Virus record (IMG/VR): IMGVR_UViG_3300020401_000035
Location: 1 to 37,857 of that record
Length of the DNA stretch: 37,857 bases
Origin: a virus
Strand: one strand, 5' to 3'
Both the position numbers and the translations under genes were made by a program. Under the pieces are notes generated by a model. It worked only from the letters and a program-made list of their open reading frames with translations. It did no database searches and was not told where the DNA came from. Of the stretch, positions 1 to 37,857 are shown in pieces. Each line of letters begins with the position of its first letter. The first letter of the stretch is position 1.

Positions 1-1683
1 ATGGCAAACAGAATACCACTAGTAGTAGATACAAGCAACGGCAATAAAATAAGTGAACTGCCGGCTTCGGACAATCTAGATTTAGCAAACAGTCAAATAA
101 TAAATGTATCTAGTTTGTCAACAGGTTCACTTGTAATTAACTCTGTTCCTTTTTCAGGTTCATACAACGATTTAACAAATAGACCAACTATTGCAACTGA
201 CGTGGCTGGTTTAACAGATGTAACAAACAGAATTCCAACACAACTTACTCAATTAAACATCGCAGACGGAACAACAGGACAAGTGCTAACCACTGATGGT
301 GCAGGAGGATTTACTTTTTCAACTGTAACATCTTCAGGTGGTGACACAATCGTTGTCCAAGGAGGAGATATCACAGGTATTCAAGTTGCTGGTGATGACT
401 CTGTGCCAATAACTGTTGCAGGAGAAAACACAGTTAAGTTTGAAGGTGCAGGAAGTATTACTACAACAGCCGCAGAAGTTTCAGGAACAACTGTATTAAC
501 AATCACAGGCGTTGACAACAATACAACTTACACAGTCAACCTTGCTGATGGTAACACTGCTGATACAAAAAAATTACAACTTGTATCTAACACAGCCACA
601 ACAGACACAATTACCTTTAAAGAAGGTACTGGAATGACAATCACAAGAGATGGTGACACACTAGAGTTTGAAGCGGCATCAACGGCTCAAAATGTTTACA
701 CACTATCTGCAGAAACTAACGGATCATTCACAGTTGTTAGATTAAGTGAGTCAGGTGGAGGCTTTGATGATGTAGCCATTTCCGCTGGTACTAACATGGA
801 AGTTGTTAGAACAGATGCATCAACAATTACATTAAACAACACATTTACAGAAACAGATCAAAATGTAATTCAAACAGTAAATTCAGACGCAGGTTCGTAC
901 ACGGCATTAAGTGCCACAGATGAAATAAACATATACGGTGGTTCAGGCATATCAACTTCAATGAGTGGTAGCACTTTGAGTGTTGCATTCAATGGCAGTA
1001 GCATACCATCAATTCAATTTACAACAGGTGAACAAGTTACAGAATTCAGTTCAGATGCAACATTGGCAAGCAATTCAAATTCAAAAGTGCCAACTGAACA
1101 AGCAGTAAAAACTTACGTTGACGGAGAGATAGCAGGTGTAAGTGGTGGCGGTGGTGGAGGCGGTAATGCCTTTGGTAACATTGTTGTTAGCACTCAATCC
1201 ACAGTTGGTGCGGATCAAGCCACAGATAATTTAGAATTTATTGCAGGTGATAATATTAGTATTACCACAGATGCAACTGCTGACAGTGTAACGTTTACAC
1301 ACACTCCAGCAGGAGCAAACACACAATTACAATGGAACAACAATGGTGTGTTGGGTGCAAGTAGCAACATGACTTGGAACGATGGCAGTAACACATTATC
1401 TGTTACAAACATTGTAGCCACTAGCATAGAAGCAAATACAATTCAAGCACCAAGCAGTCTTGTTGGAACTTACACAATTTCATCACCAACAACAATTACT
1501 TTAGATCCTAATTCAGAAGTGCAGGTTGATGCACCAATGAAATTACAAGGAAAAACAGTTGCACAACTTCAATCATTTGTTGCAAGTGCAGGATCAATAG
1601 TTGCAGTTAGTGACAATAGTTACAAACCTGCTTACTATACTGGCAGTGTGTGGAAGTATGTTGTTGATGACTCCAACGTGTAG
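1..1683 (+). CDS. Putative tail-fibre/virion structural protein
   Basis: This 560-residue protein is rich in Thr, Ser, Asn and Gly and has the repetitive beta-strand look of phage fibre proteins. No enzyme motif is visible. The opening MANRIPLVVDTSNGNKI resembles the start of structural proteins in T4-like marine phages, so the ATG at base 1 is probably the true start, although its ribosome binding site lies outside the window. A run of seven glycines near residues 382-388 looks like a flexible hinge before the C-terminal part. It is followed 9 bases later by the subtilase gene and heads a run of virion genes. The exact role (fibre, baseplate or head decoration) is inference. Confidence 0.6.
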   Translation: MANRIPLVVDTSNGNKISELPASDNLDLANSQIINVSSLSTGSLVINSVPFSGSYNDLTNRPTIATDVAGLTDVTNRIPTQLTQLNIADGTTGQVLTTDGAGGFTFSTVTSSGGDTIVVQGGDITGIQVAGDDSVPITVAGENTVKFEGAGSITTTAAEVSGTTVLTITGVDNNTTYTVNLADGNTADTKKLQLVSNTATTDTITFKEGTGMTITRDGDTLEFEAASTAQNVYTLSAETNGSFTVVRLSESGGGFDDVAISAGTNMEVVRTDASTITLNNTFTETDQNVIQTVNSDAGSYTALSATDEINIYGGSGISTSMSGSTLSVAFNGSSIPSIQFTTGEQVTEFSSDATLASNSNSKVPTEQAVKTYVDGEIAGVSGGGGGGGNAFGNIVVSTQSTVGADQATDNLEFIAGDNISITTDATADSVTFTHTPAGANTQLQWNNNGVLGASSNMTWNDGSNTLSVTNIVATSIEANTIQAPSSLVGTYTISSPTTITLDPNSEVQVDAPMKLQGKTVAQLQSFVASAGSIVAVSDNSYKPAYYTGSVWKYVVDDSNV

Positions 1684-1692
1684 GAGCATTAA

Positions 1693-3351
1693 ATGTCTGA
1701 TCAAAACGAATACATTGTTACAGTAAAAAAAAGCACAAATTGGCGTGACGTTCATAACGATTTAATCAATGACACTAGCAGTAATGATGCTGTTGATTCT
1801 AATATTATTCCAGACAGAGCCTGCCAATGCAGTGAAGAAAGAATTACAAACAAAAGAAATACTCACTATAACTTAACAGACGAAGAAGCAAACAAATTAA
1901 AACAAGACAACAGAATACTTGCAGTTGAAAAACTTGCGGATATTCCAGAGCCTACTCCGATTGCTGTGCAAACTGGTGACTTTAATAAAACATCGACATC
2001 ATCTGGACAACAAGACAACTGGGGATTAGCAAGACACATCAAAGAAACAAATTATTATTCAAACAGCACCAGTCATCAATCAGGATACAACTATGATTAT
2101 GTTTTAGATGGTACAGGTGTAGACATGGTGGTTGTTGACACAGGTATTCAAGCAGATCATCCTGAATGGCAAGATGCTAATGGTGCCTCTAGGTTGCAAC
2201 AAATAGATTGGTTTACTGAGTCTGGAGTATCAGGCACACAACCAGCAAACTTTTACACAGATACAAATGGTCATGGAACACACTGCATTGGCACAATGGC
2301 AGGAAAATATTTTGGATGGGCCAAGAACGCTAGAATCTATAGCATTACACTTTACGCAAATTCGGGCAATAACATTTCATGGTCAAACACAATTGATTGT
2401 CTTATAGGTTGGCACAATAATAAACCTGTAGATCCTGCTACTGGATTCAAAAGACCCACAGTGGTCAACATGAGTTTCCAGTACAGTTGGTACATTGACA
2501 CATCAGTGAATCCTGATGGTGTGTCGTTGGCAGGAGGAACACCTTACACAATTACAGGTGGCAATTATCGTGGTACTCCATTCACTGATCAAGACAGAAC
2601 TAATTTGCAACAATATGGAGTTGTTGGAACTTTTAGGCCCGACATTGGAAATGGATATTATATGTTTGGCAGAAAATATGCTTCTATTGATGCAGATGTT
2701 GAACAATTAATAGACAATGGAATTCATGTATGCACAGCCGCTGGAAACAATTATCAAAAAATAGATAGACCAGGAGGTTTAGACTACAACAACTATATCA
2801 CTTTTGATGTAGGAACAACACCTTTTTATGTATACTACAACAGAGGTAAATCTCCTTCAACATTTGAAGGTGGCAGTACAGTAGAATTTACGAATGCAGG
2901 AACAACTGTTGGAGATATTAATGGAGGATTTGATGTAGGAGCATTGGATAATACTGCTTTACTAGACGGAGTAGAATACAAAGATAGAAAAGTTGGTTTT
3001 AGTGATTCGGGTCCAGCAGTAGAAATTTATACAGCAGGCGATCAAATTATAAGTGCTCAACCAACAACAATGGGATCAACATATTATTGGAATAACAGTT
3101 TTAAACAAGCAAAATATTCAGGAACATCGATGGCGGCTCCACAAATGTGTGGCATGATGGGTTGCTTGTTACAAGCACATCCAGATTGGACACCAACGCA
3201 GGTAAAAGGATATTTTATAGATAATGCAAAAGCAGAGATGGTGGACACAGGAAACAATGATGACTTTACAACATCTTATTCAATCCATGGTGGAAATAAT
3301 AAAATAGCATACTTTCCATTGAGTGGTCAAAGACCTTACAGCATAGGATAA
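1693..3351 (+). CDS. Subtilisin-like (S8) serine protease with I9-like propeptide
   Basis: The full subtilase triad is visible: Asp149 in VVVDTGIQADHPEW, His194 in NGHGTHC and Ser479 in SGTSMAAP, with Asn352 (AAGNN) as the likely oxyanion-hole residue. Residues about 5-83 look like an inhibitor-I9 propeptide (EYIVTVKK at the start and LTDEEANKL...ILAVEKL at the end), and NWGLAR follows, as is typical after such propeptides. At 552 residues it is full length and seems intact. No signal peptide is seen. An AGGAG ribosome site (1682-1686) overlaps the upstream stop. It sits among virion genes, so a virion-borne protease acting on structural precursors or on the host surface is plausible; the substrate is unknown. 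Confidence 0.9.
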   Translation: MSDQNEYIVTVKKSTNWRDVHNDLINDTSSNDAVDSNIIPDRACQCSEERITNKRNTHYNLTDEEANKLKQDNRILAVEKLADIPEPTPIAVQTGDFNKTSTSSGQQDNWGLARHIKETNYYSNSTSHQSGYNYDYVLDGTGVDMVVVDTGIQADHPEWQDANGASRLQQIDWFTESGVSGTQPANFYTDTNGHGTHCIGTMAGKYFGWAKNARIYSITLYANSGNNISWSNTIDCLIGWHNNKPVDPATGFKRPTVVNMSFQYSWYIDTSVNPDGVSLAGGTPYTITGGNYRGTPFTDQDRTNLQQYGVVGTFRPDIGNGYYMFGRKYASIDADVEQLIDNGIHVCTAAGNNYQKIDRPGGLDYNNYITFDVGTTPFYVYYNRGKSPSTFEGGSTVEFTNAGTTVGDINGGFDVGALDNTALLDGVEYKDRKVGFSDSGPAVEIYTAGDQIISAQPTTMGSTYYWNNSFKQAKYSGTSMAAPQMCGMMGCLLQAHPDWTPTQVKGYFIDNAKAEMVDTGNNDDFTTSYSIHGGNNKIAYFPLSGQRPYSIG

Positions 3352-3354
3352 ATA
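3348..3354 (+). promoter_or_regulatory. T4-type late promoter core (ATAAATA)
   Basis: The motif overlaps the TAA stop of the subtilase gene, and the next ATG follows after 5 bases. T4 late promoters use TATAAATA at -10. The same word recurs at many junctions in this window. Confidence 0.65.
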
Positions 3355-3359
3355 TTGAT

Positions 3360-4055
3360 ATGACAGTGAACACAATCAACATAGGAAACATAGCAAACGA
3401 CGGTACAGGTGATGATCTAAGAGAAGCGTTTATAAAAGTAAACAATAATTTCTTAGAATTAGATGCTCGTAACCCTGAACAAACAACTGCATCAAATGCC
3501 TTTGCTGATGCCAGTGGTACTGCTGGTGTGTTTAAAGAAAAAGACGGATTCAATTTAAAGTTTAAAAACATCACAGCAGGTAATAGTAATATTACAATAA
3601 CAACAGACGATAATCAAATTTTCATAAGTTCAAGTGGAATTGTGTCTGTGCAATACACAGCAGATTCTGGTGTTGTAAATCCGCTTGGTGCATCTGACTT
3701 ATTCAAATTTGCAGGGTCGGGTGGAACTACAACTGCACTAGGCGTACAGAACAATGTTAAACAATTAACCATAGACAGCAGACTTGCTAATGAATCTAAC
3801 CCTACTCTAAATGGCACTTTAAACGCAAATAACAACGCGATAACGGGCCTTAGCACTATTCAAGTTAATAACATTAACTCATTAATTTATGGGCAAGATA
3901 TAAGGGATCAAGACTCATTAATTGGATTCAATTTTGGAACCTTTAATGATGGTATTACAAACTGGATAGAATATTTTGAATCTTTTAATCCTGTAAATTT
4001 AGGAACATTCACTGCTCCTGGCGCCATTAATATTGATTTAGGTTCCATAGCCTAA
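3360..4055 (+). CDS. Putative virion structural protein, 231 aa
   Basis: The function is not recognised beyond a structural role. The N-terminus (NIGNIANDGTGDDLREAFIK followed by VNNNF) matches a short module I associate with the start of many T4-like phage virion proteins. A related arrangement appears in the 187-aa protein at 7166. The rest is beta-rich and Gly/Thr/Asn-rich without catalytic motifs. It lies between the subtilase and the Ig-repeat protein and is preceded by a late promoter core 5 bases upstream of the ATG, so it should be expressed with the virion genes. No Shine-Dalgarno sequence is evident, so the mRNA may be leaderless or nearly so. Confidence 0.55.
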   Translation: MTVNTINIGNIANDGTGDDLREAFIKVNNNFLELDARNPEQTTASNAFADASGTAGVFKEKDGFNLKFKNITAGNSNITITTDDNQIFISSSGIVSVQYTADSGVVNPLGASDLFKFAGSGGTTTALGVQNNVKQLTIDSRLANESNPTLNGTLNANNNAITGLSTIQVNNINSLIYGQDIRDQDSLIGFNFGTFNDGITNWIEYFESFNPVNLGTFTAPGAINIDLGSIA

Positions 4056-4066
4056 TTTAAAAAACC

Positions 4067-4073
4067 ATAAATA
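4067..4073 (+). promoter_or_regulatory. T4-type late promoter core (ATAAATA)
   Basis: It lies in the short gap before the 1021-aa structural gene, 8 bases ahead of its ATG. No ribosome binding site is seen between the motif and the ATG. Confidence 0.65.
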
Positions 4074-4081
4074 CAGTTACA

Positions 4082-7000
4082 ATGAGCAATCTCTGGACAG
4101 TCACAACCGGACATAATTTGGGTACTTTTGAAGAAAAGTCGGCCCTAAATATATCTCTTCCTGTAAACACTGTGGACAACCTAGCATTAATAAGTGGCAG
4201 TTTACCATTAGGAGTTAGATTGTCAGGCACATCACTTATAGGCACACCTTTAGAAGTAATTAGAAGCACACAATTTAAATTTGTTTTAAGAGCCAGCCTT
4301 AGTCAAGCAATAGAAGATAGAACATTTACATTAAATTTAGAAGGTCCTGATAATCCTGTATGGGTAACCAACCAAGGCAAACTGCCTGTTGGTGCAAACA
4401 ATCAACTTTTCATATTGGACAATTCAACAGTAAGTTATCAATTGACTGCTACAGATATAGATGTGTCAGCAGGTGATACTTTAGAATATTATATTCCTGA
4501 TAATGGTGGTCAAATACCACCTGGCTTAACTTTAAGCAAAACAGGTTTAATTTCCGGAGTGATAGATCCAATACTTGCTTTAGACATACAATCAAGACGT
4601 GGAACATATGATTCGAATGATTATGACAGATTCTTATTTGACTTTGGTGAACAAGGTGTAAGAGCCGCTAGTAGTTTTTATTATGATTTAGAAATTAACG
4701 ATACATCAAGACAGCCTAGAAAACTTAATAGAAATTTTGAATTTAATGTAGCAGTAACAGATGGTATTAACACAGTGATAAGACCATTTGAAATATTTGT
4801 TGTTGGAGAGGATTTTTTAAGAGCAGACAATTCCACAATGCAAGTTGGTACTGGTACTTTTACTTCTGATGGAACATATTTGAGAAAGCCTCAATGGTTA
4901 ACTCCTTCTGATTTAGGATTTAGAAGAGCAAACAACTATATTACTTTATTTTTAGAAGTATTTGATCCAAATGCTACACAAGGCGAATTGAGATACATTT
5001 TGGAAAATACAAATGATGACGGTTCATTATCTAAACTTCCACCTGGAACAATTTTAGATACAAAATCCGGTGAAGTGTTAGGCAGAGTTCCATACCAACC
5101 AACAGTAACTAAAGAATATAAATTTACCATTAGTGCATTGAGATATGGAAGAGAAAGTGAACTAGTTGGCGTTACAATTAATCCATACGAAGATCAGATG
5201 CAAGGAACTGATCAATTAAAAATAGCAAAATTAGATTTAACAACAACAGATGGAATAAACGATTTAGATTCTTTAATAAACCAATACATTACAATTAATT
5301 CAGTAACATATCTAGTTACTGGTGTAGACGGGTCAAATGATTTTTATGATGTATTAACATTGAATCAAAATTTAACAGCAAGTGATGTTATTGTGTTTAA
5401 TGGCACAGTTTATAATCCTGACACATATTCTAATAGTCCAACAGCAATTACCAGAGCAAACAATGAAATATTTGTGTACAATAGAATAGACAAACAAAAA
5501 TACGTTGGAAAAAAATTAATTTTTTCTGACACAGAAGAATACACAATTACAGATATACAAACTGTGTTAGATGAAGGCGAACCTAGTTTACAAAATATTA
5601 ATGCAACAGCATTAGAAAAATTAGTATTGAGTGAACCTCTGCAAAGAAACTTTGTTGAAGGACAAAATATAAGCATTGGTGCATTTCAAGGAGACACTTA
5701 CTTTAAATTATTTTTAACAGGTTCTACAGATGAAGCAGTACAAAGCACAAAAACATTTACTGTAAAATTTTTAGGAGAGGTAGACAGCACAATCACATGG
5801 GTGTCTGGTGCTGATGTTGGTTCGATTACTCCAGACGAAGTAAGTAATTTTAGATTGACTGCAAACAGTTCAGTTACTGATGCTGGTTTAAAATATGTGT
5901 TACTTAATGGAACATTACCGCCAGGATTACAATTAAGTTTAGATGGCGAAATTAACGGAAGACTAGACGGTAAAAAAGTAACTTTCATAGACAGTGGCAA
6001 TTTTACATTGGATGGTGGAATTACTTCTATAGATAGAAAGTATGATTTTACAGTAACATCACAAGACAGATTTGGATTCCAAAGTGATAATAAAACATTT
6101 AATATAAAAATTGATTTATCAGATCCAAAAGAATACTCTGATGTGTATGTAAAACCATTTTTAACAACAGAGCAAAGATCAATATTTTCTGACTTTATAA
6201 GTGATCCTGAAATTTTTGATCCGCAATATGTTTACAGACCCAATGACACAGCATTCGGAATTCAAAAGAATTTAGAAATGTTAGTGTATGCTGGAATAGA
6301 AACTAAAAATGTAGAACATTATGTCAGTGCTGTAAGTTCTAATCATAAACGTAGAAGATTTAATTTTGGAGCGATTAAAACAGCAGTGGCAAAATTTGAA
6401 GGAACCGATGATGTTGTATATGAAGTCGTTTATGCAGATATAGTAGACGAAAAAGATACAAACGTTGGACAAGTAGCGAAGTCATTTAGTGCAAATGATA
6501 AAAATAAATTAAGAATAAATCAAACTGATCTTGAAGTAATAGATGATAGTACTAGACTGAATGTTGGCGGTGCTTTTTATGAATTACTAGATCAAAATGG
6601 AAACCCTGTTATTTCATCAAGTCTCGGTGAAGATATAGAAATTGTTGCACGAAGTGGCATACTTGTTTTAGATGTGCAAAGTGGAACACTAGAAGTTGTT
6701 TTACAAAATGGTCTGTCTGTTGTAGCAGGATTAGTGCAAAATAATGCTCCAGCAGATCCATATAGAGATAGACCAATCAACAGTACAATTAAAGTAAGCA
6801 GTACACTAATCAAAGCCAGTGCATCTGAAGAACATATCAAATATATTTCTAATGTATCAAATATGAGAGACAATATTAAACAGGTAGGAAATACTAAAGG
6901 CTCATTACTGCCATTATGGATGCGTACACCACAAGAAGATTCGGTGACACAATTAGGTTACGTTACTGCGGTACCTTTGGTTTATTGCAAACCTGGCACA

Positions 7001-7147
7001 AGTCAAAATGTTTTAAGTGCAATTCAAAACAACACATTTGATATTAAAAATATTAATTTTGAAATTGATAGGTATATTATAACAAAATCAAACGAAAACA
7101 GCGATAAACAATATGTGATGTTTCCAAATTATGAGCATAACGTATAG
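4082..7147 (+). CDS. Large virion protein with putative-Ig (He_PIG-like) repeats
   Basis: This 1021-residue protein contains at least four stretches of the form (L)PPGLxLxxxGxIxG, the hallmark of He_PIG/cadherin-like putative Ig domains. They lie near residues 41-57, 145-160, 319-335 and 612-627, each followed by strands such as YKFTISAL or YDFTVTSQ. These folds are common in phage tail, fibre and baseplate proteins, where they are thought to help adhesion. The C-terminal 350 residues lack the repeats and may be the assembly or binding region. It is the largest gene in the window. Its place among structural genes behind a late promoter supports a virion role; host binding is inference. Confidence 0.65.
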   Translation: MSNLWTVTTGHNLGTFEEKSALNISLPVNTVDNLALISGSLPLGVRLSGTSLIGTPLEVIRSTQFKFVLRASLSQAIEDRTFTLNLEGPDNPVWVTNQGKLPVGANNQLFILDNSTVSYQLTATDIDVSAGDTLEYYIPDNGGQIPPGLTLSKTGLISGVIDPILALDIQSRRGTYDSNDYDRFLFDFGEQGVRAASSFYYDLEINDTSRQPRKLNRNFEFNVAVTDGINTVIRPFEIFVVGEDFLRADNSTMQVGTGTFTSDGTYLRKPQWLTPSDLGFRRANNYITLFLEVFDPNATQGELRYILENTNDDGSLSKLPPGTILDTKSGEVLGRVPYQPTVTKEYKFTISALRYGRESELVGVTINPYEDQMQGTDQLKIAKLDLTTTDGINDLDSLINQYITINSVTYLVTGVDGSNDFYDVLTLNQNLTASDVIVFNGTVYNPDTYSNSPTAITRANNEIFVYNRIDKQKYVGKKLIFSDTEEYTITDIQTVLDEGEPSLQNINATALEKLVLSEPLQRNFVEGQNISIGAFQGDTYFKLFLTGSTDEAVQSTKTFTVKFLGEVDSTITWVSGADVGSITPDEVSNFRLTANSSVTDAGLKYVLLNGTLPPGLQLSLDGEINGRLDGKKVTFIDSGNFTLDGGITSIDRKYDFTVTSQDRFGFQSDNKTFNIKIDLSDPKEYSDVYVKPFLTTEQRSIFSDFISDPEIFDPQYVYRPNDTAFGIQKNLEMLVYAGIETKNVEHYVSAVSSNHKRRRFNFGAIKTAVAKFEGTDDVVYEVVYADIVDEKDTNVGQVAKSFSANDKNKLRINQTDLEVIDDSTRLNVGGAFYELLDQNGNPVISSSLGEDIEIVARSGILVLDVQSGTLEVVLQNGLSVVAGLVQNNAPADPYRDRPINSTIKVSSTLIKASASEEHIKYISNVSNMRDNIKQVGNTKGSLLPLWMRTPQEDSVTQLGYVTAVPLVYCKPGTSQNVLSAIQNNTFDIKNINFEIDRYIITKSNENSDKQYVMFPNYEHNV

Positions 7148-7154
7148 ATAAATA
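7148..7154 (+). promoter_or_regulatory. T4-type late promoter core (ATAAATA)
   Basis: It immediately follows the stop codon of the Ig-repeat gene, and the ATG of the next structural gene comes 11 bases later. Confidence 0.6.
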
Positions 7155-7165
7155 TAAGTAATATT

Positions 7166-7729
7166 ATGACAAGCAGTATTAATCCAGATCAAATAAACGA
7201 AGCCTTTCCAGTTGCTGGACAGGACAATCCTAGCCAAGGATTTAGAGATAATTTCTCTGCAACAAAAAACAATTTAAACACAGCAAAGTCTGAGATTACA
7301 GATTTACAAAGCAATACAGCAAAATTAAATGCAAACAACAATTTTCAAAATAATGAATTAAGTGGTGCATTGTTTATTGCAAACAAAGTAAAAGTTTTTG
7401 ACGGTGGTACAGTTGCTAGTTCACAAGATATTAATCTAAGCAATGGACACTACCAAAAATTTATTTGTAGTGCTCCAATCACTTTAACATTCAACGAATG
7501 GTCAAACACAAACAATGAACAAGATATAGTTTACGTAGAATTACTTTCAAACAATGCAACACCAAGAACTGTTACATTTGCCACAGTAGCAGGTGGTACT
7601 TTTAAAATAGAAGAAACTTATTCTAATCCAATAACAGTAAGTGATGCCAGCAATCCTGTAATATACAAATTTTGGAGTTACAATGGTGGATTGACTGTGT
7701 TTATGGAATTCGTTGGCAAATTTATCTAA
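7166..7729 (+). CDS. Putative virion structural protein, 187 aa
   Basis: The N-terminus contains INEAFPVAGQDNPSQGFRDN, a short signature I associate with small structural proteins of T4-like marine phages. It is related in layout to the start of the protein at 3360: a Gly/Asp turn, then a Phe-Arg/Lys helix ending in Asn-rich residues. Residues 20-60 are helical and may be coiled; the C-terminal half is beta-rich. No catalytic motif is seen. The late promoter 11 bases upstream and the preceding virion genes support a structural role, perhaps at the tail or baseplate. Confidence 0.55.
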   Translation: MTSSINPDQINEAFPVAGQDNPSQGFRDNFSATKNNLNTAKSEITDLQSNTAKLNANNNFQNNELSGALFIANKVKVFDGGTVASSQDINLSNGHYQKFICSAPITLTFNEWSNTNNEQDIVYVELLSNNATPRTVTFATVAGGTFKIEETYSNPITVSDASNPVIYKFWSYNGGLTVFMEFVGKFI

Positions 7730-7974
7730 TGACTGCAAACAATATTCATCCGATGACACAAGACTTGTCAGAACTGTCCACACCAGAAGTGGAAGCCAAA
7801 GTTAATGAATTAAGAAAAAAATATCTGTCTGCCAGAAATCCAGAGATCAAAAACCAAATTTTTTACTTCTTGACAGATTACCAAGAAGAACTTAAAATGA
7901 GGTATGCCAAAGAAAAACTTGAAATGGATAAACAGACAGGTAATGATCTTGACAATCTCATCAATATCGATTAA
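7729..7974 (+). CDS. Small acidic helical protein, function unknown
   Basis: An 81-residue protein that starts at ATG 7729, which overlaps the preceding TAA as TAATG. This coupling and the better N-terminus (MTANNIHPMTQ) favour it over an in-frame ATG 57 bases upstream. It is mostly charged alpha helix (VEAKVNELRKKYLSARNPE) without cysteines, membrane segments or known motifs. By position it could be a small virion assembly factor, but I do not recognise it. Its 3' end contains a strong sigma70-type promoter for the next gene. Confidence 0.65.
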   Translation: MTANNIHPMTQDLSELSTPEVEAKVNELRKKYLSARNPEIKNQIFYFLTDYQEELKMRYAKEKLEMDKQTGNDLDNLINID

Positions 7975-7977
7975 AAT
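7949..7977 (+). promoter_or_regulatory. Sigma70-type early promoter, leaderless start
   Basis: TTGACA (7949-7954) and TAAAAT (7972-7977) are separated by exactly 17 bases. The ATG of the DnaE-like gene begins 7 bases after the -10 box, where transcription should start, so the mRNA is predicted to be leaderless. It lies inside the end of the upstream gene. A weak ATAAACA at 7976-7982 overlaps it. Confidence 0.7.
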
Positions 7978-7983
7978 AAACAT

Positions 7984-8505
7984 ATGAAAATTGATACATT
8001 AGGAGTACCTAAGTTCGGTGCGGATGATCTTATTGAGTTGATCTATCAAGGAAAAATAGATAAAATTAATCAAGTGTTGTGTGAAAAGAATACTGACACG
8101 GAACAATTTAATCAAAGTGTAAAAGATACAGAAATTGGTAGTATGCTAAAATTTTATCAAGCACTTGATGTTGACCAATCAGAATTTGATACTGCTTTAC
8201 AATCTGAATGGTTTATGCCAAACAGTTACAAAAACATAAACATTGAACAGTACATTGATTCTATATGTCCTAACAATGACACAGCAAAAGCAAGAGTCAA
8301 AGAAGAACTAGATGCTTTTAAATCTAAAAACATGATGACAGTTTTGAAGTTTATGCACTTTTTGGTATCCCATATGAGAGAAAATGATTTGGTATGGGGT
8401 GTAGGCAGAGGCAGTTCGGTGGCTAGTTACGTGTTGTTCCTTTTAGGAGTACACAAAGTAGACTCGATTCAATATGGACTAGACTGGCGAGAGTTCATCA
8501 GATAA
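7984..8505 (+). CDS. DNA polymerase III alpha (DnaE)-palm-like fragment protein
   Basis: The 173-residue protein ends with a clear match to the first part of the bacterial DnaE palm domain: GVGRGSSVASYVLFLLGV (139-156) corresponds to the GPGRGSxxxSxxxYxLxI motif, and YGLDWREF (164-171) to YxLLFERF. The preceding region (WFMPNSYKN...RVKEELDAFKSKNMM) fits the segment between the PHP and palm domains. It stops just before where DnaE carries the catalytic Asp-x-Asp, and there is no PHP domain, so it cannot be a polymerase by itself. The upstream promoter suggests early expression. It could bind replication proteins or a phosphate/nucleotide ligand; the function is unknown. Confidence 0.7.
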   Translation: MKIDTLGVPKFGADDLIELIYQGKIDKINQVLCEKNTDTEQFNQSVKDTEIGSMLKFYQALDVDQSEFDTALQSEWFMPNSYKNINIEQYIDSICPNNDTAKARVKEELDAFKSKNMMTVLKFMHFLVSHMRENDLVWGVGRGSSVASYVLFLLGVHKVDSIQYGLDWREFIR

Positions 8506-8508
8506 ATA
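8502..8508 (+). promoter_or_regulatory. T4-type late promoter core (ATAAATA)
   Basis: It overlaps the stop codon of the DnaE-like gene. Unlike many copies here it leaves a 21-base leader that carries an AGGAG ribosome site (8519-8523) before ATG 8530. Confidence 0.65.
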
Positions 8509-8529
8509 CATACATAATAGGAGAACACA

Positions 8530-8883
8530 ATGGCTATTAAACAAACAGGAAAAAAGACTTACAAAACAATGCAAGGCAAACCAATTGATATGGATTTGTT
8601 GCGTAAAAGAAACGAATTAACTCCAGCAGTAGGAAATGCCAAAGTTAATGCTCGTGGTGATGAGTTAGGTCCTGGTGGCAAAATTGTTAAAAAGAGAGAA
8701 GAAGTTCTTGCAGACTACTACAGAGACAATCCAACAAAAGTTCCTGAAAAAGTAGACACTGCTCCACAACAAGTTCAAGCAGATGAACCAGTGAAACAAG
8801 AAGAAGTTGTTGAAACTGCTACTCAAGAAGATGTTGAGTGGGTTGAGGATTCAGAAGGCAATTTCGTTAAGAAGGAGCAGTAA
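8530..8883 (+). CDS. Conserved phage protein of unknown function, 117 aa
   Basis: The N-terminal half is basic and contains KTYKTMQGKPIDMDLLRKRN and AVGNAKVNARGDELGPGGK, patterns I recall from small proteins in marine T4-like phages. The C-terminal third is very acidic and Glu/Val/Gln-rich (about residues 80-112), probably disordered. There is no membrane segment or enzyme motif. It has a good ribosome site and a late promoter, and is followed 2 bases later by the GroES-like gene. A head scaffold or assembly accessory role beside the capsid cochaperonin would fit, but that is only inference. Confidence 0.6.
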   Translation: MAIKQTGKKTYKTMQGKPIDMDLLRKRNELTPAVGNAKVNARGDELGPGGKIVKKREEVLADYYRDNPTKVPEKVDTAPQQVQADEPVKQEEVVETATQEDVEWVEDSEGNFVKKEQ

Positions 8884-8885
8884 TA

Positions 8886-9248
8886 GTGGCTCCAATCCAA
8901 GTACACGAAGGTAGACTTCGTCCAATTAAATCTAGAGTTCTTGTAACAGACATGAACTTTAACGATTACAAAACTAAATCTGGTTTGATTATTCCTGGAG
9001 ATGACGGACAAGTCCATGGGATCAAACCAAGATGGGGCAAAGTGTTTGCAGTTGGGCCAAAAGGTCCTAGCGAACTTAATCCAGGTGATTGGATTTTGAT
9101 ACAACATGGACGTTGGAGTAGAGGTGTCAAAATGCAAGATCCAGAAACAAAAGAAATCAAAACAGTTTGGATGGTAGAATCGGAATCAATTTTATTGCAC
9201 GGTGACTATATGCCAGACGATTATTACGCCGCCAAAGTAATAAACTAA
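8886..9248 (+). CDS. GroES/gp31-like cochaperonin
   Basis: This 120-residue protein has the GroES-type beta barrel pattern: LRPIKSRVLV at the start, the mobile-loop region KTKSGLIIPGDDGQ (about 30-43), then GKVFAVGPKG and LNPGDWILIQHG in place of the GroES VxxGDxV strand. T4 gp31 and its relatives pair with host GroEL to fold the phage major capsid protein. The start is GTG at 8886, placed two bases after the preceding TAA; no in-frame ATG exists nearby. The longer-than-GroES length fits phage cochaperonins. It probably caps host GroEL for capsid folding. Confidence 0.85.
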   Translation: MAPIQVHEGRLRPIKSRVLVTDMNFNDYKTKSGLIIPGDDGQVHGIKPRWGKVFAVGPKGPSELNPGDWILIQHGRWSRGVKMQDPETKEIKTVWMVESESILLHGDYMPDDYYAAKVIN

Positions 9249-9251
9249 AAC

Positions 9252-9280
9252 TTGACAAACTAAACAATTTCCTTTATACT
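9252..9280 (+). promoter_or_regulatory. Sigma70-type early promoter, leaderless start
   Basis: TTGACA (9252-9257) and TATACT (9275-9280) are separated by 17 bases. The next ATG (9287) is 7 bases after the -10 box and no ribosome site precedes it, so a leaderless mRNA is predicted. It fills the gap after the cochaperonin gene. Confidence 0.8.
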
Positions 9281-9286
9281 TAAAGA

Positions 9287-9454
9287 ATGAAACTTCCACA
9301 ATCGTATTCTGGTATAAACACAACAGGACTGACTGGTATTGTTTTAATGACTTTACACATTACTGGATATCTTGTGCATTGGGCATGGCCCATTTTGTAC
9401 ATAGTTCTGATACTATCAGGAATAGGACAAGAGTATAAAAAATATTATGATTAA
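9287..9454 (+). CDS. Small membrane protein, 55 aa
   Basis: A short open frame directly downstream of a sigma70-type promoter encodes MKLPQSYSGINTTG, then two closely spaced hydrophobic stretches (about residues 15-30 and 34-46) split by HWAW, and a charged tail ending KKYYD. It is probably an inner-membrane hairpin or one long membrane helix. It overlaps the next gene by 8 bases, suggesting coupled translation. The promoter makes it an early gene; host membrane takeover or superinfection exclusion are possible but unsupported roles. Confidence 0.65.
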   Translation: MKLPQSYSGINTTGLTGIVLMTLHITGYLVHWAWPILYIVLILSGIGQEYKKYYD

Positions 9455-10199
9455 AGTTTACTGGACAAGGTCTTATCCTAAACATGAAGATTTAATGAAG
9501 ATGGGACTCAATCCCAAAGCAATGATGAGCGGATTGCGTATTCCAGCACCCGAACCTGTGCTTCAACATTTAAACTATCAAGAATTTTTTGGGCCAGTTG
9601 TATCCAAGTGTCCTGCTATTGTTGATGATTTAAAAAATGTTTTTGTAATTAAATCTCCTGTGGACATACAGATTGAAGTAGACAATCAAATAAACAAATT
9701 GAATGTTTTAAAACAAGAATTAGATTTTGCAAAAGCATTTCTTGGAGATCCACAAGGCAAATGGGGAATCCACCAATTAGGAATGGGTTATCTTTTCTTT
9801 GCAGAAAAATCTTTAGTGGCAACACAATTACCAGCATACTATGATGAAAATGATTTCACAAAATGGACACACACTATATCTAGCAGTTTTGATATTGGTA
9901 ATTGGTTTCGAGTTGCAGGTAAGCCTGCATTTATGATTAAACAAGATGCAAAAACTATTGACATCAAAGAGGGTGATCCGTTAATATACTATAAATTTAA
10001 CACAACAGAAAAAATTAAATTGATTGAATTTGATGATCAAGAACTGCAACGTCTTAATGAAAAAAGTCCTGAATGGATGTGTAGCACATTGAAAGATCAT
10101 ACAGACAAAGTGTTGACATTAGAAAAGTGTTATGCTTATTTCAATCAATACAAAATGAGACAAAGAATATTAAAACTAATAAAAAGGAACATAATATAA
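9447..10199 (+). CDS. Conserved phage protein of unknown function, 250 aa
   Basis: The protein is soluble with no obvious catalytic signature. Distinct stretches are MIKVYWTRSYPK at the start, SKCPAIVDDLKNVFVIKSP (about 53-71), which looks like a short conserved core, and a Trp/Phe-rich middle (KWGIHQLGMGYLFFAEK). The C-terminus is basic and helical (RQRILKLIKRN). The layout resembles DUF6065-type phage proteins, but I am not sure of that. It is in the early block before the clamp loader and shares the promoter at 9252. Confidence 0.75.
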   Translation: MIKVYWTRSYPKHEDLMKMGLNPKAMMSGLRIPAPEPVLQHLNYQEFFGPVVSKCPAIVDDLKNVFVIKSPVDIQIEVDNQINKLNVLKQELDFAKAFLGDPQGKWGIHQLGMGYLFFAEKSLVATQLPAYYDENDFTKWTHTISSSFDIGNWFRVAGKPAFMIKQDAKTIDIKEGDPLIYYKFNTTEKIKLIEFDDQELQRLNEKSPEWMCSTLKDHTDKVLTLEKCYAYFNQYKMRQRILKLIKRNII

Positions 10200-10276
10200 T
10201 GGGACCAATCTTGACAGCATTAGCAATAACAACTATAATAGTAATCGCAATAGTGCATTACGTACCAATTGGATGA
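10199..10276 (+). CDS. Possible 25-aa single-pass membrane peptide
   Basis: ATG overlaps the upstream TAA (TAATG) and its TGA overlaps the next ATG, the spacing seen for real genes here. The product, MGPILTALAITTIIVIAIVH plus five residues, would be a single membrane helix. However, a consensus sigma70 promoter lies inside the same bases, so the frame could be an accident of promoter sequence. I keep it with low confidence. Confidence 0.35.
   Translation: MGPILTALAITTIIVIAIVHYVPIG
10211..10239 (+). promoter_or_regulatory. Consensus sigma70 promoter upstream of clamp loader
   Basis: TTGACA (10211-10216), 17 bases, TATAAT (10234-10239) is a perfect match to the bacterial housekeeping consensus. 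The predicted start near 10246 would serve the 35-aa membrane protein, the clamp loader, ThyX and the parvulin gene. Confidence 0.8.
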
Positions 10277-10380
10277 AAAAACTTTTACTTTTTATTGAAC
10301 GGATTCCATTATTACACGCACCAGGATATTTCCTTGCGTTGGTAGGATTAATTTTAATTATTTTAACGGTGGTCTTATGA
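10273..10380 (+). CDS. Small membrane protein, 35 aa
   Basis: The frame encodes a basic start (MKKLLLFIER), a short linker and a strong hydrophobic helix near residues 19-35 that runs to the C-terminus. It overlaps neighbours by ATGA on both sides, the last overlap being with the clamp loader start, which argues for coupled translation rather than chance. No ribosome site is obvious. Its role is unknown. Confidence 0.5.
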   Translation: MKKLLLFIERIPLLHAPGYFLALVGLILIILTVVL

Positions 10381-11291
10381 AAGAACTTTGGGTAGAAAAA
10401 TATCGTCCTAAAACAATCGCTGACTATGTTTTTAGAGATGATCATCAACGTAAACAAGTTGAACAATGGGTAAAAGAAAAAACTATTCCGCATTTATTAT
10501 TCAGCGGTAATGCAGGTATTGGTAAAACAACATTGGCAAAAGTGTTGTTGAATGAACTTGAAATAAATGATTTAGATGTGCTAGAAATTAATGCTAGTAG
10601 AACAAACTCTGTAGAAGATGTAAGAAACAATATTATCAACTTTGTTCAAATGATTCCGTTTGGAGCATTTAAAGTTGTGTTGCTTGATGAGGCAGATTAT
10701 CTATCTCCCAATGCACAGGCGGCATTGCGTGGTGTGATGGAAGAGTATCATACAACAAGCAGATTTATATTGACTTGTAACTATCCAAACAGAATTATTC
10801 CTGCACTGCATTCTAGATGTCAAGGCTTTCATATAGAACGTATTGATCAAACAGAATTTACAACAAGAGTGGCAAAAATATTAATGGGCGAAGGAGTTAC
10901 TCCTGACTTGGATATATTAGACACATATGTGAAAGCAACATATCCTGATCTAAGAAAATGTATTAACATGGTGCAAATGAATGCACAAGAAGGACAACTG
11001 GTTGCTCCTAATACAGCAGACAAATCAGATGCAGATTACAAATTAGAAATGGTTGAATTGTTCAAAGCAGGCAAAATAAGTCAAGCAAGAAAACTTGTTT
11101 GCAGTCAAGCAAGACCAGATGAAATAGAAGACATATACAAATGGTTGTATGATAATGTTGCATTGTTTGGTGATGAAGCAAAACAAGAAAAAGCAATACT
11201 TGTTATAAAACAAGGTTTGGTTGACCACACACTTGTTGCTGATCCTGAGATTAATCTTGCGGCAACAATGATTAGACTACAAAACATTTAA
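10377..11291 (+). CDS. 44: DNA polymerase clamp loader large subunit (T4 gp44-like)
   Basis: An AAA+ ATPase of the clamp-loader type. The Walker A motif GNAGIGKT is at 44-51, Walker B VLLDEADYL at 101-109, sensor 1 in TCNYPNR and the SRC motif at 146-148. The first residues (LWVEKYRPKTIADYV) are typical of replication factor C and gp44 subunits. At 304 residues it is close to T4 gp44. In T4 a gp44/gp62 complex loads the gp45 clamp onto primer junctions using ATP. No gp62 gene is recognised next to it, and the clamp and polymerase lie over 20 kb away, so the T4 order 45-44-62-43 is broken up. Confidence 0.92.
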   Translation: MKELWVEKYRPKTIADYVFRDDHQRKQVEQWVKEKTIPHLLFSGNAGIGKTTLAKVLLNELEINDLDVLEINASRTNSVEDVRNNIINFVQMIPFGAFKVVLLDEADYLSPNAQAALRGVMEEYHTTSRFILTCNYPNRIIPALHSRCQGFHIERIDQTEFTTRVAKILMGEGVTPDLDILDTYVKATYPDLRKCINMVQMNAQEGQLVAPNTADKSDADYKLEMVELFKAGKISQARKLVCSQARPDEIEDIYKWLYDNVALFGDEAKQEKAILVIKQGLVDHTLVADPEINLAATMIRLQNI

Positions 11292-11300
11292 GGAGTTTTG

Positions 11301-11966
11301 ATGAAAGTTGAACTGATTGATAAAATGGGCAGTGATCTTTCTGTTGTGAATGCCGCTAGAGTATCATACAGCAAAGAGTCTGAATGGGAATCTATCACTC
11401 CTGCAGGTCCTACTCCGGGTGTGCTTTCCGATAGAGATGAAAAACTTATAAAGTATCTTGCAACACATAATCATTGGTCACCGTTTGCTCATGCAAGTCT
11501 ACAATTTAGAATTAAAGCACCTGTGTTCGTTGCTAGACAATTAGTAAAGCATCAGGTTGGGTTAGTATGGAACGAGATTAGTAGACGCTACGTCGACTAT
11601 GAGCCTGAACTATACGAACCAAAAGAATGGAGAGGACGACCACAAAACAGCAAACAAGGTTCAGATGGCACAGTTTCAATAGACAGCAATGAACAACATA
11701 GACTAGATATGACCATGCAACAATGCAAAATAATTTATAAAGCATTGATTGAAAAAGGAGTTGCTCCAGAACAAGCACGTATGGTTTTGCCACAAAGTAT
11801 GATGACTGAATGGATTTGGTCAGGAACTTTATATGCCTTTGCTAGAGTTTGTAATCTAAGATGTGCTGAAGATACTCAAGAAGAAACACGATTCATTGCT
11901 GACGAAATACATAATATTTGTAACAAGGAGTTTCCAACAAGTTGGAGATATTTAATAGATGTATAG
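11301..11966 (+). CDS. thyX: Flavin-dependent thymidylate synthase ThyX
   Basis: The 221-residue product has the ThyX layout: NAARVSYSKE near the start, HWSPFAHASLQFRIKAPVFV (58-77), then the signature region with NEISRRY (91-97). ThyX makes dTMP from dUMP using FAD, NADPH and methylene-tetrahydrofolate, feeding phage DNA synthesis. The signature is unusual: where most ThyX proteins have RHR, this one has Lys83-His84-Gln85 and one extra residue before Asn-Glu. ATG 11301 is chosen over a TTG three bases earlier because AAGGAG (11290-11295) is well spaced from it. It overlaps the parvulin gene by 8 bases. Confidence 0.9.
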   Translation: MKVELIDKMGSDLSVVNAARVSYSKESEWESITPAGPTPGVLSDRDEKLIKYLATHNHWSPFAHASLQFRIKAPVFVARQLVKHQVGLVWNEISRRYVDYEPELYEPKEWRGRPQNSKQGSDGTVSIDSNEQHRLDMTMQQCKIIYKALIEKGVAPEQARMVLPQSMMTEWIWSGTLYAFARVCNLRCAEDTQEETRFIADEIHNICNKEFPTSWRYLIDV

Positions 11967-12270
11967 AGCAAGCCATATTTTAATTGCATATCAAGGTGCT
12001 CAAAGAGCCACAAGTCAACGTATTCAAGAAGAAGCATTATTTGAAGCAGGTAGAGTACAACAAGAAATATTAAGTGGTGCAATAACGTTTGAAGAAGCCG
12101 CACAAAAATACAGCGATTGTCCAAGCAAAGTCAACGGTGGAAATCTTGGAACATTTGAAAAGAAAACAATGGATAAAGATTTTATCCACTATCTTGAAAA
12201 CCTAGGAGTAGGAGAAATGAGTGGACCTTGCCCTACTGTTTTCGGCTATCATATTATCCGAAAAAATTAA
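11959..12270 (+). CDS. Parvulin-type peptidyl-prolyl isomerase
   Basis: A 103-residue single-domain protein with the parvulin/PpiC pattern: RASHILIAY at the start, FEEAAQKYSDCPSK in the middle, GGNLGTFEKK (about 64-73) and a C-terminal GPCPTVFGYHIIRK. These proteins speed cis-trans isomerisation of Xaa-Pro bonds during folding. No signal peptide is present, so it acts in the cytoplasm. With GroES-, DnaJ-, ClpA- and deformylase-like genes it adds to an unusually large protein-folding set. Its stop overlaps the stop of the convergent phoH gene. Confidence 0.88.
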   Translation: MYRASHILIAYQGAQRATSQRIQEEALFEAGRVQQEILSGAITFEEAAQKYSDCPSKVNGGNLGTFEKKTMDKDFIHYLENLGVGEMSGPCPTVFGYHIIRKN

Positions 12271-12980
12271 TTGTAAAGATCTAATACTTCGTTTACAACT
12301 CTGTGTCTTACCACGTCTTTATGATTAAATTTTATCATACTAATTTTTTCAGACTTTCTTTTTTCTCTTAACCTATCAACAAAATCAGACAAGCCATTTC
12401 TATTTGGTCTATCTGTTTGTTCAAGGTCACCAGTGACCACTATTTTGCTTCGATCTCCTATACGTGTTAAAAGCATTTTCATTTGATTTTCTGTTGCATT
12501 TTGCATTTCATCTGCAACAATCATTGCCTTTTTAAAAGTTCTACCTCTCATGTATGCTAAAGGAGCCATTTCTAATACTCCTTCATATAACATACTGCGT
12601 ATGTCGTTGGTGCAGTAGTACATTTTAAACACATCAATAATAGGTATTGTCCAAGGTGCCATCTTCTCTTCCAATGTTCCTGGAAGGAAACCAATGTCCT
12701 CATCAACACTTACTACTGGGCGTGTAATTATAATTTTATCCACTGCTTTTTCTCTAAACAATTTAATGGCAACTTGAACTGCTAACATAGTTTTACCAGT
12801 ACCTGCTGGACCAACACCTATAACGATATCCTTAGATGGACTTAATAAATCCAGCATATATGATTCTTGATTCACGTTTTTCGGTACAATCGTAACGTGG
12901 TTAAGTTTAGGTGATTGATGTGTGCGTATTGGTAGGGTGTTAGACTTGTTCGAGCGCCGTTTTATGGCTTTCTTTCCCAT
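12267..12980 (-). CDS. phoH: PhoH-family ATPase
   Basis: The product has Walker A GPAGTGKT near 57-64, Walker B MIVADEMQN at 153-161 and VVTGDLEQTD near 181-190, all typical of PhoH. At 237 residues it is the compact form common in marine phages. PhoH is an NTPase with suspected RNA-related roles; in marine phages it is widely carried, and its link to phosphate stress is uncertain. It is the only minus-strand gene in the window and is preceded on its own strand by an AAGGAGAG ribosome site (12984-12991). No strong promoter is visible; a TTAAATA on the minus strand (13007-13013) may be a late-type element. Confidence 0.92.
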   Translation of the reverse strand: MGKKAIKRRSNKSNTLPIRTHQSPKLNHVTIVPKNVNQESYMLDLLSPSKDIVIGVGPAGTGKTMLAVQVAIKLFREKAVDKIIITRPVVSVDEDIGFLPGTLEEKMAPWTIPIIDVFKMYYCTNDIRSMLYEGVLEMAPLAYMRGRTFKKAMIVADEMQNATENQMKMLLTRIGDRSKIVVTGDLEQTDRPNRNGLSDFVDRLREKRKSEKISMIKFNHKDVVRHRVVNEVLDLYN

Positions 12981-13059
12981 GCACTCTCCTTGTTCATTTG
13001 TAATAATATTTAATAAAAAGCATAGGTTATTAAACTGCTCACATAAGAAACGCCTTTAG

Positions 13060-13066
13060 ATAAATA
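13060..13066 (+). promoter_or_regulatory. T4-type late promoter core (ATAAATA)
   Basis: It stands in the 95-base divergent gap between phoH and the gene at 13076, with the ATG 9 bases after the motif. Confidence 0.65.
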
Positions 13067-13075
13067 CTAACAGTT

Positions 13076-13579
13076 ATGCAAGATACAGTAGATATTATTA
13101 AAACCATTCAAAATGTGTACGAAAATGACCCTGTTTTTTCGGTGCTTAAAGACTATGAAAGAGTGCTGGACGAATTAGGTTTGTATGTGTACGACAATTG
13201 GGAAGACGGTGAACTTGTAGAAGGCCCTATTATAGGTAGACATTTTGTGCAGTGTTCGTTCATGTATCCACGTGATAAAATGCCTGATCCTATGGGAGGC
13301 AAAAGACTGTTGGATTATGATTGCAAAGTTACATTTAAAAAAGACCATGTAATTGAACCAAGAAAAATTATAGAGCCTGATGATATACGTCCAGGCACAA
13401 AAAAAGGAAAATTAGATAAACTTCCAATTTGGATAGTGTCAATACTAATTCCAAAAAATCTAATGAAAACAATTTATTCAGGATATCAAATGAATCAAGA
13501 TTATTCAAAAGATCCTGCAACAAGCGAAAAAGTTTCACCTCAAAGTGAACCTGCAGACGAAATAGCCCAAGGAGAATAA
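13076..13579 (+). CDS. Hypothetical late protein, 167 aa
   Basis: I do not recognise this protein. It is soluble, with an N-terminal helical part, a middle carrying GRHFVQCSFMYPRDKMPDP and a strand-rich section (LPIWIVSILIPKNLM), and an acidic, Ser/Pro-rich, probably disordered tail. The late promoter 9 bases upstream and the SD-spaced gene that follows directly (AAGGAG then ATG at 13580) place it in a late operon, perhaps for virion assembly. No membrane segments or metal sites are seen. Confidence 0.7.
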   Translation: MQDTVDIIKTIQNVYENDPVFSVLKDYERVLDELGLYVYDNWEDGELVEGPIIGRHFVQCSFMYPRDKMPDPMGGKRLLDYDCKVTFKKDHVIEPRKIIEPDDIRPGTKKGKLDKLPIWIVSILIPKNLMKTIYSGYQMNQDYSKDPATSEKVSPQSEPADEIAQGE

Positions 13580-14308
13580 ATGGGACTTAGACAATCAGAT
13601 TTGAAACACTGCATTGAATCTACTATTGAAATAGATTCTTACAAAAGTAAAATGGGAGAAGACAAAGATATAGTTGTTCTTTCATTTGCAGTAAAAGGTG
13701 AAAATCCAGCCGATGATTTAGTTAAATTTGTTGAGTCAGGATATGACTTTGTACTAGATGCAGATAAAACATCTGGTGAACAAGCAGATGGTAAGTTTAG
13801 AGTTTTTGTTGAATTAGAAAGAAACAAAAAAATTCCAAACAGTATTTTAGAAATAATAGACGGTGTTAAAAAATTAAGTGAAATATCTGACTTTAGATTT
13901 AGATATTACAAAAATTTTAAAAGTTCAACAGTTGATGAAACAAATTTATCAGAGCAAGTTCCTTTAGATGCTGAAAGTTATGAAATTAAAATTAACGAAA
14001 CACAATTAGAAAACTATAAAAACTTTTTCCAAAACAGTTATGTAGATGAAATTGTAATGAACGAAAGCAGAATTACCTTTTTCAAAAAATATGCTCAACC
14101 AATGAGTTTTGATTTTGAAACATTTGGTAATACAGAAGATATCCAAAAACAAATAACTGAATCATTTGATGTTAATAAAATGCCAGAAGTGATGTTTTTA
14201 AGTAAGTTTATAGGAGATTTTAACATTCAAATCTACGGCGACAAATATCTATTTGAGACCAGCAACAAATCTGTTGTGCTATATAACAAACAATATGAAC
14301 CTAAGTAA
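13580..14308 (+). CDS. Hypothetical late protein, 242 aa
   Basis: This protein has no motif I can name. It is acidic and Lys/Glu/Phe-rich, with alternating helices and strands, and no cysteine after the first dozen residues. It starts one base after the previous stop with an AAGGAG ribosome site (13569-13574), and its end overlaps the M15 peptidase by 14 bases. Position in the late operon ahead of the lysis genes suggests a virion or assembly role, which is inference only. Confidence 0.7.
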   Translation: MGLRQSDLKHCIESTIEIDSYKSKMGEDKDIVVLSFAVKGENPADDLVKFVESGYDFVLDADKTSGEQADGKFRVFVELERNKKIPNSILEIIDGVKKLSEISDFRFRYYKNFKSSTVDETNLSEQVPLDAESYEIKINETQLENYKNFFQNSYVDEIVMNESRITFFKKYAQPMSFDFETFGNTEDIQKQITESFDVNKMPEVMFLSKFIGDFNIQIYGDKYLFETSNKSVVLYNKQYEPK

Positions 14309-14756
14309 AAATTTTACATTAATAGAATTCACTAAAAGTCAAACTGCACTACGCATGGGAATAGACAATACTCCTAATGACGAACATTTATCAAATGCGA
14401 AAAAACTTTTTGAAAATGTAGTACAAGCAGTAAGAGAAAATTTTGGACCTACTATTATTAATTCTGGATACAGAGGTCCTGAATTAAACAAAGCAATAGG
14501 TGGAAGTGAGAGATCACAACACTGTAAAGGTGAAGCAGTTGATATTGAGGTTCCAGGTGTGTCCAATTTTGAAGTTGCTGAATATATAAGAGACAATTTA
14601 GATTTCGATCAATTAATATTAGAATTTTATACTCCAGGCATTCCAGATTCGGGTTGGGTACACGTAAGTTATAAAAGCGAGGGCAACAGAAAGCAAGTGT
14701 TGACTGCTATGAAAGAAGACGGTAAAACTGTGTACAAACCTAAACTGATTGCATAA
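14295..14756 (+). CDS. Peptidase M15-like cell wall peptidase (candidate endolysin)
   Basis: The 153-residue protein has the M15A zinc peptidase pattern: INSGYRGPELNKAIGG (55-70), SQHCKGEAVDIEV with His76 and Asp83 as metal ligands, and WVHVSY with His123 as the third ligand. Such enzymes cut peptide cross-links or stems of peptidoglycan (D,D-carboxypeptidase or L-Ala-D-Glu type). ATG 14295 is used instead of a longer in-frame start because the family begins with a segment like NLSKNFTLIEFTKS. There is no signal peptide, so export would need the nearby holin-like protein. Spanin-like genes follow, supporting a lysis role. Confidence 0.85.
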   Translation: MNLSKNFTLIEFTKSQTALRMGIDNTPNDEHLSNAKKLFENVVQAVRENFGPTIINSGYRGPELNKAIGGSERSQHCKGEAVDIEVPGVSNFEVAEYIRDNLDFDQLILEFYTPGIPDSGWVHVSYKSEGNRKQVLTAMKEDGKTVYKPKLIA

Positions 14757-15283
14757 TGTCCAACGAAAAAATTACCCAAATAGATTTTATTGAAAGTTTA
14801 TTCTACAAAGATCTTGAAGTAGATGCTGATCTTAAAGATTATGTAACTAATCTTGATCTTACTAGTATTGATCACGTCCAAACTAATTTTTATCACACAG
14901 ACCCAGACAAAAAATTAATTGACCTTACTCTTAAAAACGTTGAACCTTTTTTTAAAGAAGTGGGTAGTCAACTGAAAAAAAATGGAATGAGTGTTTTAAA
15001 GGTATGGGTACAAAAATACGAAGAAAACAATTACCATCCGGTTCATGTGCATGAACCTCATCATGACAGTTATTCATTTATATTCTATATAGACTGTACA
15101 GAAACTTCTGCTTGTACAGTGTTTTACTCACCAGGTTACCCTTATGTGGATCATACTACTTTTAAACTAGAGCCAAAAGCAGGCAGATGTGTATTATTTC
15201 CAGGCGCATTACCGCATGAAGCAATGCCTAACAACGATAAAGCACGTTTAATTGTTAGTGGCAACATTAGATTTCATGGATAA
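14756..15283 (+). CDS. Putative 2OG-Fe(II) oxygenase
   Basis: The 175-residue protein has the double-stranded beta-helix pattern of a phage 2-oxoglutarate/iron oxygenase family common in marine myoviruses. HPVHVHEP places His97/His99 as the first iron ligands, His154 in FPGALPHEAMP is the distal ligand and Arg164 in ARLIVSGNIRF is a likely 2-oxoglutarate anchor. The substrate is unknown; suggested roles for phage members include modification of proteins, nucleotides or sugars. Its ATG overlaps the M15 stop (TAATG). It sits oddly within the lysis region. Confidence 0.75.
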   Translation: MSNEKITQIDFIESLFYKDLEVDADLKDYVTNLDLTSIDHVQTNFYHTDPDKKLIDLTLKNVEPFFKEVGSQLKKNGMSVLKVWVQKYEENNYHPVHVHEPHHDSYSFIFYIDCTETSACTVFYSPGYPYVDHTTFKLEPKAGRCVLFPGALPHEAMPNNDKARLIVSGNIRFHG

Positions 15284-15286
15284 ATA
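15280..15286 (+). promoter_or_regulatory. T4-type late promoter core (ATAAATA)
   Basis: It overlaps the TAA stop of the oxygenase gene; the ATG of the zinc-ribbon gene follows after 10 bases. It should drive the spanin-like pair. Confidence 0.65.
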
Positions 15287-15296
15287 CTAGCAGTTT

Positions 15297-15458
15297 ATGA
15301 AACAGGAAGAACAAAAATATTGCCTTAATTGTGGTAATCCATGTCATGAAGGTGTTGTGTTGACTAGAAAAGAACGCACATATCCATCAGAAGGTTCTAA
15401 AGAATATGAAATAGAAGTGTGTAGACACTGCCGTTGCGGGAAAGTTGAAACAGAATGA
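15297..15458 (+). CDS. Small zinc-ribbon-like protein, 53 aa
   Basis: The sequence has two knuckles, CLNC (Cys9, Cys12) and CRHC (Cys42, Cys45), separated by 29 mixed residues, plus Cys16 and Cys47. This is the layout of a small zinc ribbon. It has a late promoter upstream and shares ATGA with the next gene, so it is translationally linked to the inner spanin. A role in binding nucleic acid or protein is possible; I do not recognise a family. Confidence 0.7.
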   Translation: MKQEEQKYCLNCGNPCHEGVVLTRKERTYPSEGSKEYEIEVCRHCRCGKVETE

Positions 15459-15928
15459 TAATATCTAAAATTAAATCAATTATAACAATTATGCTAATCC
15501 TTGGTGTAGCAGGTGCGGGTGTTTATGTTATGAAGTTAAGAGCAGACAACGCCACATTGAAAGCCAATCAAATTGAACTCGAGAAAGGCATTGAAGAACA
15601 AGCAAAAGTATTAGAACAAGCAAAACAAGACTTCCAAGCAATTATGGAAAGTAATAAAAAGTTAAATGATCTTGTTCAAACTTTCAAAAAAGACTTACAA
15701 GACCTAGATAAAAGATTTACAAAGAAAAATAGAGACATTGGCAAATTAGCCATTGAAAGAACAAAAGCAATTGAAAGAATAATTAACAAAGGTTCAAACA
15801 ACGCCAAGAGATGTGTTGAGTTGGCCTCAGGTGCTGAACACACTGAAGAAGAATTAAAAGCAACTAAGAAATCGGAGATTAACCCGGAGTGCCCGGCGTT
15901 AGCAAACCCAAATTATGTACCTTATTAA
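15455..15928 (+). CDS. Putative inner-membrane spanin (Rz-like)
   Basis: The product starts with a short basic cytoplasmic end, a single membrane helix (about 9-28) and then a long charged coiled coil (about 30-115) of Glu/Lys/Gln heptads, ending with a Cys-containing tail (NPECPALANP). That is the architecture of i-spanins, which cross the periplasm and link to an outer-membrane lipoprotein partner to fuse the membranes at lysis of Gram-negative hosts. The following lipoprotein gene overlaps it by 14 bases, the arrangement common to spanin pairs. Sequence identity to Rz is not claimed. Confidence 0.75.
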   Translation: MIISKIKSIITIMLILGVAGAGVYVMKLRADNATLKANQIELEKGIEEQAKVLEQAKQDFQAIMESNKKLNDLVQTFKKDLQDLDKRFTKKNRDIGKLAIERTKAIERIINKGSNNAKRCVELASGAEHTEEELKATKKSEINPECPALANPNYVPY

Positions 15929-16268
15929 AATTTTAGCAATATCTGTATTAATCTTTCTTACTGGTTGCAGTATCGGTGGAGAAAAACGTATTAAAATTTT
16001 GCAAGTGGAAGAGCCTAGACAGAACTTAGACTATCCAATGCCAACACCATTGCAATTAGAAGAAATTAAATGGATTATTATTACAAGTGCAAATGCAGAA
16101 GAAGTTTTTGCAAGATTAGAAGCCTCGGGCATAGACCCAGTATTATTTGGAATAACAGATAAAGATTACCAATTGCTTTCGAAAAACTTTGCACGTATCA
16201 GACAAAAATTACAGGAAACTAATAATCTGTTAGAAGAGTATAAAAAGTATTACGAAGGAACAGAATAA
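15915..16268 (+). CDS. Putative outer-membrane lipoprotein spanin (Rz1-like)
   Basis: The N-terminus is a lipoprotein signal: MYLIKILAISVLIFLTGC, with lipobox LTGC and lipidated Cys18. The mature part has Pro-rich EEPRQNLDYPMPTP (about 32-45) and a helical C-terminus (ARIRQKLQETNNLLEEYKK). With the overlapping coiled-coil membrane gene upstream it fits an o-spanin, although at 117 residues it is longer than Rz1 of lambda. It would act at the outer membrane in the last step of lysis. Confidence 0.75.
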   Translation: MYLIKILAISVLIFLTGCSIGGEKRIKILQVEEPRQNLDYPMPTPLQLEEIKWIIITSANAEEVFARLEASGIDPVLFGITDKDYQLLSKNFARIRQKLQETNNLLEEYKKYYEGTE

Positions 16269-16271
16269 ATA
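16265..16271 (+). promoter_or_regulatory. T4-type late promoter core (ATAAATA)
   Basis: It overlaps the stop of the lipoprotein gene. A 25-base leader with an AAGGAG ribosome site (16287-16292) leads to ATG 16297. Confidence 0.65.
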
Positions 16272-16296
16272 CTACTATTAAGAATCAAGGAGAAAC

Positions 16297-16887
16297 ATGG
16301 AATTTATTATAGCACTAGCGATGAAATTTTGGCAGTGGACTGTATTGATAGCAGTGGTAATTATTGGAGCAATAATTAATTTTACTGACAAAAGAGTTAC
16401 AGCAAAACTAAAATTTTCTTATAGAGAATTACCTCATTTACAACCGTTAAAATTTTCTACAAAAGGCAAAGGCTTTTGGAAAGGAATCCTTGCTTGGTTA
16501 TTAGGTACAAGAAATTGGGAAATTACAAAAGACTGGCATTATAATATTGATGGCACAGACTACGTGATCCCAGCAGGCTTTACTTTTGATGGTGCCAGTA
16601 TTCCTAAATTTTTAAGAACATTCTTTTCACCTGTTGGTGTATTACTTGTGGGCGGACTTGTACACGACTACGCATACAAATATACAACATTGTTAGAGAA
16701 GAACAAAAAGAACACAATGGACAAACTTACACAAAAAAGAGCAGATGAAATTTTCCGTGATATCAATATAAACGTTAACGGATTCTATGTAATGAATTAT
16801 CTAGCATACTATTCATTAAGATTAGGTGGCTGGGTAGCATGGCGTGGACACAGAAAAACAAATGCTAAAATACCGGGGTTAAAATAA
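16297..16887 (+). CDS. Membrane-anchored DUF1353-like protein
   Basis: An N-terminal membrane helix (about 12-29) is followed by a soluble domain with YVIPAGFTFDGASIPKFLRT (about 88-107) and GGLVHDYAY (about 118-126). The FDxASIP and HDxxY words are the hallmark of DUF1353, a phage-associated family of unknown function whose His/Asp residues look catalytic or metal-binding. It lies between the spanins and a holin-like gene, so a role in lysis or the envelope is likely but unproven. Confidence 0.75.
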   Translation: MEFIIALAMKFWQWTVLIAVVIIGAIINFTDKRVTAKLKFSYRELPHLQPLKFSTKGKGFWKGILAWLLGTRNWEITKDWHYNIDGTDYVIPAGFTFDGASIPKFLRTFFSPVGVLLVGGLVHDYAYKYTTLLEKNKKNTMDKLTQKRADEIFRDININVNGFYVMNYLAYYSLRLGGWVAWRGHRKTNAKIPGLK

Positions 16888-17210
16888 TGTCTGAACAAAA
16901 AATAAAAGTAAAAGAAGTTTCAAAAGAGTACGAAGTACCAAAAGAAGATTTAGTACCAAAGACAGGTGATGAAGCACCTACGTGGTACAACAAGACTGCT
17001 GGTATACTTGATAAATTTAGATTAATTCCAAGACTTATAATGTTGGCTTACATCTATGCTTTTTATAAGTCGATCACTTGGTTTATGACATTGACTGATC
17101 CATCAAATGCTCAAGCAATGTTTATATCAACAATAGTAGGTGCCGGCGCGGCATTCTTTGGATTGTATGTTGGTAAGCCAGGTGCCAATTTGCCAAACGG
17201 TAAAAAATAA
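16887..17210 (+). CDS. Putative holin-like membrane protein
   Basis: The 107-residue product has a charged N-terminal third (VKEVSKEYEVPKED), two membrane helices at about 47-67 and 77-97 separated by TDPSNAQ, and a short basic tail (NLPNGKK). Size, two helices and position beside spanin and peptidase genes fit a holin or pinholin that would release or activate the lysis enzyme. It begins as TAATG with the DUF1353 gene. No sequence family is recognised, so the holin call rests on topology and context. Confidence 0.55.
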   Translation: MSEQKIKVKEVSKEYEVPKEDLVPKTGDEAPTWYNKTAGILDKFRLIPRLIMLAYIYAFYKSITWFMTLTDPSNAQAMFISTIVGAGAAFFGLYVGKPGANLPNGKK

Positions 17211-17244
17211 GGTAATCCAAAAAATATTAAATAGTACATAGGAC

Positions 17245-17274
17245 TTGACTTTTTGGTTAGAGTCATTATATAAT
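17245..17274 (+). promoter_or_regulatory. Sigma70-type early promoter, leaderless start
   Basis: TTGACT (17245-17250) and TATAAT (17269-17274) are 18 bases apart. The ATG of the DnaJ-like gene (17280) is 6 bases after the -10 box, with no ribosome site, so the transcript should start at or beside the ATG. It heads the dnaJ-def-clpA operon. Confidence 0.8.
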
Positions 17275-17279
17275 ATAGT

Positions 17280-18125
17280 ATGGATTATTATTCTATCCTC
17301 GGCGTCAATAGAAACGCATCAGAAACAGAACTGAAAAAGGCTTATAAGAAAAAAGCCATGCAGTATCACCCTGACAAAGGCGGAGATGCAAACAAGTTTC
17401 AGCAAATCAACGAGGCTTACGAAACACTAAAAGACCCACAAAAGAAAACTAACTATGATAGATTTGGCACAGCCAATCCATATGAAAGACAACCTGGTGG
17501 TAATCAGCAATATCAAGAATTTAACTTTGGAAATGTAAATGATATATTTGATTCATTTTTTGGAGGTGGTGGACCTTTTCACAGACAACGTGCACCTAAA
17601 AGAAATAGAAATATAAACATCAGAGCGAGTATAAGTTTACAAGATGTTATGCAAGGAAAAACTTTAATTGCAACTTATAGATTAAGCAATGGTAAAGAAC
17701 AAAGTGTTAACATAGATTTACCCAAAGGAGTAGAAGGCAATAGTACAATTAGATTTCAAGGACTAGGTGATAATCTTCACAAAGATGCTCCTAGAGGAGA
17801 TTTATTTTGTAAAGTTGTTATAGATAGACACCCTGAATGGGAAAGAAATGGAAGTGATTTACACAAAACAATAAGTGTAAATGCACTTGAAATGATATTA
17901 GGAACTAAGGTCCCAATACAAACTTTAGATGGAAAAAGTTTAAACATTAATATTCCTAAAGGTTGTAAAACTGGAACAGTGATGAGCATTCACGAACATG
18001 GATTGCCAAGATTATATAATAGAGGTAGAGGAAATATTTACATCACTGTAAATGCACATATACCTGATATTCATGATAAAGAAGTATTAAATTTAATAAG
18101 GAAAATTAAAGATGCAACTAATTAA
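17280..18125 (+). CDS. DnaJ/CbpA-like J-domain cochaperone
   Basis: Residues 1-62 form a J domain with the essential HPD at 30-32 (MQYHPDKGG). A Gly/Phe-rich linker follows (about 70-100), then two peptide-binding C-terminal domains (about 108-180 and 186-262). The Cys-rich zinc region of true DnaJ is missing, so it is the CbpA type (type II). J proteins stimulate ATP hydrolysis by DnaK and deliver clients, so it probably recruits host DnaK. It overlaps the deformylase gene by 14 bases and shares an early promoter. Confidence 0.9.
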   Translation: MDYYSILGVNRNASETELKKAYKKKAMQYHPDKGGDANKFQQINEAYETLKDPQKKTNYDRFGTANPYERQPGGNQQYQEFNFGNVNDIFDSFFGGGGPFHRQRAPKRNRNINIRASISLQDVMQGKTLIATYRLSNGKEQSVNIDLPKGVEGNSTIRFQGLGDNLHKDAPRGDLFCKVVIDRHPEWERNGSDLHKTISVNALEMILGTKVPIQTLDGKSLNINIPKGCKTGTVMSIHEHGLPRLYNRGRGNIYITVNAHIPDIHDKEVLNLIRKIKDATN

Positions 18126-18606
18126 AGACCCAAATGATTTTTTAAAACGCAAAGTAGATGCATTTAATTTTGAAAAAGAAGATGCTCCAAAATTGGCACA
18201 AGAAATGATATCGGATATGATTAAGTTTAACGGTGTTGGGTTAGCCGCAAACCAAGTAGAGTATAATGGCAGAATATTTGTTATGAAGCCAGAATCTGGT
18301 AAACCTTTTGCAGTAATTAATCCTAGTATAGAAAAGGTAAGTGCAACAACCAAATTAGGCGTTGAAGGATGTTTAAGTTTCCCAAATCTATTTTTGTATG
18401 TGCAGAGACCAGACAAAATTGAAGTGAATTTTCTTGACATTGAAGGAAAAAATGTTACAATGTTACTAGAAGATTTTGAAGCCAGAATCTTCTTACATGA
18501 ATTTGATCATTTGGACGGAATTACATTCGACACTAGAGTGAGCAAATTAAAATTACAACTCGCAAGAGAAAAACAAAGGAAGTTAGAAAAAATTAAAAAT
18601 GGTTGA
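18112..18606 (+). CDS. def: Peptide deformylase
   Basis: All three deformylase motifs are present: GVGLAANQ (41-48), EGCLSFP (85-91, with the metal-binding Cys) and HEFDH (129-133). The enzyme removes the formyl group from the N-terminal Met of new proteins. At 164 residues it is of normal length. It sits between DnaJ- and ClpA-like genes and overlaps both, so the three form one operon acting on new or misfolded proteins early in infection. Phage deformylases are known in marine cyanophages. Confidence 0.93.
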   Translation: MQLIKDPNDFLKRKVDAFNFEKEDAPKLAQEMISDMIKFNGVGLAANQVEYNGRIFVMKPESGKPFAVINPSIEKVSATTKLGVEGCLSFPNLFLYVQRPDKIEVNFLDIEGKNVTMLLEDFEARIFLHEFDHLDGITFDTRVSKLKLQLAREKQRKLEKIKNG

Positions 18607-20851
18607 ACCAAACGACGATTTACAGACAGTATTCGATAAAGCAGTATCTGTTGCTAAAAAACTGAAACATGAATACGTAACACTTGAACATTTGTTATAT
18701 GCAATGTTGTGTACAGATAAGTTTCAGAACATGATTACAGGTTTTGGTTCCAATTACGAAGAAATTAAAGACAATTTAGAAACATATTTGAAAACAAAAT
18801 TAAATGATATCAAAGTAAAAGAAGGCACTTTAAAATACAAACCAAAGAAAACAACCTCTGTTGAACGTGTGCTTAATAGAGCATTTACACAGGTGTTGTT
18901 TAGTGGTAGAAGTCAAATTGATATCGCTGACGTGTTTTTAAGTATAATGAGTGAAAAGAAAAGTTGGGCATATTATTTTGTTTACAAAGCAGAAATAGAA
19001 AAAGATAAATTTCAGGAATATTTGCACAGCGAAATAAGTGAGATACAAGACGAAGACGTTGATCCAACAACTGCCAATAGAGCATTAAGTCAGTTTACAA
19101 CAAATCTAAACACCCAAGCAAAGAAACAAAAAATAGATCCTGTTATAGGTAGAGAATTTGAATTAGATTCTATTGCACTGTCTTTGGGCAGAAGAATGAA
19201 AAACAACGTAATACTTGTTGGTGAACCAGGTGTGGGTAAAACTGCAATAGCAGAAGGTTTAGCATTAAACATACACAACAAAACTTGTCCAGAATTTTTA
19301 AAGCCTTATGAAGTATACAATTTAGATATTGGTGCAATGTTGGCTGGTTCTAAATACAGAGGTGATTTTGAGGAAAGATTTAAAACAGTTTTAAGTGCCT
19401 TAAAGAAAAAAGGCAAGACTATTGTGTTTATAGATGAAGCACATAATATATCTGGAGCAGGATCTACTGGCAGTGGTTCTAGTGCAAATGACCTAGCAAA
19501 TTTATTAAAACCAGTCCTATCTAAAGGAGAAGTTAAAGTTGTAGCATCAACCACTTGGGAAGAATATAGAAAATATTTTGAAAAAGACAGAGCATTGATG
19601 CGTAGATTCCAACGTGTTACTGTGGACGAACCTAGTTCAGCAGTAACAAAAGATATTATGCATGGTATAAAAAAATACTATGAAGAGTTTCATAAAACAC
19701 AAATATCAGATGAGGCTATTCAAGCATCAATCGATTTGAGTGTAAAATATCAAACAGATAAGAAATTGCCAGATAAAGCAATTGATTTAATAGATTTGGC
19801 GTGTAGTAGATTAAATTTAAGAGAAGACAATACAGACAGAAATATTAACAAAGAAAGTATTGAACTTGAACTTTCTAACATGACTAAAATGCCATTAGAA
19901 ACTGTACAACAAAAAGAAAGTTCTAATGTTGCAAACTTGATGCAAAATATGAAAAAAGTTGTTTATGGACAAGATGATGCCATTGAACAAATTGTAGATA
20001 AAATTATGATTGCTCAGGCTGGACTAAAACGTGATAACAAACCGATTGGCTCTTTTGTGTTAATGGGTCCAACTGGATGTGGTAAAACAGAAACAGCAAA
20101 ACAATTATCTAATCAATTAGGAGTAAAATTAGTGAGATTTGATATGTCAGAATATCAAGAAAAACATTCGGTATCTAAATTAATTGGATCTCCTCCAGGT
20201 TATGTAGGCTTTGAAGAAAACACAGGACAATTAATTACAAAGATTCAAGAAAATCCAAACTGTGTATTACTATTAGATGAAATAGAAAAAGCACACCCAG
20301 ATGTTTCGCAGATTCTTTTACAAATAATGGATGAAGGAAGTATTGCTGGTAACAATGGTAAAACAGCAGACTGTAAAAATATCACACTGTTTTTAACTAC
20401 AAACCTTGGTGCTGATAAACTAGAGAAAAATGTAATGGGCTTCAATGCAAGTACAACAATAGAGTATGATGATAAAGATATGAAAACATACTTTGCGCCT
20501 GAATTTAGAAACAGGTTAGATGGCGTGATTGTGTTTAAAAAACTAGACAAAAATGTGCTGATTAAGATTGTTGGCAAGTTTATGTTAGAATTGAAAAATA
20601 CTCTGAAAGAGAAAAAAGTTGAAGTAACTCTGTCAGATGAAGCAATAGATTATCTAGTAGATAAAGGCTATGACAGTAAGATGGGTGCAAGACCTATGCA
20701 AAGGGTGATAGATAATGACATCAAGAAACCAATGGCAAAATTGTTGCTATTTGGTGAACTAAAGAATGGTGGACAAGTTACTATTGCTGTCAAAGACAAG
20801 AAACTGCATTTAATACCGCAAAAAGCAGTCAAATTACTGCAACAGAGTTAA
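18599..20851 (+). CDS. ClpA-like double AAA+ unfoldase
   Basis: The 750-residue protein matches ClpA layout: an N-domain (about 1-145), D1 with Walker A GEPGVGKT (208-215) and Walker B VFIDEAH (276-282), and D2 with GPTGCGKT (490-497) and LLLDEIE (557-563). Pore loops KYRG (252-255) and GSPPGYVG (530-537) are intact. There is no ClpB-type middle coiled coil. VMGFN near 612-616 lies where ClpA has its IGL/IGF loop for docking on ClpP, so it may use the host ClpP. No phage ClpP is seen. It would unfold chosen host or phage proteins early in infection. Confidence 0.92.
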   Translation: MVEPNDDLQTVFDKAVSVAKKLKHEYVTLEHLLYAMLCTDKFQNMITGFGSNYEEIKDNLETYLKTKLNDIKVKEGTLKYKPKKTTSVERVLNRAFTQVLFSGRSQIDIADVFLSIMSEKKSWAYYFVYKAEIEKDKFQEYLHSEISEIQDEDVDPTTANRALSQFTTNLNTQAKKQKIDPVIGREFELDSIALSLGRRMKNNVILVGEPGVGKTAIAEGLALNIHNKTCPEFLKPYEVYNLDIGAMLAGSKYRGDFEERFKTVLSALKKKGKTIVFIDEAHNISGAGSTGSGSSANDLANLLKPVLSKGEVKVVASTTWEEYRKYFEKDRALMRRFQRVTVDEPSSAVTKDIMHGIKKYYEEFHKTQISDEAIQASIDLSVKYQTDKKLPDKAIDLIDLACSRLNLREDNTDRNINKESIELELSNMTKMPLETVQQKESSNVANLMQNMKKVVYGQDDAIEQIVDKIMIAQAGLKRDNKPIGSFVLMGPTGCGKTETAKQLSNQLGVKLVRFDMSEYQEKHSVSKLIGSPPGYVGFEENTGQLITKIQENPNCVLLLDEIEKAHPDVSQILLQIMDEGSIAGNNGKTADCKNITLFLTTNLGADKLEKNVMGFNASTTIEYDDKDMKTYFAPEFRNRLDGVIVFKKLDKNVLIKIVGKFMLELKNTLKEKKVEVTLSDEAIDYLVDKGYDSKMGARPMQRVIDNDIKKPMAKLLLFGELKNGGQVTIAVKDKKLHLIPQKAVKLLQQS

Positions 20852-20868
20852 TCTCGTTCTTTTAAAAC

Positions 20869-20879
20869 CTAAATAAATA
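20869..20879 (+). promoter_or_regulatory. T4-type late promoter, overlapping CTAAATA and ATAAATA
   Basis: Two overlapping late-type cores (CTAAATA at 20869 and ATAAATA at 20873) lie after the ClpA-like gene; the next ATG is 5 bases past the second. They mark the switch from an early operon to late genes. Confidence 0.65.
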
Positions 20880-20884
20880 AGCAT

Positions 20885-21238
20885 ATGCCAGCAAGTAGCG
20901 AAACAATATTATCAGCAACAACACATCCAGGTGATAGCACATCTGAGACTGTTGTAGGTAGCAAATTTAAAGGTGATGGATACTACGGTAGATCCGATGG
21001 ATTACATACGGTTCAAATTAACGTTTCTGGAGTATCTGGAACAATTAAATTGCAAGCCACACTAGCAGTTGAACCTGTTGAGGCTGATTACTTTGATATT
21101 GAAAACGTAGAATATAACAGTGGCACTGATGGCAGTACAGGTTCTTTTATGTACAACTTTACAGGTAATTTTGTATGGATTAGAGCTCATGTAGTGTACA
21201 CAGACGGAACAATTAACAGTATAAAGTTGAATCATTAA
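20885..21238 (+). CDS. Putative small virion protein, 117 aa
   Basis: The protein is rich in Gly, Ser, Thr and Val with a predicted beta-sandwich pattern (LHTVQINVSGVSGTIKLQAT and FVWIRAHVVYTDGT). It lacks cysteines and catalytic motifs. The composition is that of phage head-decoration or tail proteins, and the late promoter supports expression with virion genes. I do not recognise the exact family. Confidence 0.5.
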   Translation: MPASSETILSATTHPGDSTSETVVGSKFKGDGYYGRSDGLHTVQINVSGVSGTIKLQATLAVEPVEADYFDIENVEYNSGTDGSTGSFMYNFTGNFVWIRAHVVYTDGTINSIKLNH

Positions 21239-21239
21239 T

Positions 21240-21827
21240 ATGCATCATTATTTTAACATAGTAAAAGACACACCATTTACAGAAGACGAAATTAACACAG
21301 CAATCAATTTAAGCACAATTGGATTGTTAGAAGCCGAAACCAAGTATGTAACTTTCGAAGATGATAAAGGTAATAATGTACTTGCAGTTGAATTACACAG
21401 ACAACTTGATCAATTAGAATCAGATGATTTAGCAGAAGATTTAGAACTATTGTACAACAAATTAGGCACAAAAGATTTTGTTATAGAAGTATCAGATAAC
21501 GATCCTGATGAAGAAACATATGAAGGTGACGACTTTTTTGAAGCCTACGGTGATATGTGGTACAATGAAGATGAAAATTTAGATGAAGCAGAGTACAGAG
21601 GTAGAAAAGTAAAATTAGGCAAACCAATGCAAGGTGATGTCAAAAAGTTTAAAGTTTATGTAAGAGATCCAAAAACAAAAAATATTAAAAAAGTAAACTT
21701 TGGTGATCCTAATATGAGAATTAAAAAATCTAATCCTGCAAGACGTAGAAGTTTCAGAGCAAGACACAACTGTTCAAATCCAGGACCTAGAACAAAAGCA
21801 AGATATTGGTCTTGCAGAAAGTGGTAA
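21240..21827 (+). CDS. Acidic protein with basic, Cys-containing C-terminal module
   Basis: The first 130 residues are strongly acidic (DNDPDEETYEGDDFFEAYGD). The last 60 switch to basic: VYVRDPKTKNIKKVNFGDP, then SNPARRRSFRARHNC, CSNPGP and YWSCRKW. This C-terminal module, with two cysteines about 16 apart, is one I recall at the end of several unrelated marine phage proteins. It resembles the CSNPKGFSQKAHC end of the protein at 27701. It probably binds nucleic acid or a capsid partner. It is the first gene of a run of such proteins; its N-terminus lacks the capsid-targeting-like motif. Confidence 0.6.
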   Translation: MHHYFNIVKDTPFTEDEINTAINLSTIGLLEAETKYVTFEDDKGNNVLAVELHRQLDQLESDDLAEDLELLYNKLGTKDFVIEVSDNDPDEETYEGDDFFEAYGDMWYNEDENLDEAEYRGRKVKLGKPMQGDVKKFKVYVRDPKTKNIKKVNFGDPNMRIKKSNPARRRSFRARHNCSNPGPRTKARYWSCRKW

Positions 21828-21828
21828 T

Positions 21829-22128
21829 ATGAGAGCAGAAGATTTCGTTCATCCTAAAAGCAAAATAGATTATGATATAATTGATGATATTCATGCATTC
21901 ATGACCAACGATAATGATTTTTATAGACGCAATTATTTTCCAGTAATAGATGAATTTAAGACAAAAGGCAAAACTGATAGAATGAGACCAATGATTGAAT
22001 TGGCTTGTAATGAATATTTTAAAAAATTTAACGTACCTGCTCGTCAAGAAAATGCAATCAACGATGATGATAAACAAGTGTTGATGGACAAAATAATTGA
22101 AACAGAAAAAGAAAATAAGGATGAGTAA
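21829..22128 (+). CDS. Small helical protein with N-terminal MRAEDF motif
   Basis: A 99-residue protein that starts MRAEDFVHPKSK, close to the MRAKDFITEG and MRAFEFITEG starts of later genes, although the Glu expected at a cleavage point is absent. The rest is mostly helical and charged, with RMRPMIELACNEYFKKF in the middle and an acidic end. Function is unknown. It overlaps the nucleotidyltransferase gene as TAATG. Confidence 0.65.
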   Translation: MRAEDFVHPKSKIDYDIIDDIHAFMTNDNDFYRRNYFPVIDEFKTKGKTDRMRPMIELACNEYFKKFNVPARQENAINDDDKQVLMDKIIETEKENKDE

Positions 22129-22730
22129 TGCGTATATTAGAAATAGTAGAAGCACCAGATAAAACTGCTGTATTTGCCTTTGGGCGAATGAACCCTATCA
22201 CAATAGGACATCAAAAAATTATAGACACAATAAAACAACAAAATGGTGATCCATTTTTATTTCTAACTCACACACAAAATAATCAAAAAGACCCGCTTAA
22301 TTTTGCACAAAAGAAAATGTATGCTACAAACTTCTTTCAAGGAGTTACAGTAGGCGATGATAATGTGCGAACGATCATTGATGCAATGAAGAAATTAGAA
22401 TCTATGGGTTACAACAAAATAATATATGTTGCAGGCAGTGATAGAGTTGAATCATTCAATGACTTATTGAACAAATACAATGGTGCAGATTACAATTTTG
22501 ATTCTATTGATATTGTAAGTGCTGGAGAAAGAGATCCTGAAGTAGATGGTGCAAGAGGCATGAGTGCTTCTAAAATGCGTGATTTTGCGGCACGTGGTGA
22601 CTTACAAACTTTTATTAACAATGTGCCAGGTGAAAAGAAATTAGCAACAAAAATGTACATGGATGTACGTAAAGCAATGGGCTATGAAGCAGTGCAAAAG
22701 AAACCCCAACCCATGGGCCAACCAGCATAA
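22128..22730 (+). CDS. Nucleotidyltransferase-like (HIGH-superfamily) protein with capsid-targeting-like N-terminus
   Basis: FAFGRMNPITIGHQKII (about 16-32) is the nucleotide-binding TxGH signature of the cytidylyltransferase/NMNAT superfamily. YVAGSDRVESF and SASKMRDFAARGD provide the later binding and (S/T)xxxxR motifs. Members transfer a nucleotide to nicotinamide mononucleotide, phosphopantetheine or lipid head groups; the substrate here cannot be read from sequence. Eight residues, MRILEIVE, precede the core and resemble the motif shared by neighbouring genes, so the enzyme may be packaged into the capsid. It ends in a Pro/Gln-rich tail. Confidence 0.8.
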   Translation: MRILEIVEAPDKTAVFAFGRMNPITIGHQKIIDTIKQQNGDPFLFLTHTQNNQKDPLNFAQKKMYATNFFQGVTVGDDNVRTIIDAMKKLESMGYNKIIYVAGSDRVESFNDLLNKYNGADYNFDSIDIVSAGERDPEVDGARGMSASKMRDFAARGDLQTFINNVPGEKKLATKMYMDVRKAMGYEAVQKKPQPMGQPA

Positions 22731-22733
22731 ATA
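22727..22733 (+). promoter_or_regulatory. T4-type late promoter core (ATAAATA)
   Basis: It overlaps the TAA stop of the nucleotidyltransferase gene and the next ATG is only 3 bases later, the shortest spacing seen. Confidence 0.6.
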
Positions 22734-22736
22734 CGT

Positions 22737-22943
22737 ATGGATATAGGCACACTTAAAAAATTAGCAGGCATTGACTCTCAAACTTCCACGGTGGAAGATC
22801 AAAATGTGAGTCATACTGCCACTGCTTTAAAGCAGAAAGAACGTAAGTTAGGCTTAAAACCAGGTGATCCAGATTGGTTTAAACTGTGGTTTAGTAGACC
22901 ATATTTGCAAGGATCATTAGGATTTAGAGGACGTAAAAAATGA
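22737..22943 (+). CDS. Small basic protein, 68 aa
   Basis: It begins MDIGTLKKLAGID, then a polar linker and a basic end (FSRPYLQGSLGFRGRKK). There are no cysteines or membrane segments. The basic end resembles the ends of other proteins in this cluster, and the late promoter lies just upstream. It shares ATGA with the next gene. The function is unknown; DNA or capsid binding is possible. Confidence 0.6.
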   Translation: MDIGTLKKLAGIDSQTSTVEDQNVSHTATALKQKERKLGLKPGDPDWFKLWFSRPYLQGSLGFRGRKK

Positions 22944-24106
22944 AGTTAAGAGATTTATTTGTTGAATTTAAGGTTAATAATGAACCAAGAGACGAAGTTC
23001 ATTACCGCCAATTAAAAAAAGATTTACAAAAAATTCAAAACGATCCTAAACAAAGAGACCCTGAAACTAAACGTGCAGTAATGAAACGTAAAGCAGAATT
23101 AGATGCTTGGGCACATTCAAAAGGTATTAAATCAGAAAATTCAATTGAAGAAGGTCATTATCCGCATATTAAAAGTTTTGATAAACTTTATGGAATAAAT
23201 GACGTACAAAAATACAAAGACATGGCGGATGATGCACAGTCAATGGACATGGAAGAATTTGTTGACACTTACAATAATGTAATTGACATGGCTGGAGATT
23301 TTTGGGAAGATCATCAAAAAAATGTTGCAGAAGAACCAGTTTCAATGCAAGACTTGAAAAGAGTAGGCGCAGATGTAAAGAAAGTTTATGTACACAAAGA
23401 TGGTAAAACAATTTTAGTACCTGTCGAAAAAAAAGATGAATATCTAGCAAAAGGCTACAAACTTTCTTCTTTAAGAGCAGAAGATCAAGTTGACGAAAGA
23501 ATGCCAGCAAGTATTATCAAACACAAAGAAAAACTTGCTAATATGTCAGACAAAGATTTAGCAGACAGATTTAAAGATTTTGATGACACAAGATTGCGTC
23601 AAATGGCATGGAGACATGGCTATGGCAAAATGAGTGACTACTACGTAAACAGAAAAAACAAAGGTATGTCACAAGACACAAATGAAGGCGAAATGCGTAT
23701 GGACAAATCAGCATTTGTTCAAATGTTAGCAAACAAAATTCAAGAACCTCAAAAAGGACATGGAAGACCAGAATACGATAATAGACTGTTGGCTAAGATG
23801 TATAAGTTGGTAACAGGCAAAGATGTAGACTTTGAAGGTGATAAGTTCACAATAAAAATGAACACTCCAACAACTGAAGACGCAGATATCGATGCACAAT
23901 TTAAATCAGATGTGTTACAATTTTTAAACAGCAAAGTTGTACAAATTGAAAAACAAATAGAATTACAACCGGCAAACACAGCGGAAGAAAAAGAAAACAA
24001 AGAATTTGCATTAAAATTATTTGATTTTGTACAAGCAAAGTTGGAACAAAAAGATGATGCAGATAACACATTGACTGTGCCTAAGTCAATGATTAAGAAA
24101 AAGTAA
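22940..24106 (+). CDS. Large charged protein of the internal-protein-like cluster, 388 aa
   Basis: The start MKLRDLFVEFK fits the cluster motif with a possible cut after Glu9. The body is highly charged, with helical and possibly coiled regions: an N-terminal KxxLQKIQNDPKQRDPETKR, a middle VYVHKDGKTILVPVEKKDEYLAKGY and a C-terminal helix bundle rich in Lys/Glu. No catalytic motif, cysteine or membrane segment is seen. It overlaps neighbours on both sides (ATGA, TAATG). It looks like a fusion of several short modules. A capsid-interior or scaffold role is inference. Confidence 0.65.
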   Translation: MKLRDLFVEFKVNNEPRDEVHYRQLKKDLQKIQNDPKQRDPETKRAVMKRKAELDAWAHSKGIKSENSIEEGHYPHIKSFDKLYGINDVQKYKDMADDAQSMDMEEFVDTYNNVIDMAGDFWEDHQKNVAEEPVSMQDLKRVGADVKKVYVHKDGKTILVPVEKKDEYLAKGYKLSSLRAEDQVDERMPASIIKHKEKLANMSDKDLADRFKDFDDTRLRQMAWRHGYGKMSDYYVNRKNKGMSQDTNEGEMRMDKSAFVQMLANKIQEPQKGHGRPEYDNRLLAKMYKLVTGKDVDFEGDKFTIKMNTPTTEDADIDAQFKSDVLQFLNSKVVQIEKQIELQPANTAEEKENKEFALKLFDFVQAKLEQKDDADNTLTVPKSMIKKK

Positions 24107-24531
24107 TGAGAGCAAAAGACTTTATTACAGAAGGCGCTTCAATGAATGCCTACCACAAACATCCAAAAGATGATAAACTTTGGACCTTTCCTGATTCATA
24201 TGCAGATGATCCAAGTGTTGAAAGTCCTTACATGAGCAACGCAAGTATGCGAATGTTTTTAGATGGTTTAGGCTACGATCCAAATTTTGAAGAAGCATCA
24301 CCAGTACCAGCAAAAGAATTTATTGCTAGAACAACACAATGGTTACAAAAAAATATTAACAAACCTTCTAAAGAAATACCAACCACAGTAGACAAAAATC
24401 CTGGCGGGCCAACAATGATTTCTGGTGGAAAACCAGAAGGCTGGATGAACACATCAGTCAAAGTCCATAACGAATTGGCTCGTAACATTCTTGCAAAATA
24501 TCCTGAAGTAACACATTTTGGATTTGGTTAA
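24106..24531 (+). CDS. Protein with capsid-targeting-like start MRAKDFITEG, 141 aa
   Basis: The N-terminus is very close in pattern to the T4 internal-protein leader MKTYQEFIAEA, with a predicted cut after ITE. The rest (MNAYHKHPKDDKLWTFPDSY, SNASMRMFLDGLGYDPNFEE, PKEFIARTTQWLQKN-like helices) is soluble and not recognised. No cysteines are present. It overlaps the preceding gene as TAATG and is followed 2 bases later by the HAD gene. Confidence 0.65.
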   Translation: MRAKDFITEGASMNAYHKHPKDDKLWTFPDSYADDPSVESPYMSNASMRMFLDGLGYDPNFEEASPVPAKEFIARTTQWLQKNINKPSKEIPTTVDKNPGGPTMISGGKPEGWMNTSVKVHNELARNILAKYPEVTHFGFG

Positions 24532-24533
24532 TC

Positions 24534-25247
24534 ATGCGTTTTTTGGAAATTGGTAACACAGTTGACAAAAACAACACAAGGTTGTATAATGCTGATATGA
24601 CCAAAATAAATCCACGGACAGAAATCTATGTAGACATGGATGGCGTACTTGTGGACTTCTTCAAAGCATGGGCAGATGTAATGGGAGTAAAAACTTTTAG
24701 AGATATAAAAAATATTGACGCAGGTTTAGAAAAAATTAAACAAACAAAAGACTTTTGGATCAATTTAGAAAAGACACCCAACGCAGATAATTTATTAAAC
24801 ATCATAAAAGACGTAAAAGGTTCATACAGCATTTTAAGTTCACCTATGCCTGGCGATCCAAGAGTGGAACCAAGCAAACAAGCCTGGGTTAAGAAAAATT
24901 TAGTTGCTTTTGCACCAAAGCAAGTAATCATCACATATGACAAAGCCAAGTATGCCAAACAAGCAGATGGCACACCAAATATTTTAATTGACGATTATGG
25001 CACAAACATTGACAAATGGGAGTCAGCAGGAGGCGTTGGATTCAAACACAAGGATCACAAATTCGAAAGAACTGCACAGAATCTTAAACAAAATTTTTCT
25101 GCTTATAGAGAAGAAGCGGCAGGTGTTGGAATAATCACAAAACAAAATACAACTGTTGATGTAAAGCCTGGAGAAACAAAAAGACAAGCAAAAAAAATGG
25201 GTTTTAAATTAGACAAAAAAGGTTATCCACCTTCATTGAGAAAATGA
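24534..25247 (+). CDS. HAD-superfamily phosphatase (5'-nucleotidase-like), two possible starts
   Basis: The HAD motif I YVDMDGVLVDFF, with both Asp residues, lies at residues 32-43 of the long form; LSSPMPGDP provides motif II, KAKYAKQ a motif III Lys, and ILIDDYGTNI motif IV. It resembles deoxyribonucleotidase-type HAD enzymes. The last 32 residues (DVKPGETKRQAKKMGFKLD, then KKGYPPSL) are a basic tail appended to other marine phage proteins. The long form starts MRFLEIGN, like the cluster motif. A consensus promoter lies within its first codons, and ATG 24597, seven bases after the -10 box, would give a 216-residue form without the N-terminal tag. Confidence 0.8.
   Translation: MRFLEIGNTVDKNNTRLYNADMTKINPRTEIYVDMDGVLVDFFKAWADVMGVKTFRDIKNIDAGLEKIKQTKDFWINLEKTPNADNLLNIIKDVKGSYSILSSPMPGDPRVEPSKQAWVKKNLVAFAPKQVIITYDKAKYAKQADGTPNILIDDYGTNIDKWESAGGVGFKHKDHKFERTAQNLKQNFSAYREEAAGVGIITKQNTTVDVKPGETKRQAKKMGFKLDKKGYPPSLRK
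24562..24590 (+). promoter_or_regulatory. Consensus sigma70 promoter inside the HAD gene, leaderless internal start
   Basis: TTGACA (24562-24567), 17 bases, TATAAT (24585-24590) is a perfect consensus. The in-frame ATG at 24597 starts 7 bases after the -10 box, just before the HAD catalytic motif, so transcription and translation would begin at the same base. Confidence 0.8.
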
Positions 25248-25444
25248 ACATAGTAGACATAGTAAAAGAAAATTTTGCAGATGGCAAAGTAAAAGGTAAA
25301 TCTAGACCAGGCAGAGTAAAACGTGCTGGTGCTAGTTGCAAAGGTTCTGTATCTAGTTTACGTAAAAAAGCCAAAAACGCATCAGGAGAACGTGCTAAAA
25401 TGTATCACTGGTGTGCAAACATGAAATCTGGGCGTAAAAAATAG
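25244..25444 (+). CDS. Small basic protein with capsid-targeting-like start and two-Cys tail
   Basis: The 66-residue protein begins MNIVDIVKENF (possible cut after Glu9) and continues as a very basic chain: GKSRPGRVKRAGASCKGSV, then a helix and MYHWCANMKSGRKK. Cys36 and Cys57 frame the basic region. The composition suggests DNA binding, as in the small internal proteins of T4 heads. It overlaps the HAD gene by ATGA. Confidence 0.7.
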   Translation: MNIVDIVKENFADGKVKGKSRPGRVKRAGASCKGSVSSLRKKAKNASGERAKMYHWCANMKSGRKK

Positions 25445-25605
25445 TGAAGAGAAAACTCACTAGATGTTTTCAAAGAGCCAGACGCGAAGCAATAAGAGAT
25501 CCAAGAAACAACAAAGAATACTACACTAGAATTGTAGCAGATCGACTAGAAAAAATTATAAAAAGACGCTACGGTTTAGATTACTATCTAGAACAAACAA
25601 ATTAG
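25444..25605 (+). CDS. Small basic protein, 53 aa, GTG start
   Basis: The frame begins with GTG overlapping the upstream TAG and encodes a strongly basic helical peptide: KRKLTRCFQRARREAIRDPR, then EYYTRIVADRLEKIIKRRYG and a short neutral tail. There is no capsid-targeting-like start. The close coupling and regular codon use support it as a gene, but the GTG start lowers certainty. DNA binding is likely from its charge. Confidence 0.55.
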   Translation: MKRKLTRCFQRARREAIRDPRNNKEYYTRIVADRLEKIIKRRYGLDYYLEQTN

Positions 25606-25610
25606 TACAG

Positions 25611-25617
25611 ATAAGTA
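25611..25617 (+). promoter_or_regulatory. Variant late promoter core (ATAAGTA)
   Basis: One base differs from ATAAATA. It lies in the short gap before ATG 25623 with the same 5-base spacing seen at 3348, 25795 and 26061. Confidence 0.4.
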
Positions 25618-25622
25618 ACTGT

Positions 25623-25802
25623 ATGCGATTTAAAGAGTTCAGCAAAATTAAGAAACGTTATGATCATCACTATGGCTATGATCCTGAATTATTAGTGTAT
25701 AAACACAAGATAGGCCCCATATACGGGAAGAAAAACCTGAAAGTACCACACGCAAAATATTCAATCAGCAAACGTGCAAGTAAACTAATGAAAAATAAAT
25801 AG
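25623..25802 (+). CDS. Small basic protein, 59 aa
   Basis: It starts MRFKEFSKIKKRYDHHYGYD, partly like the cluster motif but with Ser-Lys where the Glu would be. The remainder is Lys/Tyr/His-rich (VYKHKIGPIYGKKNLK) and ends RASKLMKNK. No cysteine is present. It ends inside the next late promoter. Function is unknown, with nucleic-acid binding suggested by charge. Confidence 0.6.
   Translation: MRFKEFSKIKKRYDHHYGYDPELLVYKHKIGPIYGKKNLKVPHAKYSISKRASKLMKNK
25795..25801 (+). promoter_or_regulatory. T4-type late promoter core (ATAAATA)
   Basis: It overlaps the TAG stop of the 59-aa gene; ATG 25807 follows after 5 bases. Confidence 0.65.
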
Positions 25803-25806
25803 TAGT

Positions 25807-26064
25807 ATGAAGATCACTGAAATAGTAACAATTAATTTAAAAGAGTACGCAACAGCAGGTGCCACAAGTGCTGGTAGTATTGCTACTGTGGTATCTCCAC
25901 ACATTGCAATAGGGCCAGATAGATTCAAAAAATCATACACAGGTACACCAGGTAAGTCAGGCACTAAAGCACCAAACCTGCCCAAAATTAAAAAACAAAC
26001 ACCCAAAGATAATGCATTGGACATGAAAGGTACAAGCATATTTGGCGGGCCATTAAAAAGGTAA
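25807..26064 (+). CDS. Small Gly/Ser/Thr-rich protein, 85 aa
   Basis: It begins MKITEIVTINLKEYATAGAT, a longer variant of the cluster start with Glu13 as a possible cut point. The middle is small-residue-rich (SAGSIATVVSPHIAIGPDRF) and the end is basic and Pro/Lys-rich (KAPNLPKIKKQTPKD, then IFGGPLKR). It seems largely unstructured. It has its own late promoter. The function is unknown. Confidence 0.6.
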   Translation: MKITEIVTINLKEYATAGATSAGSIATVVSPHIAIGPDRFKKSYTGTPGKSGTKAPNLPKIKKQTPKDNALDMKGTSIFGGPLKR

Positions 26065-26067
26065 ATA
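26061..26067 (+). promoter_or_regulatory. Late promoter core (GTAAATA)
   Basis: It overlaps the TAA stop of the 85-aa gene and has the usual 5-base gap to ATG 26073. The first base differs from the common ATAAATA. Confidence 0.5.
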
Positions 26068-26072
26068 CACAT

Positions 26073-26843
26073 ATGAAACACGATGAATTAAAAGAAGGTT
26101 TAGCAGATTTGGCTCAAAGAGTAGAGCAAGACCATGAAGTGCAAATGGCAAAATCTGATCTATACAAATCAGCAAAATATTCTATCAAACTACACGAACT
26201 TTTAAAAAATGTTTCAGAAGAAAAAGGTTTAGAAGGTTGGGTAGCGGCAAAGATCACAAAAGCAAGTGACTATTTGAGTTCTGTATTTCATTACATGGAA
26301 TACGAAATGATGGATGAAACTAAAGAAACAGTTGCAGAATCAATGGCTTGTGACTGTGATAAAAATTGTGGATGTAATGGAAATTGCACTCCAAATTGTA
26401 ACTGTCATCCAGGCTGTAATACTCCAGCAAAAGAAGATTATAAAGCATCACTTCAAAATAAATTAAGCGAACAATTAAAAAAAAAGATTGATACAGACAC
26501 AGACGAATCTGGAATAATGTACCGAGCCGGTGTTAAAAAATACGGCAAAGACGGAATGCAAAAGATTCAAAGTGCCGCTGGAAAAGGTGCCAGTGCAGAA
26601 GAGATTGGCAAAATTAAAGACAAGCATAACAAAAAGAAAAAAGAATCTTTCACATCTTTAGAAGAATCAATTGGTAAAGAAATCACAGAAGAAGAATTCG
26701 AAAAACTAGCAGAAAAGAAAGATGCCTGCTATCACAAAGTAAAAGCAAGATACAAAGTTTGGCCTTCGGCTTACGCCTCTGGTGCTCTAGTTCAGTGTCG
26801 TAAAAAAGGCGCGGCTAATTGGGGCAACAGCAAGAAGAAGTAA
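26073..26843 (+). CDS. Multi-module protein with metallothionein-like Cys cluster
   Basis: The start MKHDELKEGL weakly fits the cluster motif. Residues 30-80 are helical (KYSIKLHELLKN and AAKITKASDYLSSVFHYMEY). Residues 93-115 hold eight cysteines (93, 95, 99, 101, 105, 109, 111, 115) and His112 in CxC and CxxxC spacings, as in metal-binding metallothionein-like peptides. A Lys-rich linker follows, then a C-terminal module CYHKVKARYKVWPSAYASGA with a second Cys and WGNSKKK, which I recall at the end of many phage proteins. The roles are unknown; metal and nucleic-acid binding are the best guesses. Confidence 0.7.
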   Translation: MKHDELKEGLADLAQRVEQDHEVQMAKSDLYKSAKYSIKLHELLKNVSEEKGLEGWVAAKITKASDYLSSVFHYMEYEMMDETKETVAESMACDCDKNCGCNGNCTPNCNCHPGCNTPAKEDYKASLQNKLSEQLKKKIDTDTDESGIMYRAGVKKYGKDGMQKIQSAAGKGASAEEIGKIKDKHNKKKKESFTSLEESIGKEITEEEFEKLAEKKDACYHKVKARYKVWPSAYASGALVQCRKKGAANWGNSKKK

Positions 26844-27247
26844 TGAAACTTAACGACATAATAGAAGGAACACGTTGTTGGAAAGGCTACGAAAAGAAGG
26901 GCATGAAGACCATGTTCGGAAAACGTGTGCCTAATTGTGTAAAAAGAGAACACGTAGACTTCTGTGTAAATTGTTACAATCTTGTACTACACGAATCATT
27001 AGACGAAAATCTTAAAAAATGGTTTAAACAAAAATGGGTACGCATGGGTCCTGGCGGTAAAATTAGAGGATCATGCGGAGGTAAATCAGACGGTGAAGGT
27101 AAACCAAAGTGTTTACCGTTAGCAAAAGCAAGAGCCTTAGGAAAAAAAGGCAGGGCATCGGCGGCTAGAAGAAAAAGAAGAAAAGATCCAAATCCAGATA
27201 GACGTGGCAAAGCAATTAATGTTGCAACTAAAAAGAAGAAAAAATAA
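26843..27247 (+). CDS. Basic Cys-containing protein with capsid-targeting-like start
   Basis: ATG 26843 is chosen because it overlaps the previous TAA (TAATG) and gives MKLNDIIEGTR, matching the cluster motif with a cut predicted after IIE. Residues 12-50 hold CW...NCVKRE...FCVNCY, a possible metal site. The C-terminal part is highly basic: KWVRMGPGGKIRGSCGGKSD, KPKCLPLAKARALGKKGRAS, then RRKRRKDPNPDRRGKA and a Lys run. This tail is a module I recall in marine phage proteins (perhaps DUF5872-like; not certain). DNA binding within the capsid is inferred. Confidence 0.65.
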   Translation: MKLNDIIEGTRCWKGYEKKGMKTMFGKRVPNCVKREHVDFCVNCYNLVLHESLDENLKKWFKQKWVRMGPGGKIRGSCGGKSDGEGKPKCLPLAKARALGKKGRASAARRKRRKDPNPDRRGKAINVATKKKKK

Positions 27248-27567
27248 TGAGAGCGTTCGAATTTATTACCGAAGGCAAAAGAATACCACGTAAAAAAGGA
27301 CAGAAAAAAAATTCAAAAAAACACAGTGACCTATACACAGATGAAAATCCTAAAGGCACTATACATGGATTGGGGTTTAAAGATGAAGCCACAGCAAGAT
27401 CCAGTGTGTCTAAAATAAGAAAATCGGGTAGATCACACGCACACAAAATACAAGCGGCTGTTGCCATGGAGCAAAGAGCAAGAGCGGCAGGCAAATCAGG
27501 ACCAGCGGCTGTATATCGTAAATACATAAATTCAATGAAAAAGAAAACAAAAGCAAGGAAAAAATGA
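27247..27567 (+). CDS. Basic protein with capsid-targeting-like start MRAFEFITEG
   Basis: The first ten residues almost equal those of the gene at 24106 and imitate the T4 internal-protein leader, with a cut predicted after ITE. The body has KKHSDLYTDENPKGTIHGLG and SVSKIRKSGRSHAHKIQAA, then MEQRARAAGKSGPAAVYRKY and a Lys/Arg tail. This segment is a conserved small domain I have seen in other phage proteins without an assigned role. No cysteine is present. It starts as TAATG. Confidence 0.7.
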   Translation: MRAFEFITEGKRIPRKKGQKKNSKKHSDLYTDENPKGTIHGLGFKDEATARSSVSKIRKSGRSHAHKIQAAVAMEQRARAAGKSGPAAVYRKYINSMKKKTKARKK

Positions 27568-27701
27568 AAATAAGAAACAGACAAAGAAATGTACCATACA
27601 AACTGCCTTTAAAAGCAGATTCAACAAAAATTTACATGAAGTTTCAAAGCAAAGTAAACTGGTTTTCATGGACAATCAGAAATAAATTTAAAACAGTGTA
27701 A
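27564..27701 (+). CDS. Small basic protein, 45 aa
   Basis: The frame shares ATGA with the preceding gene and TAATG with the next, so it is placed as a real coupled gene. It encodes MKIRNRQRNVPYKLPLKAD, then KFQSKVNWFSWTIRNKFKTV: basic and aromatic, without cysteine. It lacks the Glu-ending leader motif. Unknown function. Confidence 0.5.
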   Translation: MKIRNRQRNVPYKLPLKADSTKIYMKFQSKVNWFSWTIRNKFKTV

Positions 27702-27829
27702 TGAAAGTTGCAGAGATAATATTAGAAAAGTGGTCTAAAAAATACAAGAAATCAATTAACTGTTCAAATCCCAAAGGTTTTTCACAAAAAGCACACTGCG
27801 CCGGCAGAAAAAAACGGAAGTCAAATTAA
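27701..27829 (+). CDS. Small basic two-Cys protein with capsid-targeting-like start
   Basis: The 42-residue product begins MKVAEIILEKW, fitting the cluster motif with a cut after ILE, and ends with INCSNPKGFSQKAHCAGRKK plus four residues. This CxNPKGFSQKAHCxGRKK unit is one I recall at the ends of other phage proteins, and it parallels CSNPGPRTKARYWSCRKW at the end of the 21240 protein. It looks like a leader plus one bare module, a minimal member of the cluster. It is the last gene of the run. Confidence 0.65.
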   Translation: MKVAEIILEKWSKKYKKSINCSNPKGFSQKAHCAGRKKRKSN

Positions 27830-27859
27830 CACTTTAATCACCACAAGATAAAATTTTAA

Positions 27860-27866
27860 ATAAATA
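27860..27866 (+). promoter_or_regulatory. T4-type late promoter core (ATAAATA)
   Basis: It lies in the 66-base gap before the gene at 27896 and leaves a leader with a very strong ribosome site (GGGGGAGG, 27881-27888). The rest of the gap shows no hairpin. Confidence 0.6.
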
Positions 27867-27895
27867 CAACATACTAACAAGGGGGAGGTTGTGTC

Positions 27896-28549
27896 TTGAA
27901 TTTTGTTGCTAATGTTCCATATCTTAAATGCTGGGTTCGTAAAGAATACTTGCACGACCTTGAAAGAGGCCACGGCGAATTTGTAGAAGCAGTAATCATT
28001 GCTGTAAAGTCCGTGCAAGGCAGAGCATTAATGTTTGAAGCATATCTTCCAGAGTATGGCGCTTGTTTCGATAAATTTCCACTATCAGCATTTGTTTGGA
28101 AAACAGACATCAAAGAAGAAGAACAATTACCTTTAGGCACATTAGAACTGTGGGACAGTTTCAGTTGCAACATCCAGGTATGGACAAAATCCATGCTAAA
28201 GAACTGTGACGTTGAGATAATGCTAAAAGGCGGTGGCAGAATGAAAGGCGAATACCTTTTTACAATTGATGCCTGTCACGGTGATCCTAACACAGTCAAC
28301 ACAGGAGTTTCAGAAGTACCAAGCGAACACAAACAACACAATTTTGGTAGATTAATAAACGGACAATACTTTGCACAACCAAACAACAGAATGCTTTGGT
28401 ATGAACAATCACTCACTCCATCAGAACTAAAAAGACCAGACTTCCAAGTCAGCACCAGAGAGTTCTTCTGCGAAAACGAAAGCAGTGTGACTTTTGGTGA
28501 TTCTAACGATTATTTTTACGAAGAAAAAGATAGCCCACTCAAAAAATAA
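27896..28549 (+). CDS. Conserved T4-like phage protein of unknown function, TTG start
   Basis: The start is TTG at 27896, seven bases after the strongest ribosome site in the window (GGGGGAGG); a GTG nearby is followed at once by a stop. The N-terminus FVANVPYLKCWVRKEYLHDL and the region LMFEAYLPEYGACFDKFPLS look strongly conserved from memory of marine T4-like phages. AQPNNRMLWYEQSLTPSEL marks the C-terminal third. No enzyme motif is evident. It has a late promoter but is followed by early genes. Confidence 0.75.
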   Translation: MNFVANVPYLKCWVRKEYLHDLERGHGEFVEAVIIAVKSVQGRALMFEAYLPEYGACFDKFPLSAFVWKTDIKEEEQLPLGTLELWDSFSCNIQVWTKSMLKNCDVEIMLKGGGRMKGEYLFTIDACHGDPNTVNTGVSEVPSEHKQHNFGRLINGQYFAQPNNRMLWYEQSLTPSELKRPDFQVSTREFFCENESSVTFGDSNDYFYEEKDSPLKK

Positions 28550-28552
28550 CCT

Positions 28553-28581
28553 TTGACTTCCTTAAAAAAATTAAGTATAAT
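28553..28581 (+). promoter_or_regulatory. Sigma70-type early promoter
   Basis: TTGACT (28553-28558), 17 bases, TATAAT (28576-28581). The predicted start near 28588 gives a 20-base leader with AGGAG (28597-28601) before ATG 28608, unlike the leaderless early promoters. Confidence 0.8.
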
Positions 28582-28607
28582 GTAGGCTTAATTAATAGGA
28601 GAATAAA

Positions 28608-28868
28608 ATGTCAGGTAGAACATACGGTCCAGAAGAACAAGCAAAATTAAAAAGAATTATAGATGAAGGCGCTAACGTGCTTTCTGAAGTTGAAGATTTG
28701 AATTCTGGCTTAAAAGATACTGTCAAAGCAGTTGCAGAAGAACTTGAAATAAAACCATCACTGATTAACAAAGCAATCAAAATCGCACACAAAGGCGAAT
28801 GGCACAAATACTCAGATGAATTCGATTCATTGGAAAACTTGATTATTGCAGTTGGTAAAGACAAATAG
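28608..28868 (+). CDS. Small helical protein, possible T4 DsbA-like dsDNA-binding protein
   Basis: The 86-residue product is charged and helical, with AVAEELEIKPSLINKAIKIA then HKGEWHKYSDEFDSLENLI. The C-terminal half resembles the layout of T4 DsbA (a short helix-turn-helix region, a His-Lys linker and an acidic end). DsbA binds double-stranded DNA near late promoters. The resemblance is by eye and weak, so this is a tentative call. It has a clear early promoter and ribosome site. Confidence 0.45.
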   Translation: MSGRTYGPEEQAKLKRIIDEGANVLSEVEDLNSGLKDTVKAVAEELEIKPSLINKAIKIAHKGEWHKYSDEFDSLENLIIAVGKDK

Positions 28869-28880
28869 AATATACAAATA

Positions 28881-29195
28881 ATGAAGTATATGGTTGACAT
28901 TGACAATACAATTTGTTACAATGAAAACAGTAACTATGAGGACAGTAAACCAGACCATGTTCGCATAGCAAAACTTAATGAACTGTTTGATAAAGGACAT
29001 GAAATACATTATTGGACAGCAAGAGGTGGAAATTCGGGAATAGACTGGACTGAACTAACACACAAACAATTAAAAGAATGGAATGCAAAGCATACGTCCA
29101 TTACAATGAAAAAGCCAGTTTATGATGTCTGGATAGATGATAGAGCCATTAATGCAGATGATTTTTTTGGTGCAAAAAACGAGGAGAAAAAATGA
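28881..29195 (+). CDS. Small HAD-superfamily phosphatase
   Basis: MVDIDNTIC near the start has the DxDxT nucleophile motif (Asp6, Asp8). YWTARGG gives motif II, KKPVYDVWIDDRAINADDFF carries the motif III Lys and motif IV Asp pair. At 104 residues it is a minimal HAD like the small capsule/sugar-phosphate phosphatase group, without a cap domain. The substrate cannot be told. It shares ATGA with the peroxiredoxin gene and is read from the promoter at 28553. Confidence 0.82.
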   Translation: MKYMVDIDNTICYNENSNYEDSKPDHVRIAKLNELFDKGHEIHYWTARGGNSGIDWTELTHKQLKEWNAKHTSITMKKPVYDVWIDDRAINADDFFGAKNEEKK

Positions 29196-29797
29196 AGAGA
29201 GATCTTAAAATTCCAAAGGTAACCTTTAGAGTTAGAATAGGTGATGAGGTGGAAACTGATGGTGGATGTGCAATTGGTGGACAATGGATTAACAAAACAA
29301 CGGACGACTTTTTCAAAGGTAAAAGAGTAGTGTTATTCAGTTTACCAGGAGCATTTACTCCAACTTGCTCGTCCCAACAACTACCAGGTTTTGAAAAAGA
29401 ATATGAAAATATAAAAAGCATGGGCATAGATGAAATATATTGTGTGTCAGTAAATGATTCGTTTGTGATGAACGCATGGGCAAATCATATGAAAATAGAA
29501 AAAGTAAAAATGATTCCAGATGGATCTGGTAACTTTACAAGATTTATGGGTATGCTAATTGGTAAAAACCATTTAGGATTCGGAAATAGAAGTTGGAGAT
29601 ATATGTGTGTCATTAACGACAACACAATAGAAAAATGGTGGCAAGAGCCTGGCATAAACAATGAAGGCACAGATGATGATCCATATATTGAATCAACTCC
29701 AGACAACATGGTAAAATACTTGAATAAAAATACAAATGCTGAAATGAACACAATGGTAGGCATTGATGTATCTGCAAATGACAACTACTCTGTCTAA
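29192..29797 (+). CDS. Peroxiredoxin (Prx5/AhpC-TSA type)
   Basis: FSLPGAFTPTCSSQQLPGFE (about 49-68) is the Prx5 active site with peroxidatic Cys59 and the conserved Pro and Thr. IYCVSVNDSFVMNAW and MIPDGSGNFTRFMGM match the later Prx5 blocks. It reduces hydrogen peroxide or organic peroxides using host thiols. The 201-residue length exceeds typical Prx5 (about 160) through an extra N-terminal part and an acidic C-terminal tail. It may protect replication from oxidative stress in sunlit water, which is inference. It lies in the early HAD-guaC operon. Confidence 0.88.
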   Translation: MKRDLKIPKVTFRVRIGDEVETDGGCAIGGQWINKTTDDFFKGKRVVLFSLPGAFTPTCSSQQLPGFEKEYENIKSMGIDEIYCVSVNDSFVMNAWANHMKIEKVKMIPDGSGNFTRFMGMLIGKNHLGFGNRSWRYMCVINDNTIEKWWQEPGINNEGTDDDPYIESTPDNMVKYLNKNTNAEMNTMVGIDVSANDNYSV

Positions 29798-29972
29798 AAA
29801 GAAATTGATAAAGATATTAAGTGGTGAACAAGATGCCTTGGAAAAACAGTTACAAGAATTCCAAGATTTAGCAGATTGTATTAGAAGTGATCAAGTACCT
29901 GCATCAGATGTTGCAAAGTTTTTTAAAGATAAAAAATTTTACAGTTGGTATAAGAGAAAATATTTAAGATGA
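29778..29972 (+). CDS. Small charged protein, 64 aa
   Basis: ATG 29778 (MTTTLSKKKLIKIL) is preferred, although an upstream ATG at 29766 is also in frame; either overlaps the peroxiredoxin end. It is helical and charged (ALEKQLQEFQDLADCI) with a basic aromatic tail (FYSWYKRKYLR). It shares ATGA with the GMP reductase gene. No family is recognised. Confidence 0.6.
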   Translation: MTTTLSKKKLIKILSGEQDALEKQLQEFQDLADCIRSDQVPASDVAKFFKDKKFYSWYKRKYLR

Positions 29973-31021
29973 GAATAGATTATAACATACATTTAGATTA
30001 TTCAGATGTGTTATTACAGCCTAAAAGGTCAACATTAAGTTCTAGACGAGATGTAGATATACAACGTCAATTTAAATTTAGAAACAGCGGAAAAGAACTA
30101 TCATATGTGCCTATTGTAGCATCTAATATGGACGGCGTTGGTACTTTTTCAATGGCAAGAGTACTGCAAGAATTTAAAATGCTTACAATAATAAGAAAGC
30201 ATTACACTTTAGATGATTGGAAACAAGCCGCAGGGACAGGATTAAAATTTAAATATGTTTCTGCCTGTGTAGGCACTGGTGCTATTTGGGATAAAGATGC
30301 ACAAGATTATCAAACACTAAAGCAAGTGATGTCTGCATTTCCTGATATTCCTTGTATAACAATTGACGTGGCAAATGCATACCATGAATCATTTGTGGAC
30401 TTTGTATCACAAATTAGATCAGAGTATCCTGACAAAGTTATTATAGCAGGTAATGTTGTAACGCCAAACATGACTGAAGAATTAATCATAAAAGGTGCTG
30501 ACATTGTAAAAGTTGGCATAGGTCCTGGATCAGTTTGCACAACAAGAACGCAAACAGGTGTAGGAGTTCCACAGTTTTCCGCTATTATGGAATGTTCAGA
30601 TGCGGCTAATGGAGTTGGTGGACACATAATTGCTGATGGTGGTTGCACAGAGCCTGGTGATGTAAGTAAAGCATTAGGTGGTGGCGCACACTTTGTTATG
30701 CTTGGTGGAATGTTAGCAGGGCACAATGAATCTGAATTAGAATTAGTTGATGGCAAAAGAGTTTTTTATGGAATGGCTTCTCAGACAGCATTGAACACAC
30801 ATGGACAAAGAAAAGATGGGTACCGAGGAGTTGAAGGCAAAACTGTTACATTAAAAGATAAAGGGCCAGTCAAAGACACCATAGAACAAATATTAGGCGG
30901 TGTAAGAAGCACTTGCACATACATAGGAGCAAGACGTATCAAAGATATGCCTAAATGTGCTCACTTTGTGTGTGTTAATAATGTAATTAATAGAGTATTC
31001 GACAAGTTTGAATCTAAATAG
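29969..31021 (+). CDS. guaC: GMP reductase (GuaC-like, IMPDH/GMPR family)
   Basis: KVGIGPGSVCTTRTQTGVG (181-199) has the catalytic Cys190 and matches GMP reductase better than IMP dehydrogenase. VPIVASNMDGVGTFSMA and GGHIIADGGCTEPGDVSKAL fit the substrate-binding blocks. The 350-residue length equals bacterial GuaC (347), with no CBS domains. The reaction is GMP + NADPH to IMP + ammonia, which moves purines from G to A. That would suit an AT-rich phage recycling host RNA and DNA, an inference. A few residues overlap the preceding small gene, and the late core at 31014 overlaps its end. Confidence 0.9.
   Translation: MRIDYNIHLDYSDVLLQPKRSTLSSRRDVDIQRQFKFRNSGKELSYVPIVASNMDGVGTFSMARVLQEFKMLTIIRKHYTLDDWKQAAGTGLKFKYVSACVGTGAIWDKDAQDYQTLKQVMSAFPDIPCITIDVANAYHESFVDFVSQIRSEYPDKVIIAGNVVTPNMTEELIIKGADIVKVGIGPGSVCTTRTQTGVGVPQFSAIMECSDAANGVGGHIIADGGCTEPGDVSKALGGGAHFVMLGGMLAGHNESELELVDGKRVFYGMASQTALNTHGQRKDGYRGVEGKTVTLKDKGPVKDTIEQILGGVRSTCTYIGARRIKDMPKCAHFVCVNNVINRVFDKFESK
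31014..31020 (+). promoter_or_regulatory. Late promoter core (CTAAATA)
   Basis: The word overlaps the TAG stop of guaC and is 4 bases from ATG 31025. CTAAATA is the form I recall for marine T4-like phages. Confidence 0.5.
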
Positions 31022-31024
31022 TAT

Positions 31025-31264
31025 ATGACAAAAGTAAAAACAGGCAACAAATTAAAATGGCTCGCAACAGGAGTATTAATAATAGGCACTTTTATAAACG
31101 CAGGCTTTCCTGAATTATATCCAGCAGGTCCTTTGCTTTTGGCATTGGGAGGTATAATTTGGTTAATTGTTTCTTTCCTTTGGAAAGAACCGGCACTCAT
31201 TGTAACAAATTTAGTATTGACAGCAATGGGTTTCGGAGGTATACTGTTATATTATATAAAGTAA
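31025..31264 (+). CDS. Small membrane protein with about three helices, 79 aa
   Basis: After a basic start (MTKVKTGNKLKW) there are hydrophobic helices at about 12-26, 33-51 and 56-77, with LYPAGP and WKEPAL in the turns. No ribosome site is seen; a CTAAATA motif lies 4 bases upstream. Its end contains the sigma70 promoter for the polymerase gene. The function is unknown, perhaps a host-membrane or transport-related protein. Confidence 0.7.
   Translation: MTKVKTGNKLKWLATGVLIIGTFINAGFPELYPAGPLLLALGGIIWLIVSFLWKEPALIVTNLVLTAMGFGGILLYYIK
31217..31245 (+). promoter_or_regulatory. Sigma70-type early promoter for DNA polymerase
   Basis: TTGACA (31217-31222), 17 bases, TATACT (31240-31245), with the same -10 as at 9275. 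The predicted start near 31252 gives a leader of about 76 bases, which holds the tandem repeat at 31272-31313. Confidence 0.75.
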
Positions 31265-31271
31265 GGTTTAA

Positions 31272-31313
31272 TCAGCCACAAATGATTGTAGGTATTTTGT
31301 CAGCCACAAATGA
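31272..31313 (+). repeat. Tandem 14-nt direct repeat in polymerase 5' leader
   Basis: TCAGCCACAAATGA occurs at 31272-31285 and again, exactly, at 31300-31313, 28 bases apart. The second copy ends 4 bases before the AGGAG ribosome site (31319-31323) of the polymerase gene. It may be a binding site for a regulator of transcription or translation. T4 polymerase gp43 represses its own mRNA at a leader operator, but that is a hairpin of a different kind. Confidence 0.75.
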
Positions 31314-31327
31314 CATTAGGAGAATAA

Positions 31328-34000
31328 ATGAGTTACATAGATGGTTTTTTCGATAGAAACGCAGACGCAATTAGAGTTGTAGAACGAAAAGACGGCAAAA
31401 GAGTTTTCAAAGAGTTCCCTGTAAGATATACATTTTTCTATGAAGATCCAAAAGGAAAATATAAAAGTACAACAGGCAAACCACTTCATAGAATTGTTTG
31501 TAAGAACACAAAAGATTTTCATAAAGAATTAGCAATTAATAGAAACAAAAATTTATTCGAGTCTGATATAAATCCAATATATCAGTGTTTAAGCACAAAT
31601 TATATTAATCAAGACGCTCCAGATTTAAAAATTGCATTTTTTGATATTGAAGCAGACTTTGATCCAGAAAAAGGATTTAGTTTGCCAAGTGATCCGTTTA
31701 TGCCAATCACAGCAATCACAGTATCATTGCAATGGATGAACAGTTTAGTTACACTTGCAGTTCCGCCAAAAGGCATGACTGTAACACAGGCACAACTGCT
31801 TGTTGAAGGATTTGAAAATGTATTCATATGTGAAACAGAAGCAGATATGCTGAAACAGTTTTTAAACTTGATAGAAGATGTTGACGTGCTGAGTGGTTGG
31901 AATTCTGAGGGTTATGACTTGCCTTACATGATAAACAGAGTAAGCAAAGTATTAAGCAAAGATGATACAAGACGTTTTTGTTTATGGAAACAACTTCCTA
32001 AGAAAAGAACATTTGAAAGATATGGGCGTGAACAAGAAACATATGACCTAGTAGGACGTGTACATTTAGATTCATTAGAACTTTATAGGAAGTACACATA
32101 TGAAGAAAGACACAGTTACAGATTAGATGCTATAGGTGAACATGAATTAGGTGAAACTAAAACAGTATATGAAGGATCTTTAGATCAACTTTACAATCAA
32201 GATTTTAGAAAGTTTATTGAATACAATAGACAGGACGTTGCACTTTTAGATAAACTTGATAAAAAATTAAAATTCATAGACTTAACAAATGAATTAGCAC
32301 ACGCAAATACTGTGTTGTTGCAAACAACACTAGGAGCAGTTGCAGTGACTGAACAAGCAATTATTAATGAAGCACATAGAAGAGGATTGCAAGTTCCGAA
32401 TAGACCTAAAAGAGATACACTAGGCAGTACAACAGCCGCTGGTGCATATGTGGCATTTCCTAAAAAAGGATTTCATAATTGGATTGGTTCAATGGATTTG
32501 AATTCACTGTATCCTTCCGTGATTAGAGCATTGAATATGGCTCCAGAGTGTGTGGTTGGACAACTGCGTCCTTTAGATACTGATGCCTTTATCGATGAAC
32601 AAATGACATTACAGAAAAAGTCCTTTGCAGGTGCTTGGGAAAACCGTTTTGGATCATTAGAATATGATTATGTTATGCAACAAAGACGTGACGCTGTTGT
32701 AACAATTGACTGGGAAGATGGTACATCAGAAACAAAAAGTGGAGCAGAGGTTTACAAAATTATATTTGACAGCAACAATCCTCTTATCTTAAGTGCTAAC
32801 GGTACAATATTTACAAGTGAGTTTGAGGGAGTTATTCCTGGATTGTTGAAACGTTGGTACACTGAACGTCAAGATATGCAAGGCATGAAGAAAAAAGCCG
32901 TCAATGCCGGCAACAAAGCAGAAGAAGAGTTTTGGGACAAAAGGCAACTTGTTAAAAAGATTAATTTGAACAGTTTGTATGGTGCTATACTTAATCCTGG
33001 TTGTAGATTCTTTGATAAACGTATAGGACAATCTACAACACTTACAGGAAGACAGATTGCAAAACATATGGCAAGTAAAGTAAATGAAGTGATCACAGGC
33101 ACATATGACCATGTAGGACAAGCAATTATATATGGTGATACAGATTCTGCATATTTTTCAGCATATGAAGTTTTGAAAAAGGAAATAGAAGATGGCAAAA
33201 TTCCTTGGACTAAAGAAAGTGTTGTAAAATTGTATGATCAAGTGTGTGAAGAAGTAAATGGCACATTTAAAAAATTTATGAGTGATGCATTTCATTGTCC
33301 TAAATCAAGAGCAGAAGTCATACAAGCAGGTAGAGAATCTGTTGCAGAGTCAGGACTGTTTATTACAAAGAAAAGATATGCTGTACTAATATATGATTTA
33401 GAAGGGCATAGAACAGATGAAGGTGAATCGCCAGGCAAAGTTAAAGCAATGGGTCTTGATTTGAAAAGGTCAGATACTCCTTTATTTGTGCAAAACTTTT
33501 TAAGTGAACTATTGCTTATGGTCTTGACAGGTAAAACTGAAAAAGAAGTTTTAGAACGTATTGCAGTGTTTAGACAAGATTTTAAAAAACTGCCTGGATG
33601 GCAGAAAGCATCTCCTAAACGTGCAAACAATATTGGTGAGTATGCTAAAAAAGAAGCAAGACTAGGTAAAGCAAATATGCCAGGTCACGTAAGAGCAAGT
33701 TTAAATTGGAACAATCTAAAGAAAATGAATTCAGACAAACACTCTATAGAGATTGTAGATGGCATGAAAGTAATGGTTTGCAAACTGAGAAAAAATCCTT
33801 TGGATTACACATCTGTTGCATATCCTGTTGATCAACTGCGTATTCCGATGTGGTTCAAAGAGTTGCCTTTTGATGATGACAGTATGGAAAAAACATTAAT
33901 TGATAGCAAGTTAGGAAATTTGCTTGGTGTTTTGAAATGGGATATTTCAAGCACAGAAACAAAAAACACATTTAACACATTATTTGACTTTGGAGAATAG
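31328..34000 (+). CDS. 43: Family B DNA polymerase (T4 gp43-like)
   Basis: The 890-residue protein equals T4 gp43 (898) in length. The 3'-5' exonuclease motifs are FFDIEADFD (Asp106, Glu108), SGWNSEGYDLPY and EYNRQDVALL (Asp303). Polymerase motif A is SMDLNSLYPSVIR (388-400), motif B is the KKINLNSLYG region (543-552) and motif C is YGDTDS (602-607), all intact. It replicates the phage genome with the clamp and loader seen here. It starts with a good AGGAG site after a long leader with a tandem repeat, and is followed by the exonuclease gene without a gap. Confidence 0.96.
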   Translation: MSYIDGFFDRNADAIRVVERKDGKRVFKEFPVRYTFFYEDPKGKYKSTTGKPLHRIVCKNTKDFHKELAINRNKNLFESDINPIYQCLSTNYINQDAPDLKIAFFDIEADFDPEKGFSLPSDPFMPITAITVSLQWMNSLVTLAVPPKGMTVTQAQLLVEGFENVFICETEADMLKQFLNLIEDVDVLSGWNSEGYDLPYMINRVSKVLSKDDTRRFCLWKQLPKKRTFERYGREQETYDLVGRVHLDSLELYRKYTYEERHSYRLDAIGEHELGETKTVYEGSLDQLYNQDFRKFIEYNRQDVALLDKLDKKLKFIDLTNELAHANTVLLQTTLGAVAVTEQAIINEAHRRGLQVPNRPKRDTLGSTTAAGAYVAFPKKGFHNWIGSMDLNSLYPSVIRALNMAPECVVGQLRPLDTDAFIDEQMTLQKKSFAGAWENRFGSLEYDYVMQQRRDAVVTIDWEDGTSETKSGAEVYKIIFDSNNPLILSANGTIFTSEFEGVIPGLLKRWYTERQDMQGMKKKAVNAGNKAEEEFWDKRQLVKKINLNSLYGAILNPGCRFFDKRIGQSTTLTGRQIAKHMASKVNEVITGTYDHVGQAIIYGDTDSAYFSAYEVLKKEIEDGKIPWTKESVVKLYDQVCEEVNGTFKKFMSDAFHCPKSRAEVIQAGRESVAESGLFITKKRYAVLIYDLEGHRTDEGESPGKVKAMGLDLKRSDTPLFVQNFLSELLLMVLTGKTEKEVLERIAVFRQDFKKLPGWQKASPKRANNIGEYAKKEARLGKANMPGHVRASLNWNNLKKMNSDKHSIEIVDGMKVMVCKLRKNPLDYTSVAYPVDQLRIPMWFKELPFDDDSMEKTLIDSKLGNLLGVLKWDISSTETKNTFNTLFDFGE

Positions 34001-34540
34001 ATGAGCACACACGCAATGATAGACTTAGAAACATTAAGCACCAGACCTGATGCTACTGTGATTACTATTGGTGCTATAAAATTTGATCCATATAATGATA
34101 GTGAACCACATAGTGGATTGTATCTTAGATTGAACGTCGACGAACAAAGTGAATTAGGAAGACACGTTGACGATGGTACAATGGAATGGTGGGGCAGACA
34201 AAAGAAAGAAATACAAGACGAAGCATTTGGTGATCATGAAAGAACAAGTGTAATGGACGCAATAAAACAATTAAACAAATTTAGTGTAGGTGTTGATGAG
34301 TTTTGGTGCCAAGGTCCTTTGTTTGATTACGCAATACTGCAACACTTGTATAAGCAGATGGAAACACCTGTGCCTTGGAACTACTGGCAAATTAGAGATT
34401 CGAGAACAGTATTCAATATGATGCCACAAGATCCAAGAAAAGGTATGCAAACCGATTTACACAATGCTTTGGCTGATTGTTATTATCAAGCCAAATGTTT
34501 ACAAAAAGTGTATAAAAATTTTGGAGTCAAACAGAAATGA
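34001..34540 (+). CDS. DexA/RNase T-like 3'-5' exonuclease
   Basis: The 179-residue protein is a DEDD exonuclease: MIDLETLS (Asp8, Glu10), the second Asp in GPLFDYAIL (about Asp108) and HNALADCYYQA with the general-base His and final Asp. It is close in form to T4 exonuclease A (DexA, 227 aa) and to the bacterial RNase T group. It follows the polymerase stop directly, so the two are co-expressed. It could trim 3' ends or degrade host nucleic acid. Confidence 0.8.
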   Translation: MSTHAMIDLETLSTRPDATVITIGAIKFDPYNDSEPHSGLYLRLNVDEQSELGRHVDDGTMEWWGRQKKEIQDEAFGDHERTSVMDAIKQLNKFSVGVDEFWCQGPLFDYAILQHLYKQMETPVPWNYWQIRDSRTVFNMMPQDPRKGMQTDLHNALADCYYQAKCLQKVYKNFGVKQK

Positions 34541-34543
34541 TGC

Positions 34544-34572
34544 TTGACATTTACCAAAAACCTAAATATAAT
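34544..34572 (+). promoter_or_regulatory. Sigma70-type early promoter overlapping a CTAAATA late core
   Basis: TTGACA (34544-34549), 17 bases, TATAAT (34567-34572). A CTAAATA at 34562-34568 overlaps the -10. GAGGAG (34581-34586) gives a good ribosome site before ATG 34593. The clamp may thus be made both early and late. Confidence 0.8.
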
Positions 34573-34592
34573 AAACCTAAGAGGAGAAAAAT

Positions 34593-35321
34593 ATGAAAGA
34601 CGTGTTACAAGATATAGTTGCTCATACACATTCGTTGGGATTTTTAAGTCTAGTAAAAATTTCTAATGAAGAGCAAACAAAAATAGAAAGTATGGCAGAA
34701 GATAGAAGTGTTATCTTAAATGCAAATACAAATTCTAAAGTAAATGAATTTGATGGTGTGTTTGGAATGCCTAACTTGGACAAACTTGCTTTGCATTTAA
34801 AATGTCCAGAATATCAAAAAGATGCAAAACTGAATGTAGTGACAGCAGAAAGAAATGGCAAAACTGTGCCAACACACATTCACTTTGAAAATGCAGGTGG
34901 TGATTTTAAAAATGATTACAGATTTATGAGTACTGAGATCATTAATGAGAAATTAAAATCTGTTAAATTTAAAGGAACTGCATGGGAAGTTGAATTCGAA
35001 CCATCAGTTGCAAGTATTCAAAGATTTAAATTGCAGGCGGCGGCACACACAGAAGAAACTGTGTTTACAGTGAAAACAGAAAATGGCAACCTTGTGTTTT
35101 ATTATGGTGATGCAAATTCACACGCAGGATCATTTATATTTCAAGGTAGTGTGAGCAAAGAATTACAAAATGCTTGGAGTTGGCCGATTCAACAAGTGAT
35201 GAGTATTTTGAATTTGGATGGCAAAATAACAATGGCTATCTCTGATGCAGGAGCAATGCAAATCACAGTAGATAGTGGTATCGCACAATACAATTACATT
35301 TTACCTGCACAAACAAAATAA
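34593..35321 (+). CDS. 45: Sliding clamp (T4 gp45-like)
   Basis: The 242-residue protein has the marine T4-like gp45 pattern: GVFGMPNLDKLALHLKCPEY near residues 55-74, FENAGGDFKNDYRFMS (about 97-112), WEVEFEPSVASIQRFKLQA and the end ITVDSGIAQYNYILPAQTK. gp45 forms a trimeric ring that tethers polymerase and, in T4, also activates late transcription with gp33 and gp55. This links it to the late promoters in this window. It has its own promoter and ribosome site, and precedes the TGT-like gene by 20 bases. Confidence 0.85.
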   Translation: MKDVLQDIVAHTHSLGFLSLVKISNEEQTKIESMAEDRSVILNANTNSKVNEFDGVFGMPNLDKLALHLKCPEYQKDAKLNVVTAERNGKTVPTHIHFENAGGDFKNDYRFMSTEIINEKLKSVKFKGTAWEVEFEPSVASIQRFKLQAAAHTEETVFTVKTENGNLVFYYGDANSHAGSFIFQGSVSKELQNAWSWPIQQVMSILNLDGKITMAISDAGAMQITVDSGIAQYNYILPAQTK

Positions 35322-35341
35322 GTCATTGAGTAGGCAAAAAT

Positions 35342-36820
35342 ATGGATAACGGTATACCAACAGATAACCTTACTAATAAGCAGAAAGATTACGCAACATT
35401 TCTTCCTGCTATGAGTAGTTTCTTTGCAAGGGATTTAGGCAAAGAAAAGCACGAGAAAGATTACATTCTTTCTTCAAGAGTGCCACCAGGATTTGAACAT
35501 GGTGTTCAAGGACTTAATTACATGAGTTCCAAGGATTCATATTTTTACTACAAATGGCATTTGTATTCGGCGGGTCACGCAGATTTAAACATGAATAAAT
35601 TTAGTGTGCGTGATGATATCATTAGGAATAGAGATAGAAATGATAATTGGGTACTAGGTGACTCTGGTGGATTCCAAATAGGTAAAGGTGTTTGGGAAGG
35701 AGATTGGAAAGATCCTAATTGTCCTAAGGCTAAAAAGAAACGTGAACAAGTGTTGGCATTTATGGATGGTAACATGGACTATGGCATGATACTAGATATT
35801 CCTGCTTGGGTATCACGTTCTCCTCAAGGAGCCGCGGCAAGTAAGATTAATTCATATCAAGAAGCAGTGAATGGCACAAAAATTAACAATGACTATTTTA
35901 TGAAAAACAGAAATGGAAATTGTAAATTCTTAAATGTGCTTCAAGGTGAAAACTTCCAACAGGCAGATGATTGGTATACACAAATGAAAGATTACTGTGA
36001 TCCAAAAAAATATCCTAGCACACATTTTAATGGTTGGGCAATGGGTGGACAAAATATGTGTGATGTACACTTGGCATTGAAACGTTTGGTTGCTTTAAGG
36101 TTTGATGGTCTACTTGAAAAAGGTGTACATGATGTGATGCACTTCTTAGGTACAAGTAAATTAGAATGGGCAGTGTTATTGACAGATATTCAAAGAGCAG
36201 TTAGAAAGTATCACAATGAAAACTTTATGATTACTTTTGATTGTGCAAGTCCTTTCCTAGCAAGTGCTAATGGTCAAATTTACACAGACATTGAAATCGA
36301 AGACAAAAAGAAATGGACTTATAGAATGCAACCTAGTGCAGACAATAAAGCATATGCAACTGATACTAGACCTTTTAGAGACGCAGTGCTTGATTATAAA
36401 ATATTTGACACGTTTAAAGATAGTCCTGTAAGTGCTAGGTGGCAAATGAAAGATATCACTTGTTACAAACCAGGTGACTTAAACAAAATGGGTAACGAAG
36501 GAAAAACTTCGTGGGATAGTTTTAGTTACACACTGCAAATGGCACACAATGTATGGATGCACATTACAGCAGTACAAGAAGCAAATAGAATGTACGACAC
36601 AAAAATTAATCCTAAGATGCTTGTACAAGAAAACTTTGACAGAGTTGCGTTTAAGGATGTTGTAAATGCCGTGTTTGCAACAAGCAGTAGAGATGAAGCA
36701 AACGCAGTTATAGAAGAGTATTCAAGATTTTGGATGTCTATAATTGGTACAAGAGGTGCAACAGGTAAGAAGACTGTAAATGCATCTACACAATTTGGAA
36801 ACTTATTCGAGGAGGTATAA
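35342..36820 (+). CDS. TGT-like transglycosylase, candidate DpdA (7-deazaguanine DNA modification)
   Basis: The 492-residue protein carries the ordered signatures of tRNA-guanine transglycosylase: LGDSGGFQ (105-112), LDIPAW with Asp152, NVLQGEN (198-204), GWAMGG (231-236), HFLGTS (267-272) and FDCASPFLASANGQIYT (299-315), with Asp300 as the likely nucleophile. The C-terminal zinc site of bacterial TGT (CxCxxC and His) is not seen. Phage enzymes of this type (DpdA) swap guanine for a 7-deazaguanine in DNA. Its place next to the sliding clamp fits that role better than tRNA work. No preQ0 synthesis genes are in the window. Confidence 0.72.
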   Translation: MDNGIPTDNLTNKQKDYATFLPAMSSFFARDLGKEKHEKDYILSSRVPPGFEHGVQGLNYMSSKDSYFYYKWHLYSAGHADLNMNKFSVRDDIIRNRDRNDNWVLGDSGGFQIGKGVWEGDWKDPNCPKAKKKREQVLAFMDGNMDYGMILDIPAWVSRSPQGAAASKINSYQEAVNGTKINNDYFMKNRNGNCKFLNVLQGENFQQADDWYTQMKDYCDPKKYPSTHFNGWAMGGQNMCDVHLALKRLVALRFDGLLEKGVHDVMHFLGTSKLEWAVLLTDIQRAVRKYHNENFMITFDCASPFLASANGQIYTDIEIEDKKKWTYRMQPSADNKAYATDTRPFRDAVLDYKIFDTFKDSPVSARWQMKDITCYKPGDLNKMGNEGKTSWDSFSYTLQMAHNVWMHITAVQEANRMYDTKINPKMLVQENFDRVAFKDVVNAVFATSSRDEANAVIEEYSRFWMSIIGTRGATGKKTVNASTQFGNLFEEV

Positions 36821-36821
36821 A

Positions 36822-37019
36822 ATGGCAAAAATAAAAAGCAAAAAGATAAAGGCAGTGCAAAAGGAATACGACTGGTACAAAAAGAAAGTAGATCAAATGG
36901 AAGAAGAAAGAACTTTCGATAGAAGTTGGGATTCAAAACATATTCTCGTTAAATTTAAAAAAATAAAATTGGCTTTGAAAACGCAACTTGAATCAATGAA
37001 AAGGAGTATACTAGGTTAA
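36822..37019 (+). CDS. Small Lys-rich helical protein, 65 aa
   Basis: ATG 36822 is chosen, 6 bases after a strong GGAGG site (36811-36815) that lies at the end of the TGT-like gene; a longer in-frame start upstream is ignored. The product is a basic helix or coiled coil (KKIKAVQKEYDWYKKKVDQM) and ends with ESMKRSILG. The role is unknown. Confidence 0.65.
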   Translation: MAKIKSKKIKAVQKEYDWYKKKVDQMEEERTFDRSWDSKHILVKFKKIKLALKTQLESMKRSILG

Positions 37020-37857
37020 TGAAGACTTTAATTGTTGGATTAGGCTTTGGACAATTATACAAAAGGATCTATGAATCAATGGGAGCAGAGATAATCACAG
37101 TTGATGCAGATCAATCTCGACAACCTGATTTTGTAGAATTGACTACGGCAATAGATGCCCATCCTCAGTTTGATACAGCACATATTTGTACTCCCAACAA
37201 AACACACTTTGCATTAGCAAAAGCATTATCGGGTCATGCAAAAATTGTTTTTGTTGAAAAGCCTGGTGTTAAGAATGTTGCTCAATGGACAGCATTAACA
37301 CATGACAAGAAAACAAAGTATGTTATGACTAAAAATAATCAATACAGAGATAACATAGGTGAAATGGCTAATTTAGGACAAAAGATGTCCAGTGTAGAGT
37401 TAAATTGGAAAAATACAAACAGGATTCCAAGTCCAGGCACTTGGTTTACAAATAAGGATTTAGCATTTGGAGGAGTATCCAGAGACCTATTGCCACATAT
37501 GTTATCTTTACTATTTGTGTTGGCTCCTAATGATTATGAAGCATACAACATAATAGATAAAAAAATTGAACAAAGATATAGATTAGAAGATTGTACTGAT
37601 ACTGATTATGGCAAAGTAAAAGAAGATGGTGTATATGATGTTGATGACAATGTATATCTTAAATTAGTTGGCCCTAATAATATTATTAAAGTTAATACTG
37701 CTTGGCGTACAGATGAAGAAGATGATATTGCAGTCCATATGTACAAAGGAGATATTAAATTTAGATCATTTGAATTAGGATTGTGTCCTGAAGATGCTTA
37801 CAAAAAAATGATTGATAACCATATGAAAAACCTAAATAATGAGGAGTTTTGGAAAGA
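37019..37857 (+). CDS. Gfo/Idh/MocA-type oxidoreductase, cut by window end
   Basis: The reading frame is open to the last base. It starts MKTLIVGLGFGQLYKRIYE, a Rossmann nucleotide-binding site (GxGxxG-like), followed by AHICTPNKTHFALAKAL and IVFVEKPG, the EKP motif of Gfo/Idh/MocA dehydrogenases. The C-terminal part (GGVSRDLLPHMLSLLFV) has the conserved Asp/His of the second domain. These enzymes oxidise or reduce sugars or sugar nucleotides with NAD(P). About 279 residues are visible and the end is missing. It begins as TAATG. Confidence 0.8.
   Translation, partial: MKTLIVGLGFGQLYKRIYESMGAEIITVDADQSRQPDFVELTTAIDAHPQFDTAHICTPNKTHFALAKALSGHAKIVFVEKPGVKNVAQWTALTHDKKTKYVMTKNNQYRDNIGEMANLGQKMSSVELNWKNTNRIPSPGTWFTNKDLAFGGVSRDLLPHMLSLLFVLAPNDYEAYNIIDKKIEQRYRLEDCTDTDYGKVKEDGVYDVDDNVYLKLVGPNNIIKVNTAWRTDEEDDIAVHMYKGDIKFRSFELGLCPEDAYKKMIDNHMKNLNNEEFWK

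Follow-up and report, generated by a model that had tools for sequence, protein, structure and literature searches.

A conserved, probable promoter within a HAD phosphatase gene of marine phages and its predicted leaderless mRNA

The virF gene of Shigella contains an internal promoter giving a leaderless mRNA, whose 5' end lies 1-2 nt from an in-frame ATG and from which the shortened protein VirF21 is made, as shown experimentally (PMC5101355). The phage gene described here resembles virF in its gene-internal promoter, leaderless mRNA and N-terminally shortened second protein, all of them predicted for the phage HAD, whereas virF is a regulator gene characterized by experiment; here the prediction concerns a marine phage enzyme domain whose element has been retained next to several different N-terminal partners. 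Leaderless mRNAs have also been named for lambda, P2 and Tn1721 (PMC5101355). The likeness to these systems lies in a transcript beginning at the AUG and in the mobile nature of the DNA. Their leaderless mRNAs arise from intergenic promoters of repressor-type genes, outside any longer frame of the same protein. The internal proteins of T4 are known for a capsid targeting sequence and cleavage by the prohead protease (PMC9026906); similar leaders of about 10 residues occur here at the N-terminus of otherwise unrelated small proteins, a resemblance that is no proof of packaging, while the internal promoter would, in contrast to T4, give a leader-free form. With the phage 5'(3')-deoxyribonucleotidases (NT5C HAD family, PHROG 2643) the protein shares fold and catalytic motifs, but its gene bears an extra leader and a C-terminal module, and the domain order differs between relatives. 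Finally, in the Methylophilales phage Melnitz, likewise a T4-like marine phage, the HAD homolog has TTGACT-N17-TATAAT 32 nt before its start, a promoter that, unlike the present one, lies outside the HAD gene; the Melnitz authors excluded non-intergenic promoters (PMC9004378). In the part of the literature that was searched, neither the HAD-internal element nor a class of leaderless promoters had been described before for these phages.

The DNA analysed, hereafter the window, is a viral stretch of 37,857 nucleotides (IMG/VR record IMGVR_UViG_3300020401_000035). Relatives were sorted into 29 groups of sequences with less than 90% HAD identity, and a second set comprised 13 groups below 80%. The features of the HAD gene are as follows.

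24534..25247, + strand: full-length HAD gene, 237 aa, with a leader-like N-terminus, an NT5C-like HAD domain and a C-terminal 'VGIITKQNTTVDV' module (ORF, Pfam, PHROG, AlphaFold/Foldseek)
24534..24596, + strand: residues 1-21 (MRFLEIGNTVDKNNTRLYNAD), made up of the leader and the translated promoter and missing from the short form (pLDDT below 50 for residues 1-20)
24562-24567, + strand: -35 hexamer TTGACA, its TTG invariant in 29/29 groups via an invariant xTT codon
24571..24585, + strand: spacer dyad ACAAC-N5-GTTGT, with invariant xAC, AAC and xxG codons
24585-24590, + strand: -10 hexamer TATAAT, TAT kept in 28/29 groups and AAT in 29/29
24597..25247, + strand: putative 216-aa short form with an intact HAD domain, encoded by a leaderless mRNA that would begin at the first base of ATG 24597 (invariant Met; fold begins at about residue 22)

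As the initial annotation had stated, codons 10-19 of the HAD ORF hold a perfect TTGACA-N17-TATAAT, matching at 12/12 positions with a spacer of exactly 17, within the 16-18 nt that separate the hexamers of a sigma-70-type promoter. No other 12/12 site occurs between 20000 and 29000, and the whole window contains three perfect TTGACA-N15..19-TATAAT pairs against 0.16 expected, a number reached in 0/100 shuffles. A single site in one genome could be luck, and it takes conservation to decide the matter. Codon 22 (24597-24599) is the in-frame ATG; it follows the -10 by six bases (by 9 nt in a small number of relatives), so that its A occupies the canonical, inferred +1, the very base near which a transcript 5' end had been predicted; it also stands, as had been proposed, just ahead of the catalytic DxD, with D34-M-D36 following 12 residues on. 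Within reach of ATG 24597 there is no usable Shine-Dalgarno, the closest purine run (AAGG) ending 17 nt upstream, and on this ground initiation at an internal Shine-Dalgarno of the long mRNA was rejected. The out-of-frame ATG in TATAATG was also rejected, as it is missing from two relatives (L004 and L231).

Profile and structure searches identified the product as a 5'(3')-deoxyribonucleotidase of the NT5C type. PHROG 2643 (5'-3' deoxyribonucleotidase) matched residues 26-181 with an E value of 8e-25, Pfam NT5C matched residues 31-166 marginally (25.1 bits against a cut-off of 24.8), the closest solved structures by Foldseek were 5'(3')-deoxyribonucleotidases, and the DxDG and DD motifs are present, the catalytic-motif residues D34, D36, D153 and D154 being invariant. 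In the AlphaFold model confidence was high between about residues 22 and 189 and poor in the C-terminal module, and residues 1-20 were disordered; since the fold begins at about residue 22, a start at M22 drops only the disordered leader. The module 'VGIITKQNTTVDV..KKMGFKLDKKGYPPSLRK' (window 25110-25247) is C-terminal to HAD in the window and N-terminal in many relatives (L005-L083), a change of position that, judged from the sequences, is attributable to domain shuffling among leader-bearing genes.

Dozens of contigs from marine phages carry the same DNA element at the junction before the HAD domain, whether the gene is a stand-alone leader-HAD or a nucleotidyltransferase-HAD fusion. In the closest homolog found (L004, 73% amino acid identity) the promoter is perfect and the ATG spacing exact, while the surrounding DNA has diverged. 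All other stand-alone HAD homologs found with an MR leader also keep a perfect TTGACA promoter; the scan that retrieved them demanded a perfect site with the spacer dyad, and codon-blind scans met no such gene lacking the promoter. Relaxing the -35 revealed the element between the nucleotidyltransferase domain and HAD in fusions, as well as in a third context, MKITEILSNQKISVDLYNKQLYNKHM. The -35 reads TTGACA only in MR-leader stand-alone genes and TTGACG, TTGATT, TTGCAG or similar elsewhere, with an invariant TTG; the -10 deviates in L270 (TACAAT) and L282 (TATACT). In the genome scan, the only contigs with the element and its HAD linker were metagenome-assembled ones, all with the same phage-type genes.

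A conserved linker can, however, be conserved as a peptide, and the promoter might be a coding coincidence, spelled by chance by the residues N..LYN..M. The linker peptide is indeed conserved, and the HAD motif VDIDGTICYN produces chance perfect promoters in relatives. The codons, nevertheless, tell a different story. Those spelling TTG of the -35, ACAAC, GTTGTATAAT and ATG are invariant across the 29 groups, with the exception of one TAC, and the third positions of the xTT, xAC, AAC, xxG, TTG and AAT codons show zero variation, TAT varying once. Given the same amino acid, codon identity is 1.00 at xTT, xAC, AAC, xxG, TTG and AAT and 0.93-1.00 at TAT, against a mean synonymous codon identity of 0.50 (29 groups) or 0.47 (13 groups) at HAD columns of the same sequences, synonymous sites thus being frozen at the linker only; as the groups are phylogenetically related and not fully independent, these figures are a within-sequence contrast and carry no formal probability. 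In these genomes AAG accounts for 24% of Lys, AGG for 15% of Arg and TTG for 21% of Leu codons, yet G-TTG occurs in all groups.

Searches blind to codon choice gave the same result. About 20 loci with the linker were recovered using the HAD peptide only, every one reading xxG-TTG-TA, and a degenerate search of the viral collection for codon spellings of the linker peptide yielded 45 stretches, 45/45 of which were already among the exact-DNA matches. The invariant residues are exactly those encoded by the constrained DNA, and they lie in a segment, residues 1-20, predicted to be disordered. The VDIDxTICYN peptide served as control: it also yields perfect look-alike promoters, but their TAT/TAC and AAT/AAC codons vary, and two look-alike promoters within coding sequence were free of such codon constraint. 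Selection on the DNA independent of coding was thus found at the element, with the look-alikes as control, and a peptide-driven coincidence, largely refuted by the codon-blind searches and codon statistics, is very improbable. The codon of the N5 loop of the dyad and those on either side of the dyad vary freely, which disfavours simple recent shared ancestry; hitchhiking at a module junction was rejected as well, because the half-sites are fixed while loop and flanks vary.

Other promoter-like sites were noted in coding regions. In a second HAD-like gene (window 28894-28922) the VDIDNTICYN motif spells a promoter at 11/12 positions, perfect in several relatives, and its promoter likeness is apparently a coding coincidence. 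A further perfect TTGACA-N17-TATAAT, with an ATG immediately after it, occurs within a VDKxGxPxYNM module in distant relatives (L006 2393-2421, L015, L018 and L024); this site is perfect in only 5/9 groups.

The geometry of the element was also found at ordinary genes. On G003, a related phage contig of 148 kb, promoters matching TTGACn-N16..18-TAnnnT, with at least 5/6 matches in the -10, were counted by their distance to the next ATG: 13 cases lay at 5-7 nt, the others at 20-47 nt and none at 8-19, and the shuffled sequence had 0 promoters at 5-9 nt from an ATG. A Shine-Dalgarno is present in many of the 20-47 nt class, and loci L424-L431 of this contig are promoters of the leaderless format. 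The window shows the same two classes, with ATGs 17280, 7984, 9287 and 24597 at 5-6 nt and the others at 20-26. Besides the HAD element, the members of the short class are the following.

17245..17282, + strand: intergenic TTGACT-N18-TATAAT-N5-ATG of the DnaJ-like gene (ATG 17280), same geometry as the HAD element
7949..7986, + strand: TTGACA-N17-TAAAAT-N6-ATG of ORF 7984; a G003 gene with matching N-terminus has the same geometry and a different spacer
9252..9289, + strand: TTGACA-N17-TATACT-N6-ATG of the 55-aa ORF at 9287; a G003 gene with matching N-terminus has the same geometry and a different spacer

The pattern TTGAC-N18-TATANT-N4-7-ATG was present in 18/18 related records searched, against 0 in the reversed control. 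As this geometry is used at ordinary genes, the HAD-internal element was regarded as a further member of the same promoter class. A real promoter might instead serve the downstream genes (25244 onward), its ATG at +1 being incidental and no short HAD being made; in its favour, the ORFs downstream lie close together, and a search of 20000-29000 found no terminator-like site on the + strand. This reading is nonetheless quite unlikely, since the Met is invariant in all linker sequences among variable neighbours, 6 or 9 nt past the -10, corresponds in the alignment to the first residue of stand-alone HAD homologs, and has the ATG spacing of the separate leaderless class in these genomes.

The spacer dyad adds a further layer. 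Its half-sites are as constrained as the -10, and the other leaderless-format promoters of these genomes lack it; being conserved, not needed by a plain promoter and missing in sister promoters, the dyad ACAAC..GTTG points to selection beyond core promoter function, and it might conceivably be a dedicated regulator site. The conserved DNA, dyad plus GTTGTATAAT, could therefore be mainly a binding site or RNA element, such as an operator or an mRNA hairpin, with the promoter look secondary, and besides the invariance of the half-sites this would agree with the fusions that lose the -35 ACA yet retain the dyad and with stems of 7-9 bp in some alleles. Against it, a regulon is not visible, the dyad occurring once in 5/6 large related contigs and twice in the sixth, and a dyad regulon was rejected on this single-copy basis; L280 and L282 break the dyad and retain GTTGTAT; and TTG at the -35, 17-nt spacing, -10 and ATG at +1 jointly require a promoter. 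RNA folding was ordinary (z -0.35 for the window and -1.37 for the main fusion alleles), which makes an RNA role less likely, and a hairpin as main constraint was rejected for the weak folding of the window allele and the broken stem of L280. On balance a primary binding-site or RNA function is unlikely, though it is the least improbable of the three alternatives considered.

The surroundings of the gene bear on the long form.

24106..24531, + strand: upstream gene, stop 2 nt before ATG 24534, with a TAATG overlap in relatives
22128..22730, + strand: separate nucleotidyltransferase gene (PHROG 3041/395); in relatives such a domain is fused to HAD across the element
22727..22734, + strand: ATAAATAC, a T4-late-like site ahead of the operon holding the HAD gene (motif match before ATG)

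Because the upstream stop lies 2 nt before its ATG, the long form is probably translationally coupled. Five ATAAATAC sites lie within 20 nt of an ATG in the window (4067, 8502, 13060, 15280 and 22727) against 1.3 expected, and are candidate late promoters. An early short and a late long form, as originally suggested, would agree with the host-type promoter and the late-like ATAAATAC before the operon. The same annotation had called the N-terminus a packaging-like leader. Its leader part is plausible: a basic-acidic-hydrophobic start, M[KR]x1-3[DE][FILV], is found in 11/15 ORFs of the 21.8-27.8 kb cluster and in 2/38 other listed ORFs, so that unrelated neighbouring proteins share a short leader in the manner of T4-type capsid targeting sequences, and leader-directed packaging of the long form would fit this pattern. 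The leader is, however, a special case: many relatives carry the element between HAD and an entire nucleotidyltransferase domain, and its general function is therefore independent HAD expression and not leader removal.

Several sigma-70-type promoters (window 34544-34572; L118, L126, L103 and L383) contain CTAAATA, a lookalike of the T4-like late motif, in their spacer or -10 and are perhaps dual early/late promoters. The window also carries auxiliary genes (14756-15283, 17280-18606 and 27896-29797) for a 2OG-Fe(II) oxygenase, a DnaJ-like protein, a peptide deformylase, a ferredoxin-like protein and a peroxiredoxin.

Taken together, the element is most probably a gene-internal sigma-70-type promoter whose leaderless mRNA would encode HAD stripped of its N-terminal partner, while the operon mRNA would supply the full-length form. 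RNA polymerase would initiate at, or 1-2 bases from, the A of ATG 24597, and the mRNA would be translated straight from its 5' AUG into a 216-aa HAD phosphatase lacking residues 1-21; the 237-aa protein would be translated separately, on the operon mRNA and probably in coupling with the upstream gene. The proposal that an internal promoter lets one gene give two forms of the protein is thus strongly supported by the DNA-level conservation, the invariant Met and the leaderless promoter class of the clade, transcription and short-form translation being what we infer from them. In the ancestral state the promoter probably stood ahead of a stand-alone HAD gene, and fusion of an upstream frame, leader or nucleotidyltransferase, would have turned it into a translated linker, the peptide being conserved because its DNA is.

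More tentatively, this group of marine T4-like phages may use leaderless mRNA as a second standard format (TTGAC, -10, 5-7 nt, ATG). A promoter of this kind, equipped with an operator-like dyad of its own, may have persisted within fusion genes, so that a single phosphatase gene would give both a cytoplasmic enzyme and a form that bears the leader or the nucleotidyltransferase and is possibly delivered by the virion. Gene callers give the long form only, and promoter surveys that drop non-intergenic sites would miss the element (as in PMC9004378). On this reading a protein linker can be a translated promoter, preserved because of its DNA and not because of the residues it encodes, which shows a way for a phage to retain separate control of an enzyme after fusion to another domain and points to widespread leaderless expression in abundant marine phages.
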